Positions 1 through 64,000 of a stretch of 64,000 bases of DNA are shown one piece after another; the first letter of the stretch is position 1, and every line of letters starts with the position of its first letter. The DNA lies in assembly GCF_024584805.1 (NCBI RefSeq), contig NZ_CP075715.1, positions 6,915,526-6,979,525 on the forward strand, in the 5' to 3' direction. Under the pieces are notes generated by a model. It was not told the origin of the DNA and ran no database searches. It saw nothing but the letters and a program-made list of their open reading frames with translations. Origin of the DNA: Streptomyces sp. FIT100 (lineage in GTDB: Bacteria > Actinomycetota > Actinomycetes > Streptomycetales > Streptomycetaceae). The translations under genes and the position numbers were made by a program.

Positions 1-951
1 GGGCCGCTGTCCGCCGACCCCGCGGCCGTGCACGGCGAGGACTGGGCCGCGGCCCGCGCCGAGACGTCCGGGCGGCTGGAAGCGGTCCTTCCGCGCGCGG
101 ACGTCGACGCGGCGTACGAGGCATGGCGGCGGTGCGCCGACATCGAGCCGGCCGAGGTCCTGGCGGGCGGTTCCGGCTGGGGCGCGCTCGAAGTGCTCCG
201 CACCGGAGCCAAGTTGCCCGGCACACCCTTCGACGAGACGACGCTCGGCGACGAGCAGGCGCCGTGGCTGGAGCTGCTGCGCACCGGGGTGCTGCCGACG
301 CCGCGCCGCGTCGTCCCGCCGGGGCCCACCCTGGTCGCCCCGCACTGGCGCGACATGCTGGAGACGGCCCCGGCCGAACCGCTCACCGAGTACCACCTCG
401 GCGTCGCCCAGTGGCACGCGGGCGACCACGCCCAGGCTGTACGGAGCTGGGAGCGCGGGCTGCACCTCGCCCCCTCGCGCTGGCCGTTGCTGCGCTGCCT
501 CGCCGTGGCCGAACTCGCCGCCGCCGGCCACTCGGGCGGCCACCCCGCGCCGCAGGCCGCCGCCCGCGCCGCCGAGCTGTACCTGGAGGCGTTCGACGAC
601 CTGTGCGCCGAGCGCCGCGACGACGGCGAGTCCTGGACCGCGGCGACGGCCGCCCTGGCCCGGGAGACCGTCGAGGCCCTGCTCGCGGCCGGCCGCGCCG
701 GGGCCGCCCGCGGGGTCCTCGACCGGCTGTGGCCGGCCGTGCGCGGCCGCGGCCGCTTCCGGCTCCTGGAAGCCCGGCTCCTCGTCGCCGAGGGCGACTG
801 CGCGGCCGCCCGGGCGGTCTTCGACGGGGGATTCGAGGTGGCGGACCTGCGCGAGGGCGACGAGACCCTGGGCGAGGTGTGGGCGGCGCTCACCGACGGC
901 GAACCGCTTCCGGACCGCTACGACTTCCGGATGCGTCCGCCGCGCGCCTAG
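1..951 (+). CDS. DUF5107/TPR-type protein, C-terminal part (5' end outside window)
   Basis: The frame is open from base 1, so the true start lies upstream; 316 codons are visible before TAG at 949-951. A tetratricopeptide-like helix pair is readable (YHLGVAQWHAGDHAQAV, then WERGLHLAP), and the segment resembles the C-terminal part of long actinobacterial DUF5107 proteins, which pair a mutarotase-like beta-sandwich with TPR repeats. The family assignment is from recognition, and the enzymatic domain itself is not in view. No signal peptide or membrane segment is seen in this part. The stop codon is unusual: its last G is also the first base of a dispersed inverted-repeat element (951-1110). 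Confidence 0.6.
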   Translation, partial: GPLSADPAAVHGEDWAAARAETSGRLEAVLPRADVDAAYEAWRRCADIEPAEVLAGGSGWGALEVLRTGAKLPGTPFDETTLGDEQAPWLELLRTGVLPTPRRVVPPGPTLVAPHWRDMLETAPAEPLTEYHLGVAQWHAGDHAQAVRSWERGLHLAPSRWPLLRCLAVAELAAAGHSGGHPAPQAAARAAELYLEAFDDLCAERRDDGESWTAATAALARETVEALLAAGRAGAARGVLDRLWPAVRGRGRFRLLEARLLVAEGDCAAARAVFDGGFEVADLREGDETLGEVWAALTDGEPLPDRYDFRMRPPRA

Positions 952-1110
952 GGGGTGTCCGGCGGATCATGCTGGGCTCGCGACGCCCTGCGACTCCGTC
1001 TCCCGCGTTGTCGTCGGTCGCCAACGCTCCGCGTTGTCTCCCTCCTCCGCCTTGGATCCGAAGCCGCTGGACGCCGCTCGCTGATCCAGCCTGATCCACC
1101 GGACACCCCC
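951..1110. repeat. Dispersed inverted-repeat element, copy A (160 bp, MITE-like)
   Basis: The ends are a 19-bp inverted repeat with one mismatch: GGGGGTGTCCGGCGGATCA at 951-969 and its complement at 1092-1110. TA flanks both sides (949-950 and 1111-1112). The interior carries the motifs CGTTGTCGTCGG and CTCCCTCCTCCGCCTTGG shared with copies at 17644, 24126 and 28621. It contains no convincing gene. Short frames across it encode nothing recognisable. Confidence 0.85.
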
Positions 1111-1157
1111 TAGTCGTCACTGACACGTCCCGCCTGGCGTGCGGCGCCCGGCACGTC

Positions 1158-1193
1158 CTCCCAAGTAGCCCTTCGGGCAGGGGAGGTGCCTCC
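1158..1193. repeat. REP-like stem-loop
   Basis: A nested hairpin, CCTCCC ... GCCC-TTC-GGGC ... GGGGAGG, lies in the 178-base gap between repeat copy A and the VOC gene. The same module recurs inside repeat copies at about 17720 and 28700. Relatives with a GGCCGAAGGCC core occur near 32250 and 44961. The rest of 1111-1288 holds no gene that I can see. Confidence 0.5.
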
Positions 1194-1249
1194 CACGCCG
1201 TGTTGCGCAGGCGGACGGCGCCATGTGGCCATGTGTCGGACACGGCCCA

Positions 1250-1268
1250 GGGGGTGTCCGGCGGGATC
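1250..1268. repeat. Solo left end of the dispersed inverted-repeat element
   Basis: GGGGGTGTCCGGCGGGATC matches the left terminal repeat of copy A with one inserted G, but no right end follows. It lies 20 bases beyond the stop codon of the minus-strand VOC gene, so it looks like a truncated relic. Confidence 0.6.
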
Positions 1269-1288
1269 GGGCCGGGCTCAGGCCGGGC

Positions 1289-1642
1289 TCACACCACGGC
1301 CCTGCGGTCGACGTACTCGAAGACCGACCCGTCCGGGTGCACGGCGATGAGGTTGCGGCCCACCGGGGTCGGCACGGGTCCCGCGAGGACCTTCGCGCCG
1401 CCCTCGGTCAGGGCGGCGTGCGCCGCGTCCACGTCCTCCACCGCGATGGTCGCCGCGACCTTGCGCAGCACTTCGAGTTCCGACTCGGGGCCGCTCATCA
1501 GCAGGAAGCAGCTCACCGCCGCGACGGACACGCCCCCGCGCTCGAAGCGCAGCGCCGGGGCGCCGGTGAGGCGTTCGTAGAAGGCCGTCGCGGTCTCCAG
1601 GTCGTCGACGCAGATGCGCAGCGTGGTTCCGAGGATCTCCAT
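1289..1642 (-). CDS. VOC superfamily (glyoxalase/bleomycin-resistance fold) protein
   Basis: This small single-domain protein (117 aa) has the beta-alpha-beta-beta-beta layout of the vicinal oxygen chelate superfamily. It opens with LRICVDDLETATAFYERL and closes with the typical NLIAVHPDGSVFEYVDR strand. Such proteins bind a divalent metal and act on small substrates or sequester drugs, and the substrate cannot be told from sequence. It begins with ATG at 1642, has no signal peptide and is presumably cytosolic. It is separated by about 110 bases from a methyltransferase gene on the same strand, so it may be a monocistron or the last gene of a pair. Confidence 0.8.
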   Translation of the reverse strand: MEILGTTLRICVDDLETATAFYERLTGAPALRFERGGVSVAAVSCFLLMSGPESELEVLRKVAATIAVEDVDAAHAALTEGGAKVLAGPVPTPVGRNLIAVHPDGSVFEYVDRRAVV

Positions 1643-1756
1643 ACCCGCGAGGGTAGTTGGAGCGCCCGGCGCGGGGGAGCGGAGCGCCGGGAGCGGAGTG
1701 CGCCCGGGAGCGCCGGGGGTACCTGGAGCGCCGGGCGCGCCGGGAGCGTGAAGCCG

Positions 1757-2566
1757 CTATCGCCGGCAGAGCAGTTCGCCGTGCGGGACCATGAACCAGG
1801 CGTCGTGCCTGCTGCCCCACTCCCGCCAGGCATCCGCGATCGCGGTCAGCTCCCCGGTGGTCGCATGGCCGCCGTCGACGGCCAGCCGCGCGTACGCCGA
1901 CGCCGTCGTACGGTCCGCCCACAGCCCGCTCCACCAGGCGCGCTCGTCGGGCGTGGCGAAACACCAGCTGGTGGCGGTCGCCGTGATGTCGGAGAAGCCC
2001 GCGCGGCGCGCCCAGGAGTACAGCCTGCGGCCGGCGTCGGGCTCACCGCCGTTCGCCCGGGCCACACGGCGGTACAGCTCCAGCCAGGCGTCGAGCCCCG
2101 GGACCTGCGGATACCAGGCGAAGGCCGCGTAGTCGCTGTCGCGGACGGCTACGGTCCCGCCGGGGCGGCAGACGCGCCGCATCTCGCCGAGCGCCCGCAC
2201 CGGATCCCCGACGTGCTGGAGCACCTGGTGGGCGTGGACGACGTCGAAGGAGGCGTCGGGGAAGTCCAGTCGGTGGACGTCGGCGATCGCGAAGCGGATG
2301 GTGTCCGCACCGCGCCGGGCCGCCACCTCACGGGCCTCGTCGAGGATCCCGGCCGAGGCGTCGACCGCCGTCACCGTCCCCGGCGCGACCAGCGCGGCCA
2401 GATCGGCCGTGATGGTGCCGGGGCCGCAGCCGACGTCCAGGAGGTCCGTGCCGCGGCGCAGTTCGGGCAGGAGGTACGCCGCGGAGTTGGCGGCCGACCG
2501 CCAGCGGTGCGAGCGCAGGACCGACTCGTGGTGACCGTGGGTGTAGACGGCGGTCTCCCTGGGCAT
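1757..2566 (-). CDS. Class I SAM-dependent methyltransferase (UbiE/COQ5-like)
   Basis: The 269-residue protein has the Rossmann-type methyltransferase core. Motif I is LLDVGCGPGTITADLAAL, followed by the acidic loop VTAVDASAGILDEA and the post-motif FDVVHAHQVLQHVGDP, which resembles the methyltransferase type 11/UbiE group. ATG 2566 is chosen because GGGAGG sits about 9 bases upstream and the protein then opens with MPRETAVYTHGHHESVL, as homologues do. An in-frame upstream start would add 30 unconvincing residues. The substrate is unknown. It reads towards the VOC gene. Confidence 0.85.
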   Translation of the reverse strand: MPRETAVYTHGHHESVLRSHRWRSAANSAAYLLPELRRGTDLLDVGCGPGTITADLAALVAPGTVTAVDASAGILDEAREVAARRGADTIRFAIADVHRLDFPDASFDVVHAHQVLQHVGDPVRALGEMRRVCRPGGTVAVRDSDYAAFAWYPQVPGLDAWLELYRRVARANGGEPDAGRRLYSWARRAGFSDITATATSWCFATPDERAWWSGLWADRTTASAYARLAVDGGHATTGELTAIADAWREWGSRHDAWFMVPHGELLCRR

Positions 2567-2663
2567 GGCGGTGCTCCCTCCCGGTCGCGTGCGGCGGCCA
2601 GGTCCACGGTACGCCGAACGCCGGATGGTGAGACCAGCGTCTCGTGATGCGGACACGCACGGG

Positions 2664-4235
2664 TCACGGTGATGATGCCGAGGTCCGCAGGCCCACCACC
2701 ACCGGGGGAAGGGCCGCGGCAGAGGCTTCGGGCGTCGGCGGACGGTAGACGACGAGCGCCTCCGGAACCTTGTCCAGGACCAACTCCTCCGCGGCTTCGC
2801 TCACTTCGCCGTCGTACGCGAGCGGCGTGCCCGGAGCCAGCCCGGAGATCCGCAGCTTCCGGAGGCGCACCGCCGCGTGGAAGGGGGAGCGGCTCAGCGG
2901 GCCGGAGAGCGCGGCGGCGAGGAGCCGCAGCCCCGGGCCTCGGCCGCCGTGCACGACGCGCACGTCGAGGAGCCCGTCCGCGAGATCGTTCCGGCGGCCG
3001 GGCACCGGGCCGACGTGCTGGTAGACGCCGTTGCCCGCGAACAGCAGCCACAGCGGGCGCCGGCTGCCGCCGACCTCCGCCTCCATCGTGTGGCCCCCGC
3101 GCAGCGTCCGCAGCGCCGCGAGTACCCCCGCGGGCCAGTCGCCGATGCGCGGAGCCCAGCGTTCGCGCACCTGCACGAGCTCCGGATAGACGCCGAGGCT
3201 GAAGGTGTTGAGGAAGTACCCCGCCCGCGCGTCGCCCCCGGGGCCGGGGCGGAACCGGCCCAGGTCGACCCGTACGGCGTCGCCCGACGCCAGCGCCAGG
3301 CAGGTGTCGTGCACGGTCTCCACACCGACGTCGCGGGCGAAGTGGTTCAGGGTGCCGCCGGGGAACACGGCGAGCGGCAGGCCGCGGCGGGCGGCGACGG
3401 CCGCGGCCCGGTTGACCGTTCCGTCGCCGCCCAGCACGCCGAGGGCGCGGCAGCCGTCGGCCGCCTCCTCCAGGGCGCCGTCCAGCTCGTCCGGCGCGCA
3501 CTCCACGATCCGGGCGAGCGGCAGCGCCTCCGCGACGAGACGGGTGAGCGTGCCGCCCGGTCCCCCCGCCGAGCGGTTGACGACGACGGACAGGCCCCGG
3601 CCGCCCGGCAGCACCGGCGCATCGGCGTGCGGCCGGCCCGGCGGGGGCAACTGGTCGCGCGTCGGGACGAGCCCGCGCACCGCGAGCGCCGCGCCCACGC
3701 CCAGCGCCGCGCCCGCCAGTACGTCGCCCGGATAGTGCACGCCCGTGTAGACCCTGGAGAGCGCCACCGCCGCCGCGAGGGGCGCGACGGCCGCGCCCCA
3801 GCCGCGGGACTCCATCGCCACTCCGGCCGCGAAGGCCGCGGCCGATGCGGAGTGCCCGGAGGGGAAGGAGGTCGTGAACGGCTGGTGCCTCAGCTGCCGC
3901 ATGAGCGGTACGGCGTCGAGCAGCGGCCGGGCCCGGCGCACCGACCGCTTGCCCACCGTGTTGATCGTCGCGGAGGCGAGGGCCAGCGACGCCACACCGC
4001 GTACGGCCGCGCGCCGCGCCCGAGCGCCGCGCCCGAGCATGGCGATGCCGGCCGCCGTGCCGAACCAGAGCAGGCCGTGGTCGGCGCAGCGGCTCAGCCG
4101 GGGCAGCAGTGGGTCGGCGCCGGGCCAGTGGCGGGTCGCGATCGCCCGAAAGGCACGGAGATCCCAGTCGGACACCAGCGCCGCCAGTGAATGCGGGCCG
4201 GTTTTCCGGGCGTGGTGCGAGGCCGAGTGGGACAT
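2664..4235 (-). CDS. Bifunctional PAP2 phosphatase / diacylglycerol kinase-family protein
   Basis: Two lipid-acting domains are fused in 523 residues. The N-terminal half is a type 2 phosphatidic acid phosphatase with the three signature motifs: GKRSVRRARP, PSGHSASAA with the catalytic His, and SRVYTGVHYPGDVLAG, among hydrophobic membrane segments. The C-terminal half is a diacylglycerol/sphingosine kinase-like domain with VLGGDGTVNRAA and PGGTLNHFARDVG, the nucleotide-binding signature. One chain could thus both dephosphorylate and phosphorylate a lipid at the membrane, as in other actinobacterial proteins of this architecture. The start is ATG 4235; no strong ribosome site is seen. Longer in-frame extensions run into the repeat array at 4291-5112 and are rejected. 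Confidence 0.88.
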   Translation of the reverse strand: MSHSASHHARKTGPHSLAALVSDWDLRAFRAIATRHWPGADPLLPRLSRCADHGLLWFGTAAGIAMLGRGARARRAAVRGVASLALASATINTVGKRSVRRARPLLDAVPLMRQLRHQPFTTSFPSGHSASAAAFAAGVAMESRGWGAAVAPLAAAVALSRVYTGVHYPGDVLAGAALGVGAALAVRGLVPTRDQLPPPGRPHADAPVLPGGRGLSVVVNRSAGGPGGTLTRLVAEALPLARIVECAPDELDGALEEAADGCRALGVLGGDGTVNRAAAVAARRGLPLAVFPGGTLNHFARDVGVETVHDTCLALASGDAVRVDLGRFRPGPGGDARAGYFLNTFSLGVYPELVQVRERWAPRIGDWPAGVLAALRTLRGGHTMEAEVGGSRRPLWLLFAGNGVYQHVGPVPGRRNDLADGLLDVRVVHGGRGPGLRLLAAALSGPLSRSPFHAAVRLRKLRISGLAPGTPLAYDGEVSEAAEELVLDKVPEALVVYRPPTPEASAAALPPVVVGLRTSASSP

Positions 4236-4290
4236 GGAACGCGGGTACCCATCAGGCCCGATGCCCAAGCGGACGGGCGGCGAAGTGCCC

Positions 4291-5112
4291 CAAAGAGCCG
4301 ACGCGGCACCGGCGGCACCGGCGGCACCCGGGGCTGCAGGGTCACCGGCAGCACCGTGGTCCAGCGGCACCGGCAGCACCGCGGCACCGGCAGCACCGCG
4401 GCAGCAGGGGCGCCGGGGGCAGGTCCCCGGCAGCACCGGCAGCACCCGCGGCACCCGCGGCACCCGCAGCACCCGCGGCATCGGTGGCACCGGCGGTACA
4501 GCGGCACCGGCGACAGCGGTGGCACCGGCAGCACTGCGGCACCGGCAGCACCGCGGCAGCAGGGGCGCCGGGGGCAGGTCCCCGGCAGCACCGGCAGCAC
4601 CCGCGGCACCCGCGGCACCCGCGGCACCCGCAGCACCCGCGGCATCGGTGGCACCGGCAGCACCCGCGGCACCCGCGGCACCCGCGGCACCCGCAGCACC
4701 CGCGGCATCGGTGGCACCGGCGGTACAGCGGCACCGGGGGCAGCAGGGTCACCGGCAGCACCGTGGCACCGGCGGCACCGGCGGTACCAGCAGCAGTGGT
4801 GGCACCGGGCCACCGGTCGCACCGTGGCACCGGCGGCACCAGCGGCACCGGCGGCACCAGCGGCACCAGCGGCACCGGGAGCACCGGGAGCACCGTGGCA
4901 TCGGCGGCATCGGCGGCATCGGCGGCACCGGGCGCACCGTGGCATCGGCGGCACCAGCGGCACCAGCGGCACCAGCGGCACCAGCGGCACCAGCGGCACC
5001 AGCGGCACCAGCGGCACCGGGAGCACCGGGAGCACCGGGCGCACCGTGGCATCGGCGGCACCGGGCGCACCGTGGCATCGGCGGCACCGGCGGCACCGGC
5101 GGCCGCCAGGGA
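4291..5112. repeat. Large GC-rich minisatellite (GGCACCGGC/GGCACCAGC type)
   Basis: About 820 bp consist almost wholly of 6- and 9-base units such as GGCACC, GGCACCGGC and GGCACCAGC, interspersed with GGCATCGGC. A higher-order duplication is visible: a segment of roughly 130-150 bp starting near 4387 (containing GGCGCCGGGGGCAGGTCCCC) recurs near 4545 with internal expansion. All frames are open because the unit lacks stops, giving proline/alanine- or glycine/threonine-rich translations. I regard these as artefacts. The array fills the gap between two divergent genes. Confidence 0.9.
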
Positions 5113-5198
5113 ACATCAGGGCCGCCGCACCGGTGACCCCGCAGGCCGTGGTGGTGCAGGGCTCGCACGGGTCCTGCGGCGCGCGCACAGTGGTCCCT

Positions 5199-5789
5199 AT
5201 GGCTATGGACAATCGGCTTCTGGATCGGCACGCCGAGGCGCTCGCCCTCTTCACCGAGCGCGTGCACGCCGTACGGCCCGAGCAGTGGGACGCCCCCACG
5301 CCCTGCGAGGACTGGTCCGTCCGCGACCTCGTGAACCACCTGACCGCCGAGCAGCTCTGGGTGCCGCCCCTGGTGCGCGAGGGCAGGACCCTCGCCGACG
5401 TGGGCGACGCCTTCGACGGCGACGTGCTCGGGGAGCACCCCGCCGTCGCCTGGGACCGCGCCGCCTCCGCCGCGAAGGCGGCCATGAGCGAGCCGGGCGC
5501 GCTGGACCGCACGGTGCCGCTGTCGTACGGCGAGAGCGGCGTGGCCGCCTACTGCGCGCAGATGGTGGCCGACATGACGGTGCACGCGTGGGACCTGTCG
5601 CGGGGCATCGGCGCGGACGAGACACTCCCGGACGCGCTCGTCGACTTCACCGCCCGCGAGGTGGCGCCGTACGCGGCCGATCTCGTGAAGAGCGGGCTGT
5701 TCGCGACCGCCGTGCAGCCGCCGGCGGGCGCGGACCCGCAGACGAAGCTGCTCTGCCTGCTCGGACGGGATCCGTCGGCAGGGCGCTGA
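5199..5789 (+). CDS. TIGR03086/maleylpyruvate isomerase-type (DinB-like) metal-binding protein
   Basis: This is a four-helix-bundle protein of 196 aa from the mycothiol-dependent maleylpyruvate isomerase/DinB-like superfamily. The diagnostic N-terminal stretch RPEQWDAPTPCEDWSVRDLV and the following NHLTAE supply the first metal-site His. HAWDLSRG in the second half supplies another typical His. Family members bind a divalent metal and often use mycothiol; the true substrate is unknown. I start it at ATG 5199 (MAMDNRL); no clear ribosome site precedes it. Upstream in-frame extension would enter the minisatellite and is not credible. Confidence 0.8.
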   Translation: MAMDNRLLDRHAEALALFTERVHAVRPEQWDAPTPCEDWSVRDLVNHLTAEQLWVPPLVREGRTLADVGDAFDGDVLGEHPAVAWDRAASAAKAAMSEPGALDRTVPLSYGESGVAAYCAQMVADMTVHAWDLSRGIGADETLPDALVDFTAREVAPYAADLVKSGLFATAVQPPAGADPQTKLLCLLGRDPSAGR

Positions 5790-5807
5790 CCACGGGGAGC
5801 GCCACCC

Positions 5808-5880
5808 AGCGCGGAAACGGCCCCGGCGCGGAAACGCCACCCGGCGCGGAATCGGCCCCGGCGCGGAATCGGCCCCCGGT
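5808..5880. repeat. Short tandem repeat GGCGCGGAA(A/T)CGGCCCC
   Basis: Four degenerate 16-17 base units built on GGCGCGGAA followed by CGGCCCC or CGCCACCC lie in the 204-base gap after the maleylpyruvate isomerase-like gene. Beyond it, around 5924, TATAAAGG is a possible -10 region for the following gene, but no good -35 is seen. Confidence 0.6.
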
Positions 5881-5993
5881 CACGGGAATGGGCCGACCGG
5901 AGCGGCAGGACCGCCCGAACCTTCGTATAAAGGGCACGTGGGCCGGGCAGGGTTCCCGGGCGTGAGCACGGGACGTGAGCACGGAGGTGGCGC

Positions 5994-7214
5994 ATGGAGC
6001 GGACCGATCCGGAGGGCCACGGTCCGGTCCGTTACGGCCCGCCCGCCCCGGAGCCGGGGCTCCCCGTGCTGCCCGAGCTCGCCGACGTACTCGCGGCCGC
6101 CGCCGGGCGTACGTCGACGCCGGAGCCGCCCGGCGGAGGACTCGTCCTGCGGGAGGCGGCCGCGGGCTACTGGTGGCGGCGCGGACTGCGCAGCCGCCCC
6201 GAGGAGGTCGCCGCAGCGCCGGGCGCGCAGCCGCTGCTGCTCGCCCTGCTCGCCGCGCACGGCGGCGATGTGCTGATGCCGCGGCCGTGCCCCGCCTGGT
6301 GGACACCGCAGGCCCGGCTCCTCGGCCGCCCGGCCTACCACGTGCCGACGCCCGCGGAGTGCGGCGGCGTGCCGGATCCGTACGCGCTGCTGGAGACGGT
6401 GCGCAGAGTGCGGGCAGAAGGCGGCACTCCGCATCTGCTGCTGCTGTCCGTCGCCGACGACCCGACCGCCACCGTCGCGCCGCCCGAGCTCGTACGGGAG
6501 GCGTGCGAGGCGGCCGTCGGCGAGGGCCTGCACATCGTCAGCGACGAGACCTGGCGGGACACGCTGCACCGGCCGCACGAGCGGGTGCTGCTGAGCCCCG
6601 CCGAGATGTGCCCCGACGACGTGACCGTCCTCAGCGACCTGTCGGGCGCGCTCGCCCCTCCGGCCTGGCCGGTGGCGGTCGCCCGCTTCCCCGCGACGGA
6701 GGGCGCGACGGTACGGAGGGCGAGGGTCCTCGACATCCTCACCGCGCTCGGGGCGTTCGTGGCCGGGCCGGTCGCGGTCGCCGCCGCGCACGCCCTCGGG
6801 GAACCCGCGCCGGTCACCACGAGGTCCGCTCGCGCTGCCGCCCTGCACGGTCAGGTCGCGGCGGCGGCCCACCGTGCGGTCCTCTCCGCCGGTGCGCTCG
6901 CCCGCCCCCCGCAGGCGGGCCGTCATCTGTACGCCGACCTCGGCCCGCTGCGCGGCCGCCTCGCGGCGCGCGGTGTCACCGACTCCATGGAGCTGGAGGA
7001 CTACCTCAGCGTCAGCCTGGGCAGCCCGTCCCCCGGGGGCCACCGCTTCGGCGACGAACTCGGCGCCCTCCGCGTCCGGCTCGGCACGGCCGCGCTGCTC
7101 GGCACCACGCCGGAGGAGCGCCTCCAGTCCCTCGCATCGGACCAGCCCCTGGAACTGCCCCATGTGGCCCGTTCCCTCGACTCCTTCGCATCGGCCTTCG
7201 ACGAACTCCGCTGA
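5994..7214 (+). CDS. Aminotransferase class I/II-fold protein, apparently lacking the PLP lysine
   Basis: This 406-residue protein has the fold-type I aminotransferase layout. It includes the strand LHIVSDETWRD, which carries the Asp-Glu that would contact PLP, and the following strand DVTVLSDLSGALAPPAWPVAVARF, where aminotransferases normally read S-x-S-K. No lysine occurs there, so the internal Schiff base cannot form in the usual way. It may be a non-catalytic relative or regulatory protein. GGAGGT six bases before ATG 5994 supports the start. It is followed after 57 bases by an MBL-fold gene on the same strand, so the two may be cotranscribed. Confidence 0.72.
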   Translation: MERTDPEGHGPVRYGPPAPEPGLPVLPELADVLAAAAGRTSTPEPPGGGLVLREAAAGYWWRRGLRSRPEEVAAAPGAQPLLLALLAAHGGDVLMPRPCPAWWTPQARLLGRPAYHVPTPAECGGVPDPYALLETVRRVRAEGGTPHLLLLSVADDPTATVAPPELVREACEAAVGEGLHIVSDETWRDTLHRPHERVLLSPAEMCPDDVTVLSDLSGALAPPAWPVAVARFPATEGATVRRARVLDILTALGAFVAGPVAVAAAHALGEPAPVTTRSARAAALHGQVAAAAHRAVLSAGALARPPQAGRHLYADLGPLRGRLAARGVTDSMELEDYLSVSLGSPSPGGHRFGDELGALRVRLGTAALLGTTPEERLQSLASDQPLELPHVARSLDSFASAFDELR

Positions 7215-7271
7215 CCCCTCCACCGCCAACCGCGACCCGCGATCCCCCAACCGCGCCGAACGGAGCAGCAG

Positions 7272-8471
7272 ATGACGGACCACACGGAGCCGCCCCCGCC
7301 CCGCCCCTCCACCACCCCGCCCCGCCCCTCGACCACCTCAGTGCCGTCCCCCGGCGGTGCGGGCACCCCGGTTGTCGGCCTGCCCGTCCGCGCGGGTACG
7401 GCAGGGCCCCAGGCCGAGGCCCCGGGCGCGCCGCACCCCGCGCAGTCCGCCCAGTCCGCCCAGTCCGCGCCGGTCGCACCGGTGCCGCCCGCGCAACCGC
7501 GGCCCTTCGGGCCCGGCCGGCGGTGGCCGCGGTCGTTCGCCGGGCGGCTCACCGCGCCGTTGCCCGGTGTGAGGGCGATGGCCAGGCTGGCCAGGGAAGG
7601 CGCGTTGCGGCCCGCGGCAGCGGGGCTCGCGGACATTCCGCAGCTGCCGTTCGCGCCGGGGCCGCTGCCCGCCGCCGAGCCGGGCACCGTCGCCGTCACC
7701 TGGGCCGGGCACGCCAGCTGGGTGGTCGCCATCGGCGGGCTGACCGTGCTCACCGACCCCGTGTGGTCCCGCAGGATCCTCGGCACACCGGCCCGGCTGA
7801 CCCCCGTCGGGGTCCGCTGGGAGGACCTCCCGCCCGTCGACGCCGTGGTGATCAGCCACAACCACTACGACCACCTCGACGCCCCCACCATCGCCCGACT
7901 CCCGCGCCGCACCCCGCTCTTCGTCCCGGGCGGGCTCGGACGCTGGTTCCGGCGGCGCCGGTTCACCCGGGTGACGGAGCTCGACTGGTGGGAGGCGGCC
8001 GAGCTGCCCGCCCCCGGCGGGGGAGCGGTGCGGTTCGACTTCGTACCCGCACACCACTGGTCCAAGCGCACCCTCACCGACAGCTGCCGCTCGCTCTGGG
8101 GCGGCTGGATCATCGGCGACCAGCAGGGCCGGCGGGTGCATTTCGCCGGCGACACCGGATACGGGCACTGGTTCAAGGAGATCGGGCGCCGCTACCAGGC
8201 CATCGATCTGACGCTGCTGCCGATCGGGGCGTACGCACCGCGCTGGTGGCTCAGCACCGTGCACACCGACCCCGAGGAGGCCGTGCAGGCGTTCACGGAC
8301 CTCGGCGCCCGGAACATGGCTCCGATGCACTGGGCCACCTTCGTGCTCTCCGCCGAGCCGGTCCTGGAGCCGCTCCAGCGGCTGCTCGCCGCTTGGGAGT
8401 ACACGGGCCTGCCGCGTGAACGCCTGTGGGACCTCCCGGTCGGCGGCTCCCGGGTGCTGCCCGTGGCCTGA
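7272..8471 (+). CDS. MBL-fold metallohydrolase (NAPE-PLD/UlaG-like)
   Basis: The protein has 399 aa. After a proline/alanine-rich, probably disordered N-terminus of about 90 residues comes a metallo-beta-lactamase fold. It opens with VTWAGHASWVVAIGGLTVL, then carries the metal-binding SHNHYDHLD (HxHxDH), AHHWSKRT and HFAGDTGYG. The spacing and the SLWGGWII strand resemble the N-acyl-phosphatidylethanolamine phospholipase D/ribonuclease Z-like branch (beta-lactamase superfamily_2). A lipid or phosphodiester substrate is likely but unproven. ATG 7272 follows GGAG by seven bases. No signal peptide is seen. Confidence 0.85.
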   Translation: MTDHTEPPPPRPSTTPPRPSTTSVPSPGGAGTPVVGLPVRAGTAGPQAEAPGAPHPAQSAQSAQSAPVAPVPPAQPRPFGPGRRWPRSFAGRLTAPLPGVRAMARLAREGALRPAAAGLADIPQLPFAPGPLPAAEPGTVAVTWAGHASWVVAIGGLTVLTDPVWSRRILGTPARLTPVGVRWEDLPPVDAVVISHNHYDHLDAPTIARLPRRTPLFVPGGLGRWFRRRRFTRVTELDWWEAAELPAPGGGAVRFDFVPAHHWSKRTLTDSCRSLWGGWIIGDQQGRRVHFAGDTGYGHWFKEIGRRYQAIDLTLLPIGAYAPRWWLSTVHTDPEEAVQAFTDLGARNMAPMHWATFVLSAEPVLEPLQRLLAAWEYTGLPRERLWDLPVGGSRVLPVA

Positions 8472-8480
8472 AACCCACCG

Positions 8481-8672
8481 CCTGACACCGCCGTCTGGAA
8501 CCGTTGCCTGACACCGTCGCCTGGCACCAGCCGCCTGACACCGTCGCCTGGCACCAGCCGCCTGACACGTGCCGTCCGACACCCGCGACCTGACACGTGC
8601 CGTCCGACACCCGCGACCTGACACGTGCCGTCCGACACCCGCGACCTGACACGTGCCGTCCGACACCCGCCG
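8481..8672. repeat. Tandem repeat array, 26-28 bp units, seven copies
   Basis: Units run head to tail: one degenerate 26-base unit (8481-8506), two identical 27-base units (8507-8533, 8534-8560), then four 28-base units (8561-8588, 8589-8616, 8617-8644, 8645-8672). The last four are identical except for the final two bases of the last. Each begins CCTGACAC and the 28-mers contain the palindrome CACGTG. There are no spacers, so this is not a CRISPR. It lies between two convergent genes. Confidence 0.92.
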
Positions 8673-8697
8673 CCGGTCGGCGCGCCGGTGCCGCTGC

Positions 8698-9378
8698 TCA
8701 CGCCGGGTGCTGCCCGCCCGGTGAACCGGGACGCGGCCGCCGCAGTCGGCGCCACACCGCGGGCAGACCGCTCAGCAGCAGCGTGAGCGCCACCGCCGCG
8801 ACCACGCCCTCCCACGGCTCGTCGAACAGCGACCCGCCGAGGATCCCGATCAGCCCATAGGTCGCCGCCCAGGCCAGACACGCCGGCGCATCGCCCCGCG
8901 CGAACCACCCGAGCGGCATCCGCGCCAGCAGGCAGGCCAGCATCACCGGGATGCGCCCTGCGGGTGTCAGCCGGGACAGTACGAGCACGGTCGCCTTGTG
9001 CTCCTGCAGCTTGCGCTGCGCCTGCGCCAGCCGGTCCGGCGTGGCACGCTCCCGCAGCGCCGCCGGCCACCGCGACCCGTTCTTCGACGCGATCCCGCGC
9101 TGCCCGAGCCAGTACAGCGCGATGTCCCCGAGGAACGCCGCCACTGCCGACACGACGAAGACGAACACCAGCGCGAACGGCGCCGTCTGATGGAACGCCA
9201 CCACCGCCGCCGAACTCACCACCGCCCCCGTCGGGATCACCGGCACCAGCGCCCCGAGCGCCACCAGCAGAAACAGCGACGGATAGCCCACGGCCTGCTG
9301 AGTGGACTCCGGCGGCAACCGCCCCACCACGTCGCCGAGCACCGGTGCCATCGGCGCCATCAGCGTCATCGGCGTCAC
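8698..9378 (-). CDS. DedA/SNARE-associated family membrane protein
   Basis: This is a 226-residue polytopic membrane protein of the DedA family (VTT domain), proteins linked to lipid carrier recycling and membrane homeostasis. Hydrophobic segments alternate with the family-typical region FLGDIALYWLGQRG and the re-entrant SRLTPAGRIPVMLACLLA. The GTG start at 9378 is preferred because GGAGGT lies six bases upstream and the GTGA overlaps the stop of the upstream MBL gene, implying translational coupling. An ATG at 9369 is the alternative. It ends close to the tandem array at 8481-8672. Confidence 0.85.
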   Translation of the reverse strand: MTPMTLMAPMAPVLGDVVGRLPPESTQQAVGYPSLFLLVALGALVPVIPTGAVVSSAAVVAFHQTAPFALVFVFVVSAVAAFLGDIALYWLGQRGIASKNGSRWPAALRERATPDRLAQAQRKLQEHKATVLVLSRLTPAGRIPVMLACLLARMPLGWFARGDAPACLAWAATYGLIGILGGSLFDEPWEGVVAAVALTLLLSGLPAVWRRLRRPRPGSPGGQHPA

Positions 9379-10148
9379 CGGGTGACCTCCGGACGGACGC
9401 TCTCGCCGTGCCCGAGCCGGTGCACCGCCACGCTCGGCGCCAGCCGCGCCGCCTTGCGTACGAACTCGTCCCCCGGCGAGTGGAACTCGTGCGGCCTGAC
9501 CGCGTCCAGCCCGATCGGCCAGTACGTGCCGTAGTGCACAGGCACCGCCGAACGGGGCGCCAGCGCCGCGAGGGCCCGCGCCGCGCGGTCGGGGTTCAGA
9601 TGGCCGTGCCCCAGGAACGGGCCCCAGCCGCCGACCGGCAGCAGCGCCACGTCCACCGGACCCACCGCCTCCGCCATCTCGTCGAACAGCCCGGTGTCGC
9701 CCGCGAAGTACGTCCGCGCCTCGCCCCGGATCACATAGCCGAGCGCCGGCGAGCGCCGCGGCCCGATGGGCAGCCGCCGCCCGTCGTGCAGGGCCGGCAC
9801 GGCCCGCACCCGCACCTCTCCCACGGCCACCTCGTCGCCCGGCCCGACCTCCGTGATCCGCACCCCGTCGAGCCTCCGCAGGCCCGGCACCGCACGCTGC
9901 GCCCCGAGCGGCACGACCAGCAGGGTGCCGGGCGAGAGCCGGGCCAGCGAGGGCAGATGCAGATGGTCGGAGTGCAGATGCGACACGAGCACCGCCTCGG
10001 CGACCGCGGCCTCGGGCGGCGGCAGCTCGCCGCGCCGCCGGCGCAGATGGGCGAGCCTGCCCACGAACAGGGGGTCGGTCAGCACCCGGACGCCGGAGTC
10101 CACGACCGTACAGGTGGCATGACCCCACCAGGTGACCTCCACCGGCAC
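9375..10148 (-). CDS. MBL-fold metallohydrolase (UlaG-like beta-lactamase superfamily)
   Basis: The protein has 257 aa with the compact UlaG-like metallo-beta-lactamase fold. It begins VTWWGHATCTVVDSGVRVL and carries the metal motif SHLHSDHLH, a second-shell AVPALHDGRR, YFAGDTGLFDEM with the metal-bridging Asp, and a late VHYGTYWP histidine. The substrate is unknown. GTG 10148 is preceded by GGAGG about seven bases upstream. Its last codon overlaps the DedA start by four bases, so the two are an operon: a cytosolic hydrolase with a membrane protein. This is the second MBL gene within 3 kb; the two proteins differ too much to be recent duplicates. Confidence 0.87.
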   Translation of the reverse strand: MPVEVTWWGHATCTVVDSGVRVLTDPLFVGRLAHLRRRRGELPPPEAAVAEAVLVSHLHSDHLHLPSLARLSPGTLLVVPLGAQRAVPGLRRLDGVRITEVGPGDEVAVGEVRVRAVPALHDGRRLPIGPRRSPALGYVIRGEARTYFAGDTGLFDEMAEAVGPVDVALLPVGGWGPFLGHGHLNPDRAARALAALAPRSAVPVHYGTYWPIGLDAVRPHEFHSPGDEFVRKAARLAPSVAVHRLGHGESVRPEVTR

Positions 10149-10299
10149 GCCCCGCCTCCTCGCTCCCGGCTCGTCCGGTACTCCCGGCTCTCCCGCGGTG
10201 CTCCCGGAACGAGCCTACGCCGCACGCCTGTCCCGCCCGGACGCACGGGGAGTAGGGTCGGCGGCACCGCAGGCGAGGGCACGAGGGGACGGGGCGGCC

Positions 10300-10704
10300 G
10301 TGGACGACGTACGAGTGGCGGCGATCGCCAGCCTGACCCCGCTGGAGGAGCTCGACAGCGACCCCTTCCTGGTCGACACCCGCAGCCAGCACGCCATGTG
10401 CGCCCGCTGGGCCGCCGACAAGGGCTACGCCGTCACCCGCGAGCTGCTGTTCTACGGGCTGCGGCCCGACCACTGCGTGCTGTGGGCCGATGTCGAGGCC
10501 GGTCTCGTCGATCTCTTCGTCGCCCCCAACGAGCGCGTCCTCGCCCGTGCGCTGACCTCCGTCGCGGAGTTCGCGGCGGAGTGCGAGCGGCGCGGCGTAC
10601 GGCTGGAGACGGCCGGGCTCGACGAACCCGTGTACGACGCGGCGGCGAAGGCGAGCGTGCACCGCAGGCTCTCCATGCCGACCGCCGGATACGACGGCTG
10701 CTGA
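10300..10704 (+). CDS. Conserved hypothetical protein (134 aa)
   Basis: I do not recognise a characterised family. The protein begins with GTG 10300 (MDDVRVAAIASL after initiator conversion) and reads through a compact alpha/beta sequence with SQHAMCARWAADKGY and LVDLFVAPNERVLARAL. It has no signal peptide or membrane segment. The start is chosen because the conserved-looking sequence begins there and codons upstream are unconvincing; the purine-rich GAGGGG lies rather far upstream. It is divergent from the MBL/DedA pair across about 150 bases. TAGGGT near 10252 might be a -10 element. Confidence 0.6.
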   Translation: MDDVRVAAIASLTPLEELDSDPFLVDTRSQHAMCARWAADKGYAVTRELLFYGLRPDHCVLWADVEAGLVDLFVAPNERVLARALTSVAEFAAECERRGVRLETAGLDEPVYDAAAKASVHRRLSMPTAGYDGC

Positions 10705-10914
10705 GCCCCACGAGCCGCCCCCACGAGCCGCGCCACGAACGTGCCCGCATGGCCCGCCCCCACGCCCCCCGAGCCCGCCCAGCAGTCTGCCCCGTGGGCC
10801 GCGCCGGGGCCGCTCGCGGCCTCCGCCCGGGTGAACGGGGACACTCCCCGGATTTGTGCCACGCTGGACGGTGAGCGAAGCACGGGGGCCGGGGGCGAGA
10901 GGCAGTGACACGGC

Positions 10915-13128
10915 GTGGGCGAACGGCGTTGGCGGACCGCTGGCGGCGCCCTGCTGCGCGTGATCGTCGTATGGGCGGTGTCCACGCTCACGATGCTCGC
11001 GCTCGCCGCGGTCCTCCCCGACTTCAAGCTCCAGTCCCCGGGCGGGGACAGCATCACCAGGGCGGCGCTCACGGCGGCCTGGGGCGCGGGCGTGTTCGGT
11101 CTGCTCAGCGCACTGGTGTGGCCCGTCCTCGTCCGTGCGCTCCTCCTCGTCTCGGCCCTGGTGCTGGGACTGCTGGTGTTCTTCCTGAACGGCTCGCTGC
11201 TGCTCATCGCCCTCTGGCTGGTCCCCGACGGGAGCGCCGCCGTGGCCCCGGAGACGGCCGTGGTCGTCGCGGCCGTCATGTCCGCCGTCGCCTCCGCCAC
11301 CTCCACCGCGCTCGCCGTCCGCGACGACAACGCCTACCGGCGCCGCCTCTCCCGCCTCGCCGACCGGCGCCGCCGCCGGCGCGGCGAACGGATCGGGGGC
11401 AGCGCCCCGCCCGGCACGGTCTTCCTCCAGCTCGACGGCGTCGGGCACGCCGTGCTCGTACGGGCCGTCGAGGACGGGCTGATGCCGACCGTCGCGTGCT
11501 GGCTGGACGCGTCCCACCGGCTCACCCGCTGGCGCACCGACTGGTCCAGCCAGACCGGCGCGAGCCAGCTGGGCATCCTGCACGGCTCGAACCACGACGT
11601 CCCGGGCTTCCGCTGGTACGAGAAGGACACCGGCCGGATCATGGTCAGCAACCGCCCGGCCAGCGCCGCCGAGCTCCAGCGGCGGGCCGTCGAGCGCACC
11701 CGTGACGCCGGGCTGCTGAGCCTCGACGGTGCCAGCCGCGGCAACCTCTTCAGCGGCGGGGCCGACCAGCTCGCCCTCGTCCTCTCCGTGGCCGCCCGCC
11801 GCGGCCGCGCCAACCGCTCCCGGGCCGGCTACTTCGCCTACTTCTCCGACCCCGCCAACTCCGTGCGCACCGCCGTCTCCTTCGTCGCCGAAGTGGCCCG
11901 CGAGCTCGGCCAGTCCGTCCGCTCCCGGCTCAGGGGCGACCGGCCGCGCACCGGCCGCGGCGGCCTCTACCCGTTCATCCGCGCCTTCGCGACCGTCGTC
12001 GAACGGGATGTGGTGGTCACCGCCGTGATGGGGGACATGCTCGCCGGGCGCACCGCCGTCTACGCGGACCTCGTCGCGTACGACGAGGTCGCCCACCACT
12101 CCGGACCCCACAGCCGCGACGCGGCGAAGGTGCTGGAGCGTATCGACCGGGCCGTCGCGCTGATCGCCAAGGTCGCCGAGCACGCCCCGCGCAGCTACCG
12201 GATCGTGCTCCTCTCCGACCACGGACAGAGCCCCGGCGAGACCTTCGCGGGCACGTACGGGCTGACGCTGAGGGACCTCGTACGCGCCGGCTGCGGGCTT
12301 CCGGTGTCGCGCCGCGCCGGGCGCACCAGGAGCGGCGCGGAGGCCCGCGACGCCGCACGCGACGCGCTGCGCAGCGCGCTGCACCGGCCGGTCGGGGACG
12401 AGGACGCGGCGGAGCGCCCGGCCGGCGGCTCCGATCCGGTCGTCCTCGCCTCCGGCAACCTGGGGCTGATCTCCTTCCCCGAGCTGCCGGGGCGGCTCAG
12501 CCGGGAGCAGATCGACCGCCGTCACCCCGCCTTGCTGCACACGCTCGCCGGCCATCCCGGCATCGGCTTCCTGCTGGTCCGCAGCGAGCGGCACGGGTCG
12601 GTGCTGCTCGCCAGGGACGGGGCCGCGGGCATCGTGGAACTGCCCCTGGCCGCGCTCGACGGCACCGGGCCGCTGGCCGCCTTCGGACCCGGGGCGGCGG
12701 ACGCCGTGCGGCGCACCGACTCCTTCCCGCACGTCGCGGACATCATGGTCAACTCGATGTACGACCCGGTGAGCGGCCGGGTGCACGCCTTCGAGGAGCA
12801 GATCGGCTCGCACGGCGGACTCGGCGGCGAGCAGTCGTACCCGTTCCTGCTGGCGCCGCGCGAGCTCTCCGATCCCGTCGCGGACGGCGGTGAGCTCGCG
12901 GGCGCCGAGCAGGTGCACGAGGTGCTGCGGCGCTGGCTCGGCGAGGCCCCGGGCGACGCACACGCACCTCAGGTGCCGCTCGGCGCCGAGCACGCTCCGC
13001 AGGCGCCGCCCGGCGCGGTGCACGGTTCCCGGACGCCGCCCGGCGCCGCGGAGGATCCGCGGCCGGCGGCCCCGGCGGGCGAAGCATTTCCCGCCTCCCG
13101 CCGGGCCGGGCAGGACAAAAACGAGTGA
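10915..13128 (+). CDS. Membrane-anchored 'phage holin family' / alkaline phosphatase-superfamily fusion
   Basis: The 737 aa comprise an N-terminal membrane domain with about four hydrophobic helices (residues ~10-125, resembling the phage holin 4/PspC-like family name used in databases). A basic linker RRRRRRGER follows, then an alkaline-phosphatase/type I phosphodiesterase-like domain. That domain includes VFLQLDGVGHAVL at the first metal-site position, the DxxxHxxG-like YDEVAHHSGPHS, and VLLSDHGQSPGETF. The C-terminal 60 residues are a proline/alanine repeat (APQVPLGAEHAPQAPPGA). It is probably a cytoplasmic-face phosphodiesterase tethered to the membrane, or an extracellular one, depending on topology. 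The GTG start is at 10915. No prophage genes surround it, so the holin name does not indicate a phage. Confidence 0.75.
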   Translation: MGERRWRTAGGALLRVIVVWAVSTLTMLALAAVLPDFKLQSPGGDSITRAALTAAWGAGVFGLLSALVWPVLVRALLLVSALVLGLLVFFLNGSLLLIALWLVPDGSAAVAPETAVVVAAVMSAVASATSTALAVRDDNAYRRRLSRLADRRRRRRGERIGGSAPPGTVFLQLDGVGHAVLVRAVEDGLMPTVACWLDASHRLTRWRTDWSSQTGASQLGILHGSNHDVPGFRWYEKDTGRIMVSNRPASAAELQRRAVERTRDAGLLSLDGASRGNLFSGGADQLALVLSVAARRGRANRSRAGYFAYFSDPANSVRTAVSFVAEVARELGQSVRSRLRGDRPRTGRGGLYPFIRAFATVVERDVVVTAVMGDMLAGRTAVYADLVAYDEVAHHSGPHSRDAAKVLERIDRAVALIAKVAEHAPRSYRIVLLSDHGQSPGETFAGTYGLTLRDLVRAGCGLPVSRRAGRTRSGAEARDAARDALRSALHRPVGDEDAAERPAGGSDPVVLASGNLGLISFPELPGRLSREQIDRRHPALLHTLAGHPGIGFLLVRSERHGSVLLARDGAAGIVELPLAALDGTGPLAAFGPGAADAVRRTDSFPHVADIMVNSMYDPVSGRVHAFEEQIGSHGGLGGEQSYPFLLAPRELSDPVADGGELAGAEQVHEVLRRWLGEAPGDAHAPQVPLGAEHAPQAPPGAVHGSRTPPGAAEDPRPAAPAGEAFPASRRAGQDKNE

Positions 13129-13194
13129 TTTGGTGCAGCGTGCGACGTCGCCCGATCATGTTCGGGTTTGCACGGAGAAAGGCGCACCACCTTC

Positions 13195-14571
13195 ATGACC
13201 ATCACAGTTCCCCCCAGGGACACGATCAACGACACGATCGCAACGGTTCCAGAGGGGCAGAGCAAACACGCGCGGCGGTTCGGGCTCCCCGTCGCCACCG
13301 CTCTGGTCATGGGCAACATCATCGGCGGCGGCATCTTCCTGCTGCCCGCGTCCGTCGCCCCCTTCGGCACGATCAGCCTCGTCGCCTTCGCGGTCCTGAC
13401 CGTCGGCGCGATCGCGCTCGCCCTCGTCTTCGGCCGGCTCGCCGAGCGCCATCCGCGCACCGGCGGCCCGTACGTCTACGCCCGCGAGGCCTTCGGCGAC
13501 TTCGCGGGCTTCCTCGCGGCCTGGTCGTACTGGATCACCGCCTGGGTGTCGAACGCCGCGCTGGCCGTCGCCGCCGTCGGCTACCTCGACGTCCTCGTCC
13601 CGCTCCACGACTCCAAGCCCGCGACCATCGGGGCGGCCCTGCTGCTCCAGTGGCTGCCCGCCCTCGCCAACCTCGCGGGCACGCGGTACGTGGGCGCCGT
13701 CCAGCTCGTCGCGACCGTCATGAAGTTCGTGCCGCTGCTGCTCGTCGCCGTCGGCGGGCTCTTCTTCTTCGACGCCGACGACCTCGGCCCGTTCGAGGCG
13801 AGCGGCACCGGCACCGTCGGCGCGCTCTCCGCGTCCGCCGCGATCCTGCTCTTCAGCTACCTCGGCGTGGAGTCCGCCGCGGTCAGCGCGGGCGAGGTGC
13901 GCGACCCGCAGCGCAACGTCGGACGCGCCACCATCCTCGGCACCGCCGGCGCCGCGGTGATCTATCTGCTGGGCACCCTCGCCGTCTTCGGGCTCGTCTC
14001 GCACGACCGGCTGGGCGAGTCCACCGCGCCGTTCTCCGACGCCGTCAACGCGATGTTCGGCGGGGCCTGGGGCGGTACGGCCGTGGCCTGCATGGCGCTC
14101 GTCTCGATGGTCGGCGCGCTCAACGGATGGACGCTGCTGAGCGCCCAGACGCCGTACGCCGCCGCCAAGGACGGCCTGTTCCCCGCGGCCTTCGCGCGCA
14201 AGCGGCGCGGCGTGCCGACCGTCGGCGTCCTCGTGACCGTCGTGCTCGCCTCGCTGCTGACCGTCTACAACTACACCGTCGGCTCGGAAGGCGTGTTCGA
14301 GGTCCTCGTCCTCGTCACCACCTTCACGGCGACGGTGCCCTACCTGCTGTCCACCGCCGCACAGATCCACTACCTGGCCTCCGGGCAGGCACACCGTGTC
14401 AACCGGGCCCGGCTCGTCCGCGACGGCGTGCTGGCGGCGGTCGCCGCCGGTTTCTCGCTGTGGCTGGTCGCGGGGTCGGGCTACGCGGCGGTCTACCAGG
14501 GCGTGCTGTTCCTGTTCGCCGGCGTGCTCGTGTACGCGTGGATGTCGGCGCGCAAGGCGAACGCGGCGTAA
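13195..14571 (+). CDS. APC-family amino acid/polyamine permease
   Basis: This is a 458-residue transporter with about twelve hydrophobic segments. The first transmembrane helix carries the APC-superfamily unwound motif in NIIGGGIFLLPAS, and TGGPYVYAREAFGDFAGF is the conserved loop after helix 2. It resembles arginine/agmatine or basic amino acid antiporters of the AdiC/YjeM branch. The substrate is not predictable. ATG 13195 is used; a TTG at 13168 is in frame, but the homologous part starts after ATG. The ribosome site (GAGAAAGG) is about 12 bases away. A hairpin at 14587-14609 may end the transcript. Confidence 0.87.
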   Translation: MTITVPPRDTINDTIATVPEGQSKHARRFGLPVATALVMGNIIGGGIFLLPASVAPFGTISLVAFAVLTVGAIALALVFGRLAERHPRTGGPYVYAREAFGDFAGFLAAWSYWITAWVSNAALAVAAVGYLDVLVPLHDSKPATIGAALLLQWLPALANLAGTRYVGAVQLVATVMKFVPLLLVAVGGLFFFDADDLGPFEASGTGTVGALSASAAILLFSYLGVESAAVSAGEVRDPQRNVGRATILGTAGAAVIYLLGTLAVFGLVSHDRLGESTAPFSDAVNAMFGGAWGGTAVACMALVSMVGALNGWTLLSAQTPYAAAKDGLFPAAFARKRRGVPTVGVLVTVVLASLLTVYNYTVGSEGVFEVLVLVTTFTATVPYLLSTAAQIHYLASGQAHRVNRARLVRDGVLAAVAAGFSLWLVAGSGYAAVYQGVLFLFAGVLVYAWMSARKANAA

Positions 14572-14586
14572 CGGCGTAACCGCGTA

Positions 14587-14609
14587 GGCCGGAAGGGGGT
14601 TTCCCGGCC
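14587..14609 (+). terminator. Possible terminator hairpin after the permease gene
   Basis: GGCCGGAA (14587-14594) pairs with TTCCCGGCC (14601-14609) with one bulged C and a G-rich 6-base loop. There is no U tract, as is usual in Streptomyces. Confidence 0.4.
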
Positions 14610-14670
14610 CGGCGGCGGCGCGCCTGGGCGGCGGGCGGGGCACATGTGGCATGTGCAGGAGGTGTTCCCC

Positions 14671-15006
14671 GTGAACCGTTCCGCGCGCCGCGCCGCCGTT
14701 CGTGCCGCGCTCGTCGTACTGCTGGCGCTCGCCGCCCTGTTCGTGGCGCAGGCGGGCGCCGCCGGAACCGTACCCTCGCAGGCCGCGGAGAGCCGGCCCG
14801 CGGGCTCCTCCACGCCGGAGCAGGAGGTGGCCGGGACGGAGCAGCCGGCGCCGCCGTCCCGGGCGCAGCGCCGCATCGGGCCACCGGCCCCCGACCACCG
14901 GGCGGAGACCCCCGCGCCCGGCGCGGCAGGCCCGTGCGCGGCCACCGGGCCGGTGCTGCGGCGGCCCTCGGCGCACCCGCTGAGGTCCGTGGTCCTGCGC
15001 TGCTGA
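14671..15006 (+). CDS. Small exported or membrane-anchored hypothetical protein
   Basis: The 111-residue product begins at GTG 14671, with GGAGGT seven bases upstream deciding the start. It opens with basic residues (NRSARRAAVR) and a 21-residue hydrophobic helix ending in AQAGAA, a plausible signal peptide or membrane anchor. The rest is proline/alanine/glutamate-rich and low complexity, so it is probably disordered outside the cell. It has two cysteines, one near the end (RSVVLRC). I recognise no family. It precedes another tiny gene by 54 bases. Confidence 0.5.
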   Translation: MNRSARRAAVRAALVVLLALAALFVAQAGAAGTVPSQAAESRPAGSSTPEQEVAGTEQPAPPSRAQRRIGPPAPDHRAETPAPGAAGPCAATGPVLRRPSAHPLRSVVLRC

Positions 15007-15060
15007 GGGCGACACCGCTCCGACGGTCCGTCACCCCTCATCACCCGTAAGGACACAGTC

Positions 15061-15240
15061 ATGGCCATCGACCCCATTGCCGCAGTGAACGCCATCATCC
15101 GCGCCGAGGCCGCCCGTACGGGCCCGTCGGCCGAGCAGCCGGACGCCCGGTCCAGGTCCGCGGCACCGGAACCCGAACCTGAACCGGCGCCGCAGGCCGG
15201 CAGGAAAGGCCGAGCCCCGGAGACCGGGCCCGCCCGCTGA
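15061..15240 (+). CDS. Small hypothetical protein (59 aa)
   Basis: The reading frame runs from ATG 15061, with AAGGA about eight bases upstream, to TGA 15238-15240. It begins MAIDPIAAVNAIIRAEAAR and continues into a charged, proline-rich tail (EPEPEPAPQAGRKGR). No domain is recognised. Three points support a real gene: the ribosome site, the helix-like conserved-looking N-terminus, and a very strong hairpin immediately downstream (15246-15287). Confidence 0.5.
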   Translation: MAIDPIAAVNAIIRAEAARTGPSAEQPDARSRSAAPEPEPEPAPQAGRKGRAPETGPAR

Positions 15241-15245
15241 ACCGC

Positions 15246-15287
15246 GGCCGGATCCGGTGCGGCCGGCCCGCCGCACCGGATCCGGCC
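15246..15287 (+). terminator. Strong hairpin terminator
   Basis: A perfect 18-bp inverted repeat, GGCCGGATCCGGTGCGGC at 15246-15263 and its complement at 15270-15287, encloses a 6-base loop. It starts five bases after the stop codon of the 59-residue gene and lacks a U tract. Confidence 0.75.
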
Positions 15288-15288
15288 C

Positions 15289-15313
15289 GATCCGAACGAC
15301 AGCCCTGGCTCTG
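15289..15313. repeat. Solo right end of a dispersed element
   Basis: GATCCGAACGACAGCCCTGG followed by CTCTG closely matches the right end and flank of the element copy ending at 17845 (GATCCAAACGACGGGGCCCA..., then GGCTCTG). No left end lies nearby, so it looks like a relic. Confidence 0.5.
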
Positions 15314-15403
15314 CCACGTGTCGGGCGCGACAGTGGTCATACGGAAGCCGTAACGTCGCCCGCAGAAAATCAGGCAATCCGGAATCCGGAGGGAGCCCTG
15401 CTC

Positions 15404-15709
15404 ATGCCCACAGAGCCGCTGTCGCAGAAGGAGATCGAGGACCGGCTGCGCGAGCTGCCCGGCTGGTCCCAGGAGGGCGACCGGATCGCCCGCACGTACC
15501 GACTCGGCACCCACTTCGCCGCGACCGCGCTCGTCGTCCATGTGGCGCACATCCAGGACGAGCTCGACCACCACTCCGACCTCACCCTCGGCTACCACAC
15601 GGTCAACCTCACCGTGAACACCCACGACGCCGGCGGTGCCATCACCGACCGCGACTTCGAGCTCGCGCGCCGCGTGGAATCCGTCGCCCCGAGCCACGGC
15701 GCGAGCTGA
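15404..15709 (+). CDS. 4a-hydroxytetrahydrobiopterin dehydratase (PCD/DCoH)
   Basis: This 101-residue pterin-4a-carbinolamine dehydratase removes water from 4a-hydroxytetrahydrobiopterin, recycling the cofactor of aromatic amino acid hydroxylases. The family signature is complete: ELDHHSDLTLGYHTVNLTV carries the paired active-site histidines and Tyr, followed by NTHDAGGAITDRD with the third His and Asp. ATG 15404 lies eight bases after GGAGGGAG. The next gene starts two bases after its stop, so both are probably cotranscribed. No aromatic hydroxylase gene is in this window. Confidence 0.92.
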   Translation: MPTEPLSQKEIEDRLRELPGWSQEGDRIARTYRLGTHFAATALVVHVAHIQDELDHHSDLTLGYHTVNLTVNTHDAGGAITDRDFELARRVESVAPSHGAS

Positions 15710-15711
15710 CC

Positions 15712-16554
15712 GTGCTGCACGACGACGAGTCCCTGGAGACGCTGGACGAGAAAGGCACCGCCGCGGGGGCCGGCGGCGGCGCGGCAGCCGCCACGGCCGG
15801 CCCCGGCCGGGACACGCTGCTCGACTACGACCTGGAGGCCGCGCTCTACGACGCCTCGCGCGGCGGCGTGCCCCGTGCGGCCGCGGCCGCCGTGGCCGTG
15901 CTCTCGCTGGTCCCGGCCGAGGCCCGCGCGCTCCTCGACATCGGCTGCGGCACCGGCCTCGTCACCGAGCGGCTCGCCCGGCCCGGACTGCGCGTGCTCG
16001 GCGCCGACACGGCGCCGGGCATGACCCGTATCGCCGCCGCCCGGGTCGGCGCCGTGGTCCTCGCCGACGTCCGGCGGCTGCCGCTGCCCGACGCCTGCGT
16101 GGACGCGGTCAGCGCGGTGTGGCTGCTGCATCTCGTACGGGACGCCCGCGCCATCGTCGCCGAGGCGGCGCGGGTGCTGCGTCCCGGCGGGGTGTTCGTC
16201 ACCACCGTCGACAAGGACGCCGGGCACGACGTGGGCAGCGACATCGACGCCGTCCTCGCGCCCTACCGCTCGACGGAGGCGTACGACCGCGCGGAGCGCA
16301 TCGAGGCGTTCGGCGCGGTGCACGGCCTCTCCCCGGCCGGGGAGACGCACTTCACCGGCCACGGCCAGGGCCGCTCGCCGCGCCGCGCCGCGCAGGCGCT
16401 GCTGCGCGGCGACTACGCGCGCCGCCTGACGGCCCGCGGCGCGGTCGCCGAGAAGCTCGCCGCGGAGCTGCGCGGCCTGCCGGACCCGGACGACCCCCGC
16501 CCCGAGCCGCGCTACCGGCTGCTCGCACTGCGCAGATCCCCAGGGCACGGGTGA
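15712..16554 (+). CDS. Class I SAM-dependent methyltransferase
   Basis: The 280-residue protein has methyltransferase motif I ALLDIGCGTGLVTERLA, then VLGADTAPGMTRIAA, and VDAVSAVWLLHLVRDARAI as the motif for the methyltransferase type 11 group. An alanine/glycine-rich N-terminal stretch (residues ~10-30) precedes the domain. GTG 15712 is two bases after the stop of the pterin dehydratase gene, indicating coupling. The ribosome site would be inside the upstream gene and is weak. The substrate is unknown; the link with pterin metabolism is only positional. Confidence 0.82.
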   Translation: MLHDDESLETLDEKGTAAGAGGGAAAATAGPGRDTLLDYDLEAALYDASRGGVPRAAAAAVAVLSLVPAEARALLDIGCGTGLVTERLARPGLRVLGADTAPGMTRIAAARVGAVVLADVRRLPLPDACVDAVSAVWLLHLVRDARAIVAEAARVLRPGGVFVTTVDKDAGHDVGSDIDAVLAPYRSTEAYDRAERIEAFGAVHGLSPAGETHFTGHGQGRSPRRAAQALLRGDYARRLTARGAVAEKLAAELRGLPDPDDPRPEPRYRLLALRRSPGHG

Positions 16555-16741
16555 GGGGGCGTCACCCGTCCCCGGGCGCTGCGGCGTCCATCGCGACGCG
16601 CCGCGAAGTGCCCCACGCCCGGCCGGGCGCGGGAGCGCCGGGGCCCGGGCTCCGGCGCCGACCCCTTCCCGGTGCCGCGGCCGTTTTGCCGGAACCGCAA
16701 CACGGCTCGCCAGGACCGGCCGCCGCGGGCACCCTGACGCC

Positions 16742-17644
16742 ATGAATCGTCACCACGGCAACCAGGGCCACGGCCAGGGCCACGGCCACCACCACGACAG
16801 CACCCACATCGACTGGGACGAGATGGCCCCGCTGCTCGAACGCGGCGGCGAGATGCACCTGCCGCTGTACGCGCAGGCCGCCGCCTGGATCGGCGAGCAA
16901 CTGCCCGTCGCCGGAGTGCGCCGCGTCCTCGACATCGGCAGCGGGCCGGGCGTGGTCACCTGCATGCTCGCCGAGGCGTTCCCGTACGCCGAGATCGTCG
17001 CCGTGGACGCCACCCCCGCGCTCCTCGACCGCGCCCGGGCGAGGGCCGAAGGCCGCGGACTCGGCGGGCGCGTCCGCACCCAGGTCGCCGAACTTCCCGG
17101 CGGCATCGCCGAGCTGGGCGAGGCCGACGTCATCTGGGCGAGCGGCTCGGTCCACCATGTGGGCGATCAGCGCGCCGCTCTCACCGGCCTGGCCCGCCTG
17201 TTGCGTCCCGGCGGCCTGCTGGCGCTGCTGGAAGGCGGACTTCAGCCGCGCCATCTGCCCCGCGACATCGGCATCGGCCGCCCCGGCCTCGAAAGCCGGA
17301 TCGACGCGGCCGGCACCCTCTGGTTCGAGGAGATGCGCGCCGGGCTGCCGGACACCACGGCGGAGATCGAGGACTGGCGCGCCCTGCTCGGAGCGGCCGG
17401 CCTGACGCCCACGATCAGCCGCTCCTTCCTGCTGGACATCCCGGCCCCCGTCACCGCTGCCGTACGCGAACAACTCGTCTCCGTCTTCACCTGGCTGCGC
17501 AAGTCCCTGGACGGCCGGCTCGACGCCGACGACAGCGCCGTACTGGACCGGCTCCTCGACCCCGAGGACAAGGAGGGCCTGATGCACCGCCCGGACTGCT
17601 TCCTGCTGGCAGCCCGCACGGTGCACACGGCACGACGCGGCTAG
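16742..17644 (+). CDS. Class I SAM-dependent methyltransferase with His-rich N-terminus
   Basis: The 300-residue methyltransferase carries VLDIGSGPGVVTCMLAEAF as motif I and IVAVDATPALLDRA as the acidic loop; the product strand is ADVIWASGSVHHVGD. Unusually, the first 22 residues hold eight histidines among glycines (RHHGNQGHGQGHGHHHDSTH), a pattern typical of metal-binding tails. ATG 16742 is the only sensible start. The stop codon TAG 17642-17644 shares its G with the first base of a dispersed repeat. The 187-base gap upstream holds a TTGC-N7-GCAA inverted repeat near 16684-16698, of unknown meaning. Confidence 0.82.
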   Translation: MNRHHGNQGHGQGHGHHHDSTHIDWDEMAPLLERGGEMHLPLYAQAAAWIGEQLPVAGVRRVLDIGSGPGVVTCMLAEAFPYAEIVAVDATPALLDRARARAEGRGLGGRVRTQVAELPGGIAELGEADVIWASGSVHHVGDQRAALTGLARLLRPGGLLALLEGGLQPRHLPRDIGIGRPGLESRIDAAGTLWFEEMRAGLPDTTAEIEDWRALLGAAGLTPTISRSFLLDIPAPVTAAVREQLVSVFTWLRKSLDGRLDADDSAVLDRLLDPEDKEGLMHRPDCFLLAARTVHTARRG

Positions 17645-17845
17645 GCCCTGTCGTTCGGATCTTGCCGGGCTCGCGTGCCCTGGCACTGCCGCGTTGTCGT
17701 CCGCCGCCCCCGCGCCCTTCGGGCACGGGAGGTGCCCCCACCGCGTCGATTTCCTCCTCCGCCTTGCAGCTCCACGCGCCGCTGTGACATCAGCCGCTCC
17801 GCGGCGGGCCGCTCGCTGATCCGGCCTGATCCAAACGACGGGGCC
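17644..17845. repeat. Dispersed inverted-repeat element, copy C (202 bp)
   Basis: The left end GGCCCTGTCGTTCGGATC (17644-17661) and right end GATCCAAACGACGGGGCC (17828-17845) form an 18-bp inverted repeat with two mismatches. The interior shares CGTTGTCGTC and CCTCCTCCGCCTTG with the other copies and includes the CGCCCTTCGGGCACGGGAGG stem-loop near 17717-17740. It begins at the last base of the stop codon of the preceding methyltransferase gene. Confidence 0.82.
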
Positions 17846-17889
17846 CAGGCTCTGTCCCAAAGCGGGCCCGCGGCCCGGCGTCTGCGTCG

Positions 17890-18726
17890 TCAGGCGCCCA
17901 GGTTGAAGGACGCCGGGTCCGGGCCCAGGCGGCGGCCCTCGTCGAGGGCGGCGAGGGCGGCGAGGTCGTCCGTGTCCAGTTCGAAGTCGAAGACCTCGAT
18001 GTTCTCCCGGATCCGGGACGGGGTCACGGACTTCGGGATCACCACGTTGCCCAGCTGGAGGTGCCAGCGCAGGACGACCTGCGCCGCGGTCCTGCCGTGC
18101 TTCTGCGCGACGGCGACGACCGTCGGGACCTCCAGCAGCCCCCGGCCCTGGCCGAGCGGGGACCACGCCTCGGTGGCGATGCCGTGCTTGGCGTGGAAGG
18201 CGCGGGACTCGGCCTGCTGGAGCTGGGGGTGCAGCTCGATCTGGTTGACCGCGGGCACGACCGACGTCTCGGCCAGCAGCCGCTCCAGGTGCTCGGGAAG
18301 GAAGTTGGAGACCCCGATGGCCCGGGCGCGGCCGTCGGCGAGGACGGTCTCGAGCGCCTTGTACGTGTCCACGTAGGCGTCCTTGGCGGGCACCGGCCAG
18401 TGGATCAGGTACAGGTCGACGTGGTCGAGGCCGAGCCTGGCCAGCGAGGCGTCGAAGGCGCGGAGCGTCGCGTCGTACCCCTGATCGCCGTTCCAGAGCT
18501 TGGTGGTGACGAAGAGCTCCTCGCGGGGGATCCCGGAGGCGGCGACGGCCTCGCCGGTGCCCTTCTCGTTTTCGTAGACGGCTGCCGTGTCGATGCTGCG
18601 GTAGCCGGCCTCCAGCGCCGTGCCGACGGCCTGCGCCGCCTCGGCGTCCGGCACCTGCCAGACGCCGAAGCCGAGCTGGGGCATGGCAACGCCGTTGTTG
18701 AGGGTCAGGGAGGGGACCTTGCTCAC
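17890..18726 (-). CDS. Aldo/keto reductase (AKR5-like, DkgA/2,5-diketogluconate reductase type)
   Basis: This 278-residue NADPH-dependent TIM-barrel oxidoreductase has the full AKR tetrad: Asp and Tyr in YRSIDTAAVYENE, Lys in FVTTKLWNGDQGYD and His in DLYLIHWPVP. The cofactor region near the end (IPKSVTPSRIRENIEVFDF) is also conserved. It would reduce aldehydes or ketones in the cytosol, and it most resembles the 2,5-diketo-D-gluconate reductase group. GTG 18726 begins VSKVPSLTLNNGVAMPQLGF as in relatives; AAGGA lies about 11 bases upstream. Confidence 0.9.
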   Translation of the reverse strand: MSKVPSLTLNNGVAMPQLGFGVWQVPDAEAAQAVGTALEAGYRSIDTAAVYENEKGTGEAVAASGIPREELFVTTKLWNGDQGYDATLRAFDASLARLGLDHVDLYLIHWPVPAKDAYVDTYKALETVLADGRARAIGVSNFLPEHLERLLAETSVVPAVNQIELHPQLQQAESRAFHAKHGIATEAWSPLGQGRGLLEVPTVVAVAQKHGRTAAQVVLRWHLQLGNVVIPKSVTPSRIRENIEVFDFELDTDDLAALAALDEGRRLGPDPASFNLGA

Positions 18727-18867
18727 GAGCGATCGATCCTTACGTCGTCGGTGGGTGCTCACATGGTGAACGATCACTCCGGCGGAGGCATTCCCCGCCG
18801 GACGGCCGCTTCGCCGAACACGCTATCTCCCTGTGAACACCCCCCGACGGCGGTCCCGCCCCGCCGG

Positions 18868-19470
18868 TCAGACGGCGCTGTACGGGCGGTCGCGGCGCGC
18901 GTCGTGGAGCACGGTGCCCCACCACTCCAGCTGGTCGAGGAGGACCTTCGCGGCGCCGTTCGGGCCTTCGGGGTCCCGCAGGGCGCCCTCGGGCGAGAAG
19001 AGCTCGTAGTAGCGGGGGAAGGACACGTAATCGCGCACCGTGTGGGCGTGCAGCTCGCCGAAGACCTGACGCAGCTGCTCGATGGCGAGCAGACCGCCGC
19101 TCGCGCCGCTGTAGCCGACGAACCCGACGGGCTTGGTCTGCCACTGGGTGTAGTGCCAGTCGATCGCCGCCTTGAGCGACGCCGGGAAGCTGCGGTTGTA
19201 GTCGGGCGTCACGACGACGAACGCGTCGGCCGCGTCGAGCCGGCGGGTGAGCTCCGCCATCCCCTCGGGCCGCGGCATGTCGGGCTCCAGGGCCGGGGGT
19301 ACGGGCGGCAGCTCCAGGGGCAGCTGTGCCTCCGCCAGGTCGACGAGGTCCACCGTGAACCGGCCGTGCTGCCGGGCCCGTTCCACGAACCAGTTCGCCA
19401 CGACGGGGCCGAAGCGGCCTTCTCGGACGCTGCCGAGGATCACTGCGAGGTCGAGATTCTCCGATGTCAT
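18868..19470 (-). CDS. NAD(P)H-dependent FMN reductase family protein
   Basis: This is a flavodoxin-fold protein of 200 aa. LAVILGSVREGRFGP is the phosphate-binding loop for FMN. VVVTPDYNRSFPASLKAAID is the second conserved region of NADPH-dependent FMN reductases (PF03358), followed by KPVGFVGYSGASGG. It would pass electrons from NAD(P)H to FMN, a quinone or azo compound. ATG 19470 gives the normal N-terminus. It is divergent from an XRE-family regulator 102 bases away, the usual arrangement for reductases controlled by such regulators. The hairpin at 18778-18802 could act as its terminator. Confidence 0.87.
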   Translation of the reverse strand: MTSENLDLAVILGSVREGRFGPVVANWFVERARQHGRFTVDLVDLAEAQLPLELPPVPPALEPDMPRPEGMAELTRRLDAADAFVVVTPDYNRSFPASLKAAIDWHYTQWQTKPVGFVGYSGASGGLLAIEQLRQVFGELHAHTVRDYVSFPRYYELFSPEGALRDPEGPNGAAKVLLDQLEWWGTVLHDARRDRPYSAV

Positions 19471-19571
19471 GCCCCTCAACCTGCCGGGGCGCCGGGCGGC
19501 GGGGGAGGCCGGGCCGGGACTGGTAGTGAGAGGGCCACGATCCGCGGTGGCGCGGCTGTTACGTTCGAAGG

Positions 19572-20426
19572 GTGAGCGACAACGAGCTGGGTCTGTTCCT
19601 GCGCAGCCGCCGGGAGGCCGTCACCCCGGCCGAGGTGGGCCTGCCCACGGGCTCGCGGCGCCGTACGCCCGGGCTCCGCAGAGCGGAGCTGGCCACGCTC
19701 GCCGGCGTCAGTGTCGAGTACGTGACCCGGCTGGAGCAGGGCCGTGACCGCCGGCCGTCGCCGCCGGTGCTGTCCGCGCTGGCCGACGCGCTGCGGCTCG
19801 GGCCCGCCGAGCGCATCCATATGCACCGTCTGACCAAGGCAGCCGACGGCGGCTTCTCCTGCCGGGGAGGGGCGGCACCGGTGCGCACGGTCCGGGCCAC
19901 CGTGCGGGCCCTGCTCGACCGGCTCGAACCCGCCCCCGCCGTGCTGCTCAACCGGCTGAGCGAGATCCTCGCCTGCACGCGGGGGTACGAACGGCTCGCG
20001 GGCCCGCTCGGACTGCTCGACGGCGACCCGCCCAACCTCGCGCGGTACGTCTTCACCGACGCGCGGGCACGCGCCGCGTTCCCGGACTGGGAGCTCGTCG
20101 CCGACCAGCAGGTGGCCGCGCTCAAACAGGGGCCGTTCCGGGCCGACGCCTCCGTCGCGATGCTCGCCGACGAGCTGACGGTCACCGCGGGGGCGGCGTT
20201 CGCCGGACGCGTGGGGACCGTACCCGGACTGCCGCGGTCCACCGGCGTCACCCGGCTCGCCCACCCGGAAGCGGGCGAGCTGCGCCTCGCGTACGAGACG
20301 CTCGACCTGCCCGCCGACGACGACCAGCGGCTCCTCGTCCACCTCCCCGCGGACGACGCCACCTCCGCGGCGCTGGACCGCCTCAGCGGCCGCCGGCCGG
20401 GGGCGCTGCGGGCGGTGTCCGGCTGA
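19572..20426 (+). CDS. XRE-family regulator with MmyB-like ligand-binding domain
   Basis: The protein has 284 aa. Residues ~5-75 form an XRE helix-turn-helix: LGLFLRSRREAVTPAEVG, then RRAELATLAGVSVEYVTRLEQG, typical of the MmyB family. Residues ~95-270 form the MmyB PAS-like ligand-binding domain that senses small hydrophobic molecules. The divergent FMN reductase gene 102 bases away is its likely target. Its 3' end overlaps the convergent livG gene by 44 bases (20383-20426), so no terminator can lie between them. Confidence 0.87.
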   Translation: MSDNELGLFLRSRREAVTPAEVGLPTGSRRRTPGLRRAELATLAGVSVEYVTRLEQGRDRRPSPPVLSALADALRLGPAERIHMHRLTKAADGGFSCRGGAAPVRTVRATVRALLDRLEPAPAVLLNRLSEILACTRGYERLAGPLGLLDGDPPNLARYVFTDARARAAFPDWELVADQQVAALKQGPFRADASVAMLADELTVTAGAAFAGRVGTVPGLPRSTGVTRLAHPEAGELRLAYETLDLPADDDQRLLVHLPADDATSAALDRLSGRRPGALRAVSG

Positions 20427-21150
20427 CGCCCTGCGTTCCGAGGTAGGCGGCGGCCACTCTCGGGTCGGCCCGTATCTCCTCCGGAGTGCCCTCCGCGAGG
20501 ACCTCGCCCAGGTCGAGGACGACGACGCGGGAGCACAGCTCCATCACGAAGGCGACATTGTGCTCGACGAGCAGGACCGCGCAGTTCCGCTCTTCGGCCG
20601 TGTGCCGGATGACGGCGGCGAGCAGGGCCCGTTCGTCCGCCGACATGCCCGAGGCCGGCTCGTCCAGGAGCAGCACGCGGGGCGGGTCGGCGAGCGCCCG
20701 CGCCAGCTCGACCATCCGCGCCTGGCCCACGGGGAGCCCGCCGGCGTACCGCTCCGCGAGCGGGTCCATGCCGCACTCGCGCAGTACCGCCGCGGCGCGC
20801 TCGCGGCGGGATGCGGCCGCGCCGCGCCGCCACTCCTGGGCGACGAGGAGATTGTCCCGCACCGTCAACTGCCCGAAGAGCTGCTGGCGCTGGAAGGTGC
20901 GGCGCAGCCCGTGCCGGGCGCGCCACACGGAGGAGCGGCGCGTGATGTCCGCGCCGGCCAGGACGATCCGCCCCTCGTCGGCCCGGCGGATCCCGGAGAC
21001 CACGTCGAACAGGGTGGTCTTGCCCGCCCCGTTGGGCCCGATCAGCCCGCACACCTCTCCCGGGCGCAGTCCGAGGCCCACGCCGTGCAGCGCGCGTACG
21101 CCGCCGAACCGTACGCCGACGTCATGTGCCTCCAGGACGAACGCGGTCAT
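20383..21150 (-). CDS. livG: Branched-chain amino acid-type ABC transporter ATPase, LivG-like
   Basis: This 255-residue ABC ATPase carries Walker A GPNGAGKTTLF, the degenerate signature LPVGQARMVELARALA (LSGGQ replaced by LPVGQ), Walker B VLLLDEPASGM and switch His in LLVEHNVAFVM. The C-terminal segment EVLAEGTPEEIRADPRVAAAYLG is characteristic of LivG. ATG 21150 follows GGAGGT by six bases and overlaps the stop of the upstream fused permease gene (ATGA). It provides one ATPase of the transporter, the other being fused to the permeases. Its end overlaps the convergent regulator gene by 44 bases. Confidence 0.92.
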   Translation of the reverse strand: MTAFVLEAHDVGVRFGGVRALHGVGLGLRPGEVCGLIGPNGAGKTTLFDVVSGIRRADEGRIVLAGADITRRSSVWRARHGLRRTFQRQQLFGQLTVRDNLLVAQEWRRGAAASRRERAAAVLRECGMDPLAERYAGGLPVGQARMVELARALADPPRVLLLDEPASGMSADERALLAAVIRHTAEERNCAVLLVEHNVAFVMELCSRVVVLDLGEVLAEGTPEEIRADPRVAAAYLGTQGVSRTPPAAPPAGGR

Positions 21151-24110
21151 CGCCGCACCTCCCGGCCGATTCCCAGGTACGCCTCCGTGAGCCGGTCGGT
21201 CTCCACCTCGGCGCGCGGGCCGCACCAGGCGACGCGGCCCTCCGCCAGATACGCCACGGTGTCCGCGATGCCGAGCACGTCGACGGCCTTCTCCTCCACC
21301 AGCAGCAGCGCGGAGCCGGCCGCGCGGAGCTCCTCGAACACCCGGAACACCTCCTCGACGACGCGCGGCGCGAGCCCGAGCGACGGCTCGTCCGCGATCA
21401 GCACGGCGGGCGGCCGCTGGAGGAGCGGGGCGAGGGCGAGCATCTGCTGCTCCCCGCCCGAGAGGGACCCGGCGAGCACACTGCGCCGGGCGGCGAGCTC
21501 GGGGAACCGGGCGTACGCCTCCTCGCGCGCGGCCCCGTCCGCCAGCTGGAGCGCGAGGTTCTCCTCGATGGTGAGCCCGGGGAAGACCCCCCGCCCCTCG
21601 GGCGCCAGCAGCACCCCGCGCCGCGCCCGCCGCACGGCACCGTCGTGGCTGACGTCCCGCCCGTAGACGTACACCCCGCCGCTCCGTGCGCCGAGCGCCC
21701 CCGCGGCGACGCGGCAGGCGGTGGACTTCCCCGCCCCGTTGGGCCCGAGCACGGCGACCAACTCCCCGGCCCGCACCCGGAGATCCACGCCTCGCAGCAC
21801 ATCGGCGCCGCCGTACCCGGCGTGCACGGCGACCAACTCCAGTGCGGGGGTGGTCACTTCTCCCGCCCTTGCGCCTGCGCCTGCGCGCGGAGGCGTGGGT
21901 GGCCCCCCGCTTCCCGCGACCGGGAGCAAGCCGTCGGCCCCGCCGGCCGCGTGCGGCCCGCCGCCCCCGAACTCCGCGCCATGCACCCCCGGTTCGGCCG
22001 GGTACGGCACGAAGCCGCTGTCGTAGGGCGGCTCCCCGTTCCGGGTGCCCGCCTGCGCAGCGAGGGTCTCGGCCGGGTCGGAGCCTTTCGCCGGCCGAGG
22101 CGCGGAGCTGCCGTTTCCGGGGGTTCGGGCGCGGAGCCCCCGGGCGGGGGCCCGGGTGCCCCCGGCCCCCGGCGTCCCCCCGGCCCCCGGCGTCCCCGCG
22201 GCCCGGCGGGCGTGCAGGCGCGTCGGGAGCGCCGCGCAGTAGCCGTCGGGATCGTTCGCCAGTGCCAGGCCCGCCAGGCCGAAGAGGATCACCGGCAGGT
22301 GCGAGGACTCCGTCACGTACTCGGCGAGCAGATGCGGCACCAGCGCGAAGACCAGCCCCGCCACCACCGCGAACTGCGGCCTCCGCAGGCCCGCCGCGAC
22401 CACCACCGCCAGCCAGACGAGACCCGTCATCGCGGTGAAGTCGCTCGCCGTGACACGGGTGTTGTACGAGGCGTAGAGCACGCCCCCGAACCCGGCGAGC
22501 CCCGCCGACACCGTGAACAGGAGCAGCTTCGTCCGCACCACCGACACACCCGACGCCGACGCCGACGCCGCCGCGGGCGCGGAGCGCACCGCCAGCATCG
22601 CGCGCCCGGTGGGGGAGTCGCGCAGGGCGCTGAGGGCGGCGACGGCCGCCGCCACCAGGACCACCAGCGCCACGCCCATCGCCCGGTCGTCGCCGAGGTC
22701 CACAGGGCCGAGCACGGGGCGCGGGATCTCCCACCCGGCGTCGCCGTTGCGCAGCCACCGGAACTGGAAGAGCACCTGGTCCGCCAGGAAGGCCAGGGCG
22801 AGTGTCGCCAGGGCGAGCGAGCGCCCGCCCAGCCGCAGCGCCGGCAGCGCGGCGACGGCGCCGAGCAGCGCCGCCGCACACGTGCCGACGGCCGCCGCCG
22901 CCGCGAACGGCCAGCCGTGGCTCATCAGGAGACCGGCCACCAGCGCCGCGCCCGTCACGAACGTCGCCTGCGCGAGCGACACCATCGCGCCGAGCCCCGT
23001 CACCACTGTGAACGAGACGAACACCAGGGCTATCGCCAGGCCCTGCGCGAGGATCCCGCTCCAGAACGGGGTCGTCACGGTGTAGAAGGCCACCGCCAGC
23101 AGCGCGGCGGCAGCCGCCCACCCGCCCCATCTGCGCCCCCACGGCCGCCCGGCGAGATAGTCGACGGGCGGCGCGTCCGCCGCGGCCGTCCCGGCCGTCC
23201 GGCGCCGGCGGTCCATCACCAGTAGCCCCGCGAAGAGGATGAGGAACGGCACGGCGGTCCGGAAGCCGGTGATGCCTTCCGCGAAGGAGGCGTATCCCGC
23301 GACCAGGTTCTGCAGCACCCCCAGGGCGAGCCCGCCCGCGAACGCCAGCGGCACCGACGCGAAGCGCCCGAGCACGGCGGCCGTCGCCGAGACGAAGAGG
23401 AAGAGGGTGTAGTCGTGGGCCGACAGGCCCAGCAGCGGTGTGGCCAGGACGCCCGCGAGCCCGGCGAGTCCGGACGACAGCATCCACGCCACCGACGACA
23501 GCCGGTCCGCGCTGATCCCGCGCAGCTCCACGAGGTCGCGGTTGTCGACGGCCGCCCGCAGCCGCAGGCCGAGCCGGGTGTGCCGCATCAGCACCCACAG
23601 TCCGGCCGCCGCAACCGCCGTCGCCAGCCAGGTGATCAGCTGGTCCGAGTCGACGCCGACGCCGTCGAGCGGCTGCCAGGACACCGCCGGGCTCGGCCCG
23701 ACCCCCGGCAGCCCGTACTGGTTCTCCGCCGGCAGCACCGGCGCGCCCGCGTCCGCCAGCAGCTCCACCGTCCACAGCCCCGCCGCGGGCAGCGCGACGA
23801 GCAGCCCGATCGTCGCGACGATCTGCGCGGTCTCACCGACCTGCGCGAGACGCCGGAACATCAGCCGGTCGAGCCCCCACCCGATCCCGGGCGCCACGAC
23901 GAACACCAGCAGCAGCGCCGTCGGCACGGCCGGCCAGCCGAAGCCCGAGTGCAGCTCGTAGAAGGCGAGCGCGCAGAGATAGGCGGTCGCGCCGTGCGCG
24001 AAGTTGAAGAGCCCGGACGCCGAGTACGACAGCACGAGCCCGGTCGCCAGCAGCGCGTACAGCGCGCCGGAGACCAGTCCGCTCAGCACGAAGCCCAGCA
24101 GGTCACCCAC
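21147..24110 (-). CDS. Fused LivH-LivM-LivF: two permeases plus ATPase of a branched-chain amino acid-type ABC transporter
   Basis: This uninterrupted 987-codon frame encodes three parts normally made separately. Residues ~1-300 are a LivH permease (GLVLSYSASGLFNFAHGA). Residues ~325-620 are a LivM permease (GAMVSLAQATFVTGAALVAG). A glycine/proline-rich linker spans ~620-740. Residues ~745-987 are a LivF ATPase with GPNGAGKSTACR, LSGGEQQMLALAPLL and VLIADEPSLGLAP. The transporter would import a hydrophobic or branched-chain amino acid-like solute. An in-frame GTG at about 21857 could start LivF alone, but GGGAG is only 2-3 bases from it. The GTG start is at 24110. It is separated from the binding-protein gene by a dispersed repeat. 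Confidence 0.85.
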   Translation of the reverse strand: MGDLLGFVLSGLVSGALYALLATGLVLSYSASGLFNFAHGATAYLCALAFYELHSGFGWPAVPTALLLVFVVAPGIGWGLDRLMFRRLAQVGETAQIVATIGLLVALPAAGLWTVELLADAGAPVLPAENQYGLPGVGPSPAVSWQPLDGVGVDSDQLITWLATAVAAAGLWVLMRHTRLGLRLRAAVDNRDLVELRGISADRLSSVAWMLSSGLAGLAGVLATPLLGLSAHDYTLFLFVSATAAVLGRFASVPLAFAGGLALGVLQNLVAGYASFAEGITGFRTAVPFLILFAGLLVMDRRRRTAGTAAADAPPVDYLAGRPWGRRWGGWAAAAALLAVAFYTVTTPFWSGILAQGLAIALVFVSFTVVTGLGAMVSLAQATFVTGAALVAGLLMSHGWPFAAAAAVGTCAAALLGAVAALPALRLGGRSLALATLALAFLADQVLFQFRWLRNGDAGWEIPRPVLGPVDLGDDRAMGVALVVLVAAAVAALSALRDSPTGRAMLAVRSAPAAASASASGVSVVRTKLLLFTVSAGLAGFGGVLYASYNTRVTASDFTAMTGLVWLAVVVAAGLRRPQFAVVAGLVFALVPHLLAEYVTESSHLPVILFGLAGLALANDPDGYCAALPTRLHARRAAGTPGAGGTPGAGGTRAPARGLRARTPGNGSSAPRPAKGSDPAETLAAQAGTRNGEPPYDSGFVPYPAEPGVHGAEFGGGGPHAAGGADGLLPVAGSGGPPTPPRAGAGARAGEVTTPALELVAVHAGYGGADVLRGVDLRVRAGELVAVLGPNGAGKSTACRVAAGALGARSGGVYVYGRDVSHDGAVRRARRGVLLAPEGRGVFPGLTIEENLALQLADGAAREEAYARFPELAARRSVLAGSLSGGEQQMLALAPLLQRPPAVLIADEPSLGLAPRVVEEVFRVFEELRAAGSALLLVEEKAVDVLGIADTVAYLAEGRVAWCGPRAEVETDRLTEAYLGIGREVRR

Positions 24111-24125
24111 GGCTCACACCCCCGG

Positions 24126-24300
24126 GCCCAGGTCGTGTCGTCGAAGTCCCGTCTGCCCGGTGACGCCTGGCACGCTCGCTCGCGGCGTTGTCGTCGGTCG
24201 TTGGTACTCCGCATGGACTCCCTCCTCCGCCTTGCGATCGCACGCACCGGACGCCGCCGGGCCCGCCCTTCGGGGTGACGACGCTGCTTTGAGCACTCCC
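24126..24300. repeat. Dispersed element, copy D (second subfamily)
   Basis: This segment shares CGTTGTCGTCGGTCG, ACTCCCTCCTCCGCCTTGCGA and GCCCGCCCTTCGGGG with the element family. It aligns especially well with 41666-41784 and, in reverse, with 41861-41903. It fills the gap between the binding-protein gene and the permease gene. It abuts the TAG stop of the binding-protein gene (24300-24302, minus strand), so that the stop codon's G is the element's first base. Confidence 0.7.
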
Positions 24301-25559
24301 TAGCCGAAGGGGATCGGCGGGTAGCAGCGGAACGGCGAGGCCACCTCGTACCGCCCGTTCCTGAGCCGGACGAGCGCCCCGCAGCCGAAGCTCTCCTTCT
24401 GTCCCTTGGGCTCGGCCCGGTCCCCGACCAGCGTCCCGGTGTCGGAGAAGGAGGCCGCGGCCTGCTGGAAGGACTCGACGGTCAGCTCCTTGCCCGCCTT
24501 CCGCGCGATCGCGAGGAAGAGGTCGGCGGACATGTAGCCCGTCATCATGTGCATGTTGAGGGGCACGTCCTTGCCGCCCGCCGCCTTGGCGATGTCCTCC
24601 TTGAACTGCCGCATCGCGGGGCTCCGGGACTCGAACGGCTCGAACTGGAGCAGCACGTGCGCCCCGTCCAGCGCCTGGCGTGTCGCGTCCTTGGTCAGCA
24701 GCCCCGGGTCGTAGTCCGTCGGATCGGAGATCACGCCCCTGAAGCCGGCCCGCTTGAGCGCCGTGAACAGCCCGATGTTGTACGGGGTCTGCATCACCGA
24801 CACGACCGCGTCGGGCGCCTTGCCGCCGTTGGACCGCAGGATCTCCTTGGTGTACGCGGACCAGTCGTTCGGCACCGAGGCCGCGGGCACGACGGCCTTC
24901 GCGTACGCCACCCGGAAGCCGGCCGCCGTGAAGCCCTGCCGGAACGTGCGGATCCCGAAGGTGCCCGCGTCGTTGTCCGTGGCGATCAGCGCGACCGACT
25001 TGCCCCGCGCCCCGCCCAGGACCGCCTTGAGCCCCTCCGGCCAGGTCTGGTTGAGCGTGCCGCCGGGCATCGGCACGAGGCAGCCGTTGAAGCCGTAGAT
25101 GTGCTTCGGCCCGCAGAAGGACGGCAGCGTGCCCCAGCCGAAGGTCGGTACCCTCTGCTGCTCCAGGAAGTCGGCGCCGGAGAAGGTCACCGAACTCATC
25201 GGCGCGACGGCGAAGACCTTGTCCCGCTGGACCAGTTTGCGGGCTGCGGCGAGATTCCTGGCCGGATCCTGGCCGTCGTCCTCGGCACCCAGGTAGTCGA
25301 TGCGGCGGCCGTTGACCCCGCCCTCGGCGTTGGCGCGGTCGTAGCGGGCCCGCGCGCCGAGGTCGGTGTCCTTCTTGGAGTAGCCGCTGGCGGTGGTCAT
25401 GGAGACGATGCCGCCGACCTTGATGGCATCGGCGGTCACCCCGCGGGTCGTGCTCCCGCCCTTGCCGGCCGATTCCCCCGGCGTGGCGGCGGAGTTGCAG
25501 GCGGTGGCGAGCAGCAGCGCCGCGGCGGCTGCGGCGATGGCGCGGATCGGTCGCAACAC
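24300..25559 (-). CDS. ABC transporter substrate-binding lipoprotein (branched-chain amino acid type)
   Basis: This 419-residue extracytoplasmic binding protein has a lipoprotein signal: LRPIRAIAAAAAALLLATAC, with the lipobox cysteine at residue 21. The mature part is a periplasmic-binding-protein type 1 fold (Peripla_BP_6) with VGGIVSMTTASGYSKKDTDL and RIDYLGAEDDGQDPARNL. It should deliver the solute to the fused LivHMF/LivG complex downstream. GTG 25559 follows GGAGGG by six bases. A promoter with an overlapping palindrome (25586-25634) shows it is regulated as the first gene of the transporter operon. A dispersed repeat separates it from the permease gene. Confidence 0.9.
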   Translation of the reverse strand: MLRPIRAIAAAAAALLLATACNSAATPGESAGKGGSTTRGVTADAIKVGGIVSMTTASGYSKKDTDLGARARYDRANAEGGVNGRRIDYLGAEDDGQDPARNLAAARKLVQRDKVFAVAPMSSVTFSGADFLEQQRVPTFGWGTLPSFCGPKHIYGFNGCLVPMPGGTLNQTWPEGLKAVLGGARGKSVALIATDNDAGTFGIRTFRQGFTAAGFRVAYAKAVVPAASVPNDWSAYTKEILRSNGGKAPDAVVSVMQTPYNIGLFTALKRAGFRGVISDPTDYDPGLLTKDATRQALDGAHVLLQFEPFESRSPAMRQFKEDIAKAAGGKDVPLNMHMMTGYMSADLFLAIARKAGKELTVESFQQAAASFSDTGTLVGDRAEPKGQKESFGCGALVRLRNGRYEVASPFRCYPPIPFG

Positions 25560-25585
25560 GGTCGGTCCCTCCGTCGAGTGCCCAG

Positions 25586-25614
25586 ATTCTGGGCTCGACC
25601 TGATGGACCGTCAA
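25586..25614 (-). promoter_or_regulatory. Sigma-HrdB-type promoter of the binding-protein gene
   Basis: Read on the minus strand, TTGACG (25614-25609) and CAGAAT (25591-25586) are separated by exactly 17 bases. The predicted transcript would start about 20 bases before the GTG at 25559. The -35 box lies inside the quasi-palindrome TGACGGTCCATCA (25613-25601). Confidence 0.6.
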
Positions 25615-25615
25615 T

Positions 25616-25634
25616 AACTGATGCATCATCAGTT
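25616..25634. promoter_or_regulatory. Probable repressor operator (perfect inverted repeat)
   Basis: AACTGATGCATCATCAGTT is an 8-bp perfect inverted repeat around a 3-base centre. It stands one base from the -35 box of the binding-protein promoter, in unusually AT-rich sequence for this genome. The regulator is not identified. Confidence 0.6.
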
Positions 25635-25655
25635 GCCGGGTGGCGACCCGCCGCG

Positions 25656-27479
25656 TCAGCGGTAGAGCGCGTCGACCTCCGCCGCGTACGCCGTCTCGAT
25701 CGCCTTGCGCTTCAGCTTCAGCGACGGCGTCAGCAGCCCGTGCTCCTCGCTGAAGGGATGCGCCAGTATCCGGAAGGTGCGGATGGACTCGGCCTGAGAC
25801 ACCAGCGTGTTGGCCGCCACCACCGCCCGCCGGATCTCCATCTCCAGATCCGGGTCCCGCACCAGCTCCGCCGGCGCCATCGGCGCCTTGTCGCGCATCG
25901 CCAGCCAGTGGTCAACCGCCTCCTGGTCCACCGTGACCAGCGCCGCGATGTAGGGCCGGTCGTTGCCGACCGCGATGCACTGCGCCACCAGCGGATGCGC
26001 CCGCACCCGCTCCTCCAGGCCGATCGGCGACACGCTCTTGCCGCCGGAGGTCACCAGGATCTCCTTCTTCCGCCCGGTGATCGTGAGATAGCCGTCCTCG
26101 TCGAGCGAGCCCAGGTCGCCGGTGGCCAGCCAGCCGTCGTTGAGCACCGCGTCGGTCGACTTGGGGTCGTTGAGGTAGCCGGAGAAGATCTGCCCCCCGT
26201 TCAGCCACACCTCCCCGTCCTCGGCGATATGCACCGTCGTCCCCGGGATGGGCAGCCCGACCGTGCCGTACTTGGTGCGCTCCGGCGGGTTCGCCGTCGC
26301 CGCCGCGGTCGACTCGGTGAGTCCGTACCCCTCGAAGACGGTGACCCCCGCGCCCTCGAAGAACAGCCCGAGCCGGCGGTCCATGCCCGAGCCGCCGGAC
26401 ATCGCGTGCCGCACCCGGCCGCCCATCGCCGTGCGCACCTTGTGGTAGACGACCTTCTCGAAGAACTGGTGCTGGAGGCGCAGCGCCGCCGAAGGCCCGG
26501 GGCCCAGGCCGAAGGCCCGGTGCTCCAGGGCCTCCGCGTACCGCACCGCCACATCGACGGCCTTGTCGAACGGCCCGGTCTTGCCCTCGGCCTCCGCCTT
26601 GCGCCGGGCCGCGTTGAAGACCTTCTCGAAGATGTACGGCACGGCCAGGATGAACGTCGGCCGGAAGGACACCAGATCGGCGATGAGCGCGGCGGCCTGG
26701 AGCAGCGGCTGATGGCCGAGCTTCACCCGGCCGCGGATCGCCGCGACCTCCACCATCCGCCCGAAGACGTGCGCGAGCGGAAGGAACAGCAGGGTCGCCG
26801 CCTCGTCGCCCGGCCTGGAGTGGAAGACCGGCTCCCAGCGGCCGATGAGCGTGTCGGACTCGTACATGAAGTTGGCGTGTGTGATCACGCACCCCTTGGG
26901 CCGGCCCGTCGTCCCCGAGGTGTAGATCACCGTCGCGATGGACTCGGGCGTGACCGCGCGGCGGTGCCGGTGCACCACGTCCTCGTCGATGTGCGCACCC
27001 GCCGCGACGAGCTCGGCGACGGCGTCCTTGTCCAGCTGCCACAGCCGCTTCAGCCGGGGCAGCCGGTCGATGACCGAGCCGATCGTCATCGCGTGGTCCT
27101 CGTGCTCGACCATGCACGCGGACACCGCGGCGTCGTGCAGCATCCACAGGACCTGCTCGGCGGAGGAGGTGGGGTAGATGGGCACGGACTGGGCGCCGAC
27201 CGTCCACAGCGCGAAGTCGAAGAGCGTCCACTCGTACCGCGTACGGCACATGATCGCGACCCGGTCGCCGAAGCGCACGCCGTGGGCGAGCAGACCCTTC
27301 GCCAGGGCCAGCACCTCGTCCCGGAAAGCGGCGGACGACATGTCGTGCCACTCGCCCGCGTCGTCCTTGCGGCCGAGCGCGACACGGTCGGGATCGCTCA
27401 GGGCGTGGTCGAACACGGCATCCGCCAGCCCGCCGACAGGCGGTGCCATCGCCAGGGGTGGAACCGTGAACTCACGCAA
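25656..27479 (-). CDS. Long-chain fatty acid-CoA ligase (AMP-dependent synthetase)
   Basis: This 607-residue adenylating enzyme would activate fatty acids to acyl-CoA. Conserved motifs are the P-loop TVIYTSGTTGRPKGCVITH, the YGLTEST motif (VFEGYGLTES), the ATP ribose motif GWLATGDLGSLDEDGYL and the hinge/lysine region ITGRKKEILVTSGGKSVSP. It has the size and loop pattern of the FadD15-like long-chain group. TTG 27479 is chosen because AAGGAG lies at good distance and homologues begin REFTVPP at this point. The neighbouring Liv-type operon is on the same strand but has its own promoter. A CCGCCCG-TT-CGGGCGG hairpin at 27528-27543 lies upstream. Confidence 0.9.
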   Translation of the reverse strand: MREFTVPPLAMAPPVGGLADAVFDHALSDPDRVALGRKDDAGEWHDMSSAAFRDEVLALAKGLLAHGVRFGDRVAIMCRTRYEWTLFDFALWTVGAQSVPIYPTSSAEQVLWMLHDAAVSACMVEHEDHAMTIGSVIDRLPRLKRLWQLDKDAVAELVAAGAHIDEDVVHRHRRAVTPESIATVIYTSGTTGRPKGCVITHANFMYESDTLIGRWEPVFHSRPGDEAATLLFLPLAHVFGRMVEVAAIRGRVKLGHQPLLQAAALIADLVSFRPTFILAVPYIFEKVFNAARRKAEAEGKTGPFDKAVDVAVRYAEALEHRAFGLGPGPSAALRLQHQFFEKVVYHKVRTAMGGRVRHAMSGGSGMDRRLGLFFEGAGVTVFEGYGLTESTAAATANPPERTKYGTVGLPIPGTTVHIAEDGEVWLNGGQIFSGYLNDPKSTDAVLNDGWLATGDLGSLDEDGYLTITGRKKEILVTSGGKSVSPIGLEERVRAHPLVAQCIAVGNDRPYIAALVTVDQEAVDHWLAMRDKAPMAPAELVRDPDLEMEIRRAVVAANTLVSQAESIRTFRILAHPFSEEHGLLTPSLKLKRKAIETAYAAEVDALYR

Positions 27480-27717
27480 AGACCTGCTCCTTGTGGCGCT
27501 CCGCACAGCGCCGGTGACGGTACCCCACCGCCCGTTCGGGCGGGAGGGCCTTCAACAACTCGGCACATTTCGCAACGGCGCTGGTCAGCCGCTCATATCC
27601 GGCCAACAGATGGGCGCGCGGGCGCAGTTCTGACTGAAGGGTAAGTGGCGTCCGGAGGAATCTGCACCGAATCTGTACGCGGCCGACACGTGCCGGGTGC
27701 CGCCCGCGGGCCGGCCT

Positions 27718-28608
27718 TCAGCGCGGGCCGGCCGCCGGACGGTGCAGCCGGTCGCCGCCCGCGAGGACCGCCGCGGCGAGCGCGTCCGCCGCCTCCTTGG
27801 TCCCCCGGGGAACGCCCGCCCGGTGGCCGTGGAGCAGGACGAAGTCCACATCCCCCAGCTCGGGAAGGCCCGCCCGCGGCGGAACGGGCGCGAGCCCCGG
27901 CGGGATCAGCCCGCGCGAGTGCGCCATGACACCGAGCCCCGCCCGCGCCGCCGCGACCAGCCCGCTGAGGCTCGCGCTCGTGCACACGATCCGCCAGGGG
28001 CGCCCGTGCGCCTCCAGGACCTCCAGCGCACGGGCGCGGGTGATCCCCGGCGGCGGGAAGACGATCAGCGGAACCGGCCGGTCGGGGTCGAGGCGCAGCT
28101 GAGGAGCGCCGATCCAGGCGAGGGTGTCGTGCCAGACCAGCTCGCCGTGGGTGCCGCCGGCGGGCCGCTTGGCCAGGACGAGGTCGAGCCGGCCGGCCGC
28201 CAGCTGCTCGTGGAGCGTGCCCGAGAGCTCCACCGTCAGCTCCAGGTCGACCTCGGGGTGATCGCGCCGGAACGACTCCAGGATCTCCGGCAGCCGGGTC
28301 AGGACGAAGTCCTCGGACGCGCCGAAGCGGAGCCTCCCGCGCAGCCGGGTCCCGGAGAAGAAGGCCGCCGCGCGCTCGTGCGCCTCCAGGATCGTCCGAG
28401 CGAACCCGAGCATCGCCTCACCGTCCTCGGTGAGCTCCACGCTGTGGGTGTCGCGTGTGAAGAGCTGCCGCCCGCCCGTCGCCTCCTCCAGCCGCCGCAC
28501 ATGCTGGCTGACCGTCGACTGCCGAACACCGAGCCGCCGGGCGGCCTGGGTGAAGCTGAGCGTCTGGGCGACCGCGAGGAACGTACGCAGCTGGGCGGGG
28601 TCGTACAT
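27718..28608 (-). CDS. LysR-family transcriptional regulator
   Basis: The protein has 296 aa. The N-terminal winged helix-turn-helix reads LRTFLAVAQTLSFTQAARRLG then RQSTVSQHVRRLEEATG, the LysR signature. The C-terminal half is the periplasmic-binding-like effector domain. The gene is divergent from a bile acid:sodium symporter-like gene 320 bases away, a recurrent pairing, so that transporter is the probable target. The shared promoter region contains a 192-bp dispersed element (28621-28812), starting only 12 bases from the LysR start codon, which may have displaced the native promoter. Confidence 0.9.
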   Translation of the reverse strand: MYDPAQLRTFLAVAQTLSFTQAARRLGVRQSTVSQHVRRLEEATGGRQLFTRDTHSVELTEDGEAMLGFARTILEAHERAAAFFSGTRLRGRLRFGASEDFVLTRLPEILESFRRDHPEVDLELTVELSGTLHEQLAAGRLDLVLAKRPAGGTHGELVWHDTLAWIGAPQLRLDPDRPVPLIVFPPPGITRARALEVLEAHGRPWRIVCTSASLSGLVAAARAGLGVMAHSRGLIPPGLAPVPPRAGLPELGDVDFVLLHGHRAGVPRGTKEAADALAAAVLAGGDRLHRPAAGPR

Positions 28609-28620
28609 GGCACCAGGCTA

Positions 28621-28812
28621 GGGGGCGTCCGGCGGATCATGCTGGGCTCGCGACGCCCTGCGACTCCGTCTCCCGCGTTGTCGTCGGTCACCGACTCCCC
28701 CGTAGCCCTCCGGGCACGGGAGGGGCCCCACCGCGTTGTCTCCCTCCTCCGCCTTGGATCCGAAGCCCCATGACGCCGCTCGCTGATCCAGCCTGATCCA
28801 CTGGACACCCCC
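28621..28812. repeat. Dispersed inverted-repeat element, copy E (192 bp)
   Basis: The ends GGGGGCGTCCGGCGGATCA (28621-28639) and TGATCCACTGGACACCCCC (28794-28812) form a 19-bp inverted repeat. TA flanks both sides. It is nearly identical to copy A except for a 32-base longer centre containing the stem-loop module GTAGCCCTCCGGGCACGGGA. It occupies most of the LysR/symporter intergenic region. The remaining bases 28813-28928 would hold the symporter promoter. Confidence 0.88.
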
Positions 28813-28928
28813 TAAACGCGCTCATCGCGAACCGTGATGACAGTGAGAGTGGTGTACGGGATTCCCGATCGCCCGGGGTGCGTGGACGATGGAGAGGGCA
28901 CGATCCGAACCGAGAGCAAGTGGAGCAC

Positions 28929-30029
28929 ATGAGCCGCCTCACCCCCCTTCGACCGCCGTCCTGGCTCCCGCTCGACCCGTACATCCTGGCCCTGCTCGCC
29001 ACCGTGCTCCTCGCCGCACTCCTCCCCGCCTCCGGCACGGCGGCGACGGTCGGCGGCGGAGCCGCCACAGGAGCGGTCGCCCTGCTCTTCTTCCTCTACG
29101 GGGCCCGGCTTTCGACCCGTGAGGCGCTGGACGGACTGCGGCACTGGCGGCTCCATCTGACCGTGCTGGCCGCGACCTTCGCGGTCTTCCCGCTCCTCGG
29201 GCTCGCCACGAAGGGGCTCGTGCCCTCGCTCCTCACACCGGCCCTTCACGGCGGTCTGCTCTTCCTGTGCCTCGTGCCGTCGACCATCCAGTCGTCGATC
29301 GCGTTCACGTCGATCGCCCGCGGCAACGTGCCGGCGGCCATCTGCGCCGGCTCCTTCTCCAGCATCGCCGGAATCGTCCTCACCCCGCTGCTGGCGGCGC
29401 TGCTCCTCCGGCAGAGTGCGGGCGGGTTCTCCGCCGACTCGCTGATCCGGATCGTGCTCCAGCTGCTCGTGCCCTTCCTGGCGGGCCAGCTGCTGCGCCG
29501 CTGGACCGCGCCGTTGCTGACCCGGCACAAGAAGCTGCTGGGATACGTGGACCGCGGCTCCATCCTGCTCGTCGTCTACACCGCGTTCAGCGAGGGCATG
29601 GTCGCCGGCGTCTGGCACCAGGTCACGCCCGCGCGGCTGGGGGCGCTGCTGGTCGTCGAGGCGGTGCTGCTCACGGTGATGCTCGCGGTGACGTGGTACG
29701 GGGCGAAGCGGTTCGGCTTCGGGCGGGCGGACCGGATCGCGATCCAGTTCGCCGGGTCGAAGAAGAGCCTGGCCGCGGGGCTGCCGATGGCGAGCGTGCT
29801 GTTCGGGGCGCAGGCGAGTCTGGCGGTGCTGCCGCTCATGCTCTTCCACCAGATGCAGTTGATGGTCTGCGCGGTCATCGCGAAGCGCCGCGCCGGCGAT
29901 CCGGTGGACGAGCCCGTGCCGGAGCTCGTACCGGAGCCCGTGCCCGAGTCCGTGCCCGGGCGGGGGCCCGTGCCCGGGCGGGGGCCCCTCGCCCCGTCGG
30001 AACAGGAGTGCACGGCGGCGCCCCGCTGA
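28929..30029 (+). CDS. Bile acid:sodium symporter (BASS) family protein
   Basis: This 366-residue membrane protein of the BASS/SBF-like family has about nine to ten hydrophobic segments. The conserved core motifs include FLYGARLSTREALDGLRHWR, LVPSTIQSSIAFTSIARGN and FAGSKKSLAAGLPMASVLF. The last two line the substrate and sodium sites in the family. The substrate is unknown; bacterial members move pantoate, keto acids or steroid-like anions. ATG 28929 has GGAG close upstream. The last 40 residues are a low-complexity proline/valine/glutamate repeat (PVPELVPEPVPESVPG). A LysR gene is divergent upstream. Confidence 0.9.
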   Translation: MSRLTPLRPPSWLPLDPYILALLATVLLAALLPASGTAATVGGGAATGAVALLFFLYGARLSTREALDGLRHWRLHLTVLAATFAVFPLLGLATKGLVPSLLTPALHGGLLFLCLVPSTIQSSIAFTSIARGNVPAAICAGSFSSIAGIVLTPLLAALLLRQSAGGFSADSLIRIVLQLLVPFLAGQLLRRWTAPLLTRHKKLLGYVDRGSILLVVYTAFSEGMVAGVWHQVTPARLGALLVVEAVLLTVMLAVTWYGAKRFGFGRADRIAIQFAGSKKSLAAGLPMASVLFGAQASLAVLPLMLFHQMQLMVCAVIAKRRAGDPVDEPVPELVPEPVPESVPGRGPVPGRGPLAPSEQECTAAPR

Positions 30030-30218
30030 CACCGGCCGCCGACAGGGTCGCCGGGGTTCGGCCGCGGCGCACGGAGGCCGGCGCGTGGAGGCCCCCGCGA
30101 CGTCGGTGGCGGCGTTCATCGAGACTTCCGCGGGGCGTTGCCCGGCCAGGGGCAAGGCGCGGACGGTGCCGCTCTAGCGTGCAGGCCGTCACACTCCACC
30201 ACCGCCCGGAGACGCGCC

Positions 30219-31994
30219 ATGCCCACCACCCCGCCTCCCGCCGGAAGACGTACCTTCCTCGCCGCCGCCGGCCTCACCGCGCTCACCGTCGGGGCCGCCG
30301 GAACCGCAGGTTCCGGGACCGCGGTCGCGGCGGGCCGGCCGGCCGGCCACAAGGCCCCCGCGTCCGGCTGGCACAGCGACCCCGACCGCCGCACGTTCAC
30401 GATCGCCGTCATGCCCGACACGCAGTACCTCTTCGACGGCGCCAGCATCAACCCGGAGCCCGTCGAGGCCGCCCTGCGCCACCTCCTCGACCACGCCCAC
30501 GACGAGAACATCGTCTTCCTCTCCCACCTCGGCGACCTCGTCGAGAACGCCAGGGCCGAGGAGTTCGCCCCGCTCAGCAAGGTGTTCGAGCTGCTCGACC
30601 GCCGCCGCGCCGGATACAGCGTCCTCGCCGGCAACCACGACATCGACTCCTCCAAGGACGACCAGCGCGGCCCCAGCGCCTACCTGGACGCCTTCAGTCC
30701 GCAGCGGGCCCGCAGGCTGCCCACCTTCGGCGGTGCGTCCCCCGACGGCTACAACACCTACCACCTGGTCCGCGCCGCCGGCCGCGACTGGCTGGTCCTC
30801 GCGCTCGACTGGCGGCTGTCGCCCGCCGGCTTCACCTGGGCGAACGAGGTGATCGCCCGGCACCCGAAGTGCCCGGTCATCCTCACCACCCACGAGATCC
30901 TGTACGCCGACGAGGCGAGCGCCGAGGCCCGGTTCTCCTCGTACGGCGAGCGGCTCTGGGACGAGCTCATCGCCCGCAACGACCAGATATTCCTCACGCT
31001 CAACGGCCACAACTGGCCCGCCGCCCGCACCACCCGCACGAACGACGCGGGCAACGACGTGCACCTGCACCTCACCAACTACCAGGACCGGTACTACGGC
31101 GGCAGCGCGATGATCCGCCTCTACCGCTTCGACCTCGACCGCAACACCATCGACGTCTCCACCCTCTCCCCGTGGCAGCTCGCCCGCGCCGCCCGCGGCG
31201 ACGCCAACGCCCTGGAGCTCCAGGAGACCGAACTGACCGGCCCCGAGGACCGGTTCTCCGTCGCGATCGACTTCGAGGAGCGCTTCGCCGGCTTCGCGCC
31301 CGTACCGCCCCGGCTCGCCCGCCCCGCCTCCCGCATGCTGCTGCCCGGCACGGTCGCGTACTGGCGCTTCGACACGGGCACCGAGGACGGCGCACCCGTC
31401 GACGGCGGCCTGCGCGTCCGCGACCTCTCCGGCCACGGCAACGACCTGGTCCGCGCCGCCGTCCCCGGCAGCCCCGCCGACGCCCTGCGCTGGTCCGCCG
31501 AGCACCACCCCGACCAGCCCGGCCACGGCAGCCTCCGCTTCGACGCCGCCAAGTCCCCGCTGCGCGGTGCGTTCTTCCGTACGGTGCAGGGCGCGCCGCT
31601 CGACACCGCGACGTTCCCCTCCGGCTTCACCATCGAGGCGTTCTTCAAGCTCCCCGCCGACTGGAACGGTTCCCGCAACGCCTGGGCGGGGATCCTCAGC
31701 CGTCAGGGAACCGTCGGCGCGGCCGGCAAGACCGGCGACCCCGCGGAACCGGTCGTCACCCTCTCCGTCTCCGACGGCCACGGCCTCCAGTGGGCAGCGG
31801 CCCCCCTCAACCAGCCGGGCCTCGTGGGCAGCTGGGGCCATGAGCTCCCGCTCGACCGCTGGTGGCACGTCGCCGTCGTCAACGACGGCCGCCGCAGCAC
31901 GCTGTACGTCGACGGCTGCCCCGTCGTGCGCAACGCGGAAGTCGCCGCCAACGGTCTGACGACCCTCGGACTGTCCTGGCTGTTCGGCGGATAG
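30219..31994 (+). CDS. Secreted metallophosphoesterase with truncated LamG domain
   Basis: The product has 591 aa. A Tat-type signal is present (GRRTFLAAAGLTALTVGAAG). A calcineurin-like phosphoesterase domain follows (VMPDTQYLFDG, FLSHLGDLVEN, LAGNHDIDSS, TTHEILYADE, LNGHNWPAA). From about residue 370 comes a LamG/concanavalin-like domain (VAYWRFDTGTEDG, FTIEAFFKLPADW, LYVDGCPVVRN). The frame stops at TAG 31992-31994 after WLFGG. The next 32 codons in the same frame, to TAG 32091-32093, read EYGGTLDQLFHGWIGDVRV..., exactly the strand that should complete LamG. So a single-base nonsense change, or a sequencing error, truncates the fold. The phosphoesterase domain is intact. Confidence 0.85.
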   Translation: MPTTPPPAGRRTFLAAAGLTALTVGAAGTAGSGTAVAAGRPAGHKAPASGWHSDPDRRTFTIAVMPDTQYLFDGASINPEPVEAALRHLLDHAHDENIVFLSHLGDLVENARAEEFAPLSKVFELLDRRRAGYSVLAGNHDIDSSKDDQRGPSAYLDAFSPQRARRLPTFGGASPDGYNTYHLVRAAGRDWLVLALDWRLSPAGFTWANEVIARHPKCPVILTTHEILYADEASAEARFSSYGERLWDELIARNDQIFLTLNGHNWPAARTTRTNDAGNDVHLHLTNYQDRYYGGSAMIRLYRFDLDRNTIDVSTLSPWQLARAARGDANALELQETELTGPEDRFSVAIDFEERFAGFAPVPPRLARPASRMLLPGTVAYWRFDTGTEDGAPVDGGLRVRDLSGHGNDLVRAAVPGSPADALRWSAEHHPDQPGHGSLRFDAAKSPLRGAFFRTVQGAPLDTATFPSGFTIEAFFKLPADWNGSRNAWAGILSRQGTVGAAGKTGDPAEPVVTLSVSDGHGLQWAAAPLNQPGLVGSWGHELPLDRWWHVAVVNDGRRSTLYVDGCPVVRNAEVAANGLTTLGLSWLFGG

Positions 31995-32093
31995 GAGTAC
32001 GGCGGCACCCTCGACCAGCTCTTCCACGGCTGGATCGGCGACGTCCGCGTCACCGAGCGGGCCCTGCCCGTCGGCGCCTTCATGAACGCCTAG
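31995..32093 (+). pseudogene. Severed C-terminal end of the LamG domain
   Basis: This 32-codon tail is in frame with the preceding gene and separated from it by one TAG codon. It encodes the final LamG strands (GWIGDVRVTERALPVG). It has no start or ribosome site of its own, so it is translated only on readthrough. Confidence 0.7.
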
Positions 32094-32249
32094 CCGGGCG
32101 TGAGATCGGTGCCGAGTGAGCCGAAGGGGCGCGTCACTGTCGAAAGGGAGACTGCGATCGATGTGCGGCTACCGCCGCGTGGGCAGAGGTCCCGAGGAAC
32201 GAGGGACCGAGCACGATCGACCGTCGACAGGGACTGAAGCGCCCCGGTG

Positions 32250-32280
32250 GGGGTCCCCCCGGCCGAAGGCCAGGGGGAGA
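32250..32280. repeat. REP-like palindrome (GGGGGTCCCCCCGGCCGAAGGCC type)
   Basis: Nested inverted repeats of the common Streptomyces type with a GGCCGAAGGCC core. Upstream, GGTCCC ... GGGACC (about 32190-32210) forms another small hairpin. No gene is evident in 32094-32343. Confidence 0.6.
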
Positions 32281-32301
32281 ACCGAGGCTCGAAGAGACAA
32301 G

Positions 32302-32341
32302 GACCCGGCCGGCGCAGGGGGCGCTCCCCGCCGGCCGGGTC
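32302..32341. terminator. Bidirectional hairpin terminator
   Basis: GACCCGGCCGGCG (32302-32314) and its perfect complement (32329-32341) form a 13-bp stem with a 14-base loop. It sits directly beyond the stop of the minus-strand fdhD gene and downstream of the plus-strand phosphoesterase gene. Confidence 0.75.
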
Positions 32342-32343
32342 CG

Positions 32344-33183
32344 TCACACCCCCGTGTGAAGGGCGATGCGCTCCTCGCCCGCGTACACGTTCATGTCCGG
32401 ACCGCGCAGGAAACCGACCAGCGTCAGCCCGGTCTCGGCGGCCAGGTCCACGGCGAGCGACGACGGCGCGGAGACCGCCGCCAGCACCGGCACCCCCGCC
32501 ATCACCGCCTTCTGCGCCAGCTCGAACGAGGCCCGCCCGGACACCAGCAGGATCGCCCGCGACAGCGGCAGCAGACCCTCCCGCAGCGCCCGGCCGACCA
32601 GCTTGTCGACCGCGTTGTGGCGCCCCACGTCCTCGCGGACGTCGAGCGGCTCGCCGTCCTCCGTGAACAGCGCGGCGGCGTGCAGCCCCCCGGTCCGGTC
32701 GAAGACCCGCTGTGCCGCCCGCAGCCGGTCGGGGAGGCCGGACAGCAGCTCGGGCGCGACCCGGACCGGGGGAGTGTCGGCGATCGGATGGCGGGTGGTC
32801 GTGCGCACCGCGTCGAGACTGGCCTTGCCGCACAGACCGCACGACGACGTCGTGTAGACGTTGCGCTCCAGGGTGATGTCGGGGACCGGAACGCCGGGCG
32901 CGAGCTGGACGTCCACCACGTTGTACGTGTTCGACCCGTCGTCCTTTGCGCCCGCGCAGTACACGATCGACCGCACCTCGTCCGCCGAGCCGATCACGCC
33001 CTCGCTGACCAGGAACCCGGCCGCCAGCGCGAAATCGTCACCCGGCGTGCGCATGGTGATCGCCAGCGGCCGGCCGTTCAGCCGGATCTCCAGCGGCTCC
33101 TCCGCCACCAGCGTGTCCGGCCGGGCGGACACGGCCCCGTCCCTGACGCGGATGGTGCGGCGGCGCTCGGTGACCCGTCCCAT
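32344..33183 (-). CDS. fdhD: FdhD sulfurtransferase for formate dehydrogenase
   Basis: FdhD (279 aa) transfers sulfur from the IscS-type desulfurase to the molybdenum cofactor, making formate dehydrogenase active. The sulfur-carrying motif SSCGLCGK is present, with the family regions MRTPGDDFALAAGFL and DVGRHNAVDKLVGRAL. It is the last gene of the formate dehydrogenase operon, starting four bases after the stop of the preceding Fe-S subunit gene. It ends at a strong terminator hairpin. The ATG start at 33183 reads MGRVTERRRTIRV, as expected for the family. Confidence 0.95.
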   Translation of the reverse strand: MGRVTERRRTIRVRDGAVSARPDTLVAEEPLEIRLNGRPLAITMRTPGDDFALAAGFLVSEGVIGSADEVRSIVYCAGAKDDGSNTYNVVDVQLAPGVPVPDITLERNVYTTSSCGLCGKASLDAVRTTTRHPIADTPPVRVAPELLSGLPDRLRAAQRVFDRTGGLHAAALFTEDGEPLDVREDVGRHNAVDKLVGRALREGLLPLSRAILLVSGRASFELAQKAVMAGVPVLAAVSAPSSLAVDLAAETGLTLVGFLRGPDMNVYAGEERIALHTGV

Positions 33184-33187
33184 GTGA

Positions 33188-34048
33188 TCAGTCCCGGTTC
33201 TGTACGTGTGTGAAGCCGAAGCGGCCCTTGATGCAGAGGTTGCCGTGGGTCACCGGGTTGTCGTGCGGAGAGGTGACCTTGACGATCTCATTGTCCTGCA
33301 CGTGCAGGGTCACGTTGCAGCCCACACCGCAGTACGCGCACACCGTCGTCGTCTCCGTCTGCGCCGACTCGTCCCAGGTGCCCGCCGCGCGCATGTCGAA
33401 CTCCGACTTGAACGACAGCGCGCCCGTCGGGCACACCTCGATGCAGTTCCCGCAGTAGACGCAGGCCGACTCGGTGAGCGGGGCGCCGTGCTCGGTGGAG
33501 ATACGGGCGTCGAAACCACGGCCCGCGACCGCGATCGCGAACGTGTTCTGCCACTGCTCACCGCACGCGTCCACGCACTTGTAGCAGAGGATGCACTTGC
33601 TGTAGTCCCGGACATAGAGCTCGTTGTCGACCCTCGGATCCTCCTCGACCCTGGCCGCGTCCTCGCCGAAGCGGCCGGGCTCCGCCCCGTACTCCTCGAT
33701 CCACCCGGCGACACGCGGCGTGGTCGACATGTCGACCGAGGAGGCGAGCAGCTCCAGGACGAGCTTGCGGCTGTGCCGGGCGCGCTCGCTGTCGGTGCGG
33801 ACGCTCATGCCCGGTTCGGCCAGGCGGGAGCAGGCCGGGGCGAGGGTCCGGGCGCCCTCGACCTCGACGACACACACCCGGCAGGCGTTCTTCGGGGTGA
33901 GCGTGTCGCCCTCGCACAGGGTCGGTATGTCCTTGCCCGCGGCCCGGCAGGCATCCAGGACGGTGGCGCCCTCCGGGGCGCGGACGGTCTCCCCGTCCAG
34001 GGTGAACTCGACCAGGCGGCGCGGAAGTCCGAGCGGGACGGTGGTCAT
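33188..34048 (-). CDS. Formate dehydrogenase Fe-S module: 2Fe-2S, two 4Fe-4S and molybdopterin-type Fe4S4 domains
   Basis: The 286-residue protein matches the N-terminal third of NAD-linked formate dehydrogenase alpha subunits. A 2Fe-2S ferredoxin domain uses Cys45, 56, 59 and 73. Two 4Fe-4S clusters are bound by Cys152/155/158/162 and Cys196/199/202/206. The end is the Fe4S4 domain that normally opens the molybdopterin polypeptide, with Cys237/240/244/272 (CAYCGVGC ... LCIKG). It would relay electrons from the molybdenum site to the NuoE/F-like diaphorase. ATG 34048 overlaps the upstream stop (ATGA). The catalytic chain is a separate gene further upstream. Confidence 0.9.
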   Translation of the reverse strand: MTTVPLGLPRRLVEFTLDGETVRAPEGATVLDACRAAGKDIPTLCEGDTLTPKNACRVCVVEVEGARTLAPACSRLAEPGMSVRTDSERARHSRKLVLELLASSVDMSTTPRVAGWIEEYGAEPGRFGEDAARVEEDPRVDNELYVRDYSKCILCYKCVDACGEQWQNTFAIAVAGRGFDARISTEHGAPLTESACVYCGNCIEVCPTGALSFKSEFDMRAAGTWDESAQTETTTVCAYCGVGCNVTLHVQDNEIVKVTSPHDNPVTHGNLCIKGRFGFTHVQNRD

Positions 34049-35850
34049 GCGTAGGCTCCCAGACGGTCGATGGCGGATTCGACGGCGTTCCACGCGGTCT
34101 GCCCGAGACCGCAGATCGAGGCGTCCCGCATGGCACGGCCCACCTCGCGGAGCAGGGCGATGTCATCGGCGGCCGCGGCGCCGGTGCGCTCGGCGATCCG
34201 GCGCAGCGCCTCCTCCTGGCGGACCGTGCCCACCCGGCACGGCACGCACTGGCCGCAGGACTCGTCACGGAAGAACTCGGCGATCCGCAGCAGGACGCGG
34301 GGCAGCGCCACACTGTCGTCCAGGACGAGCACCACCCCGGAGCCGAGCGTCGTCCCCGCGGCGCGGGTCCCCTCGAAGGTGAGCGGGATGTCCAGCTCGT
34401 CGGGGCGTACGAAACCGCCCGCGGCGCCGCCGAGCAGGATCGCCCTCAGCCGCTCCGGCGGTCCGGCGAGGCCGAGGAGTTCGCCGAGCGTCGCACCGAA
34501 CGGCAGCTCGTACACGCCGGGCCGCTCCACGCTGCCCGACACACAGAACAGCTTTGTCTCGGCGGCGGCGAAGGCCGCGGCGCCGCCCGTCAGGATCGGC
34601 AGGACATTGACGAGCGTCTCGACGTTGTTCGCGGCCGTCGGCTTGCCGAACAGGCCCTTCTCGACGGGGAAGGGCGGCTTGGAGCGCGGCTCGCCCCGAC
34701 GCCCCTCGATCGAGTTGAACAGTGCCGTCTCCTCGCCGCAGATGTAGGCGCCCGCGCCGCGCCGTATCTCGATGTCGAAGGCGTACCCCTGCCCGAGGAC
34801 GTCGTCGCCGAGCAGCCCGCGGGCGCGGGCCTGTCCGACGGCGTGCTCCAGCCGGTGCAGGGCGCGCGGGTACTCGCCGCGCAGATAGAGGTAGCCGCGG
34901 TGCGCGCCGACGGCGTACCCCGCGACGGTCATCGCCTCCACGAGGGCGTACGGATCGCCCTCCATGACCACCCGGTCCTTGAAGGTGCCCGGCTCCGACT
35001 CGTCGGCGTTGCACACGACGTAGTGCGGACCGTCCGGCTGCGCGGCCGTGGCCTGCCACTTGCGCCCCGTCGGGAACGCGGCTCCGCCCCGCCCGACCAG
35101 CCCGGCCTCGGTCACCTCCCTGATCACCCCGGCGGGTCCGAGCGCGAACGCCCGGCGCAGCGCGGCGTATCCGCCGTGCGCCCGGTACTCGTCCAGGCTG
35201 TACGGGTCGACGGCCCCGACCCGCCGCAGCAGCACAAGACCCTCCTCCCCGGCCTGCGGGACGGCGTGCGCGGCGCCGGGTTCGGCGGGCGCGTCGTGCG
35301 GGACGCGGGCGGCCTTCGCCACGGCCTCGGCGCGGGCAGGCGCGACGACGGCGTGGACCGGGGGCTCTCCCGCCCGTACCACCAGCGCCGCCGGGGCCCG
35401 TTCGCACAGGCCCAGACAGGGGCTCCGCTCGAACGGGACACCCGCCGCCTCCATCCCCGCGCACAGCCCCGCCGCGCCTCTCGCCCCGCACGCGAGGTCC
35501 GTGCAGACCTGGACGACCGTCGCGGGGCGCGGCCGCACCGAGAACATGGAGTAGAAGGTCGCGACCCCGTACGCCTCCGCGGGCGGCACGGTCAGCCGCC
35601 GGCACAGATAGGCCAGCGCCCCCTCGCTGATCCACCCCACCCGGTCGTTGACCGCGTGCAGCCCCGGCAGCAGCAGATCCCTCCGCTCACGCGCCGCGCG
35701 CCCGCCCCGCGCCCACCGCAGATCGGCGCTCGTGCGGTCGACGAAGCTGCCCGGGGCCGCTTCCCACGCGGACTCGGGCGGCCCGAGCAGCGCATCGACC
35801 GCCGCCCGCTCCTCGTCCGTCGGTTTGCTGTCGCCGAAACGCAGATCCAC
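34045..35850 (-). CDS. Fused NuoE-NuoF-type NADH-binding diaphorase subunit of formate dehydrogenase
   Basis: The 601 aa join two chains usually separate. Residues ~1-160 are the NuoE/thioredoxin-like 2Fe-2S domain with Cys116, 121, 145 and 149. Residues ~215-600 are NuoF: FMN/NAD-binding GRGGAAFPTGRKW and CNADESEPGTFKDR, RGAGAYICGEETAL, and the 4Fe-4S motif SCGQCVPCRVGT with a later Cys in ICGLGQTA. It would reduce NAD+ with electrons from formate. The GTG start at 35850 lies six bases after the stop of the catalytic gene. GAGGAA inside the upstream gene serves as ribosome site. Confidence 0.92.
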   Translation of the reverse strand: MDLRFGDSKPTDEERAAVDALLGPPESAWEAAPGSFVDRTSADLRWARGGRAARERRDLLLPGLHAVNDRVGWISEGALAYLCRRLTVPPAEAYGVATFYSMFSVRPRPATVVQVCTDLACGARGAAGLCAGMEAAGVPFERSPCLGLCERAPAALVVRAGEPPVHAVVAPARAEAVAKAARVPHDAPAEPGAAHAVPQAGEEGLVLLRRVGAVDPYSLDEYRAHGGYAALRRAFALGPAGVIREVTEAGLVGRGGAAFPTGRKWQATAAQPDGPHYVVCNADESEPGTFKDRVVMEGDPYALVEAMTVAGYAVGAHRGYLYLRGEYPRALHRLEHAVGQARARGLLGDDVLGQGYAFDIEIRRGAGAYICGEETALFNSIEGRRGEPRSKPPFPVEKGLFGKPTAANNVETLVNVLPILTGGAAAFAAAETKLFCVSGSVERPGVYELPFGATLGELLGLAGPPERLRAILLGGAAGGFVRPDELDIPLTFEGTRAAGTTLGSGVVLVLDDSVALPRVLLRIAEFFRDESCGQCVPCRVGTVRQEEALRRIAERTGAAAADDIALLREVGRAMRDASICGLGQTAWNAVESAIDRLGAYA

Positions 35851-35856
35851 GGTTCC

Positions 35857-37788
35857 TCAGCTCCCCACTCGCTGCTTCTCGATCCGGATCGCCGACGCCT
35901 TGAACTCCGCCGTCCCCGCGATCGGGCAGTTCGCCTCGATCGTCAGCGCGTTGGTGTCCACCTCGTCGGGGAAGTGCATCGTCATGAAGGCGAGCCCGGG
36001 CCGCAGCCCGGTGTCCACCCACACCGGTGCCACCACCGCCCCGCGCCGCGACACCACCCGGACCTGCTCGCCGACGACGACGCCGTACCGCTCCGCGTCC
36101 TCCGGGCACAGCTCCACGTACTCCCCGCGGCGCAGCGGCGAGGCGAAACTCCCGCTCTGCACCCCGGTGTTGTACGAGTCGAGCCGCCGGCCCGTCGTCA
36201 GCCGGATCGGGAACTCCTCGTCGGTCAGGTCCACCGGCGGATCGTGCTCGACGAGCCCGAACGGCGCGCGCCGCCCGCGCGCCGCCTCGTCCGTCTCCCA
36301 CAGCCGCGCGTGCAGGAAGCTCGACGGCAGCCGCTCCGTGTCGGGGCAGGGCCACTGCAGGCCCTGGTGCTCCTCCAGCCGGTCGTACGTCATCCCGGAG
36401 TGGTCGGGGGACAGGGCCCGCAGCTCGTTCCAGACCGCCTCGGCCCCGGTGAACTTCCAGTCGTGGCCGAGCCGCCCCGCCATGTCGCACAGGATGTCGA
36501 TGTCCTCGCGCGCCTCGCCCGGCGGGGTGACCGCGGCCCTTACCCGCTGCACCCGCCGCTCGCTGTTGGTGGTCGTGCCGTCGGTCTCCGCCCACGCGGC
36601 GGTCGCCGGCAGCACGACGTCCGCCATCTCCGCGGTCCTGGTCAGGAAGATGTCCTGGACGACGAGATGGTCGAGGGCGGCCAGGCGGCGCATCGCCTGC
36701 TCGCTGTCGGCCTCCGACTGGGCGGGGTTCTCGCCGATGCAGTAGACGGCCCGCAGTCCGCCCGCCTCCATCGCCTCGAACATCTCGGTGAGCGTCATCC
36801 CGTACCTCGGCTGGATCACCGTGTCCCAGGCGGTCTCGAACTTCGCCCGGTGCCCCGGGTCGAGGATGTCCTGGAAGCCGGGCAGCCGGTTGGGGATGGC
36901 GCCCATGTCGCCGCCGCCCTGCACGTTGTTCTGGCCGCGCAGCGGCTGCACCCCGGAGCCGAAGCGGCCCACGTGCCCGGTGAGCAGCGACAGGTTGATG
37001 AGCGCGCGGACGTTGTCGGTGCCGTTGTGGTGCTCGGTGATGCCCAGCGTCCAGCACAGCTGGGCCCGTTCGGCGCGGGCGTAGGCGTGGGCGAGGTCGC
37101 GGATCGCCGCGGCCGGCACACCGGTGACCTTCTGGGCGGCGGTGAGCGTCCAGGGCTCCACGAGCGCGGCGTACTCCTCGAAGCCGCTCGTGGCGCGCTC
37201 CACGAAGGCGCGGTTGACCAGGCCCGCGTGGATGATCTCGCGGCCGATGGCGTGGGCGAGGGGGATGTCGGTGCCGACGTTGATGCCGAGCCAGCTCTCG
37301 GCCCACTCGGCGGTGGAGGTGCGGCGCGGGTCGACGGCGTACATCCGCGCCCCGCTCCGTATCCCGCGCAGCACGTGCTGGAAGAAGATCGGGTGCGCGA
37401 AGCGGGCGTTGGAGCCCCACATCACGATCAGATCGGTGTGCTCGACCTCCTCGTAGGAGGACGTGCCGCCGCCGGAGCCGAAGACGGCCGACAGGCCCGC
37501 GACGCTCGGCGCGTGGCAGGTGCGGTTGCACGAGTCGACGTTGTTGGTGCCCATCACGACGCGGGTGAACTTCTGCGCCACGTAGTTCATCTCGTTCGTG
37601 GCGCGGGCGCAGGAGAGCATCGCGAACGCGTCGGGCCCGTGGTCCTCGCGCGCCCGGCGGAAGCCCTCCGCGGCGCGGTCCAGGGCCTCGTCCCAGCTCG
37701 CCCTGCGCAGCGGCCCGTCCCTGCCGTCCCGTACGAGCGGATGGGTGAGCCGGGTGTAGTTCTGCTTCGTACGGTCTCGCTTCCTCAC
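35857..37788 (-). CDS. Formate dehydrogenase molybdopterin catalytic subunit lacking its own Fe4S4 domain
   Basis: The 643 residues begin VRKRDRTKQNYTRLTHPLVR, the point where molybdopterin domain II normally follows the Fe4S4 domain; that domain is absent here. The active-site region NNVDSCNRTCHAPS supplies Cys91, the expected molybdenum ligand, and the catalytic-type His92. PLRGQNNVQGGGDMGA binds the pterin cofactor. The C-terminal dinucleotide-binding domain is intact (FPIRLTTGRRLDSYNTG; FMTMHFPDEVDTNALT). It would oxidise formate to CO2. GTG 37788 overlaps the upstream stop (GTGA), with GGAG eight bases before it. It must work with the Fe-S module at 33188-34048. Confidence 0.92.
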   Translation of the reverse strand: MRKRDRTKQNYTRLTHPLVRDGRDGPLRRASWDEALDRAAEGFRRAREDHGPDAFAMLSCARATNEMNYVAQKFTRVVMGTNNVDSCNRTCHAPSVAGLSAVFGSGGGTSSYEEVEHTDLIVMWGSNARFAHPIFFQHVLRGIRSGARMYAVDPRRTSTAEWAESWLGINVGTDIPLAHAIGREIIHAGLVNRAFVERATSGFEEYAALVEPWTLTAAQKVTGVPAAAIRDLAHAYARAERAQLCWTLGITEHHNGTDNVRALINLSLLTGHVGRFGSGVQPLRGQNNVQGGGDMGAIPNRLPGFQDILDPGHRAKFETAWDTVIQPRYGMTLTEMFEAMEAGGLRAVYCIGENPAQSEADSEQAMRRLAALDHLVVQDIFLTRTAEMADVVLPATAAWAETDGTTTNSERRVQRVRAAVTPPGEAREDIDILCDMAGRLGHDWKFTGAEAVWNELRALSPDHSGMTYDRLEEHQGLQWPCPDTERLPSSFLHARLWETDEAARGRRAPFGLVEHDPPVDLTDEEFPIRLTTGRRLDSYNTGVQSGSFASPLRRGEYVELCPEDAERYGVVVGEQVRVVSRRGAVVAPVWVDTGLRPGLAFMTMHFPDEVDTNALTIEANCPIAGTAEFKASAIRIEKQRVGS

Positions 37789-38756
37789 GCTGCGCTCCTC
37801 GTCGCCAGCAGATCCGAAATGGCCGCCACCGTGCGGAGCGTGGGCACCGGCACCCCGGTGGTCCCCGCGAGTTCCACCACGGCGGCGAGCAGTACGTCGA
37901 GCTCCAGGGGTTTGCCCTTCTCCAGGTCCTGGAGCGTGGAGGTGCGGTGGTCGCCCACCCGCTCGGCCCCGGCGAGGCGCCGCTCGACGGAGATGGCGGG
38001 GCGGCAGCCGAGCGCCGCGGCGACCTGGAGGGTCTCGGTCATCATCTGCTCGATGACCTCGCGGGTGGTGCGGTGCCGGCACATCTCGCGCATCGTCGCC
38101 CGGGTCAGCGCGCTGATCGGGTTGAAGGAGATGTTGCCGAGCAGCTTGATCCAGATGTCGTCGCGGAGTTCGGGCTCGACGGGGCACTTCAGGCCCCCGG
38201 CCCGCATGGCCTCGCTGAACTCCGAGCAGCGCGCGGACACGGAGCGGTCCGGCTCGCCGACCGAGAAGCGGGTGCCTTCGAGATGGCGGACGACGCCGGG
38301 CCCCGCCAGTTCGGTCGCCGCGTAGACCACGCAGCCGACGGCCCGCTCGGGCGGCAGGACGGCGCTGACCGTGCCGCCGGGGTCGACGCTCTCGATGCGC
38401 TGTCCGTCGTAGGGGCCGCCGTGGCGGTGGAAGTACCACCAGGGGATGCCGTTCTGGGCGGCGATGATCGTGGTGTGGTCCTCGAGGAGCGGCTCGACGA
38501 GCGGCCCGCACGCCGCGTACGAGTTGGCCTTCAGACCGAGGAAGACGTGGTCGACCGGGCCGACGTCGGCCGGCCGGTCGGTGGCGTTCACCCGCGCGGT
38601 GAAGTCGCCGCGCGGGCTGAGCACCCGGACGCCGTGCTGCCTCATGGCCGCCAGGTGGGGTCCACGGGCGATGAGATGGACGTCGGCACCGGCGCGGTCG
38701 AGCGCGGCTCCGACGTAGGCGCCGATCGCTCCGGCGCCGACGACTGCGACTTTCAC
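37785..38756 (-). CDS. Ketopantoate reductase-family oxidoreductase (ApbA/PanE-like)
   Basis: This 323-residue NADPH-dependent dehydrogenase begins with KVAVVGAGAIGAYVGAALDRAG, a Rossmann GxGxxG, and ends with the ApbA C-terminal helical domain containing LLGNISFNPISALTRATMREM (conserved Lys just before). Its family reduces 2-dehydropantoate to pantoate. Here it is the first gene of the formate dehydrogenase operon, with a 4-base overlap to the catalytic gene, so another 2-keto substrate is possible. GTG 38756 has GGAGAG about six bases upstream. The promoter region holds a site shared with the GntR gene at 40559. Confidence 0.82.
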   Translation of the reverse strand: MKVAVVGAGAIGAYVGAALDRAGADVHLIARGPHLAAMRQHGVRVLSPRGDFTARVNATDRPADVGPVDHVFLGLKANSYAACGPLVEPLLEDHTTIIAAQNGIPWWYFHRHGGPYDGQRIESVDPGGTVSAVLPPERAVGCVVYAATELAGPGVVRHLEGTRFSVGEPDRSVSARCSEFSEAMRAGGLKCPVEPELRDDIWIKLLGNISFNPISALTRATMREMCRHRTTREVIEQMMTETLQVAAALGCRPAISVERRLAGAERVGDHRTSTLQDLEKGKPLELDVLLAAVVELAGTTGVPVPTLRTVAAISDLLATRSAA

Positions 38757-38823
38757 GTGGGGCTCTCCGTCCGGTCGAGGGAACCGATAAACGGGGCTGA
38801 ACGGGCTGAACCTGTCGACGATA

Positions 38824-38836
38824 TATTGTCTACAGT
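38824..38836. promoter_or_regulatory. Predicted GntR (FCD-type) operator in the divergent promoter
   Basis: TATTGTCTACAGT is the reverse complement, with one base changed, of ACTGTAGACGATA in front of the GntR gene (40523-40535). It has the GT-N2-AC core expected for FadR-like regulators. It lies 68 bases before the ketopantoate reductase start and 118 bases before the VOC start. GTCGAC repeats flank it (38813-38818; 38848-38853). TATATT at 38822-38827 could be a plus-strand -10 box. Confidence 0.55.
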
Positions 38837-38953
38837 ATGGATTTGCCGTCGACAAGGCGTATGGCAGCGTGGAGCAGGAGAGCGCCTCGACAGCCCGCCG
38901 GCAGCGCGTCAGAGCCCGCCGGCGACCAGCCGACCGACCGACGGGAGCCAGTG

Positions 38954-39340
38954 ATGGCCGGCGAGATCTCCTTCTTCGAACTGGGCGTGGACGACGCGCA
39001 GAAGGCCCGCACCTTCTACGGCGGACTCTTCGGCTGGACCTTCGAGCCCGTCCCGCCGGGCAGCGGCTTCTCGATCACCACCCCGACCGTCCCCGGCGGA
39101 GTCCACGGCGCCGACGCCGAGGCGAGCCCGTACCTCTTCTTCAAGGTCGACGACCTCGACGCCGCGCTCGCCCGGGTCGTCGCCCTCGGCGGCGCGGTCG
39201 AGCCGGGCCCCGGCGGCGCCGACGAGGACCCCGGCACCGTCGCGCGCTTCGGGCGCTTCCGCTTCTGCCGCGACGACCAGGGCTCGCCCTTCGGCCTCCA
39301 CCAGCCGCCGGCCACCGCGGACGACAGGGGCGACAGGTAG
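38954..39340 (+). CDS. VOC-family (glyoxalase-like) protein
   Basis: This single-domain vicinal oxygen chelate protein (128 aa) opens ISFFELGVDDAQKARTFYGG and LFGWTFEPVPPG, the typical first strand and helix of the antibiotic-resistance/glyoxalase-like group. It closes with FRFCRDDQGSPFGLHQP. It has no transmembrane segment. ATG 38954 follows GGGAG by about eight bases. An ATG at 38837 is in frame and immediately follows the predicted operator, but it would add 39 low-quality residues. It shares its upstream region with the divergent formate dehydrogenase operon and is followed by a FabH-like gene. Confidence 0.82.
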   Translation: MAGEISFFELGVDDAQKARTFYGGLFGWTFEPVPPGSGFSITTPTVPGGVHGADAEASPYLFFKVDDLDAALARVVALGGAVEPGPGGADEDPGTVARFGRFRFCRDDQGSPFGLHQPPATADDRGDR

Positions 39341-39422
39341 GAGCCTCCAAGAGGGAGGGGGGATTCCTGTCGGTTCACCTGCCCTCGTACCGGTGGGTCG
39401 CTGACGAGACTGGGAGGCTCCT
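39339..39422. repeat. 10-bp inverted repeat enclosing the VOC-fabH gap
   Basis: AGGAGCCTCC (39339-39348) and its perfect complement (39413-39422) flank 64 bases between the VOC stop codon and the FabH-like gene. It could be a terminator base, an RNA structure or a relic of an inserted element. Confidence 0.45.
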
Positions 39423-39451
39423 GACGTCGACAACTACGGGGGTCCCCGGGT

Positions 39452-40504
39452 ATGACCGGCACACGCACCGGCACCGGCACGCGCACTGGCGCCGGCACGC
39501 GCACCGGCACGCGCACTGGCGCCGGCACGCGCACCGGCACGCGCACTGGCGCCGGCACGCGCACCGGCACACGCATCACCGGGCTCGGGCACTACCAGCC
39601 CGCCAAGGTGCTCACCAACGGCGACCTGGCGGCCGTGGTCGACACCAGCGACGAATGGATCACCAGCCGTGTCGGCATCAGGACCCGGCACATCGCCGGC
39701 CCCGACGAGCCGGTGGACGAACTGGCCGCCCACGCCGCCGCCAAGGCGCTTGCCGCGGCAGGACTCGCGCCCGCCGACATCGACCTCGTCCTGGTCGCCA
39801 CCTCCACCGCGGTGGACCGCTCCCCGAACACGGCCGCACGCGTCGCCGCCCGGCTCGGCATGGCCTCGCCCGCGACCATGGACCTCAACGTCGTCTGCGC
39901 CGGCTTCACCCACGCCCTCGCCACCGCCGACCACGCCGTGCGCGCCGGGTCGGCCGTGCGCGCCCTGGTGATCGGCGCCGACAAGATGTCCGAGATCACC
40001 GACTGGACCGACCGCACCACCTGCGTTCTCGTCGGGGACGGCGCGGGCGCCGCCGTCGTCGAGGCATGCGAGGAGCGGGACTCGGGCATCGGACCGGTGC
40101 TGTGGGGATCGCTCCCGCAGATGGGCCACGCGGTGCGGATCGAGGGGATGCCTCCGCGCTTCGCGCAGGAGGGCCAGAGCGTCTACCGCTGGGCCACCAC
40201 ACAGCTCCCGCCGATCGCCCGGGCGGTGTGCGAACGGGCCGGGATCGCCCCCGAGGAACTCGCCGCCGTCGTTCTGCACCAGGCGAACCTGCGGATCATC
40301 GAGCCCGTCGCCGAGCGCATCGGCGCGGTCAACGCGGTGGTCGCCCGCGATGTCGTCGAGTCCGGCAACACCTCCGCCGCCTCGATCCCGATGGCCCTGG
40401 CCAAGCTGGTGGAGCGCGGCGAGGTCGCCTCCGGCGCGCCGGCGCTGCTCTTCGGCTTCGGCGGCAATCTCTCCTACGCGGGTCAGGTGGTTCACTGCCC
40501 CTGA
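39452..40504 (+). CDS. Beta-ketoacyl-ACP synthase III (FabH-like) with repetitive N-terminus
   Basis: This thiolase-fold condensing enzyme has 350 aa and the complete Cys-His-Asn triad: Cys149 in LNVVCAGFTHAL, His276 in VVLHQANLRII and Asn306 in ESGNTSAAS. The conserved DEWITSRVGIRTRHI follows the first strand. FabH joins an acyl-CoA to malonyl-ACP, starting fatty acid or polyketide chains. Residues 1-41 are a threonine/glycine/arginine tract from three perfect 30-bp repeats. The enzyme proper begins at RITGLGHYQPAKVL. ATG 39452 is the assigned start; no usual ribosome site is evident. No ACP gene is adjacent, so a role in primary fatty acid synthesis is doubtful. Confidence 0.88.
   Translation: MTGTRTGTGTRTGAGTRTGTRTGAGTRTGTRTGAGTRTGTRITGLGHYQPAKVLTNGDLAAVVDTSDEWITSRVGIRTRHIAGPDEPVDELAAHAAAKALAAAGLAPADIDLVLVATSTAVDRSPNTAARVAARLGMASPATMDLNVVCAGFTHALATADHAVRAGSAVRALVIGADKMSEITDWTDRTTCVLVGDGAGAAVVEACEERDSGIGPVLWGSLPQMGHAVRIEGMPPRFAQEGQSVYRWATTQLPPIARAVCERAGIAPEELAAVVLHQANLRIIEPVAERIGAVNAVVARDVVESGNTSAASIPMALAKLVERGEVASGAPALLFGFGGNLSYAGQVVHCP
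39481..39570 (+). repeat. Three perfect 30-bp tandem repeats inside the FabH-like coding sequence
   Basis: Units at 39481-39510, 39511-39540 and 39541-39570 are identical, each starting GCGCACTGGCGCCGGCACGC. Each adds ten residues of a GAGTRTGTRT-type peptide. The length is a multiple of three, so copy-number change would keep the frame. Confidence 0.95.
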
Positions 40505-40522
40505 GGGGATTGTGCTCGGTAG

Positions 40523-40535
40523 ACTGTAGACGATA
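40523..40535. promoter_or_regulatory. Predicted autoregulatory GntR operator
   Basis: ACTGTAGACGATA matches the site at 38824-38836 (one difference, opposite strand). It lies between TTGTGC (40510-40515) and GATAGC (40532-40537), a possible -35/-10 pair, 24 bases before the GntR start. Binding there would block its own transcription. Confidence 0.55.
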
Positions 40536-40558
40536 GCCAATCGTCCGGAGGGGGCGCG

Positions 40559-41233
40559 ATGTTGTCCGCAGGGCTGCCGCAAGGATCCGTGCCCAGGCTG
40601 GAACGCCCGGGGCCTCTGCGCGAGCGTGTGTACGAGGCGCTGCTCGAGCTCATCACCACCCGGGCGCTGCGGCCCGGGCAGCATCTGGTCGAGAGCGAGC
40701 TCGCCGGCCACCTCGGGGTCTCCCGGCAGCCCGTGCGGGAAGCGCTGCAGCGGCTCAACACCGAGGGCTGGGTCGATCTGCGCCCCGCCCAGGGCGCGTT
40801 CGTCCACGAACCGACCGAGGAGGAGGCCGACCAGCTTCTCTCGGTCCGTACGCTCCTGGAGGCCGAGGCCGCCCGGCTGGCCGCGGCGAACTCCGGCTCG
40901 GCGGGCATCACGGCGCTCGAAGAGCTCTGCGCGCAGGGCGAGCAGGCCGTCGCCGACGACGACGTCGACCGCGCGGTCGCCACGAACGCCGCCTTCCACG
41001 CCAAGGTGATGGAGCTCGCAGGCAACCTCGTCCTGGCCGAGCTGGCGGGCCAGGTCGACCGGCGGGTGCGCTGGTACTACACCCCGGTCGCCCGGCAGCG
41101 CGGGAAGCAGTCGTGGATCGAGCACCGCCAGCTCATCGCGGCGATCTCGGCCCGGGACGAGCAGCGGGCGACGGAGATCATGCGCGCGCACACCGAGCAC
41201 ACGCGCAGGACGTACCACCAGCGCGAGAACTGA
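40559..41233 (+). CDS. GntR-family regulator, FadR/FCD subfamily
   Basis: The protein has 224 aa. Residues ~15-80 form the GntR winged helix-turn-helix: LRERVYEALLELITTRALRPG, then ESELAGHLGVSRQPVREALQRL. Residues ~90-215 are the all-helical FCD effector domain with metal-binding-type histidines (NAAFHAKVMELAGN, WIEHRQLIAAI). FCD regulators sense organic acids. ATG 40559 follows GGAGGGGG. Sites shared with the 38.8-kb promoter suggest it controls itself and the formate dehydrogenase/VOC genes. It is followed by a clear hairpin terminator. Confidence 0.92.
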   Translation: MLSAGLPQGSVPRLERPGPLRERVYEALLELITTRALRPGQHLVESELAGHLGVSRQPVREALQRLNTEGWVDLRPAQGAFVHEPTEEEADQLLSVRTLLEAEAARLAAANSGSAGITALEELCAQGEQAVADDDVDRAVATNAAFHAKVMELAGNLVLAELAGQVDRRVRWYYTPVARQRGKQSWIEHRQLIAAISARDEQRATEIMRAHTEHTRRTYHQREN

Positions 41234-41253
41234 CCGAAGGGGTTCCGCCCCGG

Positions 41254-41276
41254 CCCGGCGCCGTAAGGGTGCCGGG
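41254..41276 (+). terminator. Hairpin terminator after the GntR gene
   Basis: CCCGGCGCC (41254-41262) pairs with GGTGCCGGG (41268-41276), including one G-U pair, around a GTAAG loop. It lies 20 bases after the stop codon. Confidence 0.65.
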
Positions 41277-41665
41277 CGGGAACGCGGGGTCCCGTGTCCC
41301 CTGTCCCGGCCGCCGTCCAGGCGCCGTTCGCCGGGACGGCCCCTTCGAGCCCTGCCCTTCAGCCGCGCCGGACGGGCCGACGCCTCGGCCGTCGTTCGCC
41401 CGGGCGACTCCCCCGGGGGAGCCCTGAGGCTCCCGCGCCCCGCGCCTCGGAGACCCGAGGGGCCGGCGGACCAGGCCGCCGCCGGGCCTTGCCGGCAAGC
41501 GGCCGCGCCGAATGCGGGTTCCCACCCAGGACTTGCACGCAGCATGCGCAGAGAGGACGGGCCGGGACAGGCCGCGGAGTCCCGAATCACGGCCTCCCGC
41601 GGCGACGGGGCGCGGTCAGCCGTCCGGTGACCACGACCGGGCCCTGCGGGCCCGGGAGCTGCTCC

Positions 41666-41905
41666 CGGTCGTCGGGTCGCCGACGCTCCGTACGGACTCC
41701 CGCTCCGCCGCCTTGCGAGGGCACGTACCGGACACCACCCGGCCCGCCCTCCGGGCGGGCGACGCCGCTTCGAAGACACTCCCCGGTGTCGGCCCGCGGC
41801 CGGCTCCGCCCAGGGGGAACGGCGTGGGGGCAGCTCCAAGCGCGCGCTCCGGGGGGAGTGTGCCAGGGCGTCGCAGGGCGGACGGGACCTCGACGACACG
41901 ACCCG
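41666..41905. repeat. Composite of dispersed-element fragments (second subfamily)
   Basis: Bases 41666-41784 align in direct orientation with copy D at 24126-24300 (GTCGTCGGGTCG, CTCCGCCGCCTTGCGA, CGGCCCGCCCTCCGGGCG). Bases 41861-41903 match the opposite end of copy D on the reverse strand (complement of GGTCGTGTCGTCGAGGTCCC). ACACTCCCC at 41776-41784 and its complement at 41853-41861 face each other. The whole gap 41234-41999 has no convincing gene. Bases 41290-41570 look like unstructured GC-rich DNA. Confidence 0.6.
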
Positions 41906-41999
41906 CGGCCGCGGTCGCGCGCGCAGGGCGCGCCGGGGGCCCGGGGCGAGCCGCGGGCCGGAGGTGCGCCGCGGGCCGCCGCGGGCGCATCCTTTCCTT

Positions 42000-44594
42000 G
42001 TGACCTGGTACGGCGCGGCCAGGCCCGGCCCGTCACGCCACAGCGGGCCACAGCACAGGACGAGCGACAGCCCTGTCCGCACCCCGGACGAGCTCGGCCT
42101 TGCGCTCGCCGAGGCCGCGGTCGAGGCGACCGGCGCGGTCGGCGGCTACGCCGGCGGGGTGTACCTGCGCTCGGAGACACAAGGGCTGCTCCGGCTCGCC
42201 GTGCTCGTCGGGCTCCCCGGCGAGCTGATGCACCCGTGGTGGCGGATGCATGTGAACCGGCCCTTCCCCGTCGCCGAGGCATTCCGCTCCGGCCGGAGCA
42301 TCCACCTCGCCGACGCCGAGGAGGCCATGCGCCGCTTCCCGCAGCTCATGGCCGGACTGCCGTTCCCGTTCGGCTCGATGTACGCGCCGGTCACGGGCGG
42401 GCGGGAACGGTACGGAGTCCTCGCGGTGCTGCGCCCCGCGACCACCGGGCAGCCGGTCGGCGAGCCGGACCGCCGCAGGCTCGACCAGGTGGCCGAACGG
42501 CTCGGCACCGCACTCGCCGGCATCGACAGCGCCGGCACGCCCATCCGGTGGAGCGACGAGCCCATCGTCGCCCGCGCCCCCGACACCACCCGGCGCACCG
42601 CCCGCATCGGCCGCTTCGAATGGGATCTCGGCAGCGGCGCCCTGACCGCGGACGACGGCCTGTGCGACATCATCGGCGCCGACCCGGAACACTTCCCCCG
42701 CACTATCGAGGCGCTCGCGGCGGCCGTCGCACCCGAGGACGTCTACCAGCTCTGGGCGGTCGCCCACGAGGCCGGCCCCGACGGTACGCCCGTCAGCCGC
42801 AGACTGCGGCTGCGGCGCCCCGACGGGACCACGTGCCTGGTGGAGTTCACGGGCCGGACCGTCCACGCACCTCCCGGGGGCGCCGGTGAACGAGGCGCCG
42901 GTGAACGAGGCACCGGCCCCTTGGGCGGCAGCCGGCTGACCGGCCTGCTCGTGGAACTCGGCGCCGGGGCCGCCGGCGGCGAGGCGGGCGACCGGCTGCC
43001 CGAAGGGCTGTTCTCCCTCGACAGGGCCGGACGCATCGCCTACGTCAACCGCAGCGCCCGGAAACTCCTCGGCGGCACCGGCGACGAACTGGCCGGACGG
43101 GTCCTGTGGGAGGCCGTCCCCTGGCTCGACCGGCCCGCGTACGGGGACTACTACCGCGCGGCGCTGCTGTCGGACGAGCCCCTCCAGTTCCAGGCCCGCC
43201 GCTCGGAGGGCGACTGGGTGTCCGTCACCTTCTACCCGGGACACCACGGCGCGACCTGCCGGCTCTCCGCCCTGGAACGGCCCGCCTACGAGCCGGGGTC
43301 CATGAGCCGACCGGGCGCAGGCATCGGACAGTTCGCCTCCCCCGCCGACCGCGCCAGCGCCCTCTACCGCCCGGTCGCACTGGCCATCGCCCTGACCGAG
43401 GCCGTCACCGCGCGCCAGGTGTCCGCCGTCGTCACCGAGGAACTGCTGCCCGCCTTCGGCGGCCGCCAGCTGGCCATCTACATCCTCCACGAGCAGCATC
43501 TCTACCTCGCCTGGGAGACCGGCTTCCCGACCGGCTTCCTCGAACCCTTCGACGGAGTCGGACTCGACGCCCGGCTGCCCGGCGTCGAAACCCTCACCAC
43601 CGGCCGCCCGATCTTCTTCGAGTCCATGGAGCAGCTCGCCGGCGCCTACCCCGGCATCCCGCTCGACGCCTCCATCGGCGCCCGCGCCTTCCTCCCGCTC
43701 ATCGCCTCCGGCCGCCCGGTCGGCTCCTGCATCCTCGGCTTCGACCAGCCACGGGGCTTCGCCCCCGAGGAGCGCACCGTCCTCACCGCGCTCGCCGGAC
43801 TCATCGCCCAGGCCCTCGCGCGCGCCCAGCGCTACGACACCGAGGCGGCCCTCGCCCGCGGCCTCCAGGACGCCCTGCTGCCGAGGCGCCTGCCCGCGCT
43901 GGAGAACGTGGAGACCGTCGCCCGCTATCTGCCCGGCACCCAGGGCATGGACGTCGGCGGCGACTGGTACGACGTCATCGAGACCGGCAGCCGTATCGCC
44001 CTCGTGATCGGCGACGTCCAGGGCCACGGCGTCTCCGCCGCCGCCACTATGGGCCAACTGCGCAGCGCCGTAAGGGCATTCGCCCTCGCCGGACGGGAGC
44101 CCGACGAGGTGATCAAGGGCACCAACCGGCTGCTCATCGACCTCGACCCGGGCCAGTTCGCCACCTGCTGCTACGTCCGCCTCGACCCGGCGACCGGCGC
44201 CGCCCAGGCCGTACGCGCCGGGCATCCGCAGCCCCTGCTGCGCAGGCCGGACGGCACCACCGAGACGCTCGACCTGCCCGGCGGCGTCGTCCTGGGCGTC
44301 GACTCGGACGAGACGTACCCGGTCAGTGAGTTGACCGTCGAGCCGGGGGCCGTGCTCGCCCTGTTCACCGACGGGCTGATCGAACGGCCCGGCGCCGACA
44401 TGGACGAGGGCGTCGAGCGGCTGCGCACCACCCTGGCCCGGGCCGGAGGCACGACCATCGCCGACGCCGCCGACCGGCTCATCCGCGAGGCCCGGCAGGT
44501 CGTCGACCGCCCCGACGACATCGCCCTGCTGCTCACCGCGCACTGGAGCAGCACCGACACCGAGCGGACCCTGGGCGGCCCGCCCCGCGACTGA
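42000..44594 (+). CDS. SpoIIE-type serine phosphatase with GAF/PAS sensor domains
   Basis: This multi-domain signalling protein has 864 aa from GTG 42000. The order is: a GAF-like N-terminal domain (~20-165), a PAS-like segment (~190-290, IGRFEWDLGSGALTADDGLC), a second PAS (~335-420, GLFSLDRAGRIAYVNRSARK), a GAF domain (~440-610), then a PP2C-type SpoIIE phosphatase (~630-860). The phosphatase carries GMDVGGDWYDVIE, VIGDVQGHGVSAAATM and LFTDGLIERPGADMDEG, the metal-binding aspartates. Such proteins dephosphorylate anti-sigma-factor antagonists. No transmembrane helix is visible. The start is uncertain: no ribosome site is clear, and GTG 41964 is also in frame. A 766-base gene-poor stretch precedes it. 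Confidence 0.85.
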   Translation: MTWYGAARPGPSRHSGPQHRTSDSPVRTPDELGLALAEAAVEATGAVGGYAGGVYLRSETQGLLRLAVLVGLPGELMHPWWRMHVNRPFPVAEAFRSGRSIHLADAEEAMRRFPQLMAGLPFPFGSMYAPVTGGRERYGVLAVLRPATTGQPVGEPDRRRLDQVAERLGTALAGIDSAGTPIRWSDEPIVARAPDTTRRTARIGRFEWDLGSGALTADDGLCDIIGADPEHFPRTIEALAAAVAPEDVYQLWAVAHEAGPDGTPVSRRLRLRRPDGTTCLVEFTGRTVHAPPGGAGERGAGERGTGPLGGSRLTGLLVELGAGAAGGEAGDRLPEGLFSLDRAGRIAYVNRSARKLLGGTGDELAGRVLWEAVPWLDRPAYGDYYRAALLSDEPLQFQARRSEGDWVSVTFYPGHHGATCRLSALERPAYEPGSMSRPGAGIGQFASPADRASALYRPVALAIALTEAVTARQVSAVVTEELLPAFGGRQLAIYILHEQHLYLAWETGFPTGFLEPFDGVGLDARLPGVETLTTGRPIFFESMEQLAGAYPGIPLDASIGARAFLPLIASGRPVGSCILGFDQPRGFAPEERTVLTALAGLIAQALARAQRYDTEAALARGLQDALLPRRLPALENVETVARYLPGTQGMDVGGDWYDVIETGSRIALVIGDVQGHGVSAAATMGQLRSAVRAFALAGREPDEVIKGTNRLLIDLDPGQFATCCYVRLDPATGAAQAVRAGHPQPLLRRPDGTTETLDLPGGVVLGVDSDETYPVSELTVEPGAVLALFTDGLIERPGADMDEGVERLRTTLARAGGTTIADAADRLIREARQVVDRPDDIALLLTAHWSSTDTERTLGGPPRD

Positions 44595-44858
44595 GCGCAT
44601 GCGCGCGGCGCTGCGGCCCCGCCCCGGAGATCCCGGCGGGCCCGAGTAGCACCGCCGCGCGCCCGGCTCCGGCCCCGGTCCTGACCCCGCCCCTGGCCCC
44701 GTCAGCGGCCGGGGACGGGCTGTCTGAAGTACGCGGCCCGGCCGGCGGCACGGCCGACAGGCCCGGAACGCGGCCCCGTCGTGCGTCGGGCGACGGCCCG
44801 CCGTCAGCACCACGACCGGTCCAACGGCGCCGTGCCCCCAGGGCTTTGTCCTCGGGGT

Positions 44859-44895
44859 GGAAAAAGTCGTAGTGGATTCATGCTCAACTTCTTCC
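44859..44895. promoter_or_regulatory. Predicted ROK-regulator operator upstream of the ROK gene
   Basis: GGAAAAAGT (44859-44867) and ACTTCTTCC (44887-44895) form a 9-bp inverted repeat with one mismatch in an AT-rich island of the 408-base gap. The right half-site AACTTCTTCC resembles the one at 52518-52530. Both sites are followed by GCAAG-GCT-like sequence and a CTAC(G/C)(G)T box. Confidence 0.45.
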
Positions 44896-44960
44896 CCCTC
44901 CGGGCAAGCGCTGCTACGTTCCCCTCGAAAGCCAGACGGAGCAGGCCGGCCGGCAACGGC

Positions 44961-44990
44961 CGGGGGATCCCCGTGCCGAAGGCCAGGGGA
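44961..44990. repeat. REP-like palindrome in the ROK leader
   Basis: CGGGGGATCCCCG followed by a GCCGAAGGC core resembles the repeat at 32250-32280. It ends about 12 bases before the ROK start codon, next to its ribosome site. The rest of 44595-44850 has no feature that I can see. Confidence 0.55.
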
Positions 44991-45002
44991 GGGGAGGGGT
45001 GC

Positions 45003-46193
45003 GTGAGACGTATGACGGCTCGACCCGCCAACGCGCATCAGGCGCGGCTGCTGCGGCTGCTCCGCGACGGCGGGCCCAACTCCAGGGCCCAGCTGGGGGA
45101 TCAGGTCGATCTCTCGCGCTCCAAGCTCGCCGTCGAGGTCGACCGGCTGCTGGAGACCGGACTCGTCGTCGCCGACGGCCTCGCCGCATCCCGCGGTGGC
45201 CGGCGCTCGCACAACATCCGGCTCGCCCCCGGCCTCCGCTTCCTCGGCGTCGACATCGGCGCCACCTCCGTCGACGTAGCCGTCACCAATGCCGAACTGG
45301 AAGTGCTCGGCCACCTCAACCACCCGATGGACGTCCGCGAAGGGCCGGTCGCCGTCTTCGAGCAGGTCCTCGCGATGGCCGCCAAACTCAAGGCGTCCGG
45401 ACTCGCCGAGGGCTTCGACGGCGCGGGCATCGGCGTGCCGGGGCCCGTGCGCTTCCCCGAGGGCATCCCCGTCGCACCGCCGATCATGCCCGGCTGGGAC
45501 GGCTTCCCCGTCCGCGAGGCGCTCAGCCAGGAACTGGGCTGCCCCGTCATGGTCGACAACGACGTGAACCTGATGGCGATGGGGGAGCAGCACGCCGGAG
45601 TCGCCCGCTCCGTCGGCGACTTCCTCTGCGTCAAGATCGGCACGGGCATCGGCTGCGGCATCGTCGTCGGCGGGGAGGTCTACCGCGGCACGACCGGCAG
45701 CGCCGGCGACATCGGCCACATCCAGGTCGAGGCCGACGGACGCGCCTGCGCCTGCGGCAACAAGGGCTGCCTGGAGGCCCACTTCAGCGGCGCCGCGCTC
45801 GCCCGCGACGCCGAGGAGGCGGCCCGCACGGGACAGTCGCCCGAGCTCGCCGACCGGCTGGAGACGGCGGGGAAGCTCACCGCCGTCGACGTCGCGGCCG
45901 CCGCGGCGGCCGGGGACGCCACGTCCCTGGAGCTCATCCGCGAGGGCGGCAACCGTGTCGGCCAGGTCATCGCCGGACTCGTCAGCTTCTTCAACCCCGG
46001 CCTCGTCGTGATCGGCGGCGGCGTCACCGGACTCGGCCACACCCTGCTCGCCAGCGTCCGCACCCAGGTCTACCGGCAGTCACTGCCGCTGGCCACCGGC
46101 AACCTCCCGATCGTGCTGGGCGAACTGGGCCCCACCGCCGGAGTGATCGGCGCGGCCCGCCTCATCAGCGACCACCTGTTCTCACCCGCGTAA
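45003..46193 (+). CDS. ROK-family transcriptional repressor
   Basis: The protein has 396 aa. The N-terminal winged helix-turn-helix includes NAHQARLLRLLRDGGPNSRAQL and DLSRSKLAVEVDRLLETG. The ROK domain shows the ATP-binding DIGATSVDVAV, the ROK signature IGTGIGCGIVVGGEVYRG and the zinc motif CACGNKGCLEAHFSG. It presumably binds a sugar or sugar phosphate and represses the downstream ABC/oxidoreductase genes. GTG 45003 is chosen because GAGGGG lies about five bases upstream; ATG 45012 is an alternative. It is first in a co-directional block that reaches the window's end. Confidence 0.9.
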   Translation: MRRMTARPANAHQARLLRLLRDGGPNSRAQLGDQVDLSRSKLAVEVDRLLETGLVVADGLAASRGGRRSHNIRLAPGLRFLGVDIGATSVDVAVTNAELEVLGHLNHPMDVREGPVAVFEQVLAMAAKLKASGLAEGFDGAGIGVPGPVRFPEGIPVAPPIMPGWDGFPVREALSQELGCPVMVDNDVNLMAMGEQHAGVARSVGDFLCVKIGTGIGCGIVVGGEVYRGTTGSAGDIGHIQVEADGRACACGNKGCLEAHFSGAALARDAEEAARTGQSPELADRLETAGKLTAVDVAAAAAAGDATSLELIREGGNRVGQVIAGLVSFFNPGLVVIGGGVTGLGHTLLASVRTQVYRQSLPLATGNLPIVLGELGPTAGVIGAARLISDHLFSPA

Positions 46194-46256
46194 CGGGTCA
46201 CGGGCAGCCGCTCCCCGGGAGGGGAACGGGCGGGCACGCCCTGCCACCGGCCCGAA

Positions 46257-46344
46257 CCCGGCAGCACCACCGGCACCACGGCACCAGCGGTACCACGGCA
46301 CCACCCGCCCGAAGCCCGGCAGCACCACCGGCACCACGGCACCA
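46257..46344. repeat. Direct repeat in the ROK-ABC gap
   Basis: A 30-base unit beginning CCCGGCAGCACCACCGGCAC occurs at 46257-46286 and 46315-46344, within CACCGGCACCACGGCACC low-complexity sequence like the 4.3-5.1 kb array. The 197-base gap 46194-46390 shows no other feature. Confidence 0.75.
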
Positions 46345-46390
46345 CCCGAAACGGCACGCGCAGCACCCGCACCCGCCGAGGGGACCCGTC

Positions 46391-47920
46391 ATGGCACCAG
46401 CACCACCACCCGCACCGCCGCTCCTCACCATGTCCGGCATCACCAAGTCCTTCCCCGGTGTCCGTGCCCTCGACGGCGTCGACCTGGACGTCCAGGCCGG
46501 CGAGGTCCACTGCCTCCTCGGCCAGAACGGCGCCGGAAAGTCCACCCTCATCAAGGTGCTCGCCGGCGCCCACCAGCCCGACGACGGCGAGATCACCTGG
46601 CGCGGCGAGCCCGTCTCGCTCAGGTCCCCCATCGCCGCCATGCGCCTGGGCATCGCCACCATCTACCAGGAACTCGACCTGGTCGAGGGCCTGTCCGTCG
46701 CCGAGAACGTCTTCCTCGGCCATGAACCCACCACCGCCGGGTTCGTCGTACGCGGCCGCGAGGCCCGCCGGGAGGCCGGCGCCCTGCTGCGCCGCCTCGG
46801 CCACCCCGAGATCGACCCGGCCCGCCAGGTCGGCGAACTCTCCGCCGCCCAGCAGCAGATCGTCTCGATGGCCCGCGCGCTCTCCCACGACGTGCGCCTC
46901 ATCGTGATGGACGAGCCCTCCGCCGCCCTCGACCCCGACGAGACCGACAACCTCTTCCGCATCGTCGCCCAGCTCACCGCCGACGGAGTCGCCGTCGTCT
47001 ACATCTCCCACCGCCTGGAGGAGATCCGGCGCATCGGCGACCGCGTCACCGTCCTCAAGGACGGCCGGGCCGTCGCGGGCGGGCTGCCCGCGGAGTCCAC
47101 GCCCACCCGTGACATCGTTGCCCTGATGACCGGCCGCAACGTCGAGTACGTCTTCCCCGGCCGGCCCGCCACCGCCCCCGACGGCGCCCCCGTGCTGCGC
47201 GTCGAAGGACTGGCCCGCGACGGCGAGTTCGCCCCCGTCGATCTCGAACTGCGCCCCGGCGAGATCGTCGGACTCGCCGGACTGGTCGGCTCCGGACGCT
47301 CCGAGATCCTGGAGACCATCTACGGGGCAAGGAAGCCCACCGCCGGCCGGGTCACCGTCGACGGACGCCCCCTCAAACCCGGCAGCGTCCGCTCCGCCGT
47401 CCGCGCCGGACTCGGCCTCGCCCCCGAGGAACGCAAGGCCCAGGGCCTGCTGATGCTGGAGTCCGTCACCCGCAATGTGTCGGTCTCCTCGCTCTCCCGC
47501 TTCTCGCGCGGCGGCTGGCTCGACCGCGGCGAGGAGCGCAGGGCCGCACAGCGCTCCACCCGGGAGCTGTCCCTGCGCCCCGACAACCCCGACGCCCGGA
47601 TCCGCACCCTGTCCGGCGGCAACCAGCAAAAGGCCGTACTCGCCCGCTGGCTGCTCCGCGGCTGCCGGGTCCTGCTGCTCGACGAGCCCACCCGCGGCGT
47701 CGACGTCGGCGCCCGCGCCGAGCTCTACGCGGTGATCCGGCGGCTCGCCGACGACGGACTCGCCGTCCTGCTCGTCTCCAGCGAGGTCCCCGAAGTGCTG
47801 GGCCTCGCCGACCGGGTGCTCGTCCTGCGCGAAGGCCGCGTCGTCCACACGGCGCCCGCGGCCCAGCTGGACGAGCACCGCGTACTCGACCTCGTCATGG
47901 AAGGGAGCCCGAGCTCATGA
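46391..47920 (+). CDS. Sugar ABC transporter ATPase (RbsA/MglA-type, two ATPase domains)
   Basis: This 509-residue protein has two fused ATPase domains, as in ribose/galactose/inositol importers. Domain 1 has LGQNGAGKSTLIKVLAG, the signature LSAAQQQIVSMARAL, VIVMDEPSAALDP-type Walker B (LIVMDEPSAAL) and YISHRLEEI. Domain 2 has a degenerate Walker A, LVGSGRSEILETIYG, with LSGGNQQKAVLARWL and LLLDEPTRGVDVGA. A short alanine/proline N-terminus precedes. ATG 46391 follows GAGGGG. The permease gene overlaps its stop by four bases. Confidence 0.95.
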   Translation: MAPAPPPAPPLLTMSGITKSFPGVRALDGVDLDVQAGEVHCLLGQNGAGKSTLIKVLAGAHQPDDGEITWRGEPVSLRSPIAAMRLGIATIYQELDLVEGLSVAENVFLGHEPTTAGFVVRGREARREAGALLRRLGHPEIDPARQVGELSAAQQQIVSMARALSHDVRLIVMDEPSAALDPDETDNLFRIVAQLTADGVAVVYISHRLEEIRRIGDRVTVLKDGRAVAGGLPAESTPTRDIVALMTGRNVEYVFPGRPATAPDGAPVLRVEGLARDGEFAPVDLELRPGEIVGLAGLVGSGRSEILETIYGARKPTAGRVTVDGRPLKPGSVRSAVRAGLGLAPEERKAQGLLMLESVTRNVSVSSLSRFSRGGWLDRGEERRAAQRSTRELSLRPDNPDARIRTLSGGNQQKAVLARWLLRGCRVLLLDEPTRGVDVGARAELYAVIRRLADDGLAVLLVSSEVPEVLGLADRVLVLREGRVVHTAPAAQLDEHRVLDLVMEGSPSS

Positions 47921-48951
47921 CGCAGCCCGCCTCCGAGGCCCCGCAGGCACCGCCGCCGCCCGTGGCCAAGCCCACCGCCGACCGGGGCGGCCGGCGTCCG
48001 GCGGTCGGACTGCGCGCCGATGTGCGCAATCTGTCCCTGCTCGGCGTCCTGGCCGTCCTGATCGCCGTCGGCGGCATCACCAAGCCCGACACCTTCCTGG
48101 ACACCTCCAACCTCCAGCTGGTGCTCACCCAGGCGTCCGTCATCGGTGTCGTCACCGTCGGCATGACCTTCGTCATCACCAGCGGCGGCATCGACCTGTC
48201 CGTCGGCGCGATCGTCGCCCTCGCCTCCGTATGGGCGACGACCGTCGCCACCCAGGAGTACGGCTTCGCCGGCATCCTCTTCACCGCGGTCATCGTCGGT
48301 CTGGGCTGCGGACTGGTCAACGGACTGCTCATCGCCTACGGCGGCATGGTGCCGTTCATCGCGACCCTCGCCATGCTCGCATCGGCCCGCGGACTCGCCC
48401 TGCAGATCACCGACGGCAGGACCCAGATCGTCACCGTGACGTCGGTGCTCGACCTCGGCGTGCCCGACTCCTACATCCTCGGCGTCCCGCCGCTGGTCCT
48501 GGTCTTCGCCGCGGTCACGATCGTCGGCTGGCTGGTCCTGAACCGCACGACGTTCGGCCGCCGCACCGTCGCCGTCGGCGGCAACGCCGAAGCCGCCCGC
48601 CTCGCCGGCATCGACGTACGCCGCCAGCGGCTCTACCTCTACCTGCTCTCCGGGCTGTGCTGCGGAATCGCCGCATTCCTGCTGATCATCCTGTCCGGCT
48701 CCGGCCAGAACACCAACGGCAACCTCTACGAACTCGACGCCATCGCCGCGGCGATCATCGGCGGCACCCTGCTCAGCGGCGGCCGCGGCACCATCGTCGG
48801 CTCCGTGCTCGGCGTCCTCGTCTTCACCACCATCACCAACATCTTCGCCCTCAACAATCTGGAGAGCGCCGTCCAGCAGATCGCCAAGGGAGCGATCATC
48901 GTGGCCGCCGTCCTGGTCCAGCGCAGCACCCTGCGCAACGGCGAGACGTGA
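47917..48951 (+). CDS. Sugar ABC transporter permease (RbsC-type)
   Basis: This is a 344-residue membrane permease of the BPD_transp_2 family used by ribose, xylose and inositol importers. An N-terminal proline-rich cytosolic stretch is followed by eight to ten hydrophobic helices. Conserved stretches are MTFVITSGGIDLSVGAIVAL and the ATPase-contact loop NRTTFGRRTVAVGGNAEAARL, then SGIDV-like AGIDVRRQRLYLY. ATG 47917 overlaps the ATPase stop (ATGA), so the proteins are made together. Confidence 0.95.
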   Translation: MTQPASEAPQAPPPPVAKPTADRGGRRPAVGLRADVRNLSLLGVLAVLIAVGGITKPDTFLDTSNLQLVLTQASVIGVVTVGMTFVITSGGIDLSVGAIVALASVWATTVATQEYGFAGILFTAVIVGLGCGLVNGLLIAYGGMVPFIATLAMLASARGLALQITDGRTQIVTVTSVLDLGVPDSYILGVPPLVLVFAAVTIVGWLVLNRTTFGRRTVAVGGNAEAARLAGIDVRRQRLYLYLLSGLCCGIAAFLLIILSGSGQNTNGNLYELDAIAAAIIGGTLLSGGRGTIVGSVLGVLVFTTITNIFALNNLESAVQQIAKGAIIVAAVLVQRSTLRNGET

Positions 48952-49066
48952 CAGCCGGGCCCGCCCGCCTGTCCCGCACCTCACGCCTCGCCACCGTCCA
49001 CCCCCCTCACCCCCGCACCCGCCCCGCACGCCCGATCGCACCCTGTCCCGAAAGGGGTCTGTCGCC

Positions 49067-50122
49067 ATGCCAGAAATCACGGGCACCAGCCGCAGAGGAC
49101 TGCTCTTCGGCACCGCCGCCGTCTCCGCCGGCGCCCTGCTCACCGCCTGCACCAGCAACGAGCCCAGTAAGTCCGATAAGGCGGCCACGGCCACGAACAA
49201 CGCGCCGGCCGCCGACGACGCCCCCGGCAAGGCCGTCACCATCGGTTTCGCCGGACCCCAGGCCGACCACGGCTGGCTGAACGCCATCAACCAGAACGCC
49301 AAGGACCGGGCGGCCAAGTACTCCGACGTGACCCTGGAGATCACCGAGGGCTCCAACGACACCGCCGCCCAGATCGGCCAGATCCAGACCCTCATCAACA
49401 AGAAGGTCGACGTCCTGGTGATCCTGCCGGCCGACGGCAAGGCCCTGACCCAGGTCGGCCTCCAGGCCATGAAGGCCGGCATCCCCGTCATCAACCTGGA
49501 CCGGATCTTCGCCTCCCCGCAGGCGTACCGCTGCTGGATCGGCGGCGACAACTACGGCATGGGCCTCAACGCCGGCCGCTACATCGGCGAACAGCTCAAG
49601 GACAAGCCGAACGCCAAGGTCATCGAGCTCGCCGGGCTCGACAACCTGGAGCTCACCAAGCAGCGCAGCCAGGGCTTCGACGACGCCCTCAAGAACTACC
49701 CCAACATCACCAAGGTGGCACGCCAGGCCGCCGAATTCACCGTCGAGTCCGGCCAGGCCAAGATGGCCCAGCTGCTCCAGGCGCAGAAGCAGTTCGACGC
49801 GCTGTGGAACCACGACGACGACCAGGGCGTGGGCGCCCTGCGCGCCATCCAGCAGGCCGGCCGCGACGACTTCCTCATGGTCGGCGGCGCCGGCGCCAAG
49901 TCCGCGATGGACGCCATCAAGGCCGACAACAGCGTGCTCAAGGCGACCGTCCTCTACCCGCCGACCATGGCCGCGTCCGCCATCGACCTGGCGCGGGCGC
50001 TCGGCCAGGGCAAGGGCATCGGCGGTCTCGCGGAGCTGGAGATCCCCGCCTCGATCACGCTCTACTCGGCCGTCGTCACCAAGGACAACGTCGCCGAGTA
50101 CGAGCCCACGGGCTTCAGCTGA
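49067..50122 (+). CDS. Sugar ABC transporter substrate-binding lipoprotein
   Basis: The protein has 351 aa. The signal SRRGLLFGTAAVSAGALLTAC combines a twin-arginine-like start with a lipobox (LTAC), suggesting Tat export and lipid anchoring. The mature part is a Peripla_BP_4 (ribose-binding-like) fold with IGFAGPQADHGWLNAINQNAK and VLVILPADGKALTQVGLQAMKAG, then GDNYGMGLNAGRYIG. It should bind a sugar or cyclitol for the adjacent permease/ATPase. ATG 49067 lies 115 bases after the permease stop, with AAAGGGG upstream. Confidence 0.93.
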   Translation: MPEITGTSRRGLLFGTAAVSAGALLTACTSNEPSKSDKAATATNNAPAADDAPGKAVTIGFAGPQADHGWLNAINQNAKDRAAKYSDVTLEITEGSNDTAAQIGQIQTLINKKVDVLVILPADGKALTQVGLQAMKAGIPVINLDRIFASPQAYRCWIGGDNYGMGLNAGRYIGEQLKDKPNAKVIELAGLDNLELTKQRSQGFDDALKNYPNITKVARQAAEFTVESGQAKMAQLLQAQKQFDALWNHDDDQGVGALRAIQQAGRDDFLMVGGAGAKSAMDAIKADNSVLKATVLYPPTMAASAIDLARALGQGKGIGGLAELEIPASITLYSAVVTKDNVAEYEPTGFS

Positions 50123-50168
50123 CCGTCCCGGCCCGCCGCCACCGAGCAATCGACGAGGAGGAACCCGC

Positions 50169-51365
50169 ATGGAACAGAGGGACAGTGAGGCCGCGCCGCC
50201 GACGCTCGGCATCGGCATGGTCGGATACGCGTTCATGGGCGCCGCCCACTCCCAGGGGTGGCGCACCGTGGGCCGCGTCTTCGACCTGCCGCTGAGGCCG
50301 GTCCTCGCCGCGATCGGCGGCCGTGACGCGACCGCGGTCAGGGCCGCGGCGGACCGGCACGGCTGGGCGGCTGCGGAGACGGACTGGCGAGCCCTCGTGA
50401 CCCGGGACGACGTCCAGCTGGTCGACGTCTGCACCCCCGGTGACAGCCATGCGGAGATCGCCATCGCGGCGCTGGAGGCGGGCAAACACGTCCTGTGCGA
50501 GAAACCGCTGGCCAACTCGGTCGCCGAGGCCGAGGCCATGGCCTCGGCGGCCGAGCGGGCCGCGGCGCGCGGCCAGGTGGCGATGGTCGGCTTCAACTAC
50601 CGGCGGGTGCCCGCGATCGCGTACGCCCGCCGGCTCATCGACGGCGGCCGGCTCGGTGCGCTGCGCCACGTACGGGTCACCTACCTCCAGGACTGGCTCG
50701 TCGACCCCGACTTCCCGCTGACCTGGCGGCTGGAGCGCGAACACGCCGGCTCGGGAGCCCTCGGCGACCTGGGCGCCCACGCCGTCGACCTCGCCCAGTA
50801 CCTGGCGGGGGAGCCGCTCGTCGGCGTCTCCGCGCTCACCGAGACCTTCGTGCGGGAGCGGCCGCTGCTCGCCGGGGCGTCGAGCGGTCTGTCGGCATCC
50901 GGCGGCGCCGCGCGCGGAGCGGTCACCGTCGACGACGCCGCCCTGTTCACCGGGCGGCTCGCCTCCGGCGCCCTCGCCTCCTTCGAGGCCACCCGGATGG
51001 CGTCGGGCCGCAAGAACGCCCTGCGGCTGGAGATCAACGGTGAACTCGGCTCGCTCGCCTTCGATCTGGAACGGCTCAACGAGCTGTCCTTCCACGACAA
51101 CACCGAGCCCGCCGCGTCGGCCGGCTTCCGGCGGATCCTGGTCACCGAGGCCGACCACCCGTACCTCGCGGCGTGGTGGCCGCCCGGCCACGCCCTCGGC
51201 TACGAGCACACCTTCACCCACCAGGCACACGACCTGGTGCACGCCATCGCCGAAGGGACCGCGCCCGCACCGTCCTTCGCCGACGGCCTCCAGGTGCAGC
51301 GCGTCCTCGCAGCGGTGGAGGAGAGCGCCGAGAAGAACGCCGTCTACACACCCATCCCCCTGTGA
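50169..51365 (+). CDS. Gfo/Idh/MocA-family NAD(P)-dependent oxidoreductase
   Basis: The 398 aa open with a Rossmann motif, [18 protein letters not shown], and contain the family EKP motif ([20 protein letters not shown]) with the catalytic-type lysine. The C-terminal alpha/beta domain includes [20 protein letters not shown] with the conserved Asp/His pair. The family oxidises sugars, inositols or glycosides, often at C3. Its position after a sugar ABC importer and before a TIM-barrel isomerase matches known 3-keto-sugar or inositol pathways. AGGAGG lies about eight bases before ATG 50169. Confidence 0.93.
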
Positions 51366-51391
51366 CACAGCCGTCCGAGGAGGTCCTCGCC

Positions 51392-52396
51392 GTGCCACGT
51401 CCCTTCACCCTCTTCACCGGCCAGTGGGCCGATCTTCCCCTGGAGGAGGTCTGCCGGCTCGCCCGCGACTTCGGCTACGACGGACTCGAACTCGCCTGCT
51501 GGGGCGACCACTTCGAGGTCGACAAGGCCCTCTCCGACCCCTCCTACCTGGACGGGCGGCGGGCGCTGCTCGACAAGTACGGGCTCCAGTGCTGGGCGGT
51601 CTCCAACCATCTCGTCGGGCAGGCCGTCTGCGACCACCCGATCGACGAGCGGCACAAGGCGATCCTGCCCGCCCGGATCTGGGGCGACGGCGAGCCCGAG
51701 GGCGTACGGCAGCGGGCGGCACGCGAACTCGCCGACACCGCACGCGCCGCCGCCGCCTTCGGCGTCCGTACCGTCATCGGCTTCACCGGTTCCTCGATCT
51801 GGCATCTGGTCGCCATGTTCCCGCCGGTGCCCGAGCACATGATCGAGCGCGGGTACGAGGACTTCGCCGAACGCTGGAACCCGATCCTCGACGTCTTCGA
51901 CGCCGAAGGCGTCCGCTTCGCCCACGAGGTCCACCCCAGCGAGATCGCCTACGACTACTGGACCACGCACCGCGCCCTGGAGGCCGTCGGCCACCGCCCC
52001 GCCTTCGGGCTGAACTTCGACCCCAGCCACTTCGTCTGGCAGGACCTCGACCCGGTCGGCTTCCTGTGGGACTTCAAGGACCGTATCTACCACGTCGACT
52101 GCAAGGAGGCGCGGCGCCGCCTCGACGGCCGCAACGGCCGGCTCGGCTCGCACCTGCCCTGGGGCGACCCGCGGCGCGGCTGGGACTTCGTCTCCGCCGG
52201 GCACGGCGACGTGCCCTGGGAGGACGTCTTCCGGATGCTCCGTTCCATCGGCTACGACGGCCCGATCTCCGTGGAATGGGAGGACGCGGGCATGGACCGC
52301 CTCGCCGGCGCCCCCGAAGCGCTCGCCACCCTCAAGCGCTACGACTTCGACCCGCCGTCGGCCTCGTTCGACGCGGCCTTCGGAGGCAACGACTAG
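51392..52396 (+). CDS. Sugar phosphate isomerase/epimerase (AP endonuclease 2-type TIM barrel)
   Basis: This TIM-barrel protein (334 aa) of the xylose isomerase-like/IolE superfamily has conserved metal-binding residues in [38 protein letters not shown] and the closing [10 protein letters not shown]. Members isomerise, epimerise or dehydrate sugar and inositol derivatives. The 3-keto-glycoside pathway uses a close family for bond cleavage. GTG 51392 is preferred because GGAGGT is seven bases upstream; GTG 51362 would overlap the previous stop but lacks a ribosome site. It belongs to the importer/oxidoreductase operon. Confidence 0.92.
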
Positions 52397-52517
52397 GAGA
52401 GGACCGGGGGCCTGTGTCCCCGTCCGCCCGTCGGGGGCGGGCCCGCGTCCGGTGGCGGCAGCACGCCGCCGGGCCGGTCCGGCCTGCCCCGGCCCCGCTT
52501 TGTCCTGCCCCGGGAGA

Positions 52518-52530
52518 AAGTTCAACTTCC
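52518..52530. promoter_or_regulatory. Predicted ROK operator upstream of the secreted sugar dehydrogenase/ThuA gene
   Basis: AAGTTCAACTT (52518-52528) is a perfect inverted repeat continued by CC. Half-site AACTTCC resembles the AACTTCTTCC site at 44886-44895. It lies about 185 bases before the GTG at 52715 in the 318-base gap 52397-52714. The rest of that gap shows only a weak hairpin at 52453-52474. Confidence 0.45.
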
Positions 52531-52714
52531 TTGCTGCGCAAGGGCTTTCGGCCCTGGACGAACCCGGCTACCGTCCCTGAGGTGTACAGGACACGGACAC
52601 GAACCTGTGACACAGCACCGAACGTGACCAGCGTGACGGCGCACGCCGGTCCCCGGACCTTCCGAACGGCAAGCAGCACCCGCCCGTACGACCGGCTACC
52701 TCCGGAGGACACAC

Positions 52715-55700
52715 GTGCACAGAAAACGGCCCGGAGCACAACGAGCCCGCATCAGAAAGGGACTCGCGCTCCTCACCGGCAGCCTTCTCGCCGCGACGTC
52801 ACTGGCCATCTCCGCCCCCGGCGCCGCGGCCCACCCGGACCACCCGGCCCCCGCCCCGGCGGCCGAGGAGTTCCAGCAGGTCACCCTCGCCAAGGGCGAG
52901 CCCGAGACCGGCGAGCCCATGTCCCTCGCCGTCCTGCCCGACCGCAGCGTCCTGCACACCTCGCGCGACGGCGAGCTGCGCAGCACCGACGCCGCCGGCA
53001 ACACCAAGGTGATCGGCACCATCCCCGTCTACTCGCACGACGAGGAAGGTCTCCAGGGCGTCGGCATCGACCCCGCCTTCGCCGAGAACCGGGCGATCTA
53101 CCTCTACTACGCGCCCCCGCTGGACACCCCCGCAGGCGACGCGCCCAACGACGGCACGGCCGCCGACTTCGCCAAGTACGACGGAGTCAACCGGCTCTCC
53201 CGCTTCGTCCTCAAGGCCGACGGAACCCTCGACAACGCCAGCGAGAAGAAGGTCATCGACATCCCCGCCACCCGCGGCATCTGCTGCCACGTCGGAGGGG
53301 ACATCGACTTCGACGCGCAGGGCAACCTGTACCTGTCCACCGGCGACGACTCCAACCCGTTCGCCTCCGACGGCTACACGCCCATCGACGAGCGCACCGG
53401 CCGCAACCCCGCCTACGACGCCCGCCGCACCTCCGGCAACACCAACGACCTGCGCGGCAAGGTCCTGCGCATCAAGGTCGCCGACGACGGCTCCTACACG
53501 GTCCCCGACGGCAACCTCTTCGCCCCGGGCACGGACAAGACCCGGCCCGAGATCTACGCGATGGGCTTCCGCAACCCCTTCCGCTTCAGCGTCGACAAGA
53601 AGACCGGAATCCTCTACGTCGGCGACTACGGGCCCGACGCGGGCGCGGCCGACCCCAAGCGCGGCCCGGCCGGACAGGTCGAGTTCGCCCGCATCACCAA
53701 GCCCGGCAACTTCGGCTGGCCCTTCTGCACCGGCGACAACGACCCCTACGTCGACTACGACTTCGCCACCAAGGTGTCCGGAGCCACCTTCGACTGCGCG
53801 GCCCCGAAGAACGACTCGCCGTACAACACCGGCCTGGTCGACCTGCCGCCCGCCGAGCCGGCGTGGCTCCCCTACGACGGCGGCTCCGTCCCCGAGTTCG
53901 GCACCGGCTCCGAGTCCCCGATGGGCGGGCCCGTCTACCGCTACGACCCGGACCTCGACTCCCCGGTCAAGTTCCCCGAGGCGTACGACGGCGACTTCTT
54001 CGCCGGCGAGTTCGGCCGCCGCTGGATCAAGCGCATCGAGCACGGCGACGACGGCACCGTCCAGTCCATCAACCCCGTCCCGTGGACCGGAACGCAGATC
54101 ATGGACATGGCCTTCGGGCCCGACGGGGCGCTGTACGTCCTCGACTACGGCACCGCCTGGTTCGGCGGCGACGAGCACTCCGCGATCTACCGCATCGAGA
54201 ACGCCACCGGAGGCCGCTCCCCGGTCGCCGAGGCCGGCGCCAGCAAGACCTCCGGCACCGCCCCGCTGCGGGTCGCCCTCTCCTCGGCCGGCACCACCGA
54301 CGCCGACGGCGACGCCCTCACCTACAGCTGGGACTTCGGCGACGGCGGCACCTCCACCGCGGCCAACCCCACCCACACCTACCGCAAGAACGGCACCTAT
54401 ACGGCGACCGTGACCGCCAAGGACCCGACGGGACGCACCGGCTCCGCCAGCGTCCAGGTCGTCGTCGGCAACACCGCACCCAAGGTCACACTGGAACTGC
54501 CCACCGAGGGCGCACTGTTCAGCTTCGGCGACGAGGTCCCCTTCAAGGTGACCGTCACCGACCCGGAGGACGGCACCGTCGACTGCGCCAAGGTCAAGGT
54601 CACCTACGTCCTCGGCCACGACAGCCACGGCCACCCCGTGACCTCCGCGAACGGCTGCACCGGCACCATCAAGACCTCCGCCGACGGCGGACACGACCCC
54701 AACGCCAACATCTTCGGAGTCTTCGACGCCGAGTACACCGACGGCGGAGGCGGCGGCCAGGCCCCGCTCACCACACACGACCAGGCGCAGCTCCAGCCCC
54801 GGCACCGGCAGGCCGAGCACTTCAGCGCCCAGTCCGGCATCACGGTCTACGACAAGGCGCCCGCCAACGGAGGAAGGACCGTGGGCGACATCGACGACGG
54901 GGACTGGATCTCCTTCAAGCCCTACAACCTGTCCGGCTCCACCAAGCTCACCGCCCGGATCTCCTCCGGCGGCGCGGGCGGCTTCCTCGAAGTGCGCACC
55001 GGCTCGGCGACCGGCACCCTCCTCGGCTCCGCCCCCGTCCCGGTGACCGGCGGCTGGGAGACCTTCCAGGACATCGACGTACCCCTGCGGGCCGTGCCGA
55101 AGAAGACCACCGAACTCTTCCTGGTCTTCAAGGGCGGAGCCGGAGCGCTCTACGACGTCGACGACTTCGAACTCTCCAGCACCCCCGTCGACCGCACCGC
55201 CAAGCGGGTCCTCGTCTTCTCCAAGACCGCCGGCTTCCGCCACGACTCCATCCCCACCGGTGTCGCCGCCCTGAAGGAACTCGGCGCCGGAAGCAACATC
55301 ACCGTCGACGCCACCGAGGAAGCCGCCCAGTTCACGACGAGCAACCTCGCCCGCTACGACGCCGTCGTGTTCCTGTCCACCACCGGTGACGTCCTCAACG
55401 CCGACCAGCAGAAGGCGTTCGAGAACTACGTCGCCACGGGCGGCGGCTACATGGGCGTCCACGCCGCGGCCGACACCGAGTACGACTGGGGCTTCTACGG
55501 CGGACTCGTCGGCGCCTACTTCCACTCCCACCCGCAGATCCAGAAGGCCACCGTCCGCGTCGAGGACCACGACCACCCCGCCACCTCGCACCTGGAGGCG
55601 GCCTGGGAGCGCACGGACGAGTGGTACAACTACCGCACCAACCCGCGCGGTCAGGCCCGCATCCTCGCCACCCTGGACGAAACCACCTACCAGGGCGGCA

Positions 55701-56428
55701 ACATGAAGGGCGACCACCCCATCGCCTGGTGCCAGACCTACCAGGGCGGCAGGGCCTTCTACACCGGCGGCGGACACACCAAGGAGTCCTACGCCGAGCC
55801 GGCCTTCCGCCGGCACCTCCTCGGCGGACTGCGCTACGCCTCCGGACAGGTCAACGCCGACTGCAAGCCGGCGACCGGCTACCGCGACCTGTTCAACGGC
55901 CAGACCCTGGAAGGCTGGAAGCAGGCGGGGCCCGGGAAGTTCAACGTCGTGGGCGGCGAGCTGCAGACCGAGGGCGGCATGGGCATGCTCTGGTACCAGG
56001 CCAAGCAGTTCGCGTCGTACTCGCTCAAGCTCGACTGGAAGATGGCGGGCGACGACAACTCCGGGATCTTCGTCGGCTTCCCGGCCTCCGACGACCCCTG
56101 GTCCGCCGTGAACAACGGCTACGAGATCCAGATCGACGCCAGCGACGCACCTGACCGCACCACCGGTGCGATCTACAGCTTCAAGTCGGCCGACCTCAAG
56201 GCCCGCGACCGGGTGCTGCGGCCCCCGGGCCAGTGGAACAGCTACGAGGTCAAGGTCCAGGGCGAGCGGCTCCAGGTCTTCCTCAACGGAGTGAAGATCA
56301 ACGACTACACCAACACCGACCCCGTCCGCAGCCTGAAGGACGGCTACATCGGCCTCCAGAACCACGGAGCCGACGACCAGGTCTCCTTCCGCAACATCCA
56401 GATCAAGGAGCTGCCCTCGGCGTCGTAG
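52715..56428 (+). CDS. Secreted multidomain protein: sugar dehydrogenase, PKD, CBM6-like, ThuA and DUF1080 domains
   Basis: The 1237 aa begin with a signal peptide (KGLALLTGSLLAATSLAISA, cleavage near APGAAAH). Domains in order: a PQQ-type glucose/sorbosone dehydrogenase beta-propeller (~50-500; YAMGFRNPFRFSVD, EFGRRWIKRIEHG); a PKD domain (~510-590; YSWDFGDGGTSTAANPTHTY); a second Ig-like segment (~595-690); a CBM6-like module (~695-830); a ThuA domain (~835-1055; VLVFSKTAGFRHDSIPTGVA, GGGYMGVHAAADTEYDW); and DUF1080/3-keto-disaccharide hydrolase (~1058-1235; FNGQTLEGWKQAG, NSGIFVGFP). It probably binds, oxidises or cleaves glycosides outside the cell. GTG 52715 follows GGAGG by six bases. 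Confidence 0.92.
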   Translation: MHRKRPGAQRARIRKGLALLTGSLLAATSLAISAPGAAAHPDHPAPAPAAEEFQQVTLAKGEPETGEPMSLAVLPDRSVLHTSRDGELRSTDAAGNTKVIGTIPVYSHDEEGLQGVGIDPAFAENRAIYLYYAPPLDTPAGDAPNDGTAADFAKYDGVNRLSRFVLKADGTLDNASEKKVIDIPATRGICCHVGGDIDFDAQGNLYLSTGDDSNPFASDGYTPIDERTGRNPAYDARRTSGNTNDLRGKVLRIKVADDGSYTVPDGNLFAPGTDKTRPEIYAMGFRNPFRFSVDKKTGILYVGDYGPDAGAADPKRGPAGQVEFARITKPGNFGWPFCTGDNDPYVDYDFATKVSGATFDCAAPKNDSPYNTGLVDLPPAEPAWLPYDGGSVPEFGTGSESPMGGPVYRYDPDLDSPVKFPEAYDGDFFAGEFGRRWIKRIEHGDDGTVQSINPVPWTGTQIMDMAFGPDGALYVLDYGTAWFGGDEHSAIYRIENATGGRSPVAEAGASKTSGTAPLRVALSSAGTTDADGDALTYSWDFGDGGTSTAANPTHTYRKNGTYTATVTAKDPTGRTGSASVQVVVGNTAPKVTLELPTEGALFSFGDEVPFKVTVTDPEDGTVDCAKVKVTYVLGHDSHGHPVTSANGCTGTIKTSADGGHDPNANIFGVFDAEYTDGGGGGQAPLTTHDQAQLQPRHRQAEHFSAQSGITVYDKAPANGGRTVGDIDDGDWISFKPYNLSGSTKLTARISSGGAGGFLEVRTGSATGTLLGSAPVPVTGGWETFQDIDVPLRAVPKKTTELFLVFKGGAGALYDVDDFELSSTPVDRTAKRVLVFSKTAGFRHDSIPTGVAALKELGAGSNITVDATEEAAQFTTSNLARYDAVVFLSTTGDVLNADQQKAFENYVATGGGYMGVHAAADTEYDWGFYGGLVGAYFHSHPQIQKATVRVEDHDHPATSHLEAAWERTDEWYNYRTNPRGQARILATLDETTYQGGNMKGDHPIAWCQTYQGGRAFYTGGGHTKESYAEPAFRRHLLGGLRYASGQVNADCKPATGYRDLFNGQTLEGWKQAGPGKFNVVGGELQTEGGMGMLWYQAKQFASYSLKLDWKMAGDDNSGIFVGFPASDDPWSAVNNGYEIQIDASDAPDRTTGAIYSFKSADLKARDRVLRPPGQWNSYEVKVQGERLQVFLNGVKINDYTNTDPVRSLKDGYIGLQNHGADDQVSFRNIQIKELPSAS

Positions 56429-56528
56429 GGCGGCCCCTGCCGGATCCACAAGCCGGCGGCGGGCGGGGAGACGCCGTACCCCCGCCCGCCGCCCCACCAC
56501 CGCCGCACCGCAGCCAGGGAGGCAGCCC

Positions 56529-57653
56529 GTGACCAATCCCAAGGAACACCGCACCGGGGTCTGGCTGATCGGAGCCCGCGGCTCCGTCGCCACCACCGCG
56601 ATCGCCGGCTGCGCCGCGGTCACAGCCGGACTGCACCCGGCCACGGGCATGGTGACGGAAACCCCGCCGTTCGCCGCGGCCGGACTGCCATCGTTGTCAT
56701 CGCTGGTCTTCGGCGGCCACGACACCACCGCCTGCCCCCTGCCCAAGCGGGCCGAACACCTCGCCGCCGGCGGCGTCCTGCCCCACGGCCTGCCCGCCGC
56801 CCTGCGCGCCGAACTCACCGCGGCCGACGAGGAGATCCGCACCGGCGGACCACTCCCCGGAGACACCCGCACCGACACCGAACTCATCGCAGCCTTCACC
56901 GCCGACCTCACCTCCTTCCTGCGCCGCCACGACCTCGCCCGCGCCGTCGTCGTCAACGTCGCCTCCACCGAACCCGCCCCGGGCCCGGACGCCGAACGGC
57001 TCCCCGCCAGCTCCCTCTACGCGGCCGCCGCGATCGAGGCCGGCTGCCCCTACATCAACTTCACCCCCTCCACCGGGCTGCGCACCGCGGCCCTCACCGA
57101 CGCCGCCTCCGCCCGCGGACTTCCCCACGCGGGCCGGGACGGCAAGACCGGCCAGACGCTGCTCCGCTCCGTACTCGCCCCGATGTTCGTGCAACGTGCC
57201 CTGTCCGTCCGGGCATGGTCCGGCACCAACCTGCTGGGCGGCGGGGACGGGGCGGCGCTGGCCGACCCCGCGGCGGCAGCGGCGAAGAACGCCGGCAAGG
57301 AACGCGTCCTCGCCGACAGCCTCGGCGCCGCACCCCAGGGCGAGGTGCACATCGACGACGTGCCCGCACTCGGGGACTGGAAGACGGCCTGGGACCACAT
57401 CGCCTTCGACGGCTTCCTCGGCACCCGCATGGTCCTGCAGACCACCTGGCAGGGCTGCGACTCCGCCCTCGCGGCCCCCCTCGTCCTCGACCTGGCCCGC
57501 CTCCTCGCCCGCGCCCACGAGGCGGGCATCTCCGGCCCCCTTCCCGAACTCGCCTTCTACTTCAAGGACCCCGACCCGGGCGCCCCGGCGGCCCTCGCCG
57601 AGCAGTACGGGGAGCTGCTCGGCCTTGCCGACCGCCTGCGGGACGCCCGATGA
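56529..57653 (+). CDS. Inositol-3-phosphate synthase-family sugar-phosphate cyclase
   Basis: The 374 aa begin with an NAD-binding Rossmann segment, VWLIGARGSVATTAIAG. Cyclase-family stretches follow: GCPYINFTPSTG, the lysine-bearing DGKTGQTLLRSVLAPMF, GTNLLGGGDGAALADP, and LQTTWQGCDSALAAPLVLDL. These match the order of myo-inositol-1-phosphate synthase conserved blocks. The family converts glucose 6-phosphate to inositol 3-phosphate by internal oxidation, aldol closure and reduction. Another sugar phosphate is possible. It is first in a run of overlapping ebo-like genes, so it probably supplies a cyclitol to that pathway. GTG 56529 has GGGAGG about eight bases upstream. Confidence 0.85.
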   Translation: MTNPKEHRTGVWLIGARGSVATTAIAGCAAVTAGLHPATGMVTETPPFAAAGLPSLSSLVFGGHDTTACPLPKRAEHLAAGGVLPHGLPAALRAELTAADEEIRTGGPLPGDTRTDTELIAAFTADLTSFLRRHDLARAVVVNVASTEPAPGPDAERLPASSLYAAAAIEAGCPYINFTPSTGLRTAALTDAASARGLPHAGRDGKTGQTLLRSVLAPMFVQRALSVRAWSGTNLLGGGDGAALADPAAAAAKNAGKERVLADSLGAAPQGEVHIDDVPALGDWKTAWDHIAFDGFLGTRMVLQTTWQGCDSALAAPLVLDLARLLARAHEAGISGPLPELAFYFKDPDPGAPAALAEQYGELLGLADRLRDAR

Positions 57654-59239
57654 CACCCGGCCGCGGCCTCGGCCGGGGCACCCGCGGCGCCGTGGCGGCC
57701 GTGACCGCGCTCGGGGCCGTGGGCGTCCTCGGCGTCCTGGCGGCACTGCGCTCCTCGGCCGGGCCGCAGCCGTCCCGGTCCCCGACGGGCCCCCGCCCCG
57801 CACCGCGAGCTGTCACGGGCTCCCACCGCCCGCCGGCGGGCGGTGCGCCGGCCCGCGCCGAAGAACAGGCGGGGGACAGCCCCGGCGGGACGAGGGGACC
57901 GGAGCCCGCGGCCGCGTCCGGGCCCCCCGACGCCCCCGACGCCCCCGACGCCCCCGACGCCCCCGACGTGCCGGAAGGGACGGCGCCCGATACGCCCCCC
58001 GGTGCGGCGCCTGATGCGGTGTCGGGCCGCACCGGGGCACGGGCCGGGGCTACCGGCGCCGATCCGGCTCAGCCGAGAGCGTCGGCACCGACACCGGCAC
58101 CCGCACCCGGACCGGCACCCGCGCCCGGACCGGCACCCGCGCCCGGACCGGCACCGGCACCGGCACGGGCGGCCGGGAGGCGGGCGCGGCCGGACGCCGC
58201 GGCCACCCCCGCCGCGGTGGCCGCGGGGCGCGGCGGCCGACTACGCGCATGGGCCGAACTCCTGCGCGTCTCCGCCCTGTTCACCGTCCCCGGCGACGCG
58301 CTCGCCGGCGCGGCCTGTGCCGGGCTGCGCCCCAACCGGGGCACTGCGCTCGCCGTGGGCGCCTCGCTGTGCCTGTACGAGGCGGGCATGGCCCTCAACG
58401 ACTGGGCCGACCGCGACGAGGACGCCGTCGAACGCCCGCACCGCCCCCTCCCGTCCGGCCGGATCAGCCCGCCCGCGGCCCTGGCCGCGGCCGGCGCCCT
58501 GACCGCCGCCGGCCTGGCCCTGGCGGCCCGGGCGGGCCGCGCCCCGCTGGCCGTCGCCACGACCCTGGCGGCGGCGGTCTGGTCGTACGACCTCCACCTC
58601 AAGCACACCCCGGCAGGCCCGGCGGCGATGGCCTCGGCCCGCACCCTGGACCTCCTCCTCGGCGCGACGGCCACCCGCCCCACGGCACTGCGCCCCGCCC
58701 TGCCGCACGCCGCGCTCCTCGGCGCCCACACCTACGCGATCACCTCCGTCTCCCGCCACGAAACCCAGGGCGGTTCCACCAGGGCGCCCCTCGCGGCGCT
58801 GGCGACCGCCCTGGTCATCACCGCGGCGACGGCCCGCCCACGCAACCGGCCCTCTCCCACCGCCGGGACCGGGGTCGGGAGCGGCACCGGGGCCTGGGCC
58901 GGGACCGGGGCAGGGGCAGGGGGCAGCCCGCCCACGGCACCGGCCGGACGCCTCCGGGACCGGGCCGCGTCCCTGATGCGGGCATCCGACGGCCTCGCCC
59001 CCGTCGCCGCCGGGCTCGCCGCCTCCGCCTACGCCCGCACCGCCCTCACCCCCTTCCTGCACGCCGCCCTCAACCCCTCCCCGCCCCTCACCGAACGCGC
59101 CGTCGGCGCCGGGATCCGCGCCATGATCCCGCTGCAGGCCGCCCTCGCCGCACGCTCCGGCGCGCCCGGCACCGGCCTCGCCGTCCTCGCGCTCGTCCCC
59201 GTTGCCCGACGCCTCGCCAGGAAGGTGAGCCCCACATGA
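57650..59239 (+). CDS. eboC: UbiA-family prenyltransferase (SCO3242-like/EboC) with long low-complexity N-terminus
   Basis: The chain has 529 aa. A short hydrophobic N-terminus (TRGAVAAVTALGAVGVLGVL) is followed by about 150 residues of proline/alanine repeats (PDAPDAPDAPDAPD; PAPAPGPAPAPGPAPAPG). From ~residue 195 comes a UbiA membrane domain. Its first diphosphate/Mg motif is NDWADRDEDAVERPHRPLPSG. The second region reads SARTLDLLLGATATRP, with fewer acids than usual. It should transfer a prenyl chain to a polar acceptor in the membrane. ATG 57650 overlaps the upstream stop. GTG 58217 is an alternative start giving a normal-sized 340-residue enzyme. Confidence 0.82.
   Translation: MTPGRGLGRGTRGAVAAVTALGAVGVLGVLAALRSSAGPQPSRSPTGPRPAPRAVTGSHRPPAGGAPARAEEQAGDSPGGTRGPEPAAASGPPDAPDAPDAPDAPDVPEGTAPDTPPGAAPDAVSGRTGARAGATGADPAQPRASAPTPAPAPGPAPAPGPAPAPGPAPAPARAAGRRARPDAAATPAAVAAGRGGRLRAWAELLRVSALFTVPGDALAGAACAGLRPNRGTALAVGASLCLYEAGMALNDWADRDEDAVERPHRPLPSGRISPPAALAAAGALTAAGLALAARAGRAPLAVATTLAAAVWSYDLHLKHTPAGPAAMASARTLDLLLGATATRPTALRPALPHAALLGAHTYAITSVSRHETQGGSTRAPLAALATALVITAATARPRNRPSPTAGTGVGSGTGAWAGTGAGAGGSPPTAPAGRLRDRAASLMRASDGLAPVAAGLAASAYARTALTPFLHAALNPSPPLTERAVGAGIRAMIPLQAALAARSGAPGTGLAVLALVPVARRLARKVSPT
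57931..57968 (+). repeat. 9-bp coding repeat (Pro-Asp-Ala) in the prenyltransferase N-terminus
   Basis: CCCGACGCC units are repeated in tandem, encoding PDAPDAPDAPDAPD. The copy number can vary in frame. Confidence 0.85.
58086..58160 (+). repeat. 18-bp coding repeat (Pro-Ala-Pro-Ala-Pro-Gly)
   Basis: Units of the type CCGGCACCCGCGCCCGGA recur about four times with small changes, encoding PAPAPGPAPAPG-like sequence in the same low-complexity region. Confidence 0.85.
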
Positions 59240-60093
59240 GCCTGCGCCTCGGCTATGGAACCAACGGCCTCACCGACCTCCGCCTCGACGACGCCCTCGT
59301 CCTCCTCGCGGACCTCGGCTACGACGGCGTCGGCCTCACCCTCGACCACATGCATCTCGACCCGCTCGCCCCCGATCTCGGCTCCCGCACCCGCCGGCTC
59401 GCGGGCCGCCTCGCCGACCTCGGCCTGGAAGTCACCGTCGAGACCGGCGCCCGCTACGTCCTCGACCCGCGGCGCAAGCACGGCCCGTCGCTTCTCGACC
59501 CCGACCCGGACGCCCGCGCCGCCCGCACCGGACTCCTCGTCCGCGCCGTGCAGGTCGCCGAGGACCTCGGCGCGCACGCCGTGCACTGCTTCAGCGGCAT
59601 CACCCCCGCGGCCACCGCGCCCGAGACCGCCTGGCAGCGCCTCGAAGCCGCCCTCACCCCCGTCCTGGACGTCGCGGCCACCGCCCGCGTCCCCCTCGCC
59701 GTCGAACCCGAACCCGGCCATCTCCTCGCCACCCTCGACGACTTCCATCACCTGCGCACCCTCCTCGGCGACCCCGAACCCCTCGGCCTCACCCTCGACA
59801 TCGGCCACTGCCAGTGCCTGGAGACGGCACCCCCCGCCGACTGCGTCGAACAGGCCGCCCCCTGGATCCGGCACGTCCAGATCGAGGACATGCGCCGCGG
59901 CGTCCACGAACACCTCCCCTTCGGCGACGGCGAGATCGACTTCCCGCCCGTCCTCGACGCCCTCGCCGCCACCGGCTACCGCGGCCTGACCGTCGTCGAA
60001 CTGCCCCGCCACTCCCACGCGGGCCCCGAACTCGCCCGCGCCTCCCTCGACTTCCTGCGCTCCCACCTCCCCTCGAACGGAGCCGCGGCATGA
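59236..60093 (+). CDS. Sugar phosphate isomerase/epimerase-like TIM-barrel protein of the ebo-like operon
   Basis: This 285-residue AP endonuclease 2/xylose isomerase-like TIM barrel has metal-site residues in VTVETGARYVLDP, LAVEPEPGHLLATLDDF, LGLTLDIGHCQCLE, HVQIEDMRRGVHEHLPFGDG and the last-strand VVELPRHSH. It would act on a sugar- or cyclitol-like compound. It is not closely similar to the isomerase at 51392, so it is not a local duplicate. ATG 59236 overlaps the prenyltransferase stop (ATGA), and its own stop overlaps the eboA start. Confidence 0.9.
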   Translation: MSLRLGYGTNGLTDLRLDDALVLLADLGYDGVGLTLDHMHLDPLAPDLGSRTRRLAGRLADLGLEVTVETGARYVLDPRRKHGPSLLDPDPDARAARTGLLVRAVQVAEDLGAHAVHCFSGITPAATAPETAWQRLEAALTPVLDVAATARVPLAVEPEPGHLLATLDDFHHLRTLLGDPEPLGLTLDIGHCQCLETAPPADCVEQAAPWIRHVQIEDMRRGVHEHLPFGDGEIDFPPVLDALAATGYRGLTVVELPRHSHAGPELARASLDFLRSHLPSNGAAA

Positions 60094-60692
60094 CCACCCT
60101 GACCCGCGACGAACTCGACACCCGGCTCGACGCCGCCGCCCGCGCCTGGCTGCGCCAAGCCCTCGACGAAGCGTCCCGCCCCGACGACGGCACCCCACCC
60201 GCCTGGGAAATCCGCTTCGCCGCCGCGGGCCGCCACTGCGGCCAGGACCACGCCGACTCCGTACGCACCCTCCTCCTGCGCGAAGCCCGCGCCGACGCGG
60301 CCACCCTCACCCGCCTCTACCAGCAGGGCACCGCAGCCGAACGTCGCGCCGTCCTCCTCTCCCTGCCCCAACTCGCCCCCGCGCCTGCCGACGGCCTGCC
60401 CCTCGTCGAGGACGCCCTGCGCACCAACGACACCCGGCTCGTCGCCGCCGCCGTCGGCCCCTACGCCGCCGAACACCTCGATGCGCACTCCTGGCGCCAC
60501 GCACTCCTCAAATGCCTGTTCACCGGCGTGCCACTGGCCGCGGCCGACGGACTCGAACGCCGTGCCCGGGGCGACGCGGAACTGGCCCGCATGCTCGGCG
60601 ACTACGCCGCCGAACGCACCGCCGCCGGCCGCCCCGTCCCCGCCGACCTCCACCGCGTCCTCGCCCTGACGTCCCCCACGGAGAAGTCCTGA
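60090..60692 (+). CDS. eboA: EboA-domain protein
   Basis: The protein has 200 aa, mostly helical and without catalytic motifs that I can see. The pattern WEIRFAAAGRHCG, RLYQQGTAAERRAVLLSLPQL and EDALRTNDTRLVAAAVGPYA, with LKCLFTGVPL, is that of EboA-domain proteins, which have HEAT-like helices and unknown function. The ebo operon is known from cyanobacteria (scytonemin export is linked to it), Bacteroidota and eustigmatophyte plastids. Order and overlaps place this protein in the same pathway as the prenyltransferase and EboB/E/F. ATG 60090 overlaps the previous stop; its stop TGA shares a base with the eboB start (TGATG). Confidence 0.88.
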   Translation: MTTLTRDELDTRLDAAARAWLRQALDEASRPDDGTPPAWEIRFAAAGRHCGQDHADSVRTLLLREARADAATLTRLYQQGTAAERRAVLLSLPQLAPAPADGLPLVEDALRTNDTRLVAAAVGPYAAEHLDAHSWRHALLKCLFTGVPLAAADGLERRARGDAELARMLGDYAAERTAAGRPVPADLHRVLALTSPTEKS

Positions 60693-61540
60693 TGCGCATC
60701 TTCGACCCCCACATCCACATGACCTCCCGCACCACGGACGACTACCAGGCGATGCACGCCGCCGGCGTCCGCGCCGTCGTCGAACCCTCCTTCTGGCTCG
60801 GCCAGCCCCGTACCTCACCCGCCTCCTTCTTCGACTACTTCGACGCCCTCCTCGGCTGGGAACCCTTCCGCGCCGCCCAGTACGGCATCGCCCACCACTG
60901 CACCGTCGCCCTCAACCCCAAAGAGGCCAACGACCCCCGCTGCACCCCCGTCCTCGACGCACTGCCCCGCTATCTCGTCAAGGACAACGTCGTCGCCGTG
61001 GGCGAGATCGGCTACGACTCCATGACCCGCGCCGAGGACACCGCCCTCGCCGCCCAGCTCCAGCTCGCCGCCGACCACCAGCTGCCCGCCCTCGTGCACA
61101 CCCCCCACCGTGACAAACTCGCCGGCCTGCGCCGCACCATCGACGTCGTCCGCGAATCGGCGCTCGCCCCCGAGGACGTCCTCCTCGACCACCTCAACGA
61201 GACGACCGTCAAGGAGGCCAAGGACGCCGGCTGCTGGCTCGGCTTCTCCATCTATCCCGACACCAAGATGGACGAGGACCGCATGGTCGCCATCCTCAGG
61301 ACCCACGGCACCGAGAAGGTCCTCGTCAACTCGGCCGCCGACTGGGGCAAGAGCGACCCCCTCAAGACCCGCAGGACCGCCGACGCCATGCTCGCCGCCG
61401 GATTCACCGCCGACGACGTCGACCAGGTCCTGTGGCGCAACCCCGTCGCCTTCTACGGCCGAAGCGGCCGCCTCCAGCTCGACGTCCCCGCACCCGAGGC
61501 CCTGCACGAGGGCAACTCGATCCTCCGCGGCGGGGAATGA
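60692..61540 (+). CDS. eboB: TatD-family metal-dependent hydrolase (EboB-like)
   Basis: This amidohydrolase-superfamily protein has 282 aa. The N-terminal metal motif is IFDPHIHMTSR (HxH). Later residues are VAVGEIGYDSM (Glu), LVHTPHRDK (His), DHLNETT (His) and VNSAADWG (Asp), giving a complete TatD-like two-metal site. TatD members are nucleases or small-molecule hydrolases; in ebo operons the substrate is unknown. ATG 60692 overlaps the eboA stop by one base. The eboE gene follows after 13 bases. Confidence 0.9.
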   Translation: MRIFDPHIHMTSRTTDDYQAMHAAGVRAVVEPSFWLGQPRTSPASFFDYFDALLGWEPFRAAQYGIAHHCTVALNPKEANDPRCTPVLDALPRYLVKDNVVAVGEIGYDSMTRAEDTALAAQLQLAADHQLPALVHTPHRDKLAGLRRTIDVVRESALAPEDVLLDHLNETTVKEAKDAGCWLGFSIYPDTKMDEDRMVAILRTHGTEKVLVNSAADWGKSDPLKTRRTADAMLAAGFTADDVDQVLWRNPVAFYGRSGRLQLDVPAPEALHEGNSILRGGE

Positions 61541-61553
61541 GGAGGCGACCCGT

Positions 61554-62723
61554 ATGCGCTTCCGCCACCCCGACGGCTCCACCGTCCACCTCTCCTACTG
61601 CACCAACGTCCACCCGGCCGAGACCCTCGACGGCGTCCTCGCCCAGCTGCGCGACCACTGCGAACCCGTCCGCAAACGCCTGGGCCGCGACCGCCTCGGC
61701 ATCGGCCTGTGGCTGGCCAAGGACGCCGGCCGCGCCCTCGTCACCGACCCTGCTGCCCTGCGCGGACTGCGCGCCGAACTCGACCGCCGCGGCCTGGAAG
61801 CCGTCACCCTCAACGGCTTCCCCTACGAGGGATTCGGCGCCGACGAGGTCAAGTACCGCGTCTACCGGCCCGACTGGACCGAGCCGCCGCGGCTCGCCCA
61901 CACCAGCGACCTCGCCCGGCTCCTCGCCGCCCTGCTCCCCGACGACGTCACCGAGGGATCCGTCTCCACCCTCCCGCTCGCCTGGCGCACCCGCTTCGAC
62001 GAGCAGGCCGCCGCCACCGCACGCACCGCGCTGACCACCCTCGCCGAACGCCTCGACGCCCTCCAGGAACTCACCGGCAAGTCGATCCGGATAGCCCTCG
62101 AACCCGAACCCGGCTGCACCGTGGAGACCACCGCCGACGCGATCGGCCCGCTCACCGCCATCGCCGACAACCGCATCGGCATCTGCATCGACACCTGCCA
62201 TCTCGCCACCTCCTTCGAAGAACCCGGCCCCGCGCTGGACGCCCTCGCCACCGCGGGCATCACCATCCCCAAAGCGCAGCTCTCCGCCGCCCTGCACGCC
62301 GAACACCCCCACCTCCCCGAGGTCCGCGACGCACTCGCCGCCTTCGCCGAACCCCGCTTCCTCCACCAGACCCGCACCCGCACCGCCGCCGGCCTGCGCG
62401 GCACCGACGACCTCCACGAGGCACTCGCCGCCGACGCCCTCCCCGACGGCGCCCCCTGGCGCGCCCACTTCCACGTGCCCCTCCACGCACCACCGGCCCC
62501 GCCGCTCACCTCCACACTGCCCGTACTCCAGGACACCCTGGCCCGCCTCGTCGGCGGCCCCACACCACTCACCCACCACCTCGAGGTCGAGACCTACACC
62601 TGGCAGGCCCTCCCCGCCGAGCTGCGGCCCCGCAGCCGTGCCCAGCTCGCCGACGGCATCGCCGCCGAACTCACCCTCGCCCGCGACCTGCTCACCGAAC
62701 TCGGCCTCAAGGAACTCCCATGA
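61554..62723 (+). CDS. eboE: Metabolite traffic protein EboE-like (TIM barrel)
   Basis: The protein has 389 aa and opens with HLSYCTNVHPAETLDGVLAQL, the recognisable start of EboE proteins. A xylose isomerase-like barrel follows, with TLNGFPYEGFGADEVKYRVY, IALEPEPGCTVETTAD, RIGICIDTCHLATSFE and a late HFHVPLHAPP. EboE has been tied to export of scytonemin precursors in cyanobacteria, but its reaction is not known. ATG 61554 follows GGAGG by eight bases. Its stop overlaps the eboF start (ATGA). Confidence 0.9.
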   Translation: MRFRHPDGSTVHLSYCTNVHPAETLDGVLAQLRDHCEPVRKRLGRDRLGIGLWLAKDAGRALVTDPAALRGLRAELDRRGLEAVTLNGFPYEGFGADEVKYRVYRPDWTEPPRLAHTSDLARLLAALLPDDVTEGSVSTLPLAWRTRFDEQAAATARTALTTLAERLDALQELTGKSIRIALEPEPGCTVETTADAIGPLTAIADNRIGICIDTCHLATSFEEPGPALDALATAGITIPKAQLSAALHAEHPHLPEVRDALAAFAEPRFLHQTRTRTAAGLRGTDDLHEALAADALPDGAPWRAHFHVPLHAPPAPPLTSTLPVLQDTLARLVGGPTPLTHHLEVETYTWQALPAELRPRSRAQLADGIAAELTLARDLLTELGLKELP

Positions 62724-64000
62724 CCGCCACCTCCGCCCAGGGCACCGTGCGACCCACCCCCCTCCTCGTCCTGGACGTCGTCGGCCTCACCCCTCGTCTG
62801 CTCGACCACATGCCCCACCTCAGGAAGCTCGCCACCACCGGCTCGCACGCCCCGCTCGGCACCGTGCTCCCCGCCGTCACCTGCACCGCCCAGTCCACCT
62901 TCCTCACCGGCACCCTCCCCGACGAGCACGGCATCGTCGGCAACGGCTGGTACTTCCGCGAACTGGGCGACGTCCTCCTGTGGCGCCAGCACAACGGCCT
63001 GGTCGCCGGCGACAAACTCTGGGACGCCGCCCGCCGCGTCCACCCGGACTACACCGTCGCCAGCATCTGCTGGTGGTACGCGATGGGCGCCGACACCGAC
63101 ATCACCGTCACCCCCCGCCCCGTGTACTACGCCGACGGTCGCAAGGAACCCGACTGCTACACCCGGCCCCCGGCGCTCCACGACGAACTCACCGAACGCT
63201 TCGGCACCTTCCCCCTGTTCCACTTCTGGGGCCCGGGCGCCGACATCGTCTCCAGCCGCTGGATCATCGACGCCACCCGGCACATCCTGCGCACCCGCAC
63301 CCCCGACCTCGCCCTGTGCTACCTCCCGCACCTCGACTACGACCTGCAGCGCTACGGCCCCGACGACCCCCGCTCCCTGCAGGCCGCCGCCGACCTCGAC
63401 ACAGCCGTCGCCCCCCTCCTCGACGACGCCGCCCGCGAAGGCCGCACCGTCGTCGCCCTCTCCGAATACGGCATCACCCGCGTCACCCGCCCCATCGACA
63501 TCAACCGCGAACTGCGCCGCGCCGGCCTCCTCGAAGTCCACACCCAGGACGGCATGGAGTACCTCGACACCATGGCCTCCCGGGCCTTCGCCGTCGCCGA
63601 CCACCAGCTCGCCCACATCTACGTACGCCGGCCCGAGGACCTCGACGCCACCCGAGAAGCCCTCGACGGCCTGCCCGGGATCGCCCAGCTCCTCGACGAC
63701 GAGGGCAAGAAGGAGCACGGCCTGGACCACCCGCGCTCCGGCGAGCTCGTCGCCGTCGCCGACCCCGACGCCTGGTTCACGTACTACTACTGGCTCGACG
63801 ATACGAAGGCCCCCGACTTCGCCCAGCTCGTCGAGATCCACCGCAAGCCCGGATACGACCCCGTCGAGCTCTTCATGGACCCCGAGGACCCCTACGTCCG
63901 TATCAAGGCCGCCGCGGCCCTCGCCCGCAAGAAACTCGGCATGCGCTACCGCATGGCGGTCGTGCCGCTCGACCCCTCACCTATTCGCGGCAGCCATGGC
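62720..64000 (+). CDS. eboF: Alkaline phosphatase-superfamily protein (EboF-like), 3' end outside window
   Basis: 427 codons are visible and the frame is still open at base 64000. The family fold is clear: LLVLDVVGLTPRLL at the first metal site, TVLPAVTCTAQSTFLTG with the threonine nucleophile, then DEHGIVGNGWYF. Two metal-site elements deviate from nucleotide pyrophosphatases: LDYDLQRYGP has Gln where the usual His stands (DxxxHxxG), and ALSEYGITRV has Glu-Tyr where Asp-His is usual. It may be a distinct phosphoester or phosphonate hydrolase, or a non-classical enzyme. ATG 62720 overlaps the eboE stop. More of the operon probably lies beyond. Confidence 0.88.
   Translation, partial: MTATSAQGTVRPTPLLVLDVVGLTPRLLDHMPHLRKLATTGSHAPLGTVLPAVTCTAQSTFLTGTLPDEHGIVGNGWYFRELGDVLLWRQHNGLVAGDKLWDAARRVHPDYTVASICWWYAMGADTDITVTPRPVYYADGRKEPDCYTRPPALHDELTERFGTFPLFHFWGPGADIVSSRWIIDATRHILRTRTPDLALCYLPHLDYDLQRYGPDDPRSLQAAADLDTAVAPLLDDAAREGRTVVALSEYGITRVTRPIDINRELRRAGLLEVHTQDGMEYLDTMASRAFAVADHQLAHIYVRRPEDLDATREALDGLPGIAQLLDDEGKKEHGLDHPRSGELVAVADPDAWFTYYYWLDDTKAPDFAQLVEIHRKPGYDPVELFMDPEDPYVRIKAAAALARKKLGMRYRMAVVPLDPSPIRGSHG

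Follow-up and report, generated by a model that had tools for sequence, protein, structure and literature searches.

Ebo operons were named in 2016 and have had no assigned product since, and the end of one stretch of Streptomyces DNA raises a question about them: what is an inositol-phosphate-synthase-like cyclase doing in such an operon where the cyclase EboD is expected? The window analyzed here, meaning the whole stretch of 64,000 nucleotides, is G000:C1:6915526-6979525 of the 7.97-Mb single-contig genome of Streptomyces sp. FIT100. A first-pass annotation of the window described a Streptomyces-type ebo cluster of seven tightly packed genes, in which a cyclase of the inositol phosphate synthase type (MIPS or INO1) may have replaced EboD, a member of the 3-dehydroquinate (DHQ) synthase family.

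Earlier work has already proposed that ebo makes an isoprenoid-cyclitol and that it has a carrier role (PMC5133447, PMC6282210), and the operon type itself is published. Here we describe the MIPS-type ebo operon: its gene content and order, its exclusion of EboD, its intact MIPS active site and the two or more occasions on which the cyclase has switched. Individual genes of the operon are already annotated in RefSeq. No published account of a MIPS-type ebo operon, of its exclusivity with EboD or of its archaeal occurrence was found in the literature, within a coverage that takes in few subscription journals.

An ebo operon without EboD

The operon spans 56529-64123, ending 123 bases outside the window (Table 1). 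Its genes are as tightly packed as first described: successive overlaps of 4, 4, 4 and 1 bases are followed by a 13-base gap between EboB and EboE and by a last overlap of 4 bases. EboA, EboB, EboE and EboF, recognized through Pfam and NCBIfam families, are clustered, which identifies the locus as an ebo operon. An EboD just past position 64000 would have undone the proposed replacement; none lies in the operon or in the 10 kb downstream, and a search of the whole 7.97 Mb for DHQ synthases returned one strong locus, taken to be AroB, and one marginal match. Because EboD is missing from both operon and genome, we file the locus as an ebo variant and not under the EboABCDEF type. Downstream of EboF lie a further TIM barrel with a Tat-signal-like N-terminus and a HAD acid phosphatase, beyond which a gene on the opposite strand reads as an MFS transporter.

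Table 1. Genes of the MIPS-type ebo operon and of its upstream neighborhood (window positions)
Feature	Position	Strand	Evidence or remark
ROK-family regulator	44781..46193	+	upstream neighbor
RbsA-RbsC-RbsB-type sugar ABC transporter	46397..50122	+	neighbor; ATPase start approximate
Gfo/Idh/MocA oxidoreductase, levoglucosan-dehydrogenase-like	50169..51365	+	neighbor
TIM barrel related to PDB 2zds and to 2-hydroxy-3-keto-glucal hydratase (8ro4)	51392..52396	+	conserved neighbor
GSDH beta-propeller + PKD + CBM6 + ThuA + 3-keto-disaccharide hydrolase, looks secreted	52715..56428	+	conserved neighbor
EboD-replacing cyclase, archaeal-type MIPS	56529..57653	+	PF07994 + PF01658; 374 aa, GTG start
UbiA prenyltransferase, SCO3242 family, EboC position	57650..59239	+	NF045897, 383 bits (cut-off 260)
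AP_endonuc_2 TIM-barrel isomerase/epimerase, usual companion of the cyclase	59236..60093	+	PF01261
EboA, all-helical and HEAT-like by model	60090..60692	+	NF035938 EboA domain, 161.6 (cut-off 50)
EboB, TatD-like amidohydrolase	60692..61540	+	PF01026
EboE, TIM-barrel protein	61554..62723	+	NF035939, 422 bits (cut-off 250)
EboF, alkaline-phosphatase-superfamily phosphodiesterase	62720..64123 (window stops at 64000)	+	PF01663

The possibility that the operon cyclase is the sole inositol synthase of the cell, or one unlinked to ebo, was rejected for this genome. A second, housekeeping INO1 at 3.95 Mb scores 732 bits on the mycothiol INO1 model (TIGR03450, cut-off 638), of which the operon cyclase, with 31.8 bits, is not a member, and no sampled genome has the subfamily of the operon cyclase but lacks EboE (see below).

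The cyclase is an archaeal-type MIPS

Both Pfam domains of MIPS are present in the cyclase, and it aligns over its full length with a solved MIPS structure, which places it in the archaeal type. Its profile found A. fulgidus mIPS (1u1i) as the best match in the PDB (355 bits, E 4e-105, full length), against only 72 bits for M. tuberculosis INO1 and 85 bits for Ari2, and its AlphaFold model (pLDDT 93.6) superposes on A. fulgidus mIPS with a TM of 0.90. Residues D204, K206, N234, D240, K253, K257, K285, D311 and K346 are intact in the window cyclase; in A. fulgidus numbering, D225, K227, N255, D261, K274, K278, K306, D332 and K367 are unchanged in 30/30 ebo cyclases. N255, K278 and K367 are positions mutated in deposited A. 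fulgidus structures; D225, K227, D261, K274, K306 and D332 we take to be catalytic. Our best guess, judging from this complete active site, is that the enzyme would convert glucose 6-phosphate to inositol phosphate. Sedoheptulose 7-phosphate, which the first-pass annotation named as one of two candidate substrates, is unlikely for a full-length MIPS with a complete active site, and the candidate substrate thus shifts to glucose 6-phosphate or inositol phosphate.

One feature counts against this assignment. A. fulgidus position 259 is Gly in 30/30 Actinomycetota ebo cyclases, whose grouping has 100% bootstrap support, and Asp or Asn in the rest of the set; the Gly sits in an ebo-specific loop, LGGGDG (hereafter GGGDG). 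The equivalent residue of the yeast enzyme, Asn354, presumably lines the substrate site, and substrate or product could therefore differ. The cyclase might then be a MIPS relative with a sugar phosphate other than glucose 6-phosphate as substrate and a cyclitol phosphate other than inositol phosphate as product. Ari2, a five-membered-cyclitol-phosphate synthase, illustrates that MIPS homologues are able to change product in this way, and the loop is unique to these 30 ebo cyclases. We consider this unlikely, however, as the ebo cyclase is far nearer to true MIPS than to Ari2 in the scores given above, every catalytic residue checked is retained, and the ebo MIPS of Gemmatirosa and haloarchaea, described below, keep the ordinary LGNxDG loop.

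Replacement of EboD is systematic in Actinomycetota

The mutual exclusivity of the two cyclases, which the first-pass annotation offered as a check, was examined in a phylum sample and a class sample, and holds at the loci examined. Among the 396 genomes of the phylum sample, 18 have EboE above its cut-off. A profile built from an alignment of ebo cyclases and used to score the sample genomes picked out exactly 17 of them, at 537-599 bits, with the following group at 410-426. The ebo cyclase is present in 17 of the 18 EboE genomes, and in the eighteenth (G381) EboE is accompanied by an adjacent EboD of the DHQ-synthase family; further EboD-type relatives were sought in the class of G381, where it was the only one found. 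EboE exceeds its cut-off in 90 of the 395 genomes of the class sample, at 94 loci. The cyclase subfamily, defined there by a threshold of at least 520 bits, occurs in 84 genomes, all of which (84/84) have EboE, so that its conservation with ebo is borne out. At 82 of the 94 loci the cyclase lies 2.6-5.7 kb from EboE, and none of the 94 has a DHQ synthase within 15 kb (Fisher p-values in the class sample, which ignore shared ancestry, are 2e-79 and 6e-29). Replacement of EboD by the cyclase is thus systematic across both samples. In eight sampled genomes (G268, G318, G400, G500, G563, G598, G648 and G680, of which G318 is an incomplete draft) no INO1 was found besides the ebo one, and the operon therefore brings its own.

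The 12 loci without a linked cyclase include five lone EboE relatives (L115-L119) beside sugar ABC genes, three loci at, or consistent with, contig ends (the end being confirmed for G576), and two loci that are the second ebo operon of their genome, the first one having the cyclase. In G549 the operon cyclase is shortened to about 100 residues and an intact copy lies on a different contig, and the operon of G419 lacks cyclase and TIM barrel, relatives of which are found together in another cluster. The five lone relatives score above the NCBIfam cut-off, stand next to RbsA/RbsC-type genes and have no other ebo genes with them. Genomes of family f89 also have, at separate loci, a group of EboE matches that cover half the length (positions 1-242 of the model) and score about 185 bits.

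Could the cyclase be a mere second supply of inositol that stands beside ebo by chance? Mycothiol and phosphatidylinositol are both built with inositol, and the normal MIPS residues are all present in the ebo cyclase. Chance proximity is nevertheless very improbable: a single cyclase clade is tied to ebo and no sampled genome has it without EboE, the pairing of MIPS and ebo is repeated in Gemmatirosa and haloarchaea, and the G549 lineage, with its truncated operon cyclase, has the intact copy elsewhere.

Gene order is equally stable. The best 80 EboE relatives retained from the public set are all from Streptomyces, and the order cyclase-UbiA-TIM-EboA-EboB-EboE-EboF is kept across 80 Streptomyces loci wherever the contig suffices, the exceptions being L038 and a few loci with one gene under the match threshold. 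Operons arranged in this way are also present in further families of Actinomycetota and in a second class, more than chance would give. The label "Streptomyces-type" is therefore too narrow, the more so as MIPS-type operons extend to Gemmatirosa and haloarchaea. At L111 the TIM barrel and EboA share one frame, which fits the Actinobacterial ebo fusions noted by Yurchenko et al., who do not mention the cyclase (PMC5133447). In an actinobacterial operon of the EboD type (L099), the next gene, at 12574-13659, reads by eye as a type 2 isopentenyl-diphosphate isomerase.

The cyclase has switched at least twice

Plasmid-borne ebo operons with an annotated "3-dehydroquinate synthase" are found in Deinococcus, Ketogulonicigenium, Salipiger, Azospirillum, Mycetohabitans, Aureibacter and Roseivivax, a range that besides Deinococcus takes in Pseudomonadota and Bacteroidota, and a MIPS match sought at these seven operons was found at none. 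In Gemmatirosa (L186), MIPS and TIM barrel are accompanied by UbiA, EboF, EboB and EboE, with no EboD. Haloarchaeal ebo-like operons of Halobaculum and Natronococcus (L191, L192) comprise EboB, a TIM barrel, UbiA, a second TIM barrel, MIPS and EboF. A tree of EboB and EboF nests Gemmatirosa with G381 and Deinococcus, both of the EboD type (support 100/99), and keeps it separate from the MIPS-type operons of Actinomycetota; its well-supported branches cannot be explained by fewer than two changes of type. From these MIPS-type operons and the tree it follows that the cyclase has switched at least twice, MIPS-type and EboD-type cyclases having replaced each other more than once, and that the range of ebo extends to haloarchaea and across Actinomycetota.

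MIPS and EboD belong to different protein superfamilies, and what they have in common is the making of a cyclitol from a sugar phosphate. As two unrelated cyclases fill one slot, the simplest reading is that the ebo pathway needs a cyclitol, for which the exchange provides independent support.

A proposed pathway and its companion proteins

We propose that the MIPS-type operon is a second biochemical type of ebo, in which a MIPS cyclase supplies a cyclitol that UbiA prenylates, giving a prenylated cyclitol lipid that serves as carrier or cofactor; we put the probability of this reading at a little under 60%. After the predicted cyclization, the TIM isomerase, EboE and EboB would adjust the ring, as their folds suggest; UbiA, by its family, would attach a prenyl chain to the cyclitol in the membrane; EboF, likewise by family, would remove or cleave a phosphate; and EboA might hold the proteins together. 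The lipid would then carry, or act as a cofactor for, metabolites that are processed outside the cytoplasm. A role of this kind has been argued for ebo in Nostoc: the scytonemin monomer stays in the cytoplasm of the ebo mutants studied (eboD not among them), and the carrier proposed there is a prenylated sugar or cyclitol (PMC6282210). Direct sequence support falls on the cyclase step, and we infer the chemistry that would follow it. In Streptomyces, deletion and lipid analysis are routine.

The replacement is not a simple swap of one cyclase for another. EboD is indeed replaced, but the exchange is usually of two genes for one because an extra TIM isomerase comes with the cyclase. By sequence this TIM barrel is nearest to ketose 3-epimerases and IolE, and it probably edits the ring made by the cyclase. 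It accompanies the ebo cyclase nearly always; the cyclases of G462 and G634, with no linked TIM isomerase, count against our reading. A search of EboD-type loci did not turn up the companion, although Ketogulonicigenium, which is of that type, has a sugar-phosphate isomerase annotated near its ebo genes. Related MIPS and TIM proteins are also paired in another conserved cluster (L150-L160), together with Gfo/Idh/MocA, YcaO, glycosyltransferase and PIG-L deacetylase genes. The EboA model is all-alpha and HEAT-like (pLDDT 96.4); it gave no significant match in the PDB, showing weak HEAT/armadillo-like similarity only, and a sequence search of the PDB gave no match. Such a fold would be compatible with a scaffold role.

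As first annotated, the operon contains a UbiA prenyltransferase, but the one in the EboC position is of the SCO3242 subfamily, scoring 135 on the EboC model (cut-off 250) and 383 on the SCO3242-family model NF045897. After EboC, its next relatives are geranylgeranylglycerol-phosphate transferases. The UbiA domain begins at about residue 200 and has the Asp-rich motif NDWADRDED. Residues 1-195 (57650-58240) form a Pro/Ala-rich extension with short repeats (DAP, PAPAPG) that is shorter in several relatives.

Another reading is that UbiA prenylates an aromatic compound and that the cyclitol is used at another step. The EboC-type Maribacter enzyme Ubi-297 farnesylated quinaldic (quinoline) acids in vitro, and not a cyclitol (PMC9235831), a result that counts against cyclitol prenylation, and one ebo operon lies inside an aromatic polyketide cluster. 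In the Maribacter assay, however, aromatic acceptors were supplied and membranes were used, and no aromatic precursor gene common to ebo operons was seen; we judge an aromatic acceptor improbable.

Genomic neighborhood

The genes upstream of the operon resemble 3-keto-glycoside breakdown more than lipid synthesis, which counts against the prenylated cyclitol lipid; by sequence, the oxidoreductase and TIM barrel at 50169-52396 probably work together in such breakdown. Outside Streptomyces, 14/32 genomes have GSDH genes at their ebo locus, against 0.6 expected from the matches per genome and the loci examined, shared ancestry being uncorrected; nearly all Streptomyces ebo loci with enough flank have them as well. 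A PQQ dehydrogenase lies beside ebo in Salipiger and a PQQ sugar dehydrogenase in Natronococcus. On a Streptomyces plasmid (L195), a MIPS-type operon comes right after a ScyD/ScyE family gene, near cytochrome bd genes.

These neighbors suggest that the product, instead of carrying metabolites, might sit in the membrane as a redox cofactor that serves secreted beta-propeller dehydrogenases of GSDH, PQQ or ScyE type. The enrichment of GSDH genes and the PQQ and ScyD/ScyE genes of Salipiger, Natronococcus and the Streptomyces plasmid speak for such a role. Yet the GSDH neighborhoods share ancestry, so that their count overstates independence; apart from the NAD-dependent cyclase the operon has no recognizable redox enzyme; and the Nostoc mutants hold the monomer in the cytoplasm and are not merely unable to oxidize it (PMC6282210). 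A cofactor of this kind is rather unlikely.

Other MIPS-type operons adjoin type II polyketide genes or have genes for a phosphopantetheinyl transferase, an ABC transporter and a SARP nearby, much as ebo is tied to scytonemin in cyanobacteria. A pair of similar type II polyketide clusters (L189/L194) differ in that one has a full MIPS-type ebo operon and the other a lone eboE in the same position, after a methyltransferase gene. An extension of the prenylated-cyclitol reading, tentative and with the odds somewhat against it, is that the ebo lipids of Bacteria and Archaea are prenylated cyclitols of a class not seen before, with two unrelated cyclase families swapped at least twice and the inositol version serving export or extracellular oxidation, and that it would therefore travel with antibiotic clusters and secreted beta-propeller enzymes.

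Comparison with known systems

Among known systems, the EboABCDEF-type operons of cyanobacteria, Bacteroidota and eustigmatophyte plastids (PMC5133447) are alike in having EboA, EboB, EboE, EboF and a UbiA protein in the operon. They differ in that here MIPS and a TIM isomerase stand for EboD, and an SCO3242-family UbiA for one that fits the EboC model. With the archaeal-type MIPS of A. fulgidus (1u1i) and B. thetaiotaomicron (BT1526, 7nwr) the ebo cyclase shares the full-length fold and the catalytic residues checked, but it forms a clade of its own, has the GGGDG loop and is dedicated to ebo. Mycothiol INO1 has the superfamily and the catalytic lysines in common with it, the TIGR03450 score lying far below the cut-off.

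The window UbiA is a member of the family NF045897 named after SCO3242 of S. coelicolor. SCO3242 and SCO3243, the latter annotated as a myo-inositol phosphate synthase, are listed among the CDA-cluster genes of that species (PMC3610822), whereas the window copy lies in a sugar-catabolism neighborhood. The BE-40644 pathway, discussed in PMC5133447, likewise combines a sugar-phosphate cyclase and UbiA farnesylation in one pathway; its cyclase, however, is an EEVS acting on sedoheptulose 7-phosphate and lies outside any ebo operon.
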